A stretch of 38,721 nucleotides of DNA, taken from a virus. The notes below the pieces were generated by a model. The model was not told the DNA's origin and did not search any database. It saw nothing but the letters and a program-made list of their open reading frames with translations. The stretch spans positions 1 to 38,721 of the IMG/VR virus record IMGVR_UViG_3300036832_001484, one strand, 5' to 3'. The translations under genes were made by a program, and so were the position numbers. Shown here in pieces: positions 1-38,721 of the stretch; position 1 is the first letter of the stretch; each line of letters starts with the position of its first letter.

Positions 1-327
1 TAAAGATTCAGCAGTTGCAATTCCTTGATCTATTGCAGTAAATGGATTAGCTAAAATTCCTCCAGTTATAAATTGAGCATTTAAATTACCATCAACTATT
101 TGATAGCTAGATCTACCAATAGGCAATTCGGTTACAGTATCTGATAAAATATTACCTGTAGAACCTTTCAACCAATAAACCATTCCGTCTAAAGCAAATA
201 CATATTTTGAATAAAGATCAAATTGAATTGTTTGATCAGCAGAAAGTACACGTATTCCTTCAGCTAGCTGCGCTCCTAATGGTGGTTTAGGACCATTATT
301 ACCTAGTAATTCATCTACTGTTGGCAT
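1..327 (-). CDS. Phage structural-block protein, C-terminus cut off by window edge
   Basis: N-terminal 109 residues of a protein that runs off the left edge. It opens MPTVDELLGNNGPKPPLGAQ and continues as a mixed hydrophobic/polar, beta-type sequence without a motif I recognise. Its ATG directly abuts the stop codon of the upstream gene, so it is the most distal visible member of the leftward head operon. By position after the capsid gene it is probably a neck, connector or tail component, but that rests on gene order only. The rest of the tail module presumably lies beyond this edge. Confidence 0.7.
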   Translation of the reverse strand, partial: MPTVDELLGNNGPKPPLGAQLAEGIRVLSADQTIQFDLYSKYVFALDGMVYWLKGSTGNILSDTVTELPIGRSSYQIVDGNLNAQFITGGILANPFTAIDQGIATAESL

Positions 328-828
328 TTATTCAGCCCAACAACGAAAACTTGCTCTATAAATTCCAGTATCTTTAAATGAAGGTCTTCCAGGATTTTTT
401 CCAAACCATCTACTTTTACCAATAATTGATGCTTGAGTAGGAACACCGGGAATAATTCCATCCATTTCTCTCATATCTATAAATTGTCTAAACATTTGTT
501 CAATTTTAGGAAAAGCTGGTTTTGCCATTCTTGCCATACTTGTATCTTTAATTTTTAATGTTCCATCCATAACTTTTTGTAATCTTTCAGCTGCGATACT
601 TTCAATTAAACCTAGAATATCATCTTCATGTAATTGCCAAAAAATATCTGTGATATTATATTTATCTTCTAAATAATCAGAAATTTGATCAGCTGTTTTA
701 GTTTTTCTAAAACCACGTCTACGTGGCCTTTTGGCTTCTTCTCTAGCAGCAGTCATAGGTCTTGTAACCGTACTCCATTGATATGGAGTATTTACAAAGC
801 CAAAATATATGTCGTTATTTTTTGTCAT
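328..828 (-). CDS. Hypothetical phage protein, probable neck/connector region
   Basis: 166 residues, no family recognised with confidence. The N-terminal third is basic (EEAKRPRRRGFRKTKT near residues 30-45), followed by a predicted helical middle (QISDYLEDKYNITDIFWQLH) and a C-terminal part rich in Gly, Pro and Phe. It has no signal peptide and no membrane segment. The ATG overlaps the stop of the upstream HNH gene (TAATG), and its own stop abuts the next start, which is typical of translationally coupled virion genes. Placement between capsid and presumed tail genes suggests a head-completion or joining role; this is inference from order. Confidence 0.75.
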   Translation of the reverse strand: MTKNNDIYFGFVNTPYQWSTVTRPMTAAREEAKRPRRRGFRKTKTADQISDYLEDKYNITDIFWQLHEDDILGLIESIAAERLQKVMDGTLKIKDTSMARMAKPAFPKIEQMFRQFIDMREMDGIIPGVPTQASIIGKSRWFGKNPGRPSFKDTGIYRASFRCWAE

Positions 829-1340
829 TAAAATAAACTCTTCATTCGAGACCTTCTTTCATCTTTCTCGCCCCATCTTTTTCCACGAATAATACGAGAT
901 ACATGAGATTGACTAACATTAAATATTCTAGCCAATTTATGTTGAGAATATATCTTTTGACTATAAAGTTCAATAATTTCTGAAATTTCTTCATAAGTTA
1001 ATTTAGATTGTCCATTTAATTCTCCATCTGGATGATAAGTTCTTCCTTGATTTGTTCTATCCTCAATATTTTCTTTCGGAGTTGCCCATCGTAAATGATT
1101 ACCACTAATACAGCCTTTTTTACCATTTCCACAAGAATGAGCCACTTGATGTATATTGGTAGGTTTTGATCCATTAACAATTGAACATATAAAATTATGC
1201 ACAGAGAATATTTGATCATAAGATAATTCTCTAATAATAGCATATCCATTTAATCTATCATATGGCCAAATAATACATTTATCATTATTAGTTAGAACCG
1301 CTTCATCTAAAATTTTCTTAATTTCCTTATTTATTACCAC
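828..1340 (-). CDS. HNH homing endonuclease with C-terminal helix-turn-helix
   Basis: Free-standing HNH_3-type endonuclease. The N-terminal half has the characteristic CIIWPYDRLNGYAIIR segment, then a core with HQVAHSCGNGKKGCISGNH followed by LRWATPKENIEDR, giving the zinc/metal Cys-His framework and the NHLRW-type helix. The C-terminal 45 residues (KLTYEEISEIIELYSQ ... LARIFNVSQSHVSRIIRG) form a DNA-binding helix-turn-helix. I chose the GTG that overlaps the upstream gene's stop, because a GGGGG run lies 5 nt before it. A TTG start 57 nt further upstream (base 1397) would overlap the neighbour by 64 nt and is less likely. Such genes are mobile and spread by cutting unoccupied alleles; this one does not interrupt a reading frame. 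Confidence 0.88.
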   Translation of the reverse strand: MVINKEIKKILDEAVLTNNDKCIIWPYDRLNGYAIIRELSYDQIFSVHNFICSIVNGSKPTNIHQVAHSCGNGKKGCISGNHLRWATPKENIEDRTNQGRTYHPDGELNGQSKLTYEEISEIIELYSQKIYSQHKLARIFNVSQSHVSRIIRGKRWGEKDERRSRMKSLF

Positions 1341-1861
1341 GTAAGCCCCCACATGGTGCCCACAGATTGCGCTATACTGAGATACATGCGGCCCCAAGGA
1401 GTTTTTAGATTTTGCAAATCACCCAAAGTCAAATTTTGTAGATTAAATGGAGTCGTAATAGCAGCGCTGGTATCTTGATCATTTGTAGCATTAATAAGCC
1501 CTGGAACAAAATTATTGACTTGCATTGATTGACGTAAATTAGACCAATAAGTATTATATGGAGGTGGAGCAGTTGAATCATCTTGCGCAATATTAACAAG
1601 AAAATCTCCACCAAGATTATAAATGGCTTGAGTATAAAGAATTGGTGATGCTTGATATATCAATTCATTAACAAATTCAATTGCATATTCATAAGATAAA
1701 CAAATATAGATGCTATCTGAAGGTAATGCTTCATCTGGCACGCCCATAATATTTTGAATCCAAAAATAATATCCATCAATAGTTGGAACTACTTCTGGTG
1801 GCGGACAAGTTATTGATCTTGTTGCCACTCTTTTAGTTGATATTGAGACATGTTTATTCAT
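1334..1861 (-). CDS. Hypothetical phage structural protein
   Basis: 175 residues without a family I can name. It contains aromatic-rich stretches (DGYYFWIQNIMG, ILYTQAIYNLGGDFLVNIAQD) and a Gln/Asn-rich C-terminal half (TTPFNLQNLTLGDLQNL), and ends GTMWGLTW. There is no signal peptide; the hydrophobic parts are too interrupted to be membrane helices. The start overlaps the upstream stop (TAATG), so it is coupled to the preceding gene. Its place two genes after the major capsid protein suits a head-tail joining, tail-completion or tail-terminator protein, but nothing in the sequence proves which. Confidence 0.75.
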   Translation of the reverse strand: MNKHVSISTKRVATRSITCPPPEVVPTIDGYYFWIQNIMGVPDEALPSDSIYICLSYEYAIEFVNELIYQASPILYTQAIYNLGGDFLVNIAQDDSTAPPPYNTYWSNLRQSMQVNNFVPGLINATNDQDTSAAITTPFNLQNLTLGDLQNLKTPWGRMYLSIAQSVGTMWGLTW

Positions 1862-2385
1862 TAGAATGCTGATGTTCGTCTAATCGTAGGCTTATCTCTA
1901 TCTTGAGATGCGCCTCTCTCAGGGAGTTTCGTGACAGTGATATTTTCTCGAACTTCTCCATCTCTATTATTGGTTGCTTTTTCTTCAATATTAAATTCTA
2001 AACTTTTCAATCTATCAGTAGTATTATCTTGAATAACTTTATGCAAAGCAACAGCAGCTTCTTCACGCGCAATTCTACCAGTTTCATCATTAACTGCTCT
2101 ATTATGAATTATAAGTTCTTGAATAGCAGATACTGGAACAGGTTCTCCAATATTAAAAATATACATCGTGTGTAGTCCACGACGGCTTGGCAATTCTCTA
2201 TAGTCAATAAGACCGTAGATTTCGTGACACTCAATAATTTTATCAATATCTTTCTGAGATAAATTCCCAGAAATTCTGATTTGTCCACCTTCTGGGATAT
2301 TTTGTTGACGATAATTTCTCACTTCTGGTAAGCGATATTGAAAATCTATACTTTGATGTGTACCGTTTGCAACATACATATTCAT
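1861..2385 (-). CDS. Hypothetical protein immediately downstream of the capsid gene
   Basis: 174 residues. The N-terminal half (VANGTHQSIDFQYRLPEVRN ... QIRISGNLSQKDIDKIIECHE) looks like a small beta-barrel or SH3-like fold followed by a helix. The second half is charged and helical (IAREEAAVALHKVIQDNTTD) and ends in a polar, probably disordered tail. The gene begins 10 nt after the stop of the major capsid gene and is certainly co-transcribed with it. In many phages this slot holds a head-completion or adaptor protein. I do not recognise this family, so the role is positional inference. Confidence 0.75.
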   Translation of the reverse strand: MNMYVANGTHQSIDFQYRLPEVRNYRQQNIPEGGQIRISGNLSQKDIDKIIECHEIYGLIDYRELPSRRGLHTMYIFNIGEPVPVSAIQELIIHNRAVNDETGRIAREEAAVALHKVIQDNTTDRLKSLEFNIEEKATNNRDGEVRENITVTKLPERGASQDRDKPTIRRTSAF

Positions 2386-2395
2386 GATTTTGCCC

Positions 2396-3418
2396 TTATT
2401 GATATTGCATGCTCATGATAGTAATTGCTTCTGGGCGAACACCCCAACCAGTTGTGATGCGCCACTCGCTAAGAACGTCAATGGCGCCGCCAGCGAGAGG
2501 AGTTGGAATTTCGCGCGGAGCAGCCATATCGGCATACATGAGAGTGCAAGCTTCGATGCCAGGTGCCAATTTAGCGATTTCGTTTGTATTGATTCGACCG
2601 CCATTTGGTTTCTTAACTTCTGGCATAACAAGAATGACGGCATCATTACCACCAGCACCCTTGCCGATAAGCGTATCGTCATAGAGCCAGGCAATCTCAT
2701 CTTCGTTCATCGCGAGAACGTCTTTAATAAGTCCAGCAGTGGTTGTAGAACCGGCACCGGCCCTTTGATATTGAACAAGCTGGACAATATTCTGATATTC
2801 CATTGCACCCAAATCTCGCTGAGGGCCAAGTATAACGAAACGATGCCCAATGCCAAGCTGATTACAGCGTGTTTTAAGAGCGCTGATTTGCGTAATCAGC
2901 CAAACACCAAGTTCACCATTGTCATAAGTAACGACTGTTGAATTAGCATTACTATCAGGCGGCAAATTAACAGCAGTGGCGCCCTGCGCGTTCATCAAGC
3001 CTTCGCCATTGGTAGGATTAAATCCATACAATAGCGCGTTGCGTGATAATTGAAAATGGCCTTGTCGCATTCCAAGGCGTTGAGCTTCAACAATATTGAC
3101 ACCCCAATTGCCCATAGCGGCGGTATCGTGATGATCATATTCCGCACGCACGCGCAGCTCGTAGGATGATGTATTGATCATCGAGAGTGCTACATTGACA
3201 CTTGGCAGATTGTTATAGGTTGCCTGTTGAGCAGCCATCTGCGTGCGAACATCGATACGTTTCATATAGACGTAAAGATCACCTTCCTTGAGGCGCACAA
3301 GAGGTTGGCCATCGGCAAGTGTATCAAATGCGCCTGATGCTTGCACATAGGGCAAAATGATACCAGGCTCAATGTAGGAAGGATTTACGATGGCGAATGA
3401 GGGAGAAATACCTGGCAT
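2396..3418 (-). CDS. Major capsid protein, DUF2184-type (HK97 fold)
   Basis: 340 residues, the usual size for a DUF2184-type major capsid subunit, which adopts the HK97 fold and assembles the icosahedral head. Supporting segments are the N-terminal PSYIEPGIILPYVQASGAFD, the spine-like helix region KRIDVRTQMAAQQATYNNLP, the central RAEYDHHDTAAMGNWGVNIV, and a C-terminal ending REIPTPLAGGAIDVLSEW followed by RITTGWGVRPEAITI. It follows the decoration protein and the protease/scaffold gene, the canonical head order. Base composition is richer in GC-ending codons than in the flanking genes, as often seen in the most highly expressed virion gene. The family call is from memory of the motif pattern; the head order strongly supports it. 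Confidence 0.82.
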   Translation of the reverse strand: MPGISPSFAIVNPSYIEPGIILPYVQASGAFDTLADGQPLVRLKEGDLYVYMKRIDVRTQMAAQQATYNNLPSVNVALSMINTSSYELRVRAEYDHHDTAAMGNWGVNIVEAQRLGMRQGHFQLSRNALLYGFNPTNGEGLMNAQGATAVNLPPDSNANSTVVTYDNGELGVWLITQISALKTRCNQLGIGHRFVILGPQRDLGAMEYQNIVQLVQYQRAGAGSTTTAGLIKDVLAMNEDEIAWLYDDTLIGKGAGGNDAVILVMPEVKKPNGGRINTNEIAKLAPGIEACTLMYADMAAPREIPTPLAGGAIDVLSEWRITTGWGVRPEAITIMSMQYQ

Positions 3419-3461
3419 TGACGTTGACCTCTAAGAAAGGTTGATGTTGACTGTTACTATT

Positions 3462-4088
3462 TTAGATCAGAAGAAGAACAGCTGATCCAGCTCTGCTCCA
3501 GTTTGTGGCACCGGCATTGGCACCAGATGATGTATAAACGACGACCATAGAATTGCCAGAATTCCATCCAAGAATTTTAAGAGTTGTTGGCAATGCCCAA
3601 CCTCCAGATCCACCAGTTGCAAGTGTAACCCAACCAGCAGCTGGATCCCAATTTAACGGTGTAGCAGAAGGCATAGTGCTTGGCAAAGCTGCAATAAGCG
3701 CAGGATCAGCTTGCATTGGAATGCGAGCAAGGCTTCCAAGTCGATAAAAATTCACAGCCATTCCTGGACTTGATTGCGGAACATTACATTGCGGCGTATT
3801 TATCATAGTGTGATTTTGATTAAAAACGCTGATTCCACTTGTAGTCGCAGCCGTTGTAGAACGTTTGACAGTGGCACGAATGGCATTATCCATAGCTGTT
3901 ATTCTAAGATATTCACCGACAGGGATACCACCCCACATCGGTAAAGTTTCAGCAGCATCGAGCAAACCACCAGTAAGCTGATTCCGCATTGCTGGATCAT
4001 CATGGGCATTGCCTTGCATGAGTCCATCAAGAGTGACGCTGAAAGTACCAGCGGCATTAGTCGTGAGAACTGGATTAAGTTGGAACAT
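3462..4088 (-). CDS. Capsid decoration / cement-like protein
   Basis: 208 residues: Gly/Ala/Thr-rich, beta-dominated, without cysteine-rich or catalytic motifs. It starts MFQLNPVLTTNAAGTFSVT, a pattern seen in small cement or decoration proteins encoded directly before the major capsid gene. The C-terminus is hydrophobic (GSAVLLLI). A strong AAGGAGG ribosome-binding site lies 7 nt ahead of the ATG, consistent with high-copy virion expression. The gene sits between the protease/scaffold fusion and the capsid gene, exactly where decoration proteins lie in related DUF2184-type phages. Without a profile search, a minor head protein is an alternative. Confidence 0.6.
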   Translation of the reverse strand: MFQLNPVLTTNAAGTFSVTLDGLMQGNAHDDPAMRNQLTGGLLDAAETLPMWGGIPVGEYLRITAMDNAIRATVKRSTTAATTSGISVFNQNHTMINTPQCNVPQSSPGMAVNFYRLGSLARIPMQADPALIAALPSTMPSATPLNWDPAAGWVTLATGGSGGWALPTTLKILGWNSGNSMVVVYTSSGANAGATNWSRAGSAVLLLI

Positions 4089-4120
4089 CTGATACCTCCT
4101 TAATTCCTAACTCAAATGAA

Positions 4121-5896
4121 TTAGGAACGATTTCTAATGCCGACCACTCGACGTTTGTTAGTTGAGAACTGGCTCATCCAAGCGCTTGGATTACCAACAA
4201 ATGTCGAGATAACTCGACCTGTTACATCTGGCGTCTTGATCTCTCTGAGGAAATCCTCAGAAGGAGCAGTTGGATGCAATCCAGCATGTTCAGCATCTGC
4301 ATATATTGTTTGTTCAACATTCGCAAATGCCGCATCGCTCACAATATGTGTAAGATCAATTTCCTTCCACGACGGAGAATGTTCTTTCAGACCATTTGCG
4401 AGACGACGACGATAAGCAAGCAGATTTTCACCATCTTGTGGTCTTGAGGCACGGCCGCCATGCATGAGATAAACACGATCTGCTTTGACTTGAGCATCTG
4501 CCATCGCAGCATAGTCAGAATCAGTCATCTGCTTCGGCAGACGTGACTCAACATCTGAGATGCGCTTTCTGATCTCATCTTCAGCATCGGCCTTTGCTTT
4601 TGCCGAATCAGCCTCTTTCTTTTCTTCAGCTTTCTTTTTCTCTTCAGCTTCATCGGCATCACGTCGAGCTTGTCTATCAGCTTTTGCTTTTGCCTTATCA
4701 GCCTTTCTTTGAGCTTTTGAATCTCTTCGCTCTTTCTCTTCTTTTTCAAATGCATCCATTCGAGCACCTATTGAATCGAGACACTTCAATGTCTTATCCA
4801 ATTGTTGACCTGCATCTGCATCAGCTTTGGCTTTTGCCTCAGCATCAACTTTGGCTTTTGCCTCAGCATCAGCAGCAGCTTTATCAGCATCAGATTTACG
4901 AGCAGCCTCAAGAGCAGCAGCGCGAGTATCTTCGTCAGCCATAACATGATCTCCAACAGCTATACTGGTTACACCAGTAGGATTGCTTCCTTTGTCCCAA
5001 ACGCCAGCAAGACAGATTGCAACATGATCAAGAACTCTAGGCTTGCTCTCAAATAGAATAGGATCTTCATTATTTGCTAATCGAATTAGTGGATCATTTC
5101 CATATAAAACTACAGCAGGAGAAGTTGATAGCTGATTCTCCGCCATAATTTTAGCAGCAAATTCATCATATACTCTTGCAATACCCCAAACTTCATCGTC
5201 TTTTATATAAGGAATAAATATTGAACCTATGTTGCGCTCAATATATTCTTTTGAATTCAATGTATTAGTATTTGGATGTTCAAATATAACAGGTAAGCCT
5301 TGACAACGCTGCAAGAATTCATCATTCAAATAAATAGATTTATCTCTCCAAACAAATTCTTTGTGTCCGCTTCTATATGATAAACCAGTACCTGTAATTC
5401 TAATATCAAAAAGCCACATATTACCGTATTTTTGTGGCGAAGTGATTAATCCTTGTTGCATTAATTTGGCGATACCAAGTTCATCTGCATTAATTTTTTG
5501 TAAAGTAACTGCTAAACCAGGATGTATAGGCTCTGGATATTCATTCAAATATGACCAAATAAATTCTTCATGTTCTTTATTAAGATTGGGAATAAATTCA
5601 TTCTCTATCAATTGAACAAATGTTACATAATCAACTTTCCTAGTATGTTTTTGATCGTCTCCTTCTACTTCAGTTACTTGCCTATTAACCTCAATAATAT
5701 CACCTTTAGGACAATCGCCTAACTCTTCTTTGCATTCACGCCGCGCAGCTTGCTTGTGATTTTCTGATGGCTTTCTGTGACCTCCGGGGAGACCCCACCA
5801 ACCAGCATAATCTCCATGGTTACTTCTTTTAAGAAATAAGCCTTTACCTTGTGAAGTAACAAATAGAATACCTGCACATGATTCTATTTCAGTCAT
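4121..5896 (-). CDS. Nudix hydrolase - DUF2213-type prohead protease - scaffold fusion
   Basis: 591-residue multidomain head protein. Residues 1-130 are a Nudix hydrolase: the box Gx5Ex7REUxEExGU is met by G39, E45, R53-E54, E57-E58 and G60. Residues about 155-310 resemble DUF2213, taken to be a prohead protease; candidate catalytic residues are His206 (FEHP), Ser256 or Ser258 (LSTSP) and His290 (LDHVAI), in the His-Ser-His order of herpesvirus assemblin. Residues about 318-455 are an Ala/Lys/Glu/Asp-rich coiled coil, the expected scaffold core. The C-terminal 135 residues end in a basic tail. It overlaps the upstream HNH gene by ATGA. The protease would mature capsid subunits and be discarded; why a nucleotide-pyrophosphate hydrolase is joined to it is unknown. 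Domain assignments are by motif reading. Confidence 0.8.
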   Translation of the reverse strand: MTEIESCAGILFVTSQGKGLFLKRSNHGDYAGWWGLPGGHRKPSENHKQAARRECKEELGDCPKGDIIEVNRQVTEVEGDDQKHTRKVDYVTFVQLIENEFIPNLNKEHEEFIWSYLNEYPEPIHPGLAVTLQKINADELGIAKLMQQGLITSPQKYGNMWLFDIRITGTGLSYRSGHKEFVWRDKSIYLNDEFLQRCQGLPVIFEHPNTNTLNSKEYIERNIGSIFIPYIKDDEVWGIARVYDEFAAKIMAENQLSTSPAVVLYGNDPLIRLANNEDPILFESKPRVLDHVAICLAGVWDKGSNPTGVTSIAVGDHVMADEDTRAAALEAARKSDADKAAADAEAKAKVDAEAKAKADADAGQQLDKTLKCLDSIGARMDAFEKEEKERRDSKAQRKADKAKAKADRQARRDADEAEEKKKAEEKKEADSAKAKADAEDEIRKRISDVESRLPKQMTDSDYAAMADAQVKADRVYLMHGGRASRPQDGENLLAYRRRLANGLKEHSPSWKEIDLTHIVSDAAFANVEQTIYADAEHAGLHPTAPSEDFLREIKTPDVTGRVISTFVGNPSAWMSQFSTNKRRVVGIRNRS

Positions 5897-6378
5897 GAAA
5901 ATAAATCTCTACCAGTATTAATTGGCCTACGATTTCTGAGTACATAACTAATTCCAAATTGGCTAACTCCAAATAAATCTGCTAATTCTGATTGAATATA
6001 TTTTTTAGAATCATAAAATTCGATAATTTTACTAACGTCTAAATCAGATAATTTTACACTATGATTTTTCTCACCATATTGATCTGGCACAGTTCCGTCA
6101 CGTCTTCGATCTAATTGATTTGAACTATTAGTTCCCAAATATAAATGTCTATAATTCATACATAATTTATTATGACAAGAACCATGACAAACGAACATTC
6201 CTTCTGGAATTTCTCCATAATGACGCTTATAAGCTAATACATGAACACGTTGAGATTTCCGTATTTTTATACCACCATAACCATTAGTAACTACACCAAA
6301 TGGCCAAACAATACATTCATCTGTTTCCAAATAAACATGATCCTCAAACCATTTTCTAGCTTCACCAATCTGTGTCAT
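5893..6378 (-). CDS. HNH homing endonuclease with C-terminal helix-turn-helix
   Basis: 161 residues, second HNH_3-type enzyme of the head operon. Visible elements: DECIVWPFGVVTNGYGGIKI, the RVHVLAYKRHYGEIPEGMFV helix, the metal-binding CHGSCHNKLCMNYRHLYLGT, and a C-terminal DNA-recognition module (KLSDLDVSKIIEFYDSKKYI then SELADLFGVSQFGISYVLRN). It is parallel in layout to the enzyme at 828-1340 but clearly diverged. Its ATG overlaps the upstream stop, and its stop overlaps the start of the Nudix/protease gene (ATGA at both ends), so the insertion left both neighbours intact and coupled. Role: selfish invasion of related phage genomes. Confidence 0.9.
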   Translation of the reverse strand: MTQIGEARKWFEDHVYLETDECIVWPFGVVTNGYGGIKIRKSQRVHVLAYKRHYGEIPEGMFVCHGSCHNKLCMNYRHLYLGTNSSNQLDRRRDGTVPDQYGEKNHSVKLSDLDVSKIIEFYDSKKYIQSELADLFGVSQFGISYVLRNRRPINTGRDLFS

Positions 6379-6791
6379 TGATTTTTACTCAATGCTCCTT
6401 TTCTCAATTCTTCGTGAGCATTGCCTTCTTGATCTGTTTCTTCTCCTTCTTCACCTTCTCCTGTTGTAAATGTTCCACCAGCATTGCGTGGATGTTTTGC
6501 TTCTTCAAAGGCATCAAGTTTTCTTTTTGATTTTGCAATTCTGGCATCTGCCATTTTTCTTCTATTTTCATCTTTTTTAATTCTTCGTCGTGCCATAAAT
6601 GCATCAAAACGTTCAGCTATATCTGCCACACGCTTTGTAATTTCCACAACTGGATGTCCATAAGCCATTGCATCAACTCCAGTTATAGTACCTTTATTTT
6701 TTGAAGCATAAAAGACTTTTTCACCTTTTTCTGCACCATATTTTTCCTCCATAGCGCCTTTGATTTTTTCACCTTTATCAGTTAAAGGCAT
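6375..6791 (-). CDS. Small highly charged phage head-operon protein
   Basis: 138 residues. The first 50 (MPLTDKGEKIKGAMEEKYGA, then EKGEKVFYASKNKGTITGVD) match a short module that recurs in phage head operons as a separate protein or fused to others; its function is not established to my knowledge. The rest is a basic helix (RVADIAERFDAFMARRRIKK) and a Gly/Glu-rich disordered tail. There is no catalytic signature. It sits between the Ig-like protein and the HNH gene, with 2 nt separating it from the upstream stop, so it is part of the coupled chain. A scaffold accessory or internal head role is possible but unproven. Confidence 0.75.
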   Translation of the reverse strand: MPLTDKGEKIKGAMEEKYGAEKGEKVFYASKNKGTITGVDAMAYGHPVVEITKRVADIAERFDAFMARRRIKKDENRRKMADARIAKSKRKLDAFEEAKHPRNAGGTFTTGEGEEGEETDQEGNAHEELRKGALSKNQ

Positions 6792-6793
6792 GA

Positions 6794-7129
6794 TTATCTG
6801 CCAGGAGGGATAGGAACTGCCTCGCCAACAGGTGAAATAGTCGCGCTCACAGCTTGACCGGCCACAACATTAACATCGAGCGTTCCCAAAATATTGACAA
6901 CACCGGCGCCAAGATCAGCATCAGCACTTGTGGTAATTTGTGTTTGACCGATACTAAGACCAGAAATTGTTGCCAATGTTGAATCATTTGCGTCAACAAC
7001 TACATTGGAAATAGCTGCATCTGCTGTCGTCCATGTCGTAGCGCCATCAACTACAGCAGGATTTTGATTTTCATCAAAATATGCAATTTTTACCTGAATT
7101 TGATACTGATCAACCAGTGTATATGCCAT
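6794..7129 (-). CDS. Bacterial Ig-like (BIG2-type) domain phage protein
   Basis: 111 residues from the chosen start MAYTLVDQYQIQVKIAYFDE. The sequence runs as alternating beta strands with the Ig-like signature ATWT-type strand (DGATTWTTADAAIS), then NDSTLATISGLSIGQTQITT and a final DVNVVAGQAVSATI strand, the layout of BIG2-type domains used as head decorations or on tail proteins. The start is set by a GGAG motif 8 nt upstream. The frame stays open 37 codons further, to an ATG at 7240 that overlaps the upstream stop, so a longer 148-residue form is possible but has no ribosome-binding site. The ending VPIPPGR is proline-rich. Likely a surface-exposed structural protein. Confidence 0.65.
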   Translation of the reverse strand: MAYTLVDQYQIQVKIAYFDENQNPAVVDGATTWTTADAAISNVVVDANDSTLATISGLSIGQTQITTSADADLGAGVVNILGTLDVNVVAGQAVSATISPVGEAVPIPPGR

Positions 7130-7239
7130 GTGGTTTTCTCCTGAGACGACGAAACCGTTATCCGATATGATAAATCGGACCACATATTGCGGTTCTTTTT
7201 CTAAAACTAATGAAAAAGAAATAGTTCCAGTTATTTTCA

Positions 7240-7563
7240 TTAGGTTTTATGATGCGTTTGGCCTCCAAAATGCCCCTCTTTTGGAGGCGCTGCTGCTGGC
7301 TGTGCCACCGGTTCTGGAAATGAACCAGGATACATTCTGTTAACATATGCTTCAGCGTCTTCTTGTTTTTCAGTATCTAGCGGCAAAACACCATTTGGTT
7401 CGATAGCTGGACCATCGATCCAAGCATCACGAGAATATATCCAATTGCCATAGTTTGGATCTTTTTCCAATTTCATTTTTGGCAATGTCTTTGACAATTC
7501 TTTCGGTTTTTCTTCTTTTGCTTCTTTTGCTCCATGTTCCTGAACTTTTGCTGGTTCGGCCAT
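7240..7563 (-). CDS. Small charged protein after portal gene
   Basis: 107 residues, starting MAEPAKVQEHGAKEAKEEKP. The N-terminal third is Lys/Glu-rich and probably disordered; the middle (EKDPNYGNWIYSRDAWIDGP) is aromatic and more structured; the end is Pro/Ala-rich (VAQPAAAPPKEGHFGG) with a His-containing tail. I chose the ATG one base after the portal stop because an AGGGAAG sequence lies 6 nt before it. The frame extends 17 codons upstream into the portal gene without a better site. No family recognised. Close coupling to the portal suggests a head-assembly accessory. Confidence 0.65.
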   Translation of the reverse strand: MAEPAKVQEHGAKEAKEEKPKELSKTLPKMKLEKDPNYGNWIYSRDAWIDGPAIEPNGVLPLDTEKQEDAEAYVNRMYPGSFPEPVAQPAAAPPKEGHFGGQTHHKT

Positions 7564-7564
7564 A

Positions 7565-9130
7565 TCAGACTTCCCTATGTTCGAGATAACGTTGACGTCG
7601 TATTGCAACTTCACTAATTAAATCAATAACAGAAGCATTTAATTCTTCCATAGAATCATTTCTCATACCTGCTGATACGCCGCCACCTCCACTACCAAAT
7701 GCACTTTTCTTTGCGCCTGGAGGTTTCTGCCCTGGCATGCCCATTTCCATTGGATCAGGCTTGAATTTAGCCATTTTCTCTGTATCAAGCATAAGAGGTG
7801 TTGGAAACAATATTTTAAGATCATTAAAGTTCTGCGATGCCCAATCAAGCAATTCAGCTTTATTGTCAGGATCAGATATTGGAAGTAATTCTTGAAGCAT
7901 TGCTATAATGGAGCGCAACTTTACATTAGCGACTTTGATTTTTTCGCTATCTGGCTCTGTTAAGAGTGATGGCCAAGTAGAAATAAAGCGATTTGTCCAT
8001 TCTGTAAATACTTCATTAAATGATTTTCCACCGTAATCTTCAGGATAAGAATTTTTGATTATATCATAAAATTCTACATTCCAAGCTCTAAATTGACAAA
8101 TTTTATTAAAATAGTCATATAAAGGCTTCATTGAAACTCTTAACTTATCAATGTAGCGCGCTATTGCTTTGGCATCTTCCTCGCCTTCAGCAAATGCAAC
8201 AGCTAATGTCTCACTATTCACAAGTTTCGCTGGCATACCAGCACTTGCAGCAATATTCTCAAGTATATTCTTACGTGCAGTTTTCATAGAATTGTCAATA
8301 TTTTGTAAATTCAATGATTCAATTGATTCATCAACACTAATATTCAATACATTACCAACTACAGCCTCTTTCAAAAGTTGTCTTTTGACTCCGGCAATCG
8401 CTTGCATCACATTATTTATAATGGAACCAGGCGATTTCATCTTAGCTACAATGACACCTGCTTTCTTTGTTACTAAATCATCAGTAATCATACTTTGTAT
8501 AAATGATTTTAATGGGAAAAGTGCTCTTTGATAAACGGAGCGCCCAGTATATCCCCAAGTTGAACTTGTAAACTCCAAATAAATCGGATCTTCATTCATA
8601 TAAATGCAAGTTCTAGTTGGATGATATGAAGTTCCTTGAACAGTAATCGTTAAAGGTTTTAAAAAATCAACTTCATTTGGGTTTTGATTCAAAACTAATG
8701 AACCAGCAGTATTTAAAGGATCAAAAGTATTAAAAGTCATCTTTTTATGTGGTAAACCAACGAAATCTAATGGTTTTCCAGGGTCTTCTTTTGGTAGCAT
8801 TGTTGCAACTGATGCTAATCCATAAACACGTGCCAATCTAACTGTATTGGCAATAATACGATCACAACCTAAATTCGCCCATTCATCTAAAAATGCTTTA
8901 CGAACTCGTTCTTCAGCTTTACCTGGTATATTTATAACTCGTCCTTGGGATTGTGCTAATTCTACTGGATTATCAACAAGTTTGGCACCTAAAGGATGGA
9001 ACGCATAGATTAGTTTACAAAGTTGGTACGATGCACTCGTACCAGGTTCAATATTATCGGCCATTAAAATCTGGGCTAATGGCGATCCAAGAGGACTACC
9101 GCTAATCCCATCTATTTGAAGATCAGCCAT
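7565..9130 (-). CDS. Portal protein, DUF1073-type
   Basis: 521 residues, the right size for a portal subunit. Portals form the dodecameric ring at the packaging vertex that connects terminase and later the tail. The DUF1073 pattern is visible as an N-terminal SYQLCKLIYAFHPLGAKLVD, the ARVYGLASVATMLPKEDPG region, a central stem-like stretch (RSVYQRALFPLKSFIQSMIT), and the wing/crown helix KTARKNILENIAASAGMPAK followed by VNSETLAVAFAEGEEDAKAI, typical of this family where the portal selects substrate DNA. The Gly-rich C-terminus (FGSGGGGVSAGM) is probably disordered. It lies downstream of terL in the same operon. Confidence rests on family pattern plus operon position. Confidence 0.85.
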   Translation of the reverse strand: MADLQIDGISGSPLGSPLAQILMADNIEPGTSASYQLCKLIYAFHPLGAKLVDNPVELAQSQGRVINIPGKAEERVRKAFLDEWANLGCDRIIANTVRLARVYGLASVATMLPKEDPGKPLDFVGLPHKKMTFNTFDPLNTAGSLVLNQNPNEVDFLKPLTITVQGTSYHPTRTCIYMNEDPIYLEFTSSTWGYTGRSVYQRALFPLKSFIQSMITDDLVTKKAGVIVAKMKSPGSIINNVMQAIAGVKRQLLKEAVVGNVLNISVDESIESLNLQNIDNSMKTARKNILENIAASAGMPAKLVNSETLAVAFAEGEEDAKAIARYIDKLRVSMKPLYDYFNKICQFRAWNVEFYDIIKNSYPEDYGGKSFNEVFTEWTNRFISTWPSLLTEPDSEKIKVANVKLRSIIAMLQELLPISDPDNKAELLDWASQNFNDLKILFPTPLMLDTEKMAKFKPDPMEMGMPGQKPPGAKKSAFGSGGGGVSAGMRNDSMEELNASVIDLISEVAIRRQRYLEHREV

Positions 9131-9136
9131 GATCTA

Positions 9137-9535
9137 TTAAGCTACGATAGGTCCAACATTATTAGATTGCGAACCCATTGAACCAAAGGAATTAACTGCC
9201 GTAACAACACAATTCACATAGAAACCTACATCACCAGCTACCAAAGTATGAGTAGCCGCTGTCGCGCCAGCTATTGCTGCGCCAGCACGATACCATTGAT
9301 AAGTATATGATGTAGGATTGTTATACCAGATACCATTTGTAACCGATGCCACGCCGCCACCAGCAACAGAGAGTGAAGTAGCAGATGCATACGGTGCAAA
9401 TTCATTTGCAGGTGTAATTTTAGTTTTGGGTGCTGTTCCACCAGTTAGAAACCATCCTGGTACCAAAAGACGCTCTTTTCTATTGGCAAGTCCGGTTGGA
9501 CCATTTGGAATACGCTTAAGTGAAGATTGTGCCAT
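9137..9535 (-). CDS. Ig-like fold virion protein
   Basis: 132 residues. The C-terminal 80 residues read as an Ig-like domain: YTYQWYRAGAAIAGATAATH is the core strand with the invariant Trp (YQWYR), then HTLVAGDVGFYVNCVVTAVN with the D-x-G-x-Y-x-C 'tyrosine corner', a hallmark of this fold. The N-terminal 40 residues are a basic linker (RIPNGPTGLANRKERLLVPG). Such domains decorate phage heads, fibres or baseplates and bind cell-surface carbohydrate weakly. It lies between fibre and portal. The start has a GGAGTATAGTA leader. Whether it decorates the head or the fibre cannot be told from sequence. Confidence 0.75.
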   Translation of the reverse strand: MAQSSLKRIPNGPTGLANRKERLLVPGWFLTGGTAPKTKITPANEFAPYASATSLSVAGGGVASVTNGIWYNNPTSYTYQWYRAGAAIAGATAATHTLVAGDVGFYVNCVVTAVNSFGSMGSQSNNVGPIVA

Positions 9536-9651
9536 TACTATACTCCTTCATAAAAGGGCAAAGCAGCTCAACCAGTTGTAGCAGAACCTAGAGCACTAGC
9601 TATCAGAAGATATGGGAGGAAAACCACTGATAGTTTCAATCTCTGCCAAGA
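9536..9651. other. Short spacer with a stem-loop
   Basis: A 116-nt gap between the fibre gene and the Ig-like gene, the largest in the head operon. It contains a 7-bp inverted repeat, CTATCAG / CTGATAG, around an 18- to 20-nt loop near 9600-9636. No T-tract follows on the minus strand, so it is not a classical terminator. It could be an RNA processing site or a weak attenuator lowering expression past the fibre. No other feature is seen. Confidence 0.35.
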
Positions 9652-12564
9652 TCACGCCCTCACCATTTCGAGCATTTCAACACGCTGCATTGTTTCTTGT
9701 AATGTTTTAGTCAATGCAGCAATTACTGTCCACGGATTAGGTGACTGGATGACGTTATCTTGATCTTTGACCCCGGTCGCAGCATCGAGAATTAATGTGT
9801 CCTGTAACTCATGAGCAATAAAGCCCCAGCGTGGCTTTGGATCACTCGTGACCATCGGATCAGGCGGGGAACCATCTTCTTTTGGTTCCACAATCGCAGG
9901 TGTATAATCTTTATGATTATAACTAATCGGACGCAGCGCCTTCACTCGATCCCACATAGATGGAAGCTCTTTAATGTTGGTCTTGATGCGGTAGTCGGAC
10001 GTATAGGCGAGATTGCCACAAAGAACGTTATCAACCCAAGCCTGCATCGCAGAACTAGTCCAATAAAAATTAAAAACGTTCGATGTTGCACCGCCTGTTC
10101 CAGCTCGACACTGGTATCCGGATGTCGTAAGCATCACCCCAGTGATGACCGTACCGCCAACGGCGGTCGTCAGCTTACCACCAACGGACACATTATTGCC
10201 CACATTAAAATTCGCGGCAGTGTCGATCCAAACTTGGCCGCCACCCGTGACGTTGAGAATTCGCATGGAACCATCAACTGCGTTCCAATAAAAATACCCA
10301 ACTGCCGCAGCAGCATTGTTCAAACAAGCAAATTGAGCATTAGCTGAACCTGGTGCTTGCGCATAAAATGCACCAGCAGTAGTCGTCACTACTCCTGAAA
10401 ATGTAGCCGCAGCATTCGCACGAGTAATTTGAAATGGCCAATCAATTCCTACACCATTATCACCATATCTAATTATAGCAAAATTAGAACCAGCATTACT
10501 ACCAGTTTCTGCTTGATTAAGTCCAGGAACTATATTCCAACGTAAACTACCATTAGTATAACCAAGAATTTGGTTAGAATTAGTAGTAGCTGATTTATTT
10601 AATGATAATGTCGAACTTGCTCCATTAATGGTAAGAGTACCACCATTAACACTTACATTTTGACTAAAAGTCGCAAGCCCGCTTGAACGAACAATAGTTA
10701 ATACAGGATCAATCAGCGCTCCATTATCAGCAAAACGCTGTAAAATAAAATCAGAACCAACATTCGAACCACTTTCAACAGAACCTGTACCTAAAGTAAA
10801 AGACCAACGATTTACACCATTATTTGATCCATTAATATTACAATTATATGTTGCTCCACCTTTATTTATTGTCAAATTTGCCGCACCAACTGCACCAGAA
10901 CTTATGGCAACAGTAGCGCCAACTGCATTAACAGCAACAGCATTATTGGCACGTACTATTTGTATTGCAGGACCAGTATTCGCACCAGCATCACTAAAGG
11001 AATAAAGATAAAAATCAGAACCTGCATTTGAACCACTTTCAGTACCACTACCACCAAGAATCATCTGCCAACGAGCATTGGCACCATTATATGCAGTTAT
11101 ATAATTACCAAAACTAGCCAAAGGTTTCCGAAGAACTAAATTCGTATTTCCATTAACAGGATTTAAACTAACATTTGAATCGCCAGATCCAAGATTAACA
11201 TTAAGGCTTCCAGTTAATGTTCCACCAGTAAGTGGAAGATATCCACCAATGGCAGTAGAAACAAATGCTGTTGTGGCTAATTGAGTTGTATTTGTTCCAG
11301 GACTAGGCGTTGGAGCTACAGGAACGCCTGTAAATGTTGGAGAAGCTATTGGAGCGCCGCCTGCACCAGTAACATCGGCAGTTGTGAGTACAACTGCACC
11401 AGTTCGCGTATTAAATGAATCTACGCCACCTGATGGACCTGTTGGACCTATCGGTCCTTGTGGACCTGTTGCGCCGGTAGCGCCAGTATTACCTATTGGT
11501 CCTTGTGGACCAGTTGCACCTGTTGTTCCTTGTGAGCCTGTTGCTCCAGTATTGCCTATTGGCCCTTGTGGACCGGTAGCGCCAGTTGAACCTGTTGGTC
11601 CAGGTGGTCCTGTTGGACCAGTTTTACCTACAGATACAATTCCAAATATAATAGCAGTATTATTAATAATAGTACCACTTGCACTTATAAATGAAACACC
11701 TAGAGTAATGTAAGTACCACTATCAACTGCATCAGCTATAACATTAAATTTATGAATATTAGCAGAATTTTGTGAATCTTGTATCCAAACTTGCCATCCT
11801 GTAATAATTTCAATTAAAATATTTGTAGCATCTGTATTATCATAAGTTGTTTTGCTGATATAAACACTAGTTACAGATGTTGGTGTGGCATTATTATATT
11901 GAATGCGACTATTTGAAGGAGGTGGTGTTATGGAACTTCCAAATTCATAATTAATAACGCTAGTAGACGCGCCAGATGCTCCAGTTGGCCCTTGCGGTCC
12001 TGTTGCGCCAGTAGAACCAGTTGGACCTTGCGGCCCAGTAGAACCAGTATTGCCTATTGGACCTTGTGGGCCTTGTGCTCCTGTTGTGCCAGTATTCCCT
12101 TGTGGTCCTTGTGGCCCGGTAGCGCCTGTTGCGCCTGTTGCGCCAGTCGGCCCTGTTGGACCAGGCGGACCCGCTGGTCCTGCTCCTGAACCAGGAGTTT
12201 GTGTAGCATCAACAAAAGATAATTCAGACCAATTAGAAACTCCGTCCCAATGATAAACTCCAAAACTAGGATTAGTAAAAGTACGATTGGCACCGCCAAG
12301 TAATGATAAAGTATTTGAAACTGTATCCTGCTGTAATACTATTGATCCTCCAGATGGTTCAAAGTGAATAGTTTTTGTAATTGGAATACCAGAAGCGCCA
12401 ATACCAAATGAGGCAATATTGCCGTTACCAGTCAGAATAACATTATTAGTATCAATAGAATCATCAGGTGGCGCAATATTAATAATTGAAGCCCAAGCAT
12501 TAGTAATTGAAATACTTTTATAAGGTGAATCTCCAACAGCACAATTAAAAGGTATAATAGTCAT
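9652..12564 (-). CDS. Tail fibre/spike with collagen-like repeats and S74 chaperone domain
   Basis: 970 residues. Residues about 127-200 and 310-385 are two Gly-X-Y collagen-like tracts ([16 protein letters not shown] type) that would form triple helices. They flank a globular domain. Then [16 protein letters not shown], a linker common in phage fibres, leads into four long imperfect beta repeats, each with a GSxxGSDF-type motif. The last 115 residues are a peptidase S74 intramolecular chaperone: S856-D857, R859 and K861 (SDYRIKTNI) supply the Ser-Lys dyad, followed by GFIAHELQ and a C-terminal coiled coil. The domain trimerises the fibre and cuts itself off before S856. Likely receptor-binding. 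Its position between terL and portal is atypical. Confidence 0.9.
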
Positions 12565-12570
12565 AAGCTA

Positions 12571-14100
12571 CTACCACATATCAATGTTGCCAAGTGAGCT
12601 TGCAACTCCATAACAGAGACAATCAACCAAATCGTCCTCTTGATCTTTCAAACCAACATTAAATGTAAAGATTTGTTTTACCATATGATTTGCGTGACGC
12701 TGCTTAAAATCAATAGTTTTATGGTATGCATTTTTGCTTATTTTACATTTTCCAGTATTTGTGTACCCTGAAATTGATAGAGCGCGTGGCATTTTCCCAA
12801 GTTGTACCAATTTGCTATCAATTGCAGTCGCCATCCAGTTATTTCGATTACATTGTTCCAGAAGCATTGTTCCAGAACCTTTATCTTCAATTAAAGCCCC
12901 TATTGTTCCTTGAACTGCATGGCATTCACGAGAAAAATATTCTAATTTCTCATATACCATAGGTATCCAATCAATTAATAAACTAACAGCAACTTGCTGC
13001 AAATCATAATCTAAAATTGTCAAAGGCCATTCACCATCCTTATTAAGAAAATGTTGATTTAAAGCAAAGTAAATGACGCCTGTGGCATCATGTTCTGAAC
13101 CTGTTTTAACTCCAGTATCAATAATTGCAAATACTGACTCGCACCATTTAGGATAGTCAACAGGTAACCCATCAGCCCCCATAAAATCTTTCTCAAGAAA
13201 GAACGTGCCGCCAGGAGGCTGCGGATTTTGTTGATAAAGTGATTCAAAATCTCGGAAGCCCAATATTTTACGCTTTCTTTCAAGAGCTTCTGTATTCTCC
13301 CATGCAGGCCAAAGTGGTTCGCCTACTTTACGTGGAGGTATAAGTGGATCATCTTCAACAGCGAACGCCGGTAAAGAAATAATGACCCATTTGTCACCAC
13401 CTTTCTCCATTTCGTGAATAAGTTTGCCACCTAAATCATCTAAATGCCAGCGCGTCTGAATCAATATGATTCGCGCATTTGGCTTTAATCGAGTCACTAA
13501 GTCTGATTTATACCACTCGAAAGTTTTTTCTCTAACAATTTCACTTTCTGCTTCTTCTCTCGATTTGACTGGATCATCAATAATAGCTAAATCAGCACGT
13601 CGGCCAGTAATTGCTCCACCCACACCAGCAGCGAAGTATTCACTACCGTTGGTTGTTTCCCATCTCGCTGCGGCGCGATTTGATTCATCAATCGAATACC
13701 CAAGAATTCCTTGTTTGAGCAAGATTTTATTTCTTACGCGGCGTCCAAAGCGTTCAGCCAATTCGCCAGTATGTGAACAACCAATAATTGAAGTACGAGG
13801 ATATTTTAAGAACCAAAAACAAGGGAAAATTTCACTAACATATGTTGACTTTGCACTACCTGGTGGCATAAAGATCATTAATCGGTCAATTTCACCATTT
13901 AATACTTGATCTAATTTTTCTATCAAGAATTCGTGATGACGTGCAGGTTCAAATCCAAAATCTCTTACACACTCACGCGACCATTGAAGTAGTGACGTGC
14001 GACATTTGCGCTTCCATCGCTCAGTCTTATATTTGACGAGCATGGAATTACGTATCTTTTCAAGATAATTTTCGTCTGGCGTAGGGATTGATATTGACAC
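12571..14100 (-). CDS. terL: Terminase large subunit (packaging ATPase-nuclease)
   Basis: 509 residues. The N-terminal ATPase has Walker A PPGSAKST at 79-86, Walker B LAIIDD at 171-176 with the catalytic acidic residue after it, and the coupling-type IILIQTRWHLDDL motif. The C-terminal RNase H-like nuclease shows IIDTGVKTGSEHD near 328, GALIEDKGSG and the final DDLVDCLCYG, supplying the metal-binding acids. This is the Terminase_6 / phage Gp17 pattern: it cuts concatemeric DNA and pumps it through the portal. The start is a GTG without a strong ribosome-binding site. It is the first gene of the leftward operon, 278 nt from the divergent NusG-like gene; the small subunit is elsewhere (24520-25194). 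Confidence 0.95.
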   Translation of the reverse strand: MSISIPTPDENYLEKIRNSMLVKYKTERWKRKCRTSLLQWSRECVRDFGFEPARHHEFLIEKLDQVLNGEIDRLMIFMPPGSAKSTYVSEIFPCFWFLKYPRTSIIGCSHTGELAERFGRRVRNKILLKQGILGYSIDESNRAAARWETTNGSEYFAAGVGGAITGRRADLAIIDDPVKSREEAESEIVREKTFEWYKSDLVTRLKPNARIILIQTRWHLDDLGGKLIHEMEKGGDKWVIISLPAFAVEDDPLIPPRKVGEPLWPAWENTEALERKRKILGFRDFESLYQQNPQPPGGTFFLEKDFMGADGLPVDYPKWCESVFAIIDTGVKTGSEHDATGVIYFALNQHFLNKDGEWPLTILDYDLQQVAVSLLIDWIPMVYEKLEYFSRECHAVQGTIGALIEDKGSGTMLLEQCNRNNWMATAIDSKLVQLGKMPRALSISGYTNTGKCKISKNAYHKTIDFKQRHANHMVKQIFTFNVGLKDQEDDLVDCLCYGVASSLGNIDMW

Positions 14101-14377
14101 ATCTTATTCTGAATTTAGGGGACACTTCACCGTTGCGCCCAAATGGTCGCTACATTATCAAAATAAATATGTTTCCTTTATGGAAAATTTGAAAAACATA
14201 ATTTACGGAAAATCGAGGGCGAAACGGGAACCCCACATGTTGCCTCTCAAATTACGGCAAAAGTATGTCCGCATTGCGGTTTGCGACATTTTTATTAAAC
14301 AAAAATGTGATGTGATATTTTCACTCTTGCACTCTCCGCGGATTTGTGCAATAATATGATCCGGTGGAGGAAATCAA
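14101..14377. promoter_or_regulatory. Divergent control region between terL and the NusG-like gene
   Basis: A 277-nt AT-rich spacer. On the plus strand it carries the promoter given separately. It also contains dyads: TTGCC / GGCAA around an 11-nt gap (near 14241-14263), a CCGC-ATT-GCGG core inside TGTC ... GACA (near 14270-14292), and GTGA-tattt-TCAC before the promoter. I see no minus-strand promoter of the TTGC type for terL; a TGATAAT hexamer region near 14155 is a weak candidate. Late-gene transcription may therefore need a phage-specific signal or read-through. Confidence 0.5.
14327..14357 (+). promoter_or_regulatory. Promoter with TCCGCGGA palindrome (NusG-like operon)
   Basis: The -35 TTGCAC (14327-14332) is followed by a 17-nt spacer ending TTTGTGC and the -10 AATAAT (14350-14355; TAATAT overlaps it). 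The 8-bp palindrome TCCGCGGA at 14335-14342 sits in the spacer. The promoter at 26609 carries the same palindrome at nearly the same offset, suggesting a shared operator or activator site. Transcription would begin about 14362, just before the GGAGG ribosome-binding site. Confidence 0.65.
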
Positions 14378-14932
14378 ATGTTAGACATGTTTTCAACTAC
14401 TCAAGAACAAGAATATATGGACGTATTTGGAGAATATCAAAAATATGATAAGTTCTTTTGGTCTGTAGGGATGTTTTCTGGTAATGGAGCCAAAGAGACC
14501 ATACGATACGCCTTAGAGGCGCACCTTGAAGTATTTTATCCTCATAGACTAAATAAAAGTGGTAATTTCGTTCCTTTATTTGGTAATTATTTATTCATAG
14601 AATATATATTACCAACTACAGTGATGATATGCAGACAATCATCTAAGTTTTATGGATTTATTAGTTTTGATGGTCAACCAGAATTAGTTAGACGCAATTC
14701 TATTGATGAATGTTTGAGACTATTAAAAATGGGCAAGTATAATCACGTATTTACTCACCATTCTTACATCAGAAAAGGCACTCTTGTAAGAATACTCAGT
14801 GAAGATAATTTTAATGGTAAATTGGTTAGATTATTATGCGATGTTGCGCCAGATATGCCAAACAATAAAAGAGTTCCAGTAGATTTTGGCAATATAAAGC
14901 TAATGATCGAAATAGGCAAGATACGGATTTAG
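14378..14932 (+). CDS. NusG/RfaH-like transcription elongation (antitermination) factor
   Basis: 184 residues. An NGN-like domain starts at WSVGMFSGNGAKETIR (28-43) and contains EVFYPHR (51-57) and the diagnostic PLFGNYLFIE (66-75), aligning with RfaH PLFPNYLFVE, then a FDGQPELV strand. A KOW-type C-terminal domain begins near residue 130 (SYIRKGTLVRILSEDNFNGK). Family members bind the RNA polymerase clamp, suppress pausing and Rho-dependent or hairpin termination, and couple to ribosomes. As the first gene after a phage-type promoter with GGAGG before its ATG, it would be made early. The right arm is full of terminator-like hairpins, so an antiterminator for those units is the attractive role; that target is inference. 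Confidence 0.82.
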   Translation: MLDMFSTTQEQEYMDVFGEYQKYDKFFWSVGMFSGNGAKETIRYALEAHLEVFYPHRLNKSGNFVPLFGNYLFIEYILPTTVMICRQSSKFYGFISFDGQPELVRRNSIDECLRLLKMGKYNHVFTHHSYIRKGTLVRILSEDNFNGKLVRLLCDVAPDMPNNKRVPVDFGNIKLMIEIGKIRI

Positions 14933-14934
14933 CA

Positions 14935-14980
14935 TGATAGCATGGAGAGCTGATTAAATTGTCAGCTGTCCGGGCTATCA
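14935..14980 (+). promoter_or_regulatory. Nested stem-loop leader before protease gene
   Basis: An inverted repeat TGATAGC ... GCTATCA encloses a second one, AGCTGA ... TCAGCT, giving a two-tier hairpin between the NusG-like stop and the protease ribosome-binding site (AGGAG before base 15001). It has no T-tract, so it looks more like an RNA stability or translation-control element than a terminator. Confidence 0.45.
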
Positions 14981-15000
14981 CGCCCATAGGAGTAGAACTT

Positions 15001-16110
15001 ATGAAAACATTGTCAAAATTGGGTGGACTCGCTGCGTTGCTTCTCTCAACTACGGCTATGGCCCAAGTGGTAACTAGAAGTCCTGAGGCGCCACCAAATC
15101 AACCTACAATTGACTATCAGAATGCCAAACCTATGCCGCTACCGCAGGCCAATCAACCTGCGCCAACCGGCGTGGACCTTCTGCGCAATCAAATCAATCC
15201 ATCACAAGTGTTCGGAAAACCAGGCGCGACAAAAGGTGGAGCAGGGTCAGGACAAGAAAACCCTCTGGATCTGGCGCCAAGCCAGGTCTTCCCTGAAGAT
15301 CTTGGTGTAGTGCCAGAAGAATTTGGTACTTCTGGTCTACCTTACTCGACCAGCAGGGTAAATGCGTTTCGTAACATCACTTCCAAGTTCTACCCATATC
15401 GGGCAGCTGGGAGGGTATTCTTCCAAATCGGTACATCAAACTTTGTATGCTCTGGATCAATGATTGATCCAGGCATCGTGGTACTAGCGGCGCACTGCGT
15501 AGCTCAATACGGATCGAACCAGTTCTATCACAATTGGGTATTCGTTCCGGCCTACAACAATGGGCGCGCGCCTTATGGCACGTTTGCAGCCAAACAGGCT
15601 TGGATCTTAACATCCTATCTCAATGGATCTGATCCTTGTGCGCAATCCGGTGTTATCTGTCGAGACGATGTAGCATTACTGGTTCTTTTCAGTAATGCCG
15701 GAAACACTGTAGGATGGTACGGCTATGGCTTTAATGGCTATAGCTACAATAACTCAGGAGAAGCTGAGATCACTGAGCTTGGTTATCCTGTTGCTCTTGA
15801 TCGAGGAGTGTTGATGGAGCGCAATGATTCCAGAGGGGACATTGTAGGATCACTCTCCAATAATACTGTCATCGGCTCATTGATGACAGGCGGTTCGAGC
15901 GGTGGACCTTGGCTGGTTAATTTCGGCCAAACACCAGCGCTTAATGGTACAAGCTTCGGCAGCTTCCCTGCTCACAACATCGTTGTTGGTGTCACCTCTT
16001 GGGGCTTCATCAACGACGCTGTGAAAGAGCAAGGAGCTTCATCATTTACCAGCAACAATATTGTCCCACTGGTAAATGCTGCTTGCAATGGTTCACCATC
16101 TTCTTGCTAA
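15001..16110 (+). CDS. Secreted trypsin-like (S1/V8-type) serine protease
   Basis: 369 residues. MKTLSKLGGLAALLLSTTAM with cleavage after AMA (residue 21) is a classical Sec signal peptide. A Pro/Gln-rich propeptide-like stretch runs to about 115. The catalytic domain shows His165 in VLAAHC, Asp222 or 223 in CRDDVALL, and Ser300 in GGSSGGPW; Cys150/166 and Cys213/220 could form disulphides. This layout is that of glutamyl-endopeptidase/trypsin-like enzymes exported to the periplasm or outside. The start is set by AGGAG 9 nt upstream; an ATG-less extension of 14 codons exists but breaks the signal peptide. A secreted protease is unusual cargo for a phage; roles in envelope remodelling, lysis or biofilm degradation are all possible. 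Confidence 0.88.
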   Translation: MKTLSKLGGLAALLLSTTAMAQVVTRSPEAPPNQPTIDYQNAKPMPLPQANQPAPTGVDLLRNQINPSQVFGKPGATKGGAGSGQENPLDLAPSQVFPEDLGVVPEEFGTSGLPYSTSRVNAFRNITSKFYPYRAAGRVFFQIGTSNFVCSGSMIDPGIVVLAAHCVAQYGSNQFYHNWVFVPAYNNGRAPYGTFAAKQAWILTSYLNGSDPCAQSGVICRDDVALLVLFSNAGNTVGWYGYGFNGYSYNNSGEAEITELGYPVALDRGVLMERNDSRGDIVGSLSNNTVIGSLMTGGSSGGPWLVNFGQTPALNGTSFGSFPAHNIVVGVTSWGFINDAVKEQGASSFTSNNIVPLVNAACNGSPSSC

Positions 16111-16125
16111 CAACTAACTGAAATG

Positions 16126-16155
16126 TCTATGGGGCGTTTAGCTGCGCCCCATAGA
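16126..16155 (+). terminator. Perfect 11-bp hairpin after protease gene
   Basis: TCTATGGGGCG and CGCCCCATAGA form a perfect 11-bp stem around an 8-nt loop. Only TTG follows, not a proper T-run, so termination may be partial. It lies between the protease stop and the ribosome-binding site of the next gene and could also protect the upstream mRNA 3' end. Confidence 0.6.
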
Positions 16156-16174
16156 TTGCCTCAAGGAGAAAATC

Positions 16175-16447
16175 ATGCAAACGCTATCAAAACTCACACT
16201 AGCCGCGCTTCTATTCTCAACTCCAGTATTGGCGCAAGGCGTCATAATTGGCCCTGGTGGAGTAGAAGTTCAACCGCCATATCGTGAATACAATCAACAA
16301 GAATACCATCAACAATACTATCATCATCATAGAGGTGGTGTAGATTGTGCTGAGCTGCGCGCCGCGTGTCTTCATAAAGAAGAACTAGGTGAAGAAGGCC
16401 AAGGCAACTGCCAGCGCTATCGCACGTACTGCCGCGGATACCACTAA
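16175..16447 (+). CDS. Small secreted cysteine-containing protein
   Basis: 90 residues. MQTLSKLTLAALLFSTPVLA is a Sec signal peptide whose first half closely resembles that of the preceding protease (M-x-TLSKL), hinting at a shared origin. The mature part has a Tyr/Gln/His-rich stretch (NQQEYHQQYYHHHRGG), which might bind metal, and four cysteines (VDCAELRAAC ... GNCQRYRTYC) that could form two disulphides in the periplasm. No enzymatic motif. AAGGAG precedes the ATG. It may partner or inhibit the protease, but that is a guess from adjacency. Confidence 0.75.
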   Translation: MQTLSKLTLAALLFSTPVLAQGVIIGPGGVEVQPPYREYNQQEYHQQYYHHHRGGVDCAELRAACLHKEELGEEGQGNCQRYRTYCRGYH

Positions 16448-16458
16448 GGAGCGCCACC

Positions 16459-16743
16459 ATGCAATGCAAACAATGCTTCGGACGCGGATTGAGATGGACA
16501 AGTGATGAGGACTACGGTCCATGTCCTCAATGTCACGGCTTCGGTATCATTAGCTGTTGTGATACTGATTTACCTTCAGCTGATGATAGGCTCATTGACC
16601 CGCCAGTAACCAGAAGCAAAGTCAATCATGAAGTGTACTTCGTACCAAAGATGCTAGCGACAGGATATGAGATGCCATTCTCTGCTGCGCCACCAGATAC
16701 ACTTCAACAAGAGATCATTGATCTGATCTTGAAATACTACTAA
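16459..16743 (+). CDS. DnaJ-type zinc-ribbon small protein
   Basis: 94 residues. The first 30 hold two CxxCxGxG-like knuckles, CKQCFGRG and CPQCHGFG, the zinc-binding repeat of DnaJ central domains; SCCD follows. The remainder is acidic/hydrophobic without recognised motif and ends in a helix (LQQEIIDLILKYY). The start follows AAGGAGCGCCACC. Phages often encode such free zinc ribbons, whose partners are mostly unknown. A second protein of this type is at 29254-29562. Confidence 0.7.
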   Translation: MQCKQCFGRGLRWTSDEDYGPCPQCHGFGIISCCDTDLPSADDRLIDPPVTRSKVNHEVYFVPKMLATGYEMPFSAAPPDTLQQEIIDLILKYY

Positions 16744-16761
16744 CCACAAAGGAGCGCACCC

Positions 16762-17136
16762 ATGCCTAGAAGGAGCTGGTCAAATGATGAGAATGTCAGC
16801 TTCATTGATGAGTGGAATAAAGGTACGCCAATTGCTGTGATGGTTACTATCTTCGATATTGGCCAATCATCAATTTCGCACAAAGCCAAAAAGATGGGGC
16901 TCAAGCCACGTTACGTCTATTTTCTCCCAAAAGACAGAAAGCCAAAAGCGCCACCCTTAGATGCGCCCCCTCCACCATTGCGTAATGGCCTCACCATCAT
17001 GGAACTTGGTGAGAATAATTGTCGCTGGCTCATAGAGGACAAGCTTTACTGTGGTAAGCCAATTGGAAGCTTTGGCTTGCCATACTGCGCTAAACACTAC
17101 AAAATGTCAGTTCAGAAAAAGATAGAGGTAGTCTAA
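16762..17136 (+). CDS. gcrA-like: GcrA-family cell-cycle regulator
   Basis: 124 residues with both ends of GcrA. The N-terminal helix-turn-helix WSNDENVSFIDEWNKGTPIA ... SSISHKAKKMGLKPR (6-50) matches the WTxERVxxLxxLWxxG ... GKxxRLGLxxR pattern. After a Pro-rich linker the C-terminus has C87-R-W, C97-G and LPYC109-x2-H112, as in GcrA's CRWPIG ... FCG ... PYCxxH module that contacts sigma-70. GcrA is an alphaproteobacterial transcription factor acting at sigma-70 promoters containing methylated GANTC sites, controlling division and CcrM-linked genes. A phage copy could hold the host in a favourable cell-cycle state or redirect RNA polymerase to phage promoters. It shares TAATG with the next gene. 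Confidence 0.85.
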   Translation: MPRRSWSNDENVSFIDEWNKGTPIAVMVTIFDIGQSSISHKAKKMGLKPRYVYFLPKDRKPKAPPLDAPPPPLRNGLTIMELGENNCRWLIEDKLYCGKPIGSFGLPYCAKHYKMSVQKKIEVV

Positions 17137-17339
17137 TGCCAATAACTATCGAGCAATTCAAACAAGCAACTGGTACTATGCCTACGCTTGATGATATGGA
17201 TATGGTTAACTGCCCAGACCAAGGTCATCAAGGACATATGTTGTGCGGTTGGTGCAATCAATGCAACAAGCCGCGCTTCATATGCGAGCATTACTTTGAT
17301 ATTTATGACCCAAGTTCAAATTATGAGAAGGAGTGGTAA
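17136..17339 (+). CDS. Small Cys/His-containing protein
   Basis: 67 residues. The central CPDQGHQGHMLCGWCNQCNK carries four cysteines and two histidines, a likely zinc-binding knuckle; CEHYFDIYDP follows. The ATG overlaps the gcrA-like stop and its own TAA overlaps the next ATG, so it is coupled on both sides. No known function; possibly a small regulatory zinc protein. Confidence 0.65.
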   Translation: MPITIEQFKQATGTMPTLDDMDMVNCPDQGHQGHMLCGWCNQCNKPRFICEHYFDIYDPSSNYEKEW

Positions 17340-17566
17340 TGCACATCAAATTCGTCAACGATCTATGGCAAGTTTACGCATGGCGCAACACGGATGAGTG
17401 CCTTGCTTGGAGTTATACGGTGCGCGCCTTAGTGATAGCATTCAAGGAGCGCCCCAATTTGATGAGTGAGATCCACAAATATAGAAATTTTCACATTTTC
17501 GCTCACGGTGGCTTCAAGCATACTTTAATGGATGATATCAATTGGAGAAATGCTGATGAACATTAA
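17339..17566 (+). CDS. Small hypothetical protein
   Basis: 75 residues: MHIKFVNDLWQVYAWRNTDE, rich in Trp, His and Phe, with a helical middle (YTVRALVIAFKERPNLMSEI) that is amphipathic rather than a membrane helix. AAGGAG lies 6 nt before the ATG, which overlaps the upstream stop (TAATG). The end overlaps the nuclease start by 11 nt. No family recognised. Confidence 0.65.
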   Translation: MHIKFVNDLWQVYAWRNTDECLAWSYTVRALVIAFKERPNLMSEIHKYRNFHIFAHGGFKHTLMDDINWRNADEH

Positions 17567-17987
17567 CGATGAACTAGACCTTCGCCATTGGTTCAAAAAA
17601 GAAATCGGTCTACAAGTTCAGATTCAATGGGTAGAACCAGCTAAATACGGAAGCACCGTAGGCGTGCCAGATTGTTATGCTAATTGTGGATCAGCAAAAG
17701 TAGGTATTGAGTTGAAGATCTGGGAGCGCACCAAAAATGGCATCAAATGCAAGATGCGCCCCATCCAACGAAGATGGCATCATATGAACATGAAAAGTGG
17801 TGGTAGGAGCGCAGTTTTAGCTCACGTACACCAGCAATTCATATTAGTGAGAGGAGATCACATTCCACTGCGCGACTATGCTTCTCACAAAGACAGTGGC
17901 TGTTCTGATGGACAACTCATGTATGAGACCATCTTTATGGACTTGCCGCGCCTTCTATTTGATGAATCTTATGGCTTTTGGTTATAG
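17556..17987 (+). CDS. VRR-NUC-type (PD-(D/E)xK) nuclease
   Basis: 143 residues from the ATG with GGAG 8 nt upstream. The PD-(D/E)xK active site is legible: Glu27 on the first helix/strand, GVPD39, then GIE52LK54, followed by RPIQRRWHHMNMKSGG, the Gln-containing helix typical of VRR-NUC proteins. This fold includes Holliday-junction resolvases and replication/repair nucleases; stand-alone phage versions of about 100-150 residues are common. Likely role: processing branched DNA before packaging or in recombination. It shares this possible job with the RuvC-like protein at 22264-22710, so one of them may do something else. The C-terminal 50 residues are not recognised. Confidence 0.75.
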   Translation: MNINDELDLRHWFKKEIGLQVQIQWVEPAKYGSTVGVPDCYANCGSAKVGIELKIWERTKNGIKCKMRPIQRRWHHMNMKSGGRSAVLAHVHQQFILVRGDHIPLRDYASHKDSGCSDGQLMYETIFMDLPRLLFDESYGFWL

Positions 17988-17995
17988 AGGAGAGA

Positions 17996-18169
17996 ATGAT
18001 GAAACGCAAACAAGAATATTCATACGATGAGAAGTGTGAAGAATTGGCAGCGCGCTTTTTACAAGATGAGGATCTGAGCGTAGATGCGCACCACAAAGCT
18101 GTCCAAGAACTTGCTCAAGAAATCCAAAATACTATCGAAACTTGGATCAAATATGATATGGAAAAGTGA
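17996..18169 (+). CDS. Small helical protein
   Basis: 57 residues, MMKRKQEYSYDEKCEELAAR, then a continuous charged helix ending NTIETWIKYDMEK. GAGGAG lies immediately upstream; the second ATG (17999) has the better spacing. The stop TGA overlaps the ATG of the membrane peptide. No family recognised. Confidence 0.6.
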   Translation: MMKRKQEYSYDEKCEELAARFLQDEDLSVDAHHKAVQELAQEIQNTIETWIKYDMEK

Positions 18170-18258
18170 TGATGGCTGATGAGCTGAAATTGTGGGCGCG
18201 AGTGCTTGCGCTTGCGCTCATTTTGCTCATTGTACTAGCAGCGCGCCATGCAAGATAA
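18169..18258 (+). CDS. 29-residue single-pass membrane peptide
   Basis: A very short frame starting in an ATGA overlap with the upstream stop: MMADELKLWARVLALALILL, continuing IVLAARHAR. Residues 10-24 are an uninterrupted hydrophobic helix with a basic C-terminal tail, so it should insert in the inner membrane with the tail positive. It overlaps the next gene by 11 nt. Small coupled membrane peptides in phages act as holin-like, spanin-accessory or host-takeover factors. Nothing here distinguishes them, and expression needs proof. Confidence 0.55.
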   Translation: MMADELKLWARVLALALILLIVLAARHAR

Positions 18259-18430
18259 GATTTGGGTCACTCGTGATGGGCGTAGAATCTTGGTGCGCCA
18301 GATGGAGCGGTGCCACATACTCAACTGCATAGCCAAGATCGAACGCGATCCCAAAGGTTGGCGCCACAACTATTTGGAGCGCCTCCAGATTGAATTGATC
18401 ATAAGAGATATTTTACAGGAGCGCCACTAG
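18248..18430 (+). CDS. Small basic hypothetical protein
   Basis: 60 residues, MQDKIWVTRDGRRILVRQME, then CHILNCIAKIERDPKGWRHN and a C-terminal helix (LERLQIELIIRDILQERH). The N-terminus resembles a short beta-hairpin sequence often found in small phage proteins (IWVTRDGRRI). It starts inside the membrane-peptide gene. It is the last gene before the strong terminator at 18549-18582. Confidence 0.6.
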   Translation: MQDKIWVTRDGRRILVRQMERCHILNCIAKIERDPKGWRHNYLERLQIELIIRDILQERH

Positions 18431-18548
18431 ATTTAGCACGCGATGGTTCTACATTTATAATTTGTAGTGAAGTTGCTATTGATGAGAATTGATGACATTC
18501 GGGGGAGGGCCAGCGCTCCAGGCGCTCGCTCAAACAGGCAAAAACGGA

Positions 18549-18582
18549 AAAAGCCGACAACGCTTGCGCGTTGTCGGCTTTT
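18549..18582. terminator. Strong bidirectional intrinsic terminator
   Basis: GCCGACAACGC - TTGC - GCGTTGTCGGC forms a perfect 11-bp stem, extended to 15 bp by flanking A4/T4, with T-tracts on both strands. It closes the rightward operon that starts at the NusG-like gene and also faces the minus-strand gene at 18634-19125. Confidence 0.88.
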
Positions 18583-18599
18583 CAAAAAGGGAGAGAAGG

Positions 18600-18623
18600 T
18601 TAGGCGCGATTGCTCGCGCCTAA
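18600..18623 (-). terminator. Hairpin downstream of the GC-island gene
   Basis: TTAGGCGCGA - TTGC - TCGCGCCTAA is a perfect 10-bp stem just after the minus-strand stop. On that strand TTTTTG follows about 11 nt later. Together with the neighbouring terminator it isolates the island from the rightward operon. Confidence 0.6.
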
Positions 18624-18633
18624 CGCCTAGGTG

Positions 18634-19125
18634 TTACGCGACATCGGGCGCAGGCAACGCGCGTTGCGCATCGGGCGCGACAATCGCGGGCGCGATTGCC
18701 TTTGCCTTTGCGCTAGGCGCGACAACCGGCCCGCGTTCCCCGCGCGTTATCGAATACCCGACTGCGCCTTCGTTGTAGCGCGACCGGCGATAGATATGCG
18801 ACAGGCATGCCTTAACGAGCGAAAGCGCATCTTTGTCGGGTGCACGTTCGCTACGCACAAGACGCTTGTCTAACGCGCGGGCGATGTCGCGGACATCGTG
18901 TTCCCCGCATTCGCGGCCTAGCAGGTACATGCTAACGATACCGCGATTAGAGTAATCGCGGGAATGCGTCGCGCCGAACGGCGCATCTACGTTCGCGTTG
19001 CGCGAACCGAGCGCATCGATACGCGCGTCCGTTTTCGCGCGATACTCGAAAGCGCGCTTTGCCTTGCGTGCGAGCAACTTGCGCTCGTTAGCGCGAAGAA
19101 CAGTCGTCGAAATTGCCTTTTGCAT
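18634..19125 (-). CDS. Arg/Ala-rich basic protein in GC-rich island
   Basis: 163 residues, no family recognised. The N-terminal 40 (VLRANERKLLARKAKRAFEY) are a strongly basic helix; the middle (SRDYSNRGIVSMYLLGRECG, DIARALDKRLVRSE, LVKACLSHIYRRSRYNEGAV) looks globular and helical; the C-terminus is Ala/Pro-rich (APSAKAKAIAPAIVAPDAQR). An AAAGGA ribosome-binding site and a TTGCAT/TATATC promoter precede it, so the frame appears real. Codons are dominated by GCG, CGC and CGA, unlike the AT-rich neighbours, suggesting recent acquisition. The DNA is itself densely palindromic (for example GCAACGCGCGTTGC at 18654-18667 and CCGCGATTA/TAATCGCGG near 18941-18961). A DNA-binding repressor or inhibitor is plausible given the surrounding operators. 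Confidence 0.65.
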   Translation of the reverse strand: MQKAISTTVLRANERKLLARKAKRAFEYRAKTDARIDALGSRNANVDAPFGATHSRDYSNRGIVSMYLLGRECGEHDVRDIARALDKRLVRSERAPDKDALSLVKACLSHIYRRSRYNEGAVGYSITRGERGPVVAPSAKAKAIAPAIVAPDAQRALPAPDVA

Positions 19126-19136
19126 TGTACTAGTCC

Positions 19137-19206
19137 TTTAACGAGAGAGAGGCGGAAGCCGCGCCTTGCGCGGGGGAAGTCCGCCGCGTTAGCAACGCGC
19201 TAACGC
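19137..19206 (-). promoter_or_regulatory. Highly folded 5' leader of the GC-island gene
   Basis: Between promoter and start codon lie GCGTTAGC - AACGC - GCTAACGC (8-bp stem, 19186-19206) and GGCGG ... CCGCC enclosing the perfect CCGCGC - CTT - GCGCGG hairpin (about 19151-19185). Two or three stable stems in a 90-nt leader suggest translational or attenuation control of the downstream gene. Confidence 0.55.
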
Positions 19207-19212
19207 AATACG

Positions 19213-19250
19213 GATATAAGAACATACGAACAGGAATGCAAGCTTTCCTG
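19213..19250 (-). promoter_or_regulatory. Minus-strand promoter with overlapping operator dyad
   Basis: The -35 TTGCAT (reverse complement at 19236-19241), a 17-nt spacer and -10 TATATC (19213-19218) point at the 18634-19125 gene. A dyad CAGGAA - N8 - TTCCTG (19231-19250) covers the -35, the position expected for a repressor site. Confidence 0.6.
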
Positions 19251-19327
19251 CCCTATTATTACGAACTTGTAATGACCCGGACATGTAAAAAAGTTTACAG
19301 GTGTTTTCCCGAATTTTTGGCCGATCG

Positions 19328-19409
19328 TTCTGCTCCGCAGAAATACGGTTATGTGATCGCGTCGCTTCTGCGCAGCAGAAGCTGCTCTGGTCGCTTCTGT
19401 TTTACAGAA
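19328..19409. repeat. Three spaced TTCTGY-N3-RCAGAA dyads
   Basis: Three perfect 15-bp inverted repeats of one design: TTCTGCTCCGCAGAA (19328-19342), TTCTGCGCAGCAGAA (19366-19380) and TTCTGTTTTACAGAA (19395-19409). Centres are 38 and 29 bp apart. Conserved arms with variable 3-nt centres indicate binding sites for a dimeric protein rather than RNA hairpins. Further dyads ATTAC/GTAAT (19258-19273) and TGTAAA/TTTACA (about 19284-19299) lie between them and the promoter. Confidence 0.6.
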
Positions 19410-19429
19410 ATGTGGAAACGTGCTCGGCG

Positions 19430-20400
19430 CAGCCGGCGATGGAGTGAACTCGTCTGTGGCGCCGGCTATGGCTGGATATGTGGACGGATCTTGGTGGCGC
19501 CAGGCGATGGGCTGGATATGTGGCGCGCATGGATGGTGGCTGGGCTCTGGTGGGTCGGCCCTCAGCCTGGTCCCACTTATTCGCTTATCCACATATTCAT
19601 TTCACTTCTCATATTTTCACATCTTCACATATTCATTTCGCTTTGGCAGGAAAGCACACTTTCTTGCTCTAGCTTTGGCTAAATAACATTCTCAAAGCGT
19701 TCTGCTTTTATTCGCATCCCACATATGTAGATCCACAAGGAAGGAGAACAAAGCCAGAACATAGAACGAATCAGATACCTACAGAACTATTATGTATATT
19801 GGATGGTGAAATGAATATGTGGATGGCTACATTAATATGGATGGTGAATATGTGGATAGCTATACTGCATGGTGACTATATGTATATGGATATGTGGATG
19901 GTGAATATGTGAATGGCTATGGTGATGGCTAATAGTCTATAGTTGCGCCACCCCACATATTCACCATCTACCATAGCCATTGGATGGTCACCATAGCCAT
20001 CACCATGCACTATGACAGCCACCATCGGCCATCACCATCCACCATAGATCTTATACTTTAACCATTGGTCCACATATTCACCCCAATCGACCGTGCGCCT
20101 TGGTGGCGCCATGTGTGCAGAACATGATGGCCACCCACCATTGACCACCATCACCACCTCAGTTGCGCCACCATCACCATGTTTATGAGCCATCCACCAT
20201 AGACCTTAAACCTTAGTTGCGCCCCAATCAATTACTCATAATTTTCTGAAAATCACAATCCTAACATACTCTATAAGTTAGGAGTAAGGTAGGAGCAAAA
20301 TCATTAGAAATATCATATACTTACTATACTACTCCTATCTTATCTAAGATATCTAACTGAAAATGCATACATGTCACTGTGATTTTTTACGCCGAGTGGT
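19430..20400. other. Candidate replication origin: iterons, DnaA box, AT-rich flank
   Basis: About 1 kb without a credible gene. The core ATATGTGG / CCACATAT occurs about ten times: forward near 19475, 19515, 19815, 19849, 19890 and 19905; reverse near 19590, 19629, 19954 and 20070. Three longer direct repeats start GGATGGTGAATATGTGG (19801, with a 5-nt insertion; 19839; 19896), and inverted CCATAGCCAT/TCACCATC strings follow to about 20190. TTATCCACA at 19585-19593 is a perfect DnaA box, and the iterons' TGTGGATAG differs from its complement by one base. From 20230 the DNA is very AT-rich, a likely unwinding region. It lies directly downstream of the helicase gene. Iterons plus DnaA box plus AT-rich tract is the textbook origin layout; function is inferred. 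Confidence 0.65.
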
Positions 20401-20417
20401 GACCATAAGGTAGGAGC
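20285..20417. repeat. TAAGGTAGGAGC repeats flanking the AT-rich tract
   Basis: The 12-mer TAAGGTAGGAGC occurs directly at 20285-20296 and 20406-20417, and in inverted form with one change (CTCCTATCTTA, 20333-20343). Three copies around the most AT-rich stretch suggest a protein-binding array, perhaps for an initiator. Confidence 0.45.
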
Positions 20418-20438
20418 GATGAAATGGCTGGCAACCCC

Positions 20439-20508
20439 ATGTAAACGTTGCATTTTCTGCTCCTAGCACCGATCAAGTGTGTAAAAGGAATTCTACAGTT
20501 GTTTACAT
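20439..20508. repeat. ATGTAAAC / GTTTACAT inverted repeat
   Basis: Perfect 8-bp arms at 20439-20446 and 20501-20508, 54 nt apart, in the non-coding DNA just downstream of the helicase stop codon. It may be an operator pair or part of an RNA 3' end structure; no T-tract follows on the minus strand. Confidence 0.35.
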
Positions 20509-20513
20509 GTGTA

Positions 20514-22259
20514 TTATGATCTGTCCATAATTTCTGGCTCTGGCGCATCCCAGTCCATTGGCTCTGGCCATACAAAATTTCTCTTTAATCGAAAATCCCA
20601 CAGAGCGCGACATGTCGCAAGAGGTGGCAAGACATAGCAATACCACTTTTCTTTACCAGATCGTTTCTCTTCAATAATGCTTATGACACTTCTACCATCA
20701 TCATTCATAACTACTCTACCATTTACCACCAAAGGCAAAAATTCTCTTAGTCTACGGCCAATTTGTGTTTCAGTGAGTGGGGTGGCGCGGCTGTAGTATT
20801 TTTTCATAAATTTGAAATAATCTTGTCTAAGCACTTCTCTGCCAGAACATACCCAAATGGTATCGTCAGCTTTGATTTTATTGTCTTTCTCATTGAAATA
20901 TAGCACACCTTTCATCAATAATTCATCCCACCATTTCTCTTCTGTAGTTTGTCCACGTCTAATTTGATCTACCAATGCATCCGTATGAAGCGCCTCTCTG
21001 CAATTGAAATCATCAATAGATCCGTTTTCTAATTCATACATGAATGCCTCATATCCACCATTATTTAGTTCGTTTTGTATAGCAGCAAAATATGAATGAT
21101 CTTGCTGATGTGTATTATTTACATGAAGTACCATGTAGCGCCGCTCATCTGTAGTGGCAGGTATAGTGTGACCTGGATTAGCTGTCATAAATATGCGCAT
21201 GACATTAGTCAAATCTAATATCGGGCCATTTTTCTTTTCTGCTTTAAGAGTTTTACCTGTGATATAATCATTTAGCGTTCCTGTATGGCGCCTATCATTA
21301 CCATAAGTAACTTCTTCTAATGCCAACATAATTCTGTTCTGTAAATGATCTCTAAATCGTCCATAAATATCTTCACTATTAGATGTTCTGTAACAATGAC
21401 GTGAGCGCCGCTCAAATGTAAATTTACCATCTATGAGCGCTTCTAATATGTCAATTAAAAATGATTTACCAACACCTTTGTCACCTATGAGTAATATGGC
21501 ATATTCTACTTTCTCCCATGGACGTTGTATCATATGACGTAAATATTTTATGAGTTTTTGATATTTTCTCTCATCATTATTACAAATGATATCTCTAATA
21601 TATGCCATCGTTAATGGGCAATTACCTGGCGCGCCTTTAATCACAAAGCCACGATATGTATTGAATATTTTCAGACCTGTTTGGCAATGTGGATCGAATA
21701 CATAACCTACAAATGTGCGGCGCTTAGGTGACTCTAACCATACTTTGGTAGCTGGAACTTCTTTTGATACTGCGTTACCTCCTGATGTAGTGCTTTGTAT
21801 GGTTAATTTAATATTCTCATGCTTTTCTATAAAAGCTTTACGCGTCATAAAATCAACTTCGCCGTTTTCTTCTTTCAATATCCAAAATGTACCACCAATA
21901 GTGATGGCAGCATATTTGGTATTGAATGATATGATAATTTCTTCTATTGGATCTTTGGGCGTTTTAATTTGCCCAAACATGTCTTTGGCATCAATGATGT
22001 TCTCGCTTGGCGGCGCGACTTCGCTCCATATCTTATCATATTCTTCTACACTCATGAGTTTTTGTAATGATTGTAATATATTATTGATCCGTTCTTTGTA
22101 TGATTTCATCACATTGGCGCGCTGCATGACATCGATTGTATCTTCAAGAAGAAAATTATCTAATTTATCAGTTTTAATCCATCGCTCATATTTATCTAGC
22201 TCAGCACGAATGAAATTTACTTCTTCTGCACCTTTGAAATTAGCCCAAGCTATTGGCAT
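20514..22259 (-). CDS. DUF5906-type replicative helicase/ATPase
   Basis: 581 residues. The ATPase core has Walker A GDKGVGKS at 259-266, an acidic Walker B (IMLALEE, 310-316) and sensor-1 MRIFMTANP with the TTDERRYMVL arginine region, the SF3/primase-helicase pattern of DUF5906 (NrS-1 polymerase-like helicase) proteins. The N-terminal 220 residues include FDPHCQTGLKIFNTYRGFVI, typical of the linker that precedes this core, but no primase active site is evident, so priming is probably done by the separate PrimPol at 37327-38565. The C-terminal 150 residues (winged-helix-like, TETQIGRRLREFLPLVVNGR) may bind DNA. It is the last gene of a four-gene replication operon and lies beside the candidate origin. 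Confidence 0.82.
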   Translation of the reverse strand: MPIAWANFKGAEEVNFIRAELDKYERWIKTDKLDNFLLEDTIDVMQRANVMKSYKERINNILQSLQKLMSVEEYDKIWSEVAPPSENIIDAKDMFGQIKTPKDPIEEIIISFNTKYAAITIGGTFWILKEENGEVDFMTRKAFIEKHENIKLTIQSTTSGGNAVSKEVPATKVWLESPKRRTFVGYVFDPHCQTGLKIFNTYRGFVIKGAPGNCPLTMAYIRDIICNNDERKYQKLIKYLRHMIQRPWEKVEYAILLIGDKGVGKSFLIDILEALIDGKFTFERRSRHCYRTSNSEDIYGRFRDHLQNRIMLALEEVTYGNDRRHTGTLNDYITGKTLKAEKKNGPILDLTNVMRIFMTANPGHTIPATTDERRYMVLHVNNTHQQDHSYFAAIQNELNNGGYEAFMYELENGSIDDFNCREALHTDALVDQIRRGQTTEEKWWDELLMKGVLYFNEKDNKIKADDTIWVCSGREVLRQDYFKFMKKYYSRATPLTETQIGRRLREFLPLVVNGRVVMNDDGRSVISIIEEKRSGKEKWYCYVLPPLATCRALWDFRLKRNFVWPEPMDWDAPEPEIMDRS

Positions 22260-22263
22260 CTCA

Positions 22264-22710
22264 TCACGCTCCTATAAGTTTCATTCCACGCTTTCTTATA
22301 TTACGCGCTGCATTAATATCAGCATTGCCTTTTAGACCACAATTTAAGCACAAAAATTCACTTTGAGAAAGTCTATTCATATCATTAATATTACCACATC
22401 TACTGCATTCTTGAGAACTATAATGTGGCGCAACTTTAATGATTTTTGACGGGAGAATACATAATCCGCTTTCTAACATCATATACGCACTGAATAATTT
22501 ATCTCTAGTGTGATATGGAATATTACCCATTTCAAAGAAATCTAAATCTTCGATACAAATATAATCTGGTATTGTTTTACAATATAATGACAATAATGAA
22601 TTAGCAACATAATTACGCGATAAACCATATCTAGGATATGTGAATGCATTTCCATCATTAGTCATGATAAGCCAACGTAAACCAACATCTATGCCAATAA
22701 ATTTATTCAA
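22264..22710 (-). CDS. Miniature TnpB-like RuvC nuclease with zinc ribbon
   Basis: 148 residues comprising only the catalytic end of TnpB/OrfB. RuvC-I is FIGIDVGLR with Asp8; RuvC-II is CIEDL with Glu54; RuvC-III is NADINAARNI with Asp131. The inserted zinc ribbon is APHYSSQECSRCG ... FLCLNCG with Cys102, 105, 121 and 124. All catalytic acids are present. TnpB is normally about 350-450 residues; the WED and REC lobes that hold guide RNA are absent. The start is TTG, overlapping the upstream stop (TTGA), with AGGGGA ahead, and the gene stops 4 nt before the helicase start, so it is an integrated member of the replication operon rather than an insertion sequence. A junction resolvase or structure-specific nuclease is the likely role. 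Confidence 0.85.
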   Translation of the reverse strand: MNKFIGIDVGLRWLIMTNDGNAFTYPRYGLSRNYVANSLLSLYCKTIPDYICIEDLDFFEMGNIPYHTRDKLFSAYMMLESGLCILPSKIIKVAPHYSSQECSRCGNINDMNRLSQSEFLCLNCGLKGNADINAARNIRKRGMKLIGA

Positions 22711-23429
22711 CTTCCCCTCTCACTAAGTTGCAGCTTCCGCACTTGTTCCAAATAAACACGACGACCCCAATTTTCCCATTCTGCATCTAAATTTCTTTTG
22801 AATTCTTCCTTTTCTGGTGTCAATCTTTCACCGTTTTTTACCCAATTTTGATATATTTGTACTTTCAAATTAAATGTATCAATTCTGTTTTGCCTATCTA
22901 TATTAACTTGACGTGTAGCCTCTTCCCATTCATCATCACGTTTCTTCTGGAGCGCTGCTCGTTCTTCAACAATTCTCTTTCTTTCTATTTCATATTCAGC
23001 ATTGACTCTGGCTCTTTCAATAGCAGCTTCGTTCTCTTGTTGCAATTCTTTTTCACGTCTAATCTTTTCTTGCTCCCACAGCAACTCGTTTTTAGCCAAT
23101 AATTCGGCATAAGCCTTCTTTCTCAATTCTCTGATTGGTTGGCGCGCTGCTATGGCCTCATCACTTAAATATACTGCATTGGTTCTATTGGCATTTTTAG
23201 ATACTTCCTCAGCCATTTCCCAACCAATTGCAGTGAATGCATGATAACTAGGAATGGCTTCGTGAACTGATAAGCTTTTGGGCGCGGCTTGACCATGTCT
23301 CAAACGCTCAATAACTTGCCGTTCCCAAACGCGATCATAAGCATCCCAGCCGCGATCCAATAATGAACATGGCTGTGGCATAAACATATATTGCCACACA
23401 CGTTTATTTTTATAGCCCTCAACAGGCAT
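22707..23429 (-). CDS. Coiled-coil protein of the replication operon
   Basis: 240 residues, no family recognised. The N-terminal 100 residues look globular (KRVWQYMFMPQPCSLLDRGW, SVHEAIPSYHAFTAIGWEMA). Residues about 110-195 are a long Glu/Arg/Lys-rich coiled coil (ELLAKNELLWEQEKIRREKE and onward), followed by a Trp-containing tail (EWENWGRRVYLEQVRKLQL). It is coupled to the RuvC-like gene by a TTGA overlap and starts 2 nt after the zinc-finger gene. Possible roles are helicase loader, replisome scaffold or partner of the RuvC-like protein; none is shown by sequence. Confidence 0.75.
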   Translation of the reverse strand: MPVEGYKNKRVWQYMFMPQPCSLLDRGWDAYDRVWERQVIERLRHGQAAPKSLSVHEAIPSYHAFTAIGWEMAEEVSKNANRTNAVYLSDEAIAARQPIRELRKKAYAELLAKNELLWEQEKIRREKELQQENEAAIERARVNAEYEIERKRIVEERAALQKKRDDEWEEATRQVNIDRQNRIDTFNLKVQIYQNWVKNGERLTPEKEEFKRNLDAEWENWGRRVYLEQVRKLQLSERGS

Positions 23430-23431
23430 TT

Positions 23432-23626
23432 TTATTCAGCTGCTACACTACCGAACAAATCATGTTTGAGCGCAGCTATACGCTCAGCTCTTTTCTTTCT
23501 GGAATTAGTTTCAATCCAATATTTGTTCTTACAATCCAGACAGCAAAATCGCTGTCTCTTATTAAATATTGGCATATCTGAGCCGCAGATTTGACAGTTT
23601 CCAACTTTTAGATTTTCAAGTTTCAT
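23432..23626 (-). CDS. Small zinc-finger protein
   Basis: 64 residues. NCQICGSDMPIFNKRQRFCC followed by LDCKNKYW supplies the C-x2-C ... CC-x2-C ligands of a treble-clef/zinc-ribbon finger, then a basic helix (ETNSRKKRAERIAALKHDLF). I place the start at the second of two adjacent ATGs because GGAG lies 8 nt before it; the first (23632) is also possible. It leads the leftward replication operon and could bind DNA or RNA polymerase. Confidence 0.7.
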   Translation of the reverse strand: MKLENLKVGNCQICGSDMPIFNKRQRFCCLDCKNKYWIETNSRKKRAERIAALKHDLFGSVAAE

Positions 23627-23712
23627 TTCCATCACTCCGTTTAAACGACAGAACGATTCCGAGTGTGTCCCAACATTGTGTCTAAAGTAAGGCGCCCGTG
23701 GCACAATCTACC

Positions 23713-23769
23713 ACACATTTTTTTTGTATTTATGCCCTCTTGCTTTTCCACTAGAAATGTGTACATAAT
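23713..23769 (+). promoter_or_regulatory. Promoter within an 8-bp operator-like inverted repeat; leaderless start
   Basis: The -35 TTGCTT (23740-23745), an 18-nt spacer with TGTGT at its end, and -10 CATAAT (23764-23769). Arms ACACATTT (23713-23720) and AAATGTGT (23755-23762) bracket the -35. The ATG at 23776 lies about 7 nt after the -10 and has no ribosome-binding site, so the mRNA is probably leaderless. On the opposite strand TTGTGC-16-TAGACA (about 23668-23695) is a weak candidate for the leftward replication operon. Confidence 0.55.
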
Positions 23770-23775
23770 GCGAAC

Positions 23776-24090
23776 ATGCTAAAAGATGATCCACCACATC
23801 CATTAGAGACGGCAGAACAAAAAGCAACCAGATATTGGCGCAACATGCGTTTGGTCATTAAATTAAATAATATGGAGCAAGAAGATCAACAGCCATTAAT
23901 ACCTGTCAAAAATGATTATCTCTACCAATTAAAGCAATTCAAACAAGATATAAAAGCAATATTGATAGGCAAATCATCAGAAATAATCACCAAATATATG
24001 ATATCTATCCAATCTCGAAAGAACCAACTACTACGTGAAAAGTTGAAGCGTCTAGAAAATCAAAAAGTGGAAATGGAGAATAGAAAATGA
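23776..24090 (+). CDS. Small helical hypothetical protein
   Basis: 104 residues. N-terminus DDPPHPLETAEQKATRYWRN is followed by polar helices; the last 45 residues (YMISIQSRKNQLLREKLKRL and on) form a basic coiled coil. No family recognised. It appears to be translated from a leaderless mRNA and its stop overlaps the HNH start (ATGA). It is in the same operon as the small terminase. Confidence 0.65.
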   Translation: MLKDDPPHPLETAEQKATRYWRNMRLVIKLNNMEQEDQQPLIPVKNDYLYQLKQFKQDIKAILIGKSSEIITKYMISIQSRKNQLLREKLKRLENQKVEMENRK

Positions 24091-24536
24091 ATCCTATATA
24101 TAAGGATGAATATCATATTTGGAAAGAAATGAAACAAAGATGCTACAATTCAAATAATAAAAGCTATAAAAATTATGGTGAAAGAGATATTGAAATATGC
24201 GATAGATGGTATTATTCGTTTGAAAATTTTCTAGAGGATATGGGATCAAAACCTGGAGGAAAATATGAATATACATTAGAACGTATTGATAATGATAAAA
24301 ATTACGAACCAGATAACTGCAAATGGGCAACATATGAAGAACAAAATCAAAATAAACGTCATACATTAACACAAGGTGAAATTGATAGAATTAGAAAATT
24401 ATATCAAAAGGGAATATGGTATCAGAAAGAATTAGCCATTTATTTTAATACCACAGAAAAGAATATTTCAACTATAGTAACTAATAGAACGTGGCGCAAC
24501 TCAGCAAAGGATCAAGCAAATGCCAGTGAACTATAA
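24087..24536 (+). CDS. HNH-type homing endonuclease (Trp-x-x-Met-x-x-Arg-Cys class)
   Basis: 149 residues. Opening YHIWKEMKQRCYNSNNKSYK, then NYGERDIEICDRWYYSFENF, LEDMGSKPGGKYEYTLERID and PDNCKWATYEEQNQNKR is the well-known phage HNH-related pattern (W..MK.RC.N ... YG.R.I ... W ... F..DMG..P ... L.RID.D..Y.P.NC.WAT..EQ..N). The C-terminal 50 residues are a helix-turn-helix (KELAIYFNTTEKNISTIVTN) like those of the two minus-strand HNH proteins. It overlaps the preceding gene by ATGA and the terS start by 17 nt, so it entered without breaking either. Confidence 0.88.
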   Translation: MNPIYKDEYHIWKEMKQRCYNSNNKSYKNYGERDIEICDRWYYSFENFLEDMGSKPGGKYEYTLERIDNDKNYEPDNCKWATYEEQNQNKRHTLTQGEIDRIRKLYQKGIWYQKELAIYFNTTEKNISTIVTNRTWRNSAKDQANASEL

Positions 24537-25194
24537 TCGTAATGAATGGCTTAGTGATCTGTTCCCTGATGGCAATGCGCCTCGCACAATGTCCACAGTT
24601 CAATATGAGGAGCTAAAGCAGCGCCACCAAGAGATGATGAGACAGCGCGATCTGGAGAAGCAACGCATTGATGAGCTGAAGCGCAAAGAATGGGAAAAGA
24701 TACTAGAGCAAAAAGATCAAATCACATATTCAGATCAGTTGGCACAAGAGATATGTGAGCGTGTCAGCGCTGGTGAATTATTGATCAACATATGCCTTGA
24801 TCACCATATGCCAACAATGAAGCGCTGTAATGTGTGGCTGAAGTCAAATCAAGATTTCGCGCAACTATTCTCACAAGCCATACAAGATCGCTTGAGCATA
24901 TTTGAAGAAGAGATCATCAAGATTGCAGATGACGCTACTCAAGACTTTAAGGAAGTGACAATAAAGAAAATGAGCAAGCGCGTGCTTGATCCAGAAGTCA
25001 TATCGAGAGCCAAATTGCGTATTGATGTAAGATTTCGCCATTTGCGTGCAGGGCGCCCAAATAAGTGGGGTGAGCAAAGCACACTCATTACCAAGAACAA
25101 CGAGGATGATCCAGCAGAGCTCACCAACGAGGAATTGGAGCGCCGCATAAATGAGATTGAAGCAAAGGATCGTACCATTCACAGAGTGAAATAA
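24520..25194 (+). CDS. terS: Terminase small subunit
   Basis: 224 residues. After a charged N-terminal helix (ELKQRHQEMMRQRDLEKQRI) comes the small-terminase DNA-binding core: YSDQLAQEICERVSAGELLI, NICLDHHMPTMKRCNVWLKS and then NQDFAQLFSQAIQDRLSIFE with EEEIIKIADDA. The VISRAKLRIDVRFRHLRAGR ... KWGEQST segment corresponds to the oligomerisation part found in Sf6/phage small terminases. TerS rings recognise the packaging site and stimulate TerL. It lies on the opposite strand and more than 10 kb from terL, which is unusual. It is followed directly by the 25201-25343 inverted repeat, a possible recognition site. Confidence 0.85.
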   Translation: MPVNYNRNEWLSDLFPDGNAPRTMSTVQYEELKQRHQEMMRQRDLEKQRIDELKRKEWEKILEQKDQITYSDQLAQEICERVSAGELLINICLDHHMPTMKRCNVWLKSNQDFAQLFSQAIQDRLSIFEEEIIKIADDATQDFKEVTIKKMSKRVLDPEVISRAKLRIDVRFRHLRAGRPNKWGEQSTLITKNNEDDPAELTNEELERRINEIEAKDRTIHRVK

Positions 25195-25200
25195 CTCATG

Positions 25201-25343
25201 TGGTGTAACTTAGTAACTTAGAGACCGGCCTTTTTCGTGCGCTGCATAATTAAATGACTAAATGGAATGAAAATGTGAATATGTGGCGCAACTAGTGGAC
25301 GCGTGAGCTCTAGAGCCCTCCGCTAAGTTACAAAGTTACACCA
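25201..25343. repeat. 21-bp inverted repeat with tandem GTAACTTAG, next to terS
   Basis: The left arm 25201-25221 contains GTGTAACTTAGTAACTTAG; the right arm 25323-25343 is its reverse complement with a single mismatch. Each arm is itself a tandem repeat of about 9 bp (GTAACTTA twice). The 101-nt interior holds CCGGCCTTTTT, one iteron-like GTGAATATGTGG (about 25275), and a run of palindromes: ACTAGT, ACGCGT, GAGCTC and the 10-bp GCTCTAGAGC (25307-25316). It lies between convergent genes. It could be a packaging (cos/pac) site, a recombination or protein-binding site, or a bidirectional terminator; the lack of a T-run after either arm argues against the last. Confidence 0.6.
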
Positions 25344-25354
25344 TACTCAGATCC

Positions 25355-26362
25355 TCAGATATATCTTTTCCACATATCCTCGAAGTCTTTTCTGAACCAA
25401 CAGCGCTGGACTTTCCCAGCACTGCCCTGTCTATGAGGCTTAGTTCTTATTTGAAATTCAATGAATATATTGCCTATCATACGCTTCGATACTTTATGTT
25501 CCACATAGTCAATTTCATGCTCTCCATCTTTGTCCTCGATTAATTTAGAATGGAGCGCATCTGTGGTAAGCATTTCCAGGTTTGTTTTGCTGAACACTTT
25601 GTGCGCATCACGCAGCACGCACTCTTTCACATCTGGCCCGTCAGTTTCTGTAATGAAGGCGAGCGCCGCTTTGCGCGCAACTTCACCACGATCAAACGAG
25701 TCTGCAATGGCGATTAACGGCCGCCACTTATCTGCATTACGTCCTACTAACTCAGTAGGCATTCGCGGATCACTTTCTAGTTCCGCTTGCTTTGCCCATT
25801 TAGAAAATTCAGGTTCATAATAGTGTTGCCTATTGTTGAACCGTTCAAGAGCTTTCGTGGAACGATGCAAGCGTATAATGAGCGATCTGCTCATTAGCGT
25901 AGCTGGAAGTCTACCTATTCCAGCGAGCGCAACTGGGCCGTAAACTGGGAATGATACCACATTCCCTAAAACGACGCGCGTCACACATCCACCTGCACTG
26001 TGTCCATCATTCAGAACTGATCTCATGCTCCGTATGATGGACATGTTGTCTACTTCGTCCAACAATAGAGTGTGCCCATTTGCTAGACGAAAGGTAGACG
26101 CTACAGTGGGATCGATCACTCTTTTAGCATTCCAAGTCATAGCACCAAGAACATCTAAAACCGTACTTTTGCCACAGTTAGGTACAGGACTAAGTATGGC
26201 AAGTCTTGGTGATTTGCTGTATTGGTTGTATATGTGCGTATGCAACGCCCATAAAGCCAATCCAACAAGGTAGTGGGGTTTTGTATCCACAAAATGTGCA
26301 AACATTCTTACCACTTGCTCAAGTGGGTTTACTTCACTTTGCGCTGCTTTATTAATGTTCAT
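25355..26362 (-). CDS. DUF3631-type replication ATPase/helicase
   Basis: 335 residues. Walker A is PVPNCGKST (59-67) and Walker B HTLLLDEVDN with Asp102-Glu103; the following VLNDGHSAGGCVTRVV and ALAGIGRLPATLMSRSLIIR segments match the DUF3631 core, which is found as the C-terminal half of phage and mobile-element primase-helicases. Here the ATPase stands alone without a TOPRIM or PrimPol head, so it may work with the separate PrimPol. The C-terminal 80 residues resemble a winged helix (TDALHSKLIEDKDGEHEIDY) for DNA contact. Its leader contains the same GGCAA...TTGCC hairpin as the plus-strand small genes. Convergent with terS. Confidence 0.82.
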   Translation of the reverse strand: MNINKAAQSEVNPLEQVVRMFAHFVDTKPHYLVGLALWALHTHIYNQYSKSPRLAILSPVPNCGKSTVLDVLGAMTWNAKRVIDPTVASTFRLANGHTLLLDEVDNMSIIRSMRSVLNDGHSAGGCVTRVVLGNVVSFPVYGPVALAGIGRLPATLMSRSLIIRLHRSTKALERFNNRQHYYEPEFSKWAKQAELESDPRMPTELVGRNADKWRPLIAIADSFDRGEVARKAALAFITETDGPDVKECVLRDAHKVFSKTNLEMLTTDALHSKLIEDKDGEHEIDYVEHKVSKRMIGNIFIEFQIRTKPHRQGSAGKVQRCWFRKDFEDMWKRYI

Positions 26363-26377
26363 TTCAGTTACTCCGAT

Positions 26378-26389
26378 GGCAAAATTGCC
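26378..26389 (-). promoter_or_regulatory. GGCAATTTTGCC hairpin ahead of the DUF3631 gene (cassette copy)
   Basis: On the minus strand TTTTAGGCAATTTTGCCAT precedes CGGAGTAACTGAAATG, the same arrangement (T-tract, GGCA...TGCC dyad, GGAG-type site, start) as in the rightward cassettes. About 90 nt further upstream a GGCGCAGCAGCGCT hairpin followed by TGCTATTTG resembles their terminator half. This shows the element works in either orientation and is tied to gene starts. Confidence 0.55.
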
Positions 26390-26508
26390 TAAAAGGAGAA
26401 CTGAGCCTCATTTTTACGTGGCCGTGTGCTATCTAGCTCTAGTCCCTGCCACATTCCGTTCCGATTCACAATGTCAAATAGCAGGAGCGCTGCTGCGCCC
26501 GACGCGAT

Positions 26509-26546
26509 ACTTTAGCACATCTAGCTAGTGAATGCAACATTCACTA
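26509..26546 (-). promoter_or_regulatory. Promoter of the DUF3631 gene with 9-bp operator dyad
   Basis: Minus strand: -35 TTGCAT (26532-26537), a 17-nt spacer ending TGTGC, -10 TAAAGT (26509-26514). The dyad TAGTGAATG - CAA - CATTCACTA (26526-26546) covers the -35 and is followed by a further GTGAA half-site. The palindrome CTAGCTAG (26521-26528) lies in the spacer. The arrangement suits a repressor acting on this promoter and perhaps on the divergent one. Confidence 0.6.
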
Positions 26547-26573
26547 CAGTGAACCTCGCCACATACTCACAAG

Positions 26574-26582
26574 TTATACACA
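26574..26582. promoter_or_regulatory. DnaA box
   Basis: TTATACACA matches the DnaA consensus TTATNCACA exactly. It lies between the divergent promoters, about 27 nt before the rightward -35, so host DnaA could regulate this region or take part in a secondary origin. Confidence 0.45.
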
Positions 26583-26608
26583 GGCTGTACTTTGAGCAAA
26601 TTTTCAGC

Positions 26609-26637
26609 TTGCTTTCCTCCGCGGACTATGCTAGACT
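26609..26637 (+). promoter_or_regulatory. Promoter of the right-arm operon, with TCCGCGGA palindrome
   Basis: The -35 TTGCTT (26609-26614), a 17-nt spacer ending TATGC, and -10 TAGACT (26632-26637). TCCGCGGA (26618-26625) occupies the same part of the spacer as in the promoter at 14327. The first RNA hairpin starts at about the expected +1 (26642), as usual for stable structured transcripts. Confidence 0.65.
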
Positions 26638-26640
26638 ATA

Positions 26641-27138
26641 GTTCGGGAGAGGAAGAGATTCCCTCCCGAAGTGAAGTAGACCGAGGGTGAATATGATCCT
26701 CGGGAGTGAGTAGCAAACAAAGAACAAGAAAACTGAAGTGGCGCGCTCCCTCGAAGCTATTTGAACTGTGAAGCACTTAAACCGCCCTAGCGCGCTAGGG
26801 TGAGCGAAGGCGTTTATTCAATAAGGCAGAAGCCGCCTGAATCTTTGAACGCTTAGTACCTCGCCCATGAAGCGCTACAAGGTGGGATACGTTTAACGCC
26901 AGTTAAAGAGCGACAAAATTGGCAAGGATGCGATAGGAAATGGAAGCTAGATAGCACATGATCGCAGACAGGGAAAGAAACTGAATATGAGTTTCTAGCG
27001 CCTGCAATCCGACAGCTTAGTGAGACACGTAGATGACAGGACTAAATGAAATAGTGCTTGTGATCGTAAAACTCGCACACTGAGCAGACAATCACACAGA
27101 GCACAGAGAGCGTTCTGAAATGGGGCGCCTCTGTGCTC
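26641..27138 (+). ncRNA. Large folded leader or stand-alone RNA (about 500 nt)
   Basis: No credible frame, but a dense succession of stems: TTCGGGA/TCCCGAA with GGAA-GAGA-TTCC at its tip (GNRA loop, 26642-26670); CCGAGG/CCTCGG (26681-26703); the perfect palindrome CCCTAGCGCGCTAGGG (26785-26800); GCGTT.ATTCA ... TGAAT.AACGC (about 26811-26852) around GGC-AGAA-GCC; CCCAT/GTGGG (26864-26886); TTTAAC-GCCA-GTTAAA (26892-26907); TGCGAT/ATCGCA (26929-26966); AGAAACT/AGTTTCT (26976-26996); TTAGT/ACTAA (27017-27045). At the end GAGCACAGAG/CTCTGTGCTC (27099-27138) competes with GTGCT.TGTGAT/ATCACA.AGCAC (27054-27104), an either/or switch. It starts at a promoter and ends before the first gene. It resembles ornate phage RNAs in style; I cannot assign a family. 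Confidence 0.65.
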
Positions 27139-27171
27139 GATGGGATTGTTTCCCTAAATGAGGCTACTACA

Positions 27172-27348
27172 ATGAAAATGACAGCACAAGAGAAAGTGAA
27201 GCGTAAGAAACGCAAGGGATTCAGAATGCTAGATGGCATCGCAAAATTGGATCCTGAGCGATGTGAGCGACATCTCCCGACAAAATGGGAAAGAGAATAT
27301 GATGTCGCTGTGATCGTAAGCAAAAAAGAAGCGAGAAAATGGCGATGA
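27172..27348 (+). CDS. Small Lys/Arg-rich protein
   Basis: 58 residues, MKMTAQEKVKRKKRKGFRML then DGIAKLDPERCERHLPTKWE and a basic end KKEARKWR. The very basic N-terminus suggests nucleic-acid binding. The start follows GAGGCTACTACA, the ribosome-binding site style shared by the right-arm genes; a GTG 39 nt upstream lies inside the leader hairpin and is unlikely. First gene after the structured RNA. Confidence 0.65.
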   Translation: MKMTAQEKVKRKKRKGFRMLDGIAKLDPERCERHLPTKWEREYDVAVIVSKKEARKWR

Positions 27349-27830
27349 GTAAATCGAGCGTGAGAAAGCGAAAGTTGCGCATTTCTCACATGAAAGAACG
27401 AACAATTGAGGCGAAAGAACATATTCGCCACACAATTGTGATGATTAAGCTCGGAAATATTGAGAATGTGGCGCCGCAAGCACAAAACAATGCGTGGTAT
27501 CCAACCGCGGCAGTGAAGCCGGAAGTGAGTTGGAAACATATGCAAGAAACATATTTCAAATCCACGACCGTAAGTCGTGCAGTAAATGAAGTGGACGGAT
27601 GTACAGCATTTATCACAGAACAAAAACCACGCAAAAAGAAGATTAAGGTGTGGGATCCAACTGGACGTGCACCTGGAACATACAAAGATTACAAAGACCC
27701 TGGATTGGGGATAATTAAACCAGGTAATCGAAAGTTTAGAGTGTGGACGCGAAACCCGAAAGCGCTCATCAAGACTAAATTGGGAGGGCTAATAGCAAAA
27801 GATGCCATTCCGAAACTGATAAAGGAGTGA
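27345..27830 (+). CDS. Basic hypothetical protein
   Basis: 161 residues. N-terminus SKSSVRKRKLRISHMKERTI is strongly basic, the middle (EVDGCTAFITEQKPRKKKIK) likewise, and the C-terminal 60 include DPTGRAPGTYKDYKDPGLGI and IKTKLGGLIAKDAIPKLIKE. No family recognised. The ATG overlaps the upstream stop (ATGA); an earlier in-frame ATG (27339) is possible. Its charge suggests RNA or DNA binding, perhaps to the adjacent leader RNA, but this is a guess. Confidence 0.65.
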   Translation: MSKSSVRKRKLRISHMKERTIEAKEHIRHTIVMIKLGNIENVAPQAQNNAWYPTAAVKPEVSWKHMQETYFKSTTVSRAVNEVDGCTAFITEQKPRKKKIKVWDPTGRAPGTYKDYKDPGLGIIKPGNRKFRVWTRNPKALIKTKLGGLIAKDAIPKLIKE

Positions 27831-27833
27831 GTT

Positions 27834-28028
27834 ATGCCGAGTAGTGGAGTGAGTAACTATTATAGTTCTATGCGAGCGATGAGCGCTCGCAAATTCAAAG
27901 TGGATTGTGTTAGACGAAGAAATGGTAGGCCATATACTTGTATGGAGATGTGGCCAGAGATGAAGAATGCATGGTGCGATGATTGTCGCAATGAAATGCA
28001 AAAGTTTGTGAAGAAATTATCTAAATGA
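27834..28028 (+). CDS. Small Cys-containing basic protein
   Basis: 64 residues, MPSSGVSNYYSSMRAMSARK. VDCVRRRNGRPYTC and WCDDCRNEMQK give C...C and CxxC pairs that could bind one zinc. AAAGGAG precedes the ATG. Ends in a Lys-rich helix. No family recognised; followed by the first terminator cassette. Confidence 0.65.
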   Translation: MPSSGVSNYYSSMRAMSARKFKVDCVRRRNGRPYTCMEMWPEMKNAWCDDCRNEMQKFVKKLSK

Positions 28029-28033
28029 TATTT

Positions 28034-28074
28034 GGGGCGCTACTTAGGTGGCGCTCCTATTAGGCACTTTTGCC
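28034..28074 (+). terminator. Terminator/hairpin cassette A
   Basis: GGGGCGC - TACTTAGGTG - GCGCTCC (7 bp with one G-U pair), then TATTAG, then the short hairpin GGCA-CTTT-TGCC (28063-28074), then AAAATGAGGCTATGTT and ATG. First copy of the recurring intergenic unit. Confidence 0.7.
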
Positions 28075-28095
28075 ACAACAAAATGAGGCTATGTT

Positions 28096-28392
28096 ATGAA
28101 TAAGATTGAATGGAACGAACTATGCGACGAAAAAGTGGAGAATGAGAAAGAAATCCTAAGTGTTGAGTACAATGCAACTAATGAAGCGGAAAAGAAAATC
28201 CGTTCATTATACTTGCATGGGACTACTGAGGAAGGAGTGAAAATAACGATATTTGAGACAAACGAGTCCGATGGAACATCGGCTGCTCCACCATACTTCT
28301 GTGTGGGGCATCTAACTCCGGCTGAATGTTTGGCAGGAGAAGTAGCTTATGTGGAGAAGAACGGTTACATTAATGACCGTTTAGGCAAATAA
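28096..28392 (+). CDS. Acidic hypothetical protein
   Basis: 98 residues: MNKIEWNELCDEKVENEKEI, a helical charged N-terminus, then KKIRSLYLHGTTEEGVKITI and YFCVGHLTPAECLAGEVAYV. No family recognised. It is a monocistronic unit bounded by cassettes A and B, each with a terminator-like stem, and is preceded by the standard GAGGCTA site. Confidence 0.65.
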   Translation: MNKIEWNELCDEKVENEKEILSVEYNATNEAEKKIRSLYLHGTTEEGVKITIFETNESDGTSAAPPYFCVGHLTPAECLAGEVAYVEKNGYINDRLGK

Positions 28393-28399
28393 TTGATTT

Positions 28400-28437
28400 G
28401 GGACGCGTGCGATGCGTCCCTATTAGGCACTTTTGCC
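28400..28437 (+). terminator. Terminator/hairpin cassette B
   Basis: GGGACGC - GTGCGAT - GCGTCCC is a perfect 7-bp stem, followed by TATTAG and GGCA-CTTT-TGCC (28426-28437), then CTAAATGAGGCTACGTT and ATG. It has the GTGCGAT loop, also seen in cassette D. Confidence 0.72.
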
Positions 28438-28459
28438 ACAACCTAAATGAGGCTACGTT

Positions 28460-28687
28460 ATGGAAAAAGAAGACATACAAGTATTGGAGTCTCTTCTCGA
28501 AGAATACGGATTAAGTGACATCTTAACAGCGATGGCAACTATAATTCGTATGAAGGTGGAAGCAAGAAAGCTAGATCCAAAAGTTGAAGCTGCCGGATTG
28601 CATCCTTTTCCACACGCGCTCGCAATGAGAGAGACGCGATTGAAGAAAGCGATGCAACTTCAAGAACTAGCTAATCGTATCGACTAA
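28460..28687 (+). CDS. Small helical protein
   Basis: 75 residues, MEKEDIQVLESLLEEYGLSD then ILTAMATIIRMKVEARKLDP; almost entirely helical and amphipathic, no cysteine. No family recognised. Starts after cassette B with GAGGCTACGTT. Confidence 0.65.
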   Translation: MEKEDIQVLESLLEEYGLSDILTAMATIIRMKVEARKLDPKVEAAGLHPFPHALAMRETRLKKAMQLQELANRID

Positions 28688-28741
28688 GTGAGGCTAGAAT
28701 GTGGCGCCGCGAACATCGAAGTCACAGATTAGGAGGCTATT

Positions 28742-28966
28742 ATGCCATTAACTGCAAACATGGTATTGCGCATCATTCGCGATGCGGAATTTAAGCTCGA
28801 TGGATATGCAGAAACATATGTGAATGCACTTCCACGTGCTGAAGCAGAGTATGGTGAACGTGGAGTACGCGTTCAGATACTCTACATTCTGAGCAACATG
28901 CGCGCTTCGGGTCCAAAGCAAAAAGAAGCGAAGAAACAACTTCAAAAATTAGCAAAAACTAATTGA
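28742..28966 (+). CDS. Small helical basic protein
   Basis: 74 residues, MPLTANMVLRIIRDAEFKLD ... YILSNMRASGPKQKEAKKQL. The C-terminus is Lys-rich. TAGGAGGCTATT precedes the ATG. The 54-nt gap upstream holds a second GAGGCTAGA-ATG, which opens a 31-codon overlapping frame I do not accept as a gene. No family recognised. Confidence 0.65.
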   Translation: MPLTANMVLRIIRDAEFKLDGYAETYVNALPRAEAEYGERGVRVQILYILSNMRASGPKQKEAKKQLQKLAKTN

Positions 28967-28972
28967 ACTATG

Positions 28973-29014
28973 GCGCGCTACTTATGTGGCGCGCTTCTTT
29001 TAGGCAATTTTGCC
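28973..29014 (+). terminator. Terminator/hairpin cassette C
   Basis: GCGCGC - TACTTATGTG - GCGCGC with TTCTTTT immediately after (a good intrinsic terminator), then GGCAATTTTGCC (29003-29014), then ATAACTAAATGAGGCTAAC and ATG. The loop TACTTATGTG nearly repeats that of cassettes A and E. Confidence 0.78.
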
Positions 29015-29033
29015 ATAACTAAATGAGGCTAAC

Positions 29034-29246
29034 ATGAATACCACAGATACTACAGATACTACAGAATATGATCCTCGTCTAATGGCGATGATAAAAGCAG
29101 AGTCAGATGCTCGTAAAAGAAGCAATGATTTTGCTCAATTATATAAAACTTCAAAACGTGCGTCAGATAGGCGTAATGAAGCCTATTGGGATGGGCGCGC
29201 GTCCGGTATAGCAAAAGCCATAGACATTTTATCAAGAGATTGGTGA
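29034..29246 (+). CDS. Small hypothetical protein with Thr-Asp-rich start
   Basis: 70 residues, MNTTDTTDTTEYDPRLMAMI; the TDT repeat reflects a triplet repeat in the DNA (ACAGATACT). The rest (KAESDARKRSNDFAQLYKTS and NEAYWDGRASGIAKAIDILS) is helical and basic. No family recognised. Confidence 0.65.
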   Translation: MNTTDTTDTTEYDPRLMAMIKAESDARKRSNDFAQLYKTSKRASDRRNEAYWDGRASGIAKAIDILSRDW

Positions 29247-29253
29247 GACTACA

Positions 29254-29562
29254 ATGAGCAATAAGAAACACGATCCATGGATCGTCTGCCCCGTCTGTAA
29301 CGGTGAAGGAAAGACTGTCAATCCAAATATAGACGCGCATGGATTAACTCGTGAAGATTTCGACGAAGATCCAGACTTCGCCGAAGATTACATGGCAGGC
29401 GTATATGACATTACGTGCGCCGCTTGCAATGGAATGCGCGTTGTGAAGCGCCAACGCATTCGGCAATTGGAACAAGCTGCTGAAGATCGCGCATTAGCTG
29501 CGCGTGAGAACGGCGATTGGGAATCATATAGTGTCGCGCGTGATTGGCGATACGGAGGCTAA
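29254..29562 (+). CDS. DnaJ-type zinc-ribbon protein
   Basis: 102 residues. CPVCNGEGKTVNPN and, about 45 residues later, CAACNGMRVVKRQR give a split CxxCxGxG zinc site as in DnaJ central domains and many phage accessory proteins. An acidic loop (DFDEDPDFAEDYMAG) separates the two halves and the C-terminus is a charged helix. Likely a stand-alone zinc-binding fold; the partner is unknown. Compare 16459-16743. Confidence 0.72.
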   Translation: MSNKKHDPWIVCPVCNGEGKTVNPNIDAHGLTREDFDEDPDFAEDYMAGVYDITCAACNGMRVVKRQRIRQLEQAAEDRALAARENGDWESYSVARDWRYGG

Positions 29563-29563
29563 A

Positions 29564-29860
29564 ATGAAAAAGATTATAATAATTGCTGCTTTATTGGCAA
29601 CAAGTGTAACTTCAGTATCAGCTTTAGGTGTAGAAGATCTTACATGTGAACAAAAAAAGGAACACATGGCTGATATTATGAAAGATTATGAATATTTCGT
29701 AAGTGAAGCTGAAAAAGCAAGATTTAGAGGAGAAATGACACATCAAGAAATGGATGACTCAATTAAAAATCAATTTATAGATATAATAGAAGTTCAAAAA
29801 TATTTGCAAAAAGATTATATTGATGCTGGTTGTAAAAATAAATCAACTACTACAAAATAA
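29564..29860 (+). CDS. Small secreted protein
   Basis: 98 residues. MKKIIIIAALLATSVTSVSA is a Sec signal peptide (cleavage after VSA). The mature part LGVEDLTCEQKKEHMADIMK ... DYIDAGCKNK is helical with two cysteines that may form one disulphide. GGAGGCTAAA precedes the ATG, one base after the upstream stop. Codon use is more AT-rich than in its neighbours. Periplasmic role unknown. Confidence 0.75.
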   Translation: MKKIIIIAALLATSVTSVSALGVEDLTCEQKKEHMADIMKDYEYFVSEAEKARFRGEMTHQEMDDSIKNQFIDIIEVQKYLQKDYIDAGCKNKSTTTK

Positions 29861-29881
29861 TTTAGAATTCAAGAGGCTACA

Positions 29882-30073
29882 ATGAAAAAGAAGGCAATGA
29901 GTGTGCGTGAGCGTGTTCTTCAAAGTTTGAATGATCAAGCAGCGCACAAGATTGCTAGACTTGAAGCAATGATAGCTCGGCTTCAAGATGAGCGCGAAGC
30001 TGATGCATTGGAAATCAGTTTCCTGCATCAAAGAGTTTTGAAATATGAATGCAAAATGAAAGGAAACTATTGA
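29882..30073 (+). CDS. Small leucine-zipper-like protein
   Basis: 63 residues, MKKKAMSVRERVLQSLNDQA followed by a coiled coil HKIARLEAMIARLQDEREAD with heptad-spaced Leu/Ile and a basic end. It probably dimerises. AAGAGGCTACA precedes the ATG. No family recognised. Confidence 0.68.
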   Translation: MKKKAMSVRERVLQSLNDQAAHKIARLEAMIARLQDEREADALEISFLHQRVLKYECKMKGNY

Positions 30074-30077
30074 ATTT

Positions 30078-30116
30078 GAGGCGCGTGCGATGCGCCTCTA
30101 TTTGGCAATACTGCCA
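30078..30116 (+). terminator. Terminator/hairpin cassette D
   Basis: GAGGCGC - GTGCGAT - GCGCCTC (perfect 7 bp), TATTT, then TGGCA-ATAC-TGCCA (30103-30116), then TGGAGACCATACT and ATG. Loop identical to cassette B although the stem sequence differs, that is, compensatory change. Confidence 0.75.
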
Positions 30117-30129
30117 TGGAGACCATACT

Positions 30130-30351
30130 ATGTCGTCAGAATTTGACTCTCACGCAGCAGCAGATGCCATCGACAACGTTCTGAGAACATTTTCGGAACT
30201 TGAATCTCTTTCTGAAGATAGAAGAAAGTATCTGGAGAGAGAATTGAATAATCTTCTTCGCAAATCCTACGATGAAGGATTCTCTGATGGAGAAGAAGCT
30301 GCCGAAGAAGATGAGAAAGAAGAAGGTGAGAAAGAAGAAGAACACGAATAG
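30130..30351 (+). CDS. Small acidic protein
   Basis: 73 residues, MSSEFDSHAAADAIDNVLRT ... EDRRKYLERELNNLLRKSYD and then a run of Glu/Asp/Lys (DGEEAAEEDEKEEGEKEEEH). The helical N-terminal part plus an acidic tail is reminiscent of DNA-mimic or polymerase-binding phage factors, but no family is recognised. Confidence 0.65.
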   Translation: MSSEFDSHAAADAIDNVLRTFSELESLSEDRRKYLERELNNLLRKSYDEGFSDGEEAAEEDEKEEGEKEEEHE

Positions 30352-30368
30352 TTGAGTAATTGAACTTG

Positions 30369-30390
30369 GGGCGCTGCTTATGTGGCGCCC
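30369..30390 (+). terminator. Terminator cassette E (short hairpin degenerate)
   Basis: GGGCGC - TGCTTATGTG - GCGCCC (6 bp, one more G available), ACTTTTAGG, then TAATAGGAGGCTACA and ATG. The GGCA...TGCC hairpin is reduced to AGGTAAT, so this copy lacks the second half. Confidence 0.7.
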
Positions 30391-30414
30391 ACTTTTAGGT
30401 AATAGGAGGCTACA

Positions 30415-30789
30415 ATGAAACATGTTATCACGATAGCAATTCTGCTATCAACTACATCTGCTATGGCAGAGCAAAAATGGACGCATTTACCAGATGGTAG
30501 ATGGATGTTTGTGGATCCAAATGATCCGCCTAAATCTGCTCCATCAAACTCGCAAATGTGTGATTTTGAACATCACTGTTATGGAGGTGAAGAATCTTCA
30601 CCATCACCAACTGCGGTTTTACCACCATCACCGTCAACAAATCTTCCACCATCGCATCTTTTATCACAGCCCCAGTCTATGCCAAAAGTTACATATAATC
30701 CAGAACCGGATTGTTGGGATATGAGGCAGGGCATTTTCCCAACAGCTGAAGCAGCTAGAAACGCACGCATCGCATGTGGAGATGAATGA
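30415..30789 (+). CDS. Secreted Pro/Ser-rich protein
   Basis: 124 residues. MKHVITIAILLSTTSAMA is a Sec signal peptide. The mature protein begins EQKWTHLPDGRWMFVDPNDP, has a low-complexity Ser/Pro linker (SSPSPTAVLPPSPSTNLPPS) and a C-terminal WDMRQGIFPTAEAARNARIA segment with paired cysteines. No catalytic motif. Its TGA overlaps the next ATG. Confidence 0.72.
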   Translation: MKHVITIAILLSTTSAMAEQKWTHLPDGRWMFVDPNDPPKSAPSNSQMCDFEHHCYGGEESSPSPTAVLPPSPSTNLPPSHLLSQPQSMPKVTYNPEPDCWDMRQGIFPTAEAARNARIACGDE

Positions 30790-30995
30790 TGCCCAAAGAC
30801 TTGTGGACTGGACAACATTATGTGGGTTTATGTTCATGTAATAGTGGATTACGTGCATATGAGAGAAAAGATGCACGTGACATATTTCTATGTTTTGCAT
30901 GTAATGATTGTTGGGAAGAAAAACAAAAAAGATTCCGTCGTGATGTGTTAGATGATCCAAACTATTGGCATGATGAGCCAATAGATGATGAATAG
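30786..30995 (+). CDS. Small Cys-rich protein
   Basis: 69 residues, MMPKDLWTGQHYVGLCSCNS with C-S-C early and CFACNDC in the middle, a plausible zinc site, then an acidic tail (DDPNYWHDEPIDDE). Starts in an ATGATG overlap with the upstream stop. No family recognised. Confidence 0.65.
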   Translation: MMPKDLWTGQHYVGLCSCNSGLRAYERKDARDIFLCFACNDCWEEKQKRFRRDVLDDPNYWHDEPIDDE

Positions 30996-31004
30996 GAGAT
31001 GTAA

Positions 31005-31235
31005 ATGGCAAATAAAATCAAAGTTCTAAAAGAATACGAAGATGGATTAATTATCCAATGGAACAATTCCATCTGGGTAATTCGTTCTGACGGGGATCAG
31101 CCATCACTCTGGCCTGTGGCGCTTCTATCGAAAGATAAATATGGACATACAGCAATTGTCATACCAAAAGGCACAGACGTAGCTAATGCCAATGCTATAA
31201 TGGCATTGCTAATTGGTATTCCAGATTTGTTTTAA
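31005..31235 (+). CDS. Small beta-rich hypothetical protein
   Basis: 76 residues: MANKIKVLKEYEDGLIIQWN, NSIWVIRSDGDQPSLWPVAL, then a hydrophobic C-terminal helix ANAIMALLIGIPDLF. Short strands suggest an SH3-like barrel. GGAGATGTAA precedes the ATG. No family recognised. Confidence 0.65.
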   Translation: MANKIKVLKEYEDGLIIQWNNSIWVIRSDGDQPSLWPVALLSKDKYGHTAIVIPKGTDVANANAIMALLIGIPDLF

Positions 31236-31247
31236 AGGGGAATGTGA

Positions 31248-31520
31248 ATGATCTTACAACCAGGTCAAAGAGTGCGCTGTATTCGCACTTGTGAAGGCGA
31301 ATGTGCAGGGGAAGCTATTAAAGGTCATATTTATACTGTCATGAACGTAAATGATTTGGGAATCACTTTAGAAGAAATCATATGTGGTATAGGGGGATGC
31401 ACAAATCATTCACTATTTGATCCACGTAATTTCAAGCCTCTTGGAGGTGAAGATGAGGAAATCAAAAAGCTTAAAAAATTGATTAAAGCTCCAAAGAAAA
31501 AATTGGAACCTGTTGACTAA
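31248..31520 (+). CDS. Small SH3/KOW-like protein
   Basis: 90 residues, MILQPGQRVRCIRTCEGECA, GHIYTVMNVND, LGITLEEIICGIGGC and FDPRNFKPLG. The PGQRVRCI ... G.IYTV pattern is that of small SH3-like barrels seen in many phage proteins. The C-terminus is Lys-rich. Four cysteines might bind metal. AGGGGAATGTGA lies upstream. Function unknown. Confidence 0.65.
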   Translation: MILQPGQRVRCIRTCEGECAGEAIKGHIYTVMNVNDLGITLEEIICGIGGCTNHSLFDPRNFKPLGGEDEEIKKLKKLIKAPKKKLEPVD

Positions 31521-31525
31521 ATGAT

Positions 31526-31562
31526 TAGTGGCGCAGCAGCGCCACTATTTGGCACTTTTGCT
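31526..31562 (+). terminator. Terminator/hairpin cassette F
   Basis: TAGTGGCGC - AGCA - GCGCCACTA is a perfect 9-bp stem, then TTT, then GGCA-CTTT-TGCT (31551-31562), then ACAACAGAGGTTATC and ATG. The AGCA tetraloop form matches the GGCGCAGCAGCGC hairpin on the minus strand near 26480-26495. Confidence 0.75.
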
Positions 31563-31577
31563 ACAACAGAGGTTATC

Positions 31578-31892
31578 ATGGCACATAAATATCAAATTTG
31601 GTATATGAAACCTTCATGGTTTATAAATGGAAATGCATTTAAAGAAAAACCAAATCCACAAGATTTGGGATATACGCATATCTACCTAAAAGACTTTGAG
31701 ATGGAAAATAGTAATCTTGAAATCATCTATGCTGCTATGCAAGGTGAAGTTTGGTCACCAAATGGTGAAGCAAGAGATCTGATAAGATCAAAAGGTCTTC
31801 AGCATACCTCAATGTCTATTGGTGATGTTATAGTAAATGATTTGGGTACAGCATATATGGTTGCTTCAGAAGGATTTTTATTACTGACGTAA
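31578..31892 (+). CDS. YodL-like domain protein
   Basis: 104 residues. YQIWYMKPSWFINGNAF, THIYLKDFEMENSNLEIIYA, QGEVWSPNGEARDLIRSKGL and HTSMSIGDVIVNDLGTAYMV follow the YodL-type pattern, whose diagnostic feature is HTSMSVGDVI. Such proteins occur in phages and conjugative elements; their biochemical role is not established. The gene follows cassette F and precedes the expanded cassette G. Confidence 0.7.
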   Translation: MAHKYQIWYMKPSWFINGNAFKEKPNPQDLGYTHIYLKDFEMENSNLEIIYAAMQGEVWSPNGEARDLIRSKGLQHTSMSIGDVIVNDLGTAYMVASEGFLLLT

Positions 31893-31897
31893 TATAT

Positions 31898-32014
31898 TGG
31901 CGCGATCTGACTAGCATCACCCCCGGTGCTCTCAGGTGAATGACTCTGAAAGAGAGAGCAGAGTTCAATTGATGAAGGAGGATGGATCCTCGCCGCGCCA
32001 TTTGGTATTTTAAC
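31898..32014 (+). promoter_or_regulatory. Expanded cassette G: multi-branched RNA element
   Basis: A 7-bp closing stem TGGCGCG (31898-31904) / CGCGCCA (31994-32000), as in the other cassettes, but its loop is expanded to about 89 nt containing CACC-CCC-GGTG, ACTCTG/CAGAGT and GGAT-GG-ATCC type hairpins, predicting a four-way junction. TTTGGTATTTTAACATGGAGGCTACT follows, a decayed form of the GGCA...TGCC unit plus ribosome-binding site. No tRNA features (no T-loop sequence, no CCA end) are present. Confidence 0.55.
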
Positions 32015-32026
32015 ATGGAGGCTACT

Positions 32027-32257
32027 GTGATAAAGGTAACGGATGATATTTTTCAAGAACTGCTCCGAATTCAAGGAGCAGTGGTAGAAGCATATGGCAT
32101 TCATGCTGTGACACTTGCCATAATGAAGATCATAGATAGAAAAGCTGAGCATCATGCTGTCACTTTGACAGATATAACGATGGCTAGACATTGGGCGAAC
32201 TGCTCTGATGCCGCAGTTGCGCTTGAAGCTGTAACATTGCGGGAGTTTGGAGAATGA
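32027..32257 (+). CDS. Small helical protein, GTG start
   Basis: 76 residues, beginning (GTG) MIKVTDDIFQELLRIQGAVV then EAYGIHAVTLAIMKIIDRKA and WANCSDAAVALEAVTLREFG. I chose GTG because GGAGGCTACT lies directly before it, the same context as neighbouring ATG starts; ATG codons at 31982 or 32015 would place the start inside or before that site. No family recognised. Confidence 0.62.
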   Translation: MIKVTDDIFQELLRIQGAVVEAYGIHAVTLAIMKIIDRKAEHHAVTLTDITMARHWANCSDAAVALEAVTLREFGE

Positions 32258-32484
32258 AAAAACTTCTCACCATAGCACTTCTAATAGCGAACCACACTGC
32301 TCATTCAGCAGAGACTTGTCAAACAACTGGAAAACTCACACATTGTTGGGACTCTAACACTGGTGCGCTGCATTCAACTATTGAACAAAGCAACAGTGGA
32401 TATTCCCATACTTGGACGCCGCAAGGCGAGAACTTTACAACATGGGACCACAATGGTCTCTCGAATACATGGAGAACAAAATGA
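32254..32484 (+). CDS. Small secreted protein
   Basis: 76 residues. MKKLLTIALLIANHTAHSAE is a short Sec signal peptide. The mature part CQTTGKLTHCWDSNTGALHS ... YSHTWTPQGENFTTWDHNGL has Thr/Trp/His-rich repeats and two cysteines. ATGA overlaps with both neighbours. The style resembles small secreted proteins of Rhizobiales phages; function unknown. Confidence 0.72.
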   Translation: MKKLLTIALLIANHTAHSAETCQTTGKLTHCWDSNTGALHSTIEQSNSGYSHTWTPQGENFTTWDHNGLSNTWRTK

Positions 32485-32675
32485 AATTTGTTGTGAAAAA
32501 TACTTCCCGTGGATGGGAAATTGAGCTTTGCAAACCAATAAGAGAAGGAAGTAAATATTTTCACACAGCAAAGCTACAGTGGCGCACCTTGCCAGAAAAT
32601 CTAAATCCAGACTTCATTTATGAAGACTATGAGGAAGCAAAAGATGCTCTGGAAAGAAGGAAATCTGAGAAATGA
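32481..32675 (+). CDS. Small hypothetical protein
   Basis: 64 residues, MKFVVKNTSRGWEIELCKPI ... FIYEDYEEAKDALERRKSEK: a beta hairpin followed by a helix. Starts in an ATGA overlap and ends in another. No family recognised. Confidence 0.65.
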   Translation: MKFVVKNTSRGWEIELCKPIREGSKYFHTAKLQWRTLPENLNPDFIYEDYEEAKDALERRKSEK

Positions 32676-32869
32676 TTAAAAAAGTAACCAAAAAACAGCG
32701 AGAGCGTCTTGCTGAGTTGCGCATAGGTCTCGACTCATATGCTAGACCACTACGTGACGTAGATATGTTACGCAATGTGGTTGATGAGCTTTTGGCAATA
32801 TTACTTAATGAGCCAGGTGAAACTGGCAAGAAAGGTGATGTCAAAAGCTATCGGGGAGATGATATATGA
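32672..32869 (+). CDS. Small helical protein
   Basis: 65 residues, MIKKVTKKQRERLAELRIGL, a helix with VDMLRNVVDELLAILLNEPG, then a polar tail. ATGA overlaps at both ends. No family recognised. Confidence 0.65.
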   Translation: MIKKVTKKQRERLAELRIGLDSYARPLRDVDMLRNVVDELLAILLNEPGETGKKGDVKSYRGDDI

Positions 32870-33195
32870 ATAATATCATATATCATGATTTTAAGAAAAG
32901 TCCAAATCAAAACAAACCAAAAAATTGTGTCAATTTTAGTAATTGCACAAATTTTGAAGCAGAAATTTACTCAATAAATTTTGAAGAATTTACTTATCAT
33001 AATAATCGTAAACCTGGTGATGAATATTATATTGGAGCACAAATAGGAATTGATGAAGGGGAATTTCCAGTAATTGATATTCAATTTAGTGAAATGTTAA
33101 TAGCATATATTATGCCATTAGATGAGGCTAAAAAATTAGTGAATGTATTATTGGAATGTATTAAAGAATTAGAGCCACCGCTATCATCAGCTTAG
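32866..33195 (+). CDS. Hypothetical protein
   Basis: 109 residues, Asn/Lys-rich N-terminus (DFKKSPNQNKPKNCVNFSNC), then beta strands (EYYIGAQIGIDEGEFPVIDI) and a C-terminal helix (LDEAKKLVNVLLECIKELEP). Two closely spaced cysteines. Very AT-rich codon use. No family recognised. Confidence 0.65.
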   Translation: MNNIIYHDFKKSPNQNKPKNCVNFSNCTNFEAEIYSINFEEFTYHNNRKPGDEYYIGAQIGIDEGEFPVIDIQFSEMLIAYIMPLDEAKKLVNVLLECIKELEPPLSSA

Positions 33196-33207
33196 TTGGA
33201 GAATTGA

Positions 33208-33657
33208 ATGCCAAATCAATGTGGCAGTTGTACTTTATGTTGCAAACTATTGGGTGTACCAGAGCTTAAAAAACCACCTGGTAAATGGTGCGCCCATTGT
33301 ACTATTGGAAAAGGCTGCAAAATTTATCCAGAAAGACCGCAGCCTTGCGTTGATTTTGAATGTGGTTGGTTAATATCGAATTTGCCACTTGAGTATCGCC
33401 CAGATCATTCTCATATGGTAATGACAGGTGAGAATGATAAAACATTTTTTATCCATATAGATCCAAATTATCCTAATGCTACTGAGACTAAAATAGGGCA
33501 GAAAATATTAGATTTGATACATAAATCTGGTTTGTCAATAATTTTAGTGACAGGAGATAAAAGGAAACTTTTATCAACATCATTTAGAGAATTAGAAAAA
33601 GCACAAGCACTCATGAAGAAGATGGAGATCAAAGATGCCAAGATCAAAGAAAGCTGA
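33208..33657 (+). CDS. CxxCxxCC (YkgJ-type) metal-cluster protein
   Basis: 149 residues. The opening CGSCTLCCKLLGVPELKKPP with C5-x2-C8-x2-C11-C12, then WCAHCTIGKGCKIYPERPQP and C-x5-C-type residues (CVDFECGW), is the YkgJ/CxxCxxCC pattern, thought to bind zinc or an iron-sulphur cluster. The C-terminal 80 residues are an alpha/beta extension with IILVTGDKRKLLS. Phage versions are known but their function is not. It overlaps the next gene by 23 nt. Confidence 0.78.
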   Translation: MPNQCGSCTLCCKLLGVPELKKPPGKWCAHCTIGKGCKIYPERPQPCVDFECGWLISNLPLEYRPDHSHMVMTGENDKTFFIHIDPNYPNATETKIGQKILDLIHKSGLSIILVTGDKRKLLSTSFRELEKAQALMKKMEIKDAKIKES

Positions 33658-33877
33658 CAAATTCCAATTAGAATTTGAAAAAGAGGCGCTGCTTGAAAGA
33701 TGCGCCAATCTTATATTGGCGTTGAAGCCGTTTGCTGATTTAGCAGATTATTTCGATGGCAGAAATGACAAAGAAATAATCAAACCAACATTAAATGTTG
33801 GATACTTACGCGCAGCCAAGAAGGCGATAGATGACGCACTATATGACTACTCAAACGAAAAGGAGAAAGTAAAATGA
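33635..33877 (+). CDS. Small helical protein
   Basis: 80 residues, MPRSKKADKFQLEFEKEALL ... NLILALKPFADLADYFDGRN and GYLRAAKKAIDDALYDYSNE. Two amphipathic helices; the KPFADLADYFDG motif resembles small phage coil proteins. GGAG lies 8 nt ahead of the ATG inside the upstream gene; ATGA overlap with the next gene. Confidence 0.65.
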   Translation: MPRSKKADKFQLEFEKEALLERCANLILALKPFADLADYFDGRNDKEIIKPTLNVGYLRAAKKAIDDALYDYSNEKEKVK

Positions 33878-34113
33878 ACCCGTTACTACCGTTTGCACTA
33901 ATCAGTAGTTGGTGGTATTACGATACTGGAATACATCAATGTGCTCCAGGAGTATCGCCAGCTGAAATGGTCCATTTCATAGAGAATATGGGACAAACTC
34001 CCCGTGTTCGATATGATGGAAAGCGTATCTTGGTAATGAAGAATACCGATGATACGCAAGGTCTTATTTTCTACCAAAGTAAGACTGACTGCGAGGAAGA
34101 CGGAAGAACTTGA
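33874..34113 (+). CDS. Hypothetical protein, possibly membrane-anchored
   Basis: 79 residues: MNPLLPFALISSWWYYDTGI has a short hydrophobic N-terminus too weak for a clear signal peptide, then HQCAPGVSPAEMVHFIENMG and a beta-rich end. One Cys near the N-terminus and one near the C-terminus could pair if exported. Starts in an ATGA overlap. Confidence 0.62.
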   Translation: MNPLLPFALISSWWYYDTGIHQCAPGVSPAEMVHFIENMGQTPRVRYDGKRILVMKNTDDTQGLIFYQSKTDCEEDGRT

Positions 34114-34122
34114 GAGGCTACT

Positions 34123-34353
34123 ATGAGTCAAGGTGAATTTAGTGTGTGTCAATTTTTTGAGAATGACACATATGAGTATGTGCGCCGCTATGTAAGTGCT
34201 GAAGAAGCAATGAAAGCAGCGGTTCATTATTCTAGTAATGTGGCTTGCAAGCTTGGTATTACCAAGCGAGTCATCATTACTGATGGAGGAGATTGCGTTA
34301 ATTGGGAATGGATTAACGGACAGGGCGTGACATTCCATTGGCAAGAATCCTAG
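34123..34353 (+). CDS. Small hypothetical protein
   Basis: 76 residues: MSQGEFSVCQFFENDTYEYV, RRYVSAEEAMKAAVHYSSNV, VIITDGGDCVNWEW. The middle (YVSAEEAMKAAVHY) resembles short phage proteins that take a ferredoxin-like or beta-alpha-beta fold. GAGGCTACT precedes the ATG. The stop lies inside the 34349-34383 hairpin. Confidence 0.65.
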   Translation: MSQGEFSVCQFFENDTYEYVRRYVSAEEAMKAAVHYSSNVACKLGITKRVIITDGGDCVNWEWINGQGVTFHWQES

Positions 34354-34435
34354 TGGCGATTCTGCCCCCCAGGCACCACTAGGTATGACTGGCCGAGCGC
34401 AAGCTCGGCCTTTTTCATTTGTTAGGCAATTTGCC
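34349..34435 (+). terminator. Cassette H: double terminator plus GGCAATTTGCC hairpin
   Basis: First hairpin CCTAGTGG ... CCACTAGG (34349-34383) with nested TGCC/GGCA. Second, a canonical intrinsic terminator GGCCGAGC-GCAA-GCTCGGCC followed by TTTTT (34391-34415, GNRA loop). Then TTAGGCAATTTGCCA (34425-34435) and TGGAGGTTACT-ATG. This is the strongest stop in the right arm, yet it is followed by the same short hairpin and site as the others. Confidence 0.85.
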
Positions 34436-34447
34436 ATGGAGGTTACT

Positions 34448-34699
34448 ATGGTTACTAAAGCGAAAATATCCATCGAGTTGAATGTGGATGTGGCACAAGA
34501 AGTGCATTATTCACTTGAATCTCTGTTAAAGAAAATAGATTGGGTACTAGAAAATCAACCACCGCGCAAACCATCTCAATTAGAGGCGCTACAAATACGA
34601 CGTGAACTATTGGAGCGTGCATCTTTGAACTTTAAAGATGCGCTCAACAATCGTGCTCTTGAGAATTCAACAAAGCCAACTTTAAAGGCTGTTAAATAA
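34448..34699 (+). CDS. Small helical protein
   Basis: 83 residues, MVTKAKISIELNVDVAQEVH, YSLESLLKKIDWVLENQPPR and then EALQIRRELLERASLNFKDA. The N-terminal strand followed by two amphipathic helices suggests a small dimeric fold. GGAGGTTACT precedes the ATG. No family recognised. Confidence 0.65.
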   Translation: MVTKAKISIELNVDVAQEVHYSLESLLKKIDWVLENQPPRKPSQLEALQIRRELLERASLNFKDALNNRALENSTKPTLKAVK

Positions 34700-34861
34700 G
34701 TTTCGTGTCAATGTTCCTATTTGGCTGCATACCTGGAAAATAGGCGTCCTCAGCATTTTGCGTATCACGAATGTTTGAGGGATCGAGAGTTGACATGAAT
34801 AGAGAGGGAGAGTGGATACGGCATCTTGCCATTCTCCCTCTCACTACTTAAGGAGGGAACT
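34700..34861 (+). promoter_or_regulatory. Folded spacer with possible promoter
   Basis: Contains CCTATTT ... AAATAGG (34713-34745 region) and a longer hairpin GAGGGAGA-GTGG ... CCAT-TCTCCCTC (about 34804-34842). Across the second hairpin lies TTGACA (about 34790-34795) with TGGATA 17 nt later, a possible promoter whose RNA would begin in the hairpin. AAGGAGG and a GTG start follow. No gene. Confidence 0.45.
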
Positions 34862-35056
34862 GTGAAAATAGAAACATGCATTTATGACAAGGAAATCGGC
34901 CATCAACTTGATATCACAGCACCACAAGCTGTGGAAATCGTTGTATCTTTTGACGATAAAACTATCTGGATTAATATAGATGGTATATGTAAACTTCGTG
35001 TATGCCAAATAGAACATTTGGAACTTATTGGAGTTGGGCGCGAAATGGAGAAATGA
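34862..35056 (+). CDS. Small hypothetical protein, GTG start
   Basis: 64 residues beginning (GTG) MKIETCIYDKEIGHQLDITA, then PQAVEIVVSFDDKTIWINID and LRVCQIEHLELI: a beta-strand-rich small protein. The strong AAGGAGG 5 nt ahead fixes the GTG; a TTG further upstream lies in the hairpin. No family recognised. Confidence 0.65.
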   Translation: MKIETCIYDKEIGHQLDITAPQAVEIVVSFDDKTIWINIDGICKLRVCQIEHLELIGVGREMEK

Positions 35057-35057
35057 A

Positions 35058-35324
35058 ATGCGACTGGGGCGCAACATAATTGTGATATATTTTTGTTTAT
35101 TATCTCAAACAGCTCAAGCATGTCATAAATATAGTATATGGCATTATCCATGGACTCAAAAATGCGATGCAAGAGTACATGTGGTAAATGTACCACAAGT
35201 GCTTCCACCAATACGTGATAATGATATTCCTTTGCCTTCGTTAGATGATAATTGGAATGAAGGTGCGCCAGATGATGAATTGAAAGCAAGACTAATGTTG
35301 CGTGGATTGTTGGAGGCTAAATGA
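35058..35324 (+). CDS. Small secreted protein
   Basis: 88 residues. MRLGRNIIVIYFCLLSQTAQ, cleaved after AQA, is a Sec signal peptide; the mature chain starts CHKYSIWHYPWTQKCDARVH, so a lipoprotein is conceivable but the box (QTAQA-C) is not a good lipobox. The middle VPQVLPPIRDNDIPLPSLDD is Pro-rich. This pattern (signal, CHxYSxWxYPxPQxC, Pro-rich stretch) recurs in small proteins of Rhizobiales and their phages. Function unknown. Confidence 0.72.
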   Translation: MRLGRNIIVIYFCLLSQTAQACHKYSIWHYPWTQKCDARVHVVNVPQVLPPIRDNDIPLPSLDDNWNEGAPDDELKARLMLRGLLEAK

Positions 35325-35530
35325 GCTACCCAAAATCAGCATACACAAAACTACCTGAGGGATGGAAAAAATGTTTGGGAAAATATCAAAAAATAAGTAC
35401 CGCAACAAAAATGGCAAATATTTGGAATAATAGAAGAGATGAATATTACTATAAAATATTCCCAAAATTCAACAATAAAGAAACCTGTTTTATCATTGCT
35501 CGCAAACTAAAAAAGGAGATTGACAAATGA
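35321..35530 (+). CDS. Small Lys/Asn-rich protein
   Basis: 69 residues, MSYPKSAYTKLPEGWKKCLG, KISTATKMANIWNNRRDEYY. Basic, no recognised motif. ATGA overlaps on both sides. Confidence 0.65.
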   Translation: MSYPKSAYTKLPEGWKKCLGKYQKISTATKMANIWNNRRDEYYYKIFPKFNNKETCFIIARKLKKEIDK

Positions 35531-35868
35531 GCAAGAAACACCACTTATATAGTGTATGGGAAATAACATCAAATCATATAATGAAGCGTGGCTATACAGC
35601 AGCGTTTCATGTGACTAAGCACGAAAAAGATACATTATATGAAAGTGAATCTGAACCATACACAGTTGAACAATACTCACGAAACAATTGGTACAGATGC
35701 AGTTGCCCAGGTTTCGTTAATTATCATCATTGTAAACATCAATCAATAGTTAATGAATTTGTCCAACAAGGCAAAGTAGGTACTGGATCACTGTACGATT
35801 ATGATTCTAAAAGATGGTCTAATCAATTTGTAGACGTTCCAGAGGAAGAATACGATGAATTCGAATGA
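35527..35868 (+). CDS. SWIM zinc-finger protein
   Basis: 113 residues. YRCSCPGFVNYHHCKHQSIV is a SWIM-type zinc finger (C-x-C-x8-C-x-H), usually binding DNA or protein partners. The preceding SEPYTVEQYSRNNWYRC and following helix (NEFVQQGKVG) are typical of free-standing SWIM proteins. The acidic C-terminus (DVPEEEYDEFE) overlaps the next start. Confidence 0.78.
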   Translation: MSKKHHLYSVWEITSNHIMKRGYTAAFHVTKHEKDTLYESESEPYTVEQYSRNNWYRCSCPGFVNYHHCKHQSIVNEFVQQGKVGTGSLYDYDSKRWSNQFVDVPEEEYDEFE

Positions 35869-36970
35869 ACGAACCCTTGCGGATGACATGATACGTGCGG
35901 CGCACCTGGCGCCACTTGATATGCCACGTGTAGGTGGATTTTTACATGCTGGCAAACTTATTAGTCGTGCTCAACGTTTCTTCATACAAAATGAAGCTCG
36001 CGATGCGGTTTATAATGTACTCAACAGTAAACCTTCATCATTGTTACAGGCGACCAACTTCGCTCGCTTGCCATTTCCTATTACATGGCTTGAATGGGAG
36101 CGCCACTTAGAAGATCAATCAAAATTGATCAAAGGTCACTATCCTGTAACTCGTGTTGGCGTATTAATGCAACAAGTAGGCGCGCGCTCCATACGCCTGT
36201 TTACTTGTTGGAGATTGAAGAATGATCCAAAAATGTTAGATGATAGAATTCCAAAAAAATATTTGGATTTTGCAAGACAAGTTGATAGGCTAGGAATCTC
36301 AGCTTTAGAAGGTGCATGGGATTTAGATTCAATAAATGGTAAACCTGCATTTGAAATTCAAGAAGCAAAAGAATTAAGAAAATTTAATACAGCAAATTGG
36401 TTTCGTCGTCCATTAGTTAGTGGTAATATTGAAAAATTGAAAGAAATGTTTGTAACTGAAGGATACCGTGAACCTATCAGAATAGCATTGAACAATCCAG
36501 CTGAACTTAAAGCAATGCAAACATTGGAAAAATGTGCATGTTATCGCATTCATGAAGAGGCAAATGGTCTTGACGTTTTTCTACATTCTCAATTAAAAGG
36601 GAATGATGCAAATGCCCTTATCAGAGATTTAGAAGATGAGATGGCGCCAGCATTGGCATTAATCATCCTTTTGAATTCAAAGAACTGCGTTGATATAGAG
36701 CCAATAGAACCACCTATTAAATTAAATAAAGCACTCAGAAAAGCTAGGAAAGCTGAATTAGTAAAATATTCAACAGTGCATCTCAAATTAAGTCGATCAC
36801 AATCTAATGTAGCAGATTCAAAAGGGCATGATGGAACAACTAGGGCGCGCCACTTAGTTAAAGGTCACTTCAAAGTACGCAAAACTGGCGTATTTTGGTG
36901 GTCTTTTCATATGGCAGGATCAGAAAAAGCAGGCGTTGTAATACGTAAGGGATATGAAGTGGAGGAGTAA
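35855..36970 (+). CDS. Conserved phage/alphaproteobacterial protein, unknown function
   Basis: 371 residues, the largest gene of the right arm. N-terminal 130 are helical with FARLPFPITWLEWERHLEDQ. The C-terminus TTRARHLVKGHFKVRKTGVF followed by WWSFHMAGSEKAGVV is an R-x2-H-x2-(R/K)-GH-F-x-R pattern that recurs at the ends of several uncharacterised phage and bacterial proteins. No nuclease or ATPase motif is seen. Codons switch between GC-rich ends and an AT-rich middle (36220-36460), perhaps a patchwork gene. It overlaps the SWIM gene by 14 nt. Confidence 0.7.
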   Translation: MNSNERTLADDMIRAAHLAPLDMPRVGGFLHAGKLISRAQRFFIQNEARDAVYNVLNSKPSSLLQATNFARLPFPITWLEWERHLEDQSKLIKGHYPVTRVGVLMQQVGARSIRLFTCWRLKNDPKMLDDRIPKKYLDFARQVDRLGISALEGAWDLDSINGKPAFEIQEAKELRKFNTANWFRRPLVSGNIEKLKEMFVTEGYREPIRIALNNPAELKAMQTLEKCACYRIHEEANGLDVFLHSQLKGNDANALIRDLEDEMAPALALIILLNSKNCVDIEPIEPPIKLNKALRKARKAELVKYSTVHLKLSRSQSNVADSKGHDGTTRARHLVKGHFKVRKTGVFWWSFHMAGSEKAGVVIRKGYEVEE

Positions 36971-36971
36971 A

Positions 36972-37367
36972 ATGGCATTCAAACTTGTAGCAATCGTTAA
37001 CGATAGTTTGTCATTAGGATCAATTCTAATGACAAAAGGTGTAACTGTAATATCAATAGATACTTATATTGGAGAAGCAGTTTCAAAAGAAAGTGCGAAA
37101 ATACTTTCATCAACTAAAAAGAGAATCAAAAGATTTTCTCATCCAGAAGGAAAAACTGGTAGTGATCTTATAATGGAATATATGTTAGTTAGTCAAAAAG
37201 CACAATGGGGTGAATTAAAAAGTTTTTTAGTAAAACAAGGATTTTCAGAATCATCTGTTAATAATGCCATACAAAGATTAGTAAATGATTCAAATATAAC
37301 CAGAGTTAAATCTGGAACATACGTTCTTAATCTTGAGAAAGCTCTTGAACTAAATCATCAGAAATAA
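36972..37367 (+). CDS. Hypothetical protein with winged-helix-like C-terminus
   Basis: 131 residues. N-terminal 45 (MAFKLVAIVNDSLSLGSILM) are beta/helix; the C-terminal 60 (LIMEYMLVSQKAQWGELKSF, NNAIQRLVNDSNITRVKSGT) resemble a winged helix with a wing hairpin. GGAGTAAA precedes the ATG. Its last 41 nt overlap the convergent PrimPol gene tail to tail. A DNA-binding regulator is plausible. Confidence 0.65.
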   Translation: MAFKLVAIVNDSLSLGSILMTKGVTVISIDTYIGEAVSKESAKILSSTKKRIKRFSHPEGKTGSDLIMEYMLVSQKAQWGELKSFLVKQGFSESSVNNAIQRLVNDSNITRVKSGTYVLNLEKALELNHQK

Positions 37368-38565
37368 TCTGTTCTGTACCAGATATTTCGGCAAGTTGTT
37401 TTTTGGTATCTTCATCTAAAGTTTCAATTCCCTTCCACGGAAGTTGAAATCCATGTTCTTGTGCAAAATAAATGAGTCCTCCTAATTTCTTCGTTCCAAT
37501 ACGAGGAAGCTCAGGATGATGGGAGCGCCACTGCCTCATAAAATACCTTGGGCCGCGTCCATTCACTCCGTATCGAGTGCCACCTGAAATAGCCAACATA
37601 AATAATTCTTCAGCTTCTGCTAATGTGATTTTACTATATTCATTAGTATCATGTATAGCACCTATGAGTGGAAACATAACATTGTGGGCATATATTTCAT
37701 TATTATCTGCTAATCCATTTTTACGAATATATTCACAACATTCTTTGGCTTTTAAATATCCAGTCCAATCCGTCTTCTTGGAGGGCTTAAATGGGCGCTT
37801 GGCGTGAGTTGCTGGTTGTATGCTCGACAGCGATTCTATTTGGGATCTTAGTTTACGTATATCAACTTTCTGATAGTTTTCTACTAAAATCTGTGATAAC
37901 GCTGGCTTTTGGCCTTTCTCTTGTTTTTCTAATTTTGGATAGTTGACAGTTCCAGGTAATCGCATCACCCTGTCTACATTTGACATTGAATCTATTTTCC
38001 AACCATTAAATTTGGAGCGCAACAAATGCTCGAAATCACGAGCTAATGCAGTAACAATCATTCTATTTTCAATAATTTTATTATTGATTTGTTCTTCTTC
38101 GTCGTTTTTTGGTGGACGAAACAATTTTATGTTTTCAATTTTATTGAGAAGATAGATTAGATGATAACCACCTCCAGTAAATATGATAATAGATGGTTTT
38201 AGTTCATTATCTAAGTTTTTGTCTATGGCATCTAATACAGTTTCATGTGGCGCAAGCACATCTATATCAAATGCTAAGGCTCGAATTGCTATAATGTCAT
38301 CTACATTGTTTTTCCCATATACACCTTGACGATGAATAACTTTACATGGTCTATTAACTGAATAATATATGTTGGAGCCTCTATCTTGACGTTCATGTAT
38401 ATCGCGGATCAAAAGATCTCTTTGAGAAGCTTCATAGGTACACCCTATTTCCCACTTAGGAAGTCCATTTTTCCCAAATGGAGCTTCAGAAGCAATAGTA
38501 TGTCTGGCATTAGGATCTAGTTGATCAAGGAAGTACAATGCGTGATTTATATCTAGTTTGAGCAT
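37327..38565 (-). CDS. PrimPol-type (archaeo-eukaryotic primase) replication protein
   Basis: 412 residues. AEP motif I is ALAFDIDVLA with Asp100 and Asp102; motif II is FTGGGYHLIY with His135; motif III is VDRVMRLPGTVNYPK around residues 200-215, the D.xR..RLPGT.N pattern of phage/plasmid RepB-like primases. The C-terminal third holds a helical PriCT-like segment (GTRYGVNGRGPRYFMRQWRS). It should synthesise primers, perhaps DNA, for the separate helicases at 20514 and 25355. The start is fixed by AAGGAGGT 4 nt ahead; a frame extension of 16 codons upstream overlaps its promoter. Convergent overlap with 36972-37367. Confidence 0.86.
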   Translation of the reverse strand: MLKLDINHALYFLDQLDPNARHTIASEAPFGKNGLPKWEIGCTYEASQRDLLIRDIHERQDRGSNIYYSVNRPCKVIHRQGVYGKNNVDDIIAIRALAFDIDVLAPHETVLDAIDKNLDNELKPSIIIFTGGGYHLIYLLNKIENIKLFRPPKNDEEEQINNKIIENRMIVTALARDFEHLLRSKFNGWKIDSMSNVDRVMRLPGTVNYPKLEKQEKGQKPALSQILVENYQKVDIRKLRSQIESLSSIQPATHAKRPFKPSKKTDWTGYLKAKECCEYIRKNGLADNNEIYAHNVMFPLIGAIHDTNEYSKITLAEAEELFMLAISGGTRYGVNGRGPRYFMRQWRSHHPELPRIGTKKLGGLIYFAQEHGFQLPWKGIETLDEDTKKQLAEISGTEQIISDDLVQELSQD

Positions 38566-38584
38566 GGTTACCTCCTTAAACCGT

Positions 38585-38613
38585 ATTATAGCACAAGTAG
38601 GAAGTGAAAGCAA
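38585..38613 (-). promoter_or_regulatory. Strong promoter for the PrimPol gene
   Basis: Minus strand: -35 TTGCTT (38608-38613), a 17-nt spacer ending TTGTGC, and a perfect -10 TATAAT (38585-38590), then AAGGAGGT and ATG. The best match to the promoter family of this phage. Confidence 0.8.
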
Positions 38614-38639
38614 GCCCCTAACTAAGGAAAGGAAACAGA

Positions 38640-38721
38640 ATGGCCGGATTCATTTATAAATCATATAGTTTCGTAGACAAAAGCCCAATAATAGACTATG
38701 TACGTACTATAATTCAAGATA
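38640..38721 (+). CDS. Start of a gene cut by the right edge, possible HTH regulator
   Basis: 27 codons visible: MAGFIYKSYSFVDKSPIIDY then VRTIIQD. AAGGAAAGGAAAC precedes the ATG. The opening resembles small XRE/Cro-type helix-turn-helix proteins of alphaproteobacterial phages (YSFVDKDPVID.LRT..QD), but only the N-terminus is available. Divergent from the PrimPol gene. Confidence 0.5.
   Translation, partial: MAGFIYKSYSFVDKSPIIDYVRTIIQD

Follow-up and report, generated by a model that had tools for sequence, protein, structure and literature searches.

A phage-encoded protein of the NusG/Spt5 superfamily and a structured right-arm leader RNA in a lineage of uncultivated phages

The window, i.e. 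the whole stretch of DNA analysed in this work, has 38,721 bases and is held in IMG/VR as the record of an uncultivated phage. The left structural arm (TerL, portal, capsid) is on the minus strand, and the remainder consists of a plus-strand early operon, the primase block, the gene of the small terminase and the ~11-kb right arm with about 30 small genes (Table 1). A short transposase-like ORF of 148 amino acids (22264-22710), which has matches to PHROG transposases, adjoins the primase gene.

The gene of interest is a plus-strand ORF of 184 amino acids that starts with ATG, is preceded by a Shine-Dalgarno sequence (GGAGG, 14366-14370) and stands at the head of the early operon. The initial annotation had placed it behind a TTGC-type promoter, and such a promoter is indeed found, with TTGCAC (14327-14332) and AATAAT (14350-14355) separated by a 17-bp spacer. 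The transcript is expected to start ~16 nt upstream of the ATG, so the gene would have no leader of its own. The sequence motifs named in the same annotation are present as well, PLFGNYLFIE at residues 66-75 and EVFYPHR at residues 51-57, and the region described there as a KOW-type end is modelled as a KOW-like barrel. Between this gene and the next one (14933-14985) there is a nested stem, GATAGC...GCTATC around AGCTGA...TCAGCT, whose build resembles the leader-end element described below. The ORF directly downstream (14959-16110) was assigned by eye as a candidate trypsin/V8-like serine protease, as it has a GGSSGGPW motif and a signal-like start; the PHROG search gave no match for it.

Table 1. 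Positions of the genes, promoters and RNA elements discussed in the text
Feature	Position	Strand	Remarks
Large terminase subunit (TerL)	12571..14100	-	Divergent neighbour marking the conserved slot
Intergenic region between TerL and the NusG-like gene	14101..14326	.	Direct repeat ATTACGGC-N6-TATGTC near 14252, also in relatives
Promoter-like TTGCAC-N17-AATAAT of the NusG-like gene	14327..14355	+	TCCGCGGA at 14335-14342, inside the spacer
Phage gene of the NusG/RfaH superfamily	14378..14932	+	NGN residues ~25-117, KOW-like barrel ~131-184
Right-arm operon promoter TTGCTT-N17-TAGACT	26609..26637	+	TCCGCGGA at 26618-26625, inside the spacer
ORF-free, strongly folded right-arm leader RNA, ~530 nt	26644..27171	+	Fold compared with shuffles
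Leader 3' element, ~65-66 nt	27084..27152	+	Covarying outer stem, internal loop, invariant inner stem GAGCACAG/CTGTGYTC
Right-arm unit, GC hairpin and TATTAGGCACTTTTGCCACAAC before the Shine-Dalgarno sequence	28021..28091	+	
Right-arm unit, type as 28021..28091	28383..28454	+	
Right-arm unit, type as 28021..28091	28959..29031	+	Terminator rule passed
Right-arm unit, type as 28021..28091	30061..30116	+	
Right-arm unit, hairpin half only	30355..30395	+	Terminator rule passed
Right-arm unit, diverged copy	31539..31579	+	
Right-arm unit, hairpin with a real U tract (GGCCTTTTTCATTTG) and TTAGGCAATTTGCC	34391..34435	+	

When searched alone, the window protein (P0001) matches Pfam NusG with E=0.0056, below the Pfam cut-off, and T. 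maritima NusG with E=0.09; it has no PHROG match and no relatives were found among viral contigs. Relatives were reached via the neighbourhoods of TerL and of the major capsid protein, giving a phage family of 12 members, and these relatives are metagenomic contigs throughout, many of them fragments. A search of bacterial genomes with this family found no relatives. At the level of the family, Pfam NusG matches 8 of the 12 members (best E 2.4e-4), the NCBIfam UpxY antiterminator model matches 11 (best 1.9e-6) and is followed by the RfaH, NusG and LoaP models, and T. maritima NusG (2lq8) is matched with E=0.002. The KOW sequence model recognises one member out of 12, and has no match in the window. 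Invariant positions in the 12 sequences include W28, G37, P55, Y71-L72-F73, P101 and G119.

The AlphaFold model built from the single sequence was unusable (pLDDT 36), and with the family alignment pLDDT rose to 78. In the latter model the predicted NGN domain is best matched by the NGN domain of RfaH (8pen; Z 11.0, 2.1 A over 92 residues, VIA-align), and the predicted C-terminal barrel (residues 131-184) superimposes on the KOW domain of Spt5 (4ytl; Z 6.4, 1.8 A over 47 residues). The C-terminal domain consists of strands in this model, AlphaFold giving one state only. All Foldseek matches in the PDB at E<=0.001 are NusG, Spt5 or RfaH structures. Because the family profiles and the fold matches by Foldseek and VIA-align agree, we consider it well supported that ORF 14378-14932 is a real gene, the predicted product of which belongs to the NusG/Spt5 superfamily and contains an NGN and a KOW domain. 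The proposal of a phage-encoded NusG/RfaH paralogue, made from the sequence at the outset, is thus borne out by profiles and model alike, neither of which points to another fold. The protein, in which Y71 and F73 are invariant throughout the family, would presumably contact RNA polymerase at its beta' clamp helices. One could object that P0001 alone stays under the Pfam cut-off and that the canonical PG of the NusG motif is replaced (FGNYLF), i.e. that we are dealing with a diverged NGN-KOW protein in some other RNA-binding role that is no transcription factor. However, NYLF is also found in RfaH, YLF is invariant in 12 out of 12 members and the fold matches cover both domains, so that this explanation seems highly improbable.

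The gene occupies a conserved slot. Provided that the identity of TerL reaches 56% and the sequence upstream is long enough, all nine of the loci reached via the major capsid protein carry the NusG-like gene, divergent from TerL. A comparison of close orthologues (dN 0.031, dS 0.197, dN/dS 0.16) shows that the gene is under purifying selection. In two relatives a NusG-family gene of another type lies directly 5' of TerL and in the same orientation, and several more have one elsewhere. The more distant capsid-relatives with such other NusG-family genes, some of them just upstream of TerL, include L014, L016, G019, G020, G039 and G040; a profile comparison between the present family and this other set gave E 1.7e-5 and a probability of 78%. 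Those relatives of the capsid lineage that have been cultured (Pantoea PdC23 and Yersinia, Shewanella, Klebsiella and Actinobacillus phages) lack the gene, and tblastn against 50,697 phage records revealed next to nothing similar, P0001 having matches only at E>1. BFVD contains a few NusG-fold proteins from uncultured phages, and the names RfaH or NusG have been given to two of these.

The position of the gene, which heads the early operon and adjoins TerL lineage-wide, might suggest that the protein suppresses termination in its own early operon and/or in the divergent late (structural) operon, and not in the right arm. The shared intergenic region also contains an operator-like direct repeat, ATTRCGGC-N5-6-TANGGC, which is present in the window (14252) and in relatives (L007 2972; L011 1316; L019 2341; L089 4097). 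On the other hand, the 5' UTR of the gene is only ~16 nt long, and neither notable structure nor a conserved hairpin was found in it, and we regard this possibility as quite unlikely.

The promoter of the NusG-like gene and that of the right-arm operon have a sequence in common. The latter consists of TTGCTT (26609-26614), a 17-bp spacer and TAGACT (26632-26637), and the 8-mer TCCGCGGA has two exact copies in the window, one in each of the two spacers, a copy number that was matched or exceeded in 2 of 100 shuffles. The statement of the initial annotation that this palindrome recurs only at the right-arm promoter therefore holds within the window, but it does not extend to the relatives: their homologous promoters keep the TTGC and the extended -10 (TGTGCTATART), not the exact palindrome. 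The idea of TCCGCGGA as an operator of the whole lineage was rejected on these grounds. Upstream of the same promoter, TTAGGCAATTTTGCCA lies on the minus strand (26377-26392), 5' of the start of a divergent gene of 335 amino acids (26362-25355), and it precedes the same divergent gene, with small changes, in the relatives L090 and L246.

The first right-arm gene begins with the ATG at 27172, and the ~530 nt 5' of it contain no plus-strand gene. This leader is predicted to fold far more strongly than its shuffled versions (z -7.5, and -8.7 in a second run, vs -0.7 to -6 in right-arm coding windows). The Rfam search of the window gave nothing credible, the leader having no match, and blastn and nhmmer found no sequence relative of the leader outside its 3' element. 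Leaders occur at the same place in six relatives (G001, G002, G003, G021, G024, G026), with lengths of 249-575 nt and z values of -3.1 to -5.9, statistics behind which there are few independent lineages. Three types of leader, without any overall sequence in common, end alike, with CAGAGCACAG...CTGTGYTC inside an outer stem. The outer stem shows compensatory variants (ACAATC/GATTGT, GATAAC/GTTATT, GACAGC/GCTGTC, GATAGC/GCTATT); in six sequences 96.9% of cells are paired and four pairs are changed on both sides, whereas slid controls reach at most 57% paired and at most one pair changed on both sides. CAGAGCACAG was not found outside these leader elements in the 2.8 Mb searched. A search of 2.9 million viral contigs for the pattern of the element gave 25 matches, nine of which have a paired outer stem, all from this lineage. 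Of these nine contigs, six reach as far as the terminase end, and the NusG gene is present in each of the six, the rest being fragments; the gene is found in none of the 16 matches that lack the outer stem. The co-occurrence of gene and element is weak evidence, because the phages are related and common descent may explain it. In addition, G003 has the NusG-like gene, and its leader is of a fourth type with a different unit at the end in place of the element, and G008, which has the most diverged homologue, is without a long leader.

Taken together, the explanation we favour, and which we regard as reasonably probable, is that the protein is a NusG paralogue specific to the phage, through which the host RNA polymerase becomes processive on the operons of the phage. 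It would be expressed early from its own promoter, and its NGN domain, judging from the family, would bind the elongating host RNA polymerase and keep it processive on long phage operons, either by making it resistant to pausing and termination or by shielding it from Rho. The main target would be the right arm, and loading, or the greatest effect, would most likely take place at the structured leader with the conserved 3' stem element. The binding to polymerase and the gain in processivity are what we infer from the protein family; the recruitment site and the regulon are inferred as well. The 3' element of the leader is the best candidate for a loading site, although it may also be a processing element; given its position and its co-occurrence with the gene, a role in recruiting the NusG-like protein is conceivable but doubtful.

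Recruitment by a hairpin of the ops or dfn type, as suggested in the initial annotation, found no support. Sequences resembling the ops element (GGCGGTAGCGTG, up to 3 mismatches) occur at 11 sites in the window vs 10.8 expected, and there is no dfn-like CUNCGG hairpin with at least four pairs in 26640-27180. The absence of such sites would also fit a general anti-polarity or host-takeover factor that has no specific loading site and competes with the host NusG for RNA polymerase, thereby acting everywhere as a block to Rho-dependent termination (or to host gene expression). The fold and the presumed binding surface are those of NusG, and G008 and G003 have the gene without the leader element, which is what one would expect of such a factor. 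But the specialised paralogues studied so far, RfaH and LoaP, are recruited to sites, and a conserved structured leader is present in the same genomes, and we therefore think a general factor rather unlikely.

The right arm of the window contains repeated units, in which a GC hairpin and TATTAGGCACTTTTGCCA, or a similar sequence, lie directly 5' of the Shine-Dalgarno sequence. The many hairpin/terminator units noted in the initial annotation were confirmed as far as hairpins are concerned: there are 36 hairpin/terminator-like units in 14000-33900, in excess of the 15.4 +/- 4.3 found in shuffles. Most of the repeated right-arm units do not look like terminators. The terminator rule is passed by no more than two of them (28972-28995 and 30369-30390), and most units of the window have the tail UAUUAGG, with short and interrupted U tracts. 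At most of the corresponding places before the Shine-Dalgarno sequence, the NusG-bearing relatives have predicted type II hammerhead ribozymes instead, so that the idea that all right-arm units are terminators was rejected. Nor do the units mark a NusG regulon with any clarity, since the NusG-like gene is present in four of the seven contigs with an exact unit match, and one of the other three, G022, has no homologue of the phage proteins tested. The unit made of a GC hairpin and (C)TTTTAGGCAATTTTGCCA before a start codon was seen in the window (28032, 28398, 28972, 30076, 34391) and in relatives (L090 13600; L245 16285; L248 13677), where its position is interchangeable with that of hammerheads.

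The hammerheads were found by pattern, GAYC-GAAA-[stem III]-UC/UA-[stem I]-CUGAYGA-RRUC, and do not match at Rfam thresholds. There are 25 distinct predicted sequences in the six relatives listed above; the three-stem core CUGANGA ... GAAA ... UH is fixed in all 25, the stems vary yet pair, and stem II is fully paired in all but one. None was found in the 15 capsid-relatives without this type of NusG. Arrays of hammerheads were located in the relatives L090 (12418, 12913, 15598), L093 (14441-17989), L095 (reverse complement, 12893-13742), L245 (13212-17201) and L249 (6134-11573).

Because type II hammerheads fill the same places in relatives, the units of the window look like RNA-processing elements rather than terminators that are overridden. 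This raises the question whether the leader element and the units are a processing system unrelated to the NusG-like protein, i.e. self-cleaving ribozymes or nuclease sites that define the 5' ends of mRNAs. Such a system would concern the regulon only and is compatible with the explanation given for the protein. Besides the hammerheads, it is in line with the fact that the leader element and the TTAGGCA unit share a kind of position and swap at leader ends; against it, the window has no type II hammerhead core, either by Rfam or by pattern search, and Rfam assigns no known ribozyme to the leader element or to the unit. We consider its chances to be slightly short of even. A more far-reaching combination, to which we give a small chance, is that a long structured leader RNA of a new type, with a conserved double-stem element, loads the NusG paralogue, in right arms that have self-cleaving or processing elements between their genes. 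These elements would be interchangeable, being type II hammerheads in relatives and a TTAGGCA double hairpin in the window, and the TTAGGCA unit or the leader element might represent a class of ribozyme so far undescribed. A phage lineage with a fixed NusG and a conserved structured leader would be a compact test system for the target choice of paralogues, and the hammerhead arrays in the same operons suggest that the phages cut a long transcript into single-gene messages.

It is instructive to compare the phage protein with known antitermination systems. By the tests made it is outside RfaH, LoaP and UpxY, because ops sites are at chance level, the leader has no UNCG hairpin and the model scores are far below the cut-offs. 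RfaH of E. coli relies on ops DNA in the leaders of its targets and has a fold-switching, autoinhibitory alpha-helical C-terminal domain. The phage protein resembles it in the NGN plus KOW architecture, in the PLF-x-NYLF-(V/I)E strand, in being matched best by its structure and, presumably, in a specialised operon-specific role. It differs in that the identity is ~18% over the fold, ops is not above chance in the window and the phage gene is fixed. UpxY of Bacteroides is the best NCBIfam match and its gene also heads an operon, but P0001 scores 16.1 bits against a curated cut-off of 100, and UpxY serves capsule operons, not phages. Likewise phage-encoded and of NusG fold are PHROG 6386 ('transcription antiterminator') and, from uncultured phage, A0A6J5MAV8 ('RfaH') and A0A6J5PZH6 ('NusG'); the similarity is weak, however (for the PHROG, 4 of the 12 members match, with a best E of 0.005, and P0001 does not). 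Lambda N and Q and HK022 put are phage systems by which the host RNA polymerase is led past the terminators of long operons, put acting as a structured leader RNA. Their proteins are unrelated, whereas here the NusG paralogue itself is phage-encoded. That phages hijack or block the host NusG is known. In their pertinent sections, reviews on NusG (PMC7819879, PMC7593976, PMC6391919) place specialised paralogues in bacteria and on plasmids and present phages as users of the host NusG, with no phage paralogues described there. The nearest working model is LoaP of Bacillus velezensis with its leader hairpin dfn (PMC12691694). The LoaP model of NCBIfam matches 2 of the 12 members (best E 0.013), and P0001 not at all at E<=1, and the phage leader lacks the UNCG hairpin of the dfn type; what the two systems have in common is a NusG paralogue linked to a long operon with a structured leader RNA.

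Follow-up and report, generated by a model that had tools for sequence, protein, structure and literature searches.

Gene content of the right arm and anatomy of the cassettes

The sequence analysed (hereafter the window) is a 38,721-base virus record; the genome that it represents may be incomplete. In its right arm, about 32 small genes were called on the plus strand, between an ATPase-like gene on the left and a replication-type gene on the right, both on the minus strand. Gene calls were made with simple scripts and the whole analysis is one of sequence comparison. An intergenic cassette is present before about 8 of the 32 called right-arm genes, and most of the other genes overlap with, or are closely spaced to, the preceding gene; the original prediction, which placed a terminator before almost every gene, was wrong on this point. 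In its full order (copies A, B, C, D and F), the cassette is formed by a GC-rich hairpin (HP1), a short AU-rich linker, a small GGCA-N4-TGCY hairpin (HP2), a GAGG-type SD and an ATG. It occupies the entire gap between the stop codon of one gene and the start codon of the next (exactly 67 nt in each of copies A, B and C), and in five of the seven window copies HP1 starts 3-7 nt past the stop of the gene before.

Table 1 Features of the right arm (window coordinates).
25355-26362, minus strand: ATPase-like gene (named by eye), left bound of the right-arm gene set
26378..26389, minus strand: HP2 ahead of the ATPase-like gene (start 26362)
28034..28057, plus strand: copy A, HP1; linker 28058-28062; HP2 28063-28074; GAGGCTA 28085-28091; start 28096
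28400..28420, plus strand: copy B, HP1 with GTGCGAT loop; linker 28421-28425; HP2 28426-28437; GAGGCTA 28449-28455; start 28460
28972..28995, plus strand: copy C, HP1; linker 28996-29002; HP2 29003-29014; GAGGCTA 29025-29031; start 29034
30078..30098, plus strand: copy D, HP1 with GTGCGAT loop; linker 30099-30103; HP2 30104-30115; GGAG 30118-30121; start 30130
30369..30390, plus strand: copy E, HP1, no HP2; GAGGCTA 30406-30412; start 30415
31526..31547, plus strand: copy F, HP1 with AGCA loop; linker 31548-31550; HP2 31551-31562; GAGGTTA 31569-31575; start 31578
31898..32001, plus strand: listed copy G, branched structure of about 105 nt
34350..34384, plus strand: copy H, upstream hairpin with CCCCCC loop, also present in relatives
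34391..34410, plus strand: copy H, HP1 with GCAA loop and strong U-tract; HP2 34425-34435; GGAGG 34438-34442; start 34448
37327-38613, minus strand: replication-type gene (named by eye), right bound of the right-arm gene set

The same order had been proposed for copies A to H and for a copy on the minus strand. Beyond the five full copies it was recovered in copy H, a longer composite with extra sequence and a second structure ahead of the GC hairpin; it was not recovered in copy E, in the minus-strand copy, where HP2 and the SD alone match (26378-26394) and the GC stem (26485-26500) lies about 95 nt off and is not adjacent, nor in copy G, whose branched structure ruled it out as a cassette. 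An apparent further copy before 27172 was also discarded, the relatives showing it to be the 3' domain of a conserved structured leader. The three recurrent HP1 loops described originally were all found: TACTTA[T/G]GTG or TGCTTATGTG (copies A, C and E); GTGCGAT (copies B and D); and AGCA (copy F and the minus-strand stem).

Conservation of pairing in the two hairpins

Alignment of HP1 in register (5 copies) showed that 97% of the cells pair, compared with 78% in shuffles, and that seven of the ten pairs have changed on both sides, in agreement with the earlier observation that stems vary while pairing is kept; this set is small (5 sequences) and its members may not all be homologous along HP1. 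Consequently, the orthologous sites of related phages constitute, at the level of sequence, stronger evidence of pairing than the window alignment: two relatives, L205 and L209, share the same two downstream genes and near-identical flanks, yet have different HP1 stems, and at one of their two orthologous sites HP2 changes from GGCA/UGCC to GGUC/GACC. Across twelve HP2 variants, double changes affected two of the four pairs and the covariation score exceeded all 500 shuffles, the number of doubly changed pairs not being above chance. The sequence GGCA-AUUU-UGCC is kept across phages, and the fourth pair is broken in five relative copies (GGCAATTTAGCC); since one broken pair is tolerated there, the sequence of HP2 seems to matter besides its pairing. 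Together, the HP1 covariation, the paired replacement in HP2 and the orthologous sites support the claim of the original prediction that the RNA structure of the cassette is under selection.

Cassettes in related phages

A covariance model built from five window copies, a search that had been proposed with the prediction, recovered further copies in eight related phage contigs with common right-arm genes and their flanking genes (E-values, which are rough, down to 1.6e-8); the matched contigs share the capsid gene or right-arm genes with the window. Relatives were located by a capsid protein search and by alignment of the 29254 family; two right-arm proteins, each searched singly, retrieved no relatives. 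When the window cassette was searched for as a strict DNA pattern including GAGGCTA, no viral contig matched, whereas the core pattern TTTTAGGCAATTTTGCCA did match viral contigs. The same core gave 34 matches in 84,980 bacterial and archaeal genomes, none of them in the cassette layout, and therefore no host was assigned. Named phages with related capsids have structural genes in common with this group, but the parts examined contained no hammerhead or cassette match. Rfam searches of the window and the relatives gave nothing at the curated cut-offs, the window matches being at chance level only.

Hammerhead ribozymes in equivalent gaps

Inspection of the intergenic gaps of the relatives brought out another element that recurs, GAYC-GAAA-[hairpin]-NUH-[hairpin]-CUGANGA-GRUC. 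Its sequence identifies it as a type II hammerhead ribozyme core, with predicted self-cleavage: the GAAA...NUH...CUGANGA core is intact, stems I-III are present and stem II is open. All 13 pairs are formed throughout the 23 copies aligned, and 8 of the 13 covary. The relatives carry arrays of 3-7 such hammerheads in equivalent gaps, and in all of the 38 measured the start lies between -1 and +4 nt relative to the stop codon of the gene upstream. A covariance model of the hammerhead gave 51 strong matches in eleven loci of the clade plus a marginal one (39 matches in eight loci once three duplicate loci are excluded). The Rfam model Hammerhead_II (RF02276) aligned one copy at an E-value of 0.001, below the curated gathering score, and did not match another copy. 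A hammerhead in the window itself was ruled out with our model, which found no match there at E-values up to 10 and a best score of 7 bits with the filters off.

Clustering of the right-arm proteins identified four gene families in which an orthologous gene is preceded by a hammerhead in one phage and by a cassette in another: the family of the window gene starting at 34448, behind copy H, where the window, L205 and L209 have the cassette and L202 has a hammerhead; the 29254 family, with a hammerhead in L202 and a cassette in L211, the window having no element of either kind; a third family (hammerhead in L211; cassettes in L205 and L209); and a fourth (hammerheads in L206 and L207; cassette in L208). 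In permutations that reassigned the cassettes randomly to genes, 1.84 families were expected, and four or more were reached in 206 of 5000 trials (p about 0.04), so the exchange of slots between cassette and hammerhead is suggestive, not conclusive. The two elements also have hairpins in common. HP1 is identical to a hammerhead stem III over 19 nt in L209 and 18 nt in L205; at least 11 nt are common to HP1 and a hammerhead stem III in 4 of 17 HP1s (shuffled-hairpin mean 0.03); and the stem III loops of hammerheads include the GTGCGAT loop seen in window copies B and D.

Terminator and promoter signals

Terminator-like hairpins were in excess between 20 and 38.7 kb (26 found, 13.4 ± 3.6 expected), and HP1 is a stable GC-rich hairpin of the kind found in intrinsic terminators. 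The U-tract of such terminators can be scored with the tail formula of d'Aubenton Carafa, for which normal strength corresponds to nT above about 2.9; this cut-off comes from E. coli, and weaker tails might suffice in the host of this phage. The values obtained were 1.89 (A), 1.89 (B), 2.61 (C), 2.25 (D), 1.18 (E), 1.57 (F) and 4.36 (H), that is, only copy H reached normal strength. By the same measure the tails of the relatives were mostly about 1.9; their linker CUUUUA is well conserved, and stable loops such as UUCG occur in their cassettes. A scan for promoters of the sigma-70 type, the only type covered, gave 68 sites compared with 59.2 ± 6.2 expected, near chance. A sigma-54 promoter reading of GGCA...TGCC was rejected for its wrong spacing.

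Interpretation of the cassettes

On the basis of these comparisons we favour, with a probability of about 0.5, the interpretation that the cassettes are punctuation joints of the mRNA, where the RNA would be cut or ended between the two hairpins. The right arm would be transcribed as long multi-gene RNAs running through the array; the AU-rich linker that separates HP1 from HP2 would be the place where the RNA is cut, most likely by a host endonuclease of the RNase E type, or where it sometimes ends. HP1 would then become the stable 3' hairpin of the upstream message, near its stop codon, and HP2 the 5' hairpin of the downstream message, just before its SD, both presumably protecting the message ends. 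Self-cleavage of the hammerheads in the relatives would create the same geometry, placing stem III at the newly formed 3' end and stem I at the newly formed 5' end. The substrate of a hammerhead is RNA through which the polymerase has already passed; finding hammerheads in the same slots therefore suggests that these arrays give rise to long transcripts and that both elements share the role of defining message ends. The placement next to stop codons, the matches of the cassette model, the hammerheads in the relatives, the slot swaps, the identity with stem III, the double changes in HP2 and the weak tails all point in this direction. Against it stand the conserved CUUUUA linker, as a terminator would require, the good terminator score of copy H, the modest significance of the swap permutation, the lack of a hammerhead in the window phage, and a conservation of the HP2 sequence exceeding the need of simple end protection, together with its fourth pair being broken in five relative copies.

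The main rival, which we consider possible and clearly the less probable of the two, is that the cassettes are partial terminators: HP1 and the U-containing linker would free some polymerases after each gene block, with the downstream genes produced in falling amounts; read-through would be allowed by the weak tails, by a ribosome following close behind (HP1 lies 3-7 nt past the stop) or by a phage antiterminator; and HP2 and the SD would serve the translation of the next gene. The excess of GC-rich stems with U-containing tails, the retention of CUUUUA in the relatives, the stable loops such as UUCG and the score of copy H as a true terminator all fit this explanation, but six of the seven window tails are below the usual cut-off, the same slots carry hammerheads, which are not terminators, and the conserved HP2 is left unexplained. 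The original prediction, in which terminators were combined with a dedicated read-through system, finds no support in that form, given these weak tails and the hammerheads in the same slots of the relatives, and also because the cassettes precede only about a quarter of the genes and no antitermination factor was identified. A different possibility, rather unlikely in our judgement, is that the cassette is a specific cleavage element in its own right, whether as a small self-cleaving RNA of an undescribed type or as the target of a dedicated endonuclease. It would have evolved to replace hammerheads at the same gene junctions, and the window phage would depend on it wholly.

Two further explanations were weighed. 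The cassettes, bringing stop codons and the SD, might mainly provide homology for shuffling small genes between phages, as in T4-type phages, the RNA structure being secondary. The genes behind the cassettes do differ from phage to phage, and HP1 modules pass between the two types of element; this reading is nonetheless improbable, the compensatory changes keeping the pairing and destroying sequence identity, the opposite of what homologous exchange needs. Such recombination joints and the favoured mRNA joints can coexist. Alternatively, HP2 could be the target of a regulator, as DNA or RNA, just before the SD, switching the translation or transcription of the next gene. The HP2 sequence kept across phages and the capacity of the linker to pair with the SD in some copies agree with this explanation, which we regard as the least probable of those discussed here: the linker-SD pairing is weakly favoured in the relatives, not in the window, where it was no better than with shuffled partners; a DNA operator is argued against by the constant gene orientation, the G-U pairs and the compensated stems; and a promoter fits poorly with the absence of a clear excess in the sigma-70-type scan.

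Comparison with known systems

The cassettes resemble intrinsic terminators in having a GC-rich stem followed by a U-containing tail, and differ from them in that most of the tails lack the necessary strength and are immediately followed by a second hairpin and an SD. T4-type phages reportedly have mobile regulatory cassettes (Arbiol et al. are said to have described them in 2010) that are intergenic, hairpin-bearing, located in a variable region and tied to module shuffling; these are said to contain an early promoter, unlike the window cassette, in which none was evident from the sigma-70-type scan.

The start-associated sequences (SAS) and extended SAS (ESAS) of cluster K mycobacteriophages are repeats found only in the right arm, at the translation starts of a subset of genes; they lie before unrelated genes, and about half of them have an upstream inverted repeat (PMC3203893); similar motifs occur in cluster EF Microbacterium phages (PMC7302621). 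The inverted repeats of cluster K do not keep RNA pairing, and their authors favour DNA binding (PMC3203893). The window cassettes are similar in placement and differ in that pairing is kept by compensatory changes (97% of the cells) and HP1 follows the previous stop codon. The 13-bp sequence GGGATAGGAGCCC present at the starts in cluster K was not found in this position in the window, where the recurrent start sequence is GAGGCTA.

The clustering of phage hammerheads is long established, although, to our knowledge, their function is still unproven. The closest precedent for the cassettes is that of the clustered hammerheads of prophages, intergenic RNA elements that flank single genes or short blocks, which were suggested to convert long phage transcripts into gene-length mRNAs and whose tandem arrays were shown to cleave (Perreault et al. 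2011, PMC3088659). The relatives of the window phage carry type II arrays of this sort; the window cassette has no hammerhead core, yet occupies equivalent slots and has hairpins in common with them, and any cut in it would need another agent. This clade thus offers a natural experiment, in which orthologous genes lie behind a hammerhead in one phage and behind a non-ribozyme hairpin pair in another, and the short, modular elements lend themselves to reporter tests. Should the two prove to yield the same ends, phage hammerheads would serve to punctuate mRNA, and the cassettes would represent a second, uncharacterised way of achieving it.

Further structured elements in the window and in related phages

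The non-coding stretch preceding the right-arm genes was folded against shuffles and scored much better than the shuffled sequences (z -7.5); it opens with two strong hairpins, themselves preceded by promoter-like sequence. As a whole, the stretch found no match among named phages; in the relatives its 3' domain is recognisable, with GAGCACAG...CTGTGCTC within the outer helix. The window and the relatives listed below share a hairpin whose loop is CCCCCC and whose closing stem is long, and in several phages a cassette (the hairpin-linker-hairpin unit ahead of start codons) lies directly downstream of it.

Structured elements of the window and of related phage contigs (L numbers).
Window 26635-27175: non-coding stretch, ~540 nt, upstream of right-arm genes
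Window 31898-32001: branched structure, ~105 nt, in the gap preceding the gene starting at 32015 or 32027
CCCCCC-loop hairpin: window 34350-34384; L204 13156; L205 12364; L206 10071; L207 13608; L208 12706; L209 12598; L211 12255
Three-way-junction element: L202 16474; L207 17272; L208 15574 and 16539; L209 14133; L211 15905

The structure at 31898-32001, closed by TGGCGCG/CGCGCCA and counted among the cassettes in the original prediction, is not one of them; it is branched and ~105 nt long.

Genes outside the right arm

Judged by eye, the predicted protein of window 14959-16110 begins like a secreted protein and carries motifs resembling those of trypsin (AAHC, GGSSGGPW); PHROGs returned no match for it. 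In small left-arm genes (window 16447-16762), AAGGAGCGC recurs ahead of the start, differing from the GAGGCTA of the right arm.

Three-way-junction element of the relatives

Intergenic gaps of five relatives harbour a recurrent three-way-junction element, placed in no family, with the conserved sequence GT[A/C]CCAGC...CTGGCGT...ACGAAAGT, which could be another processing RNA.
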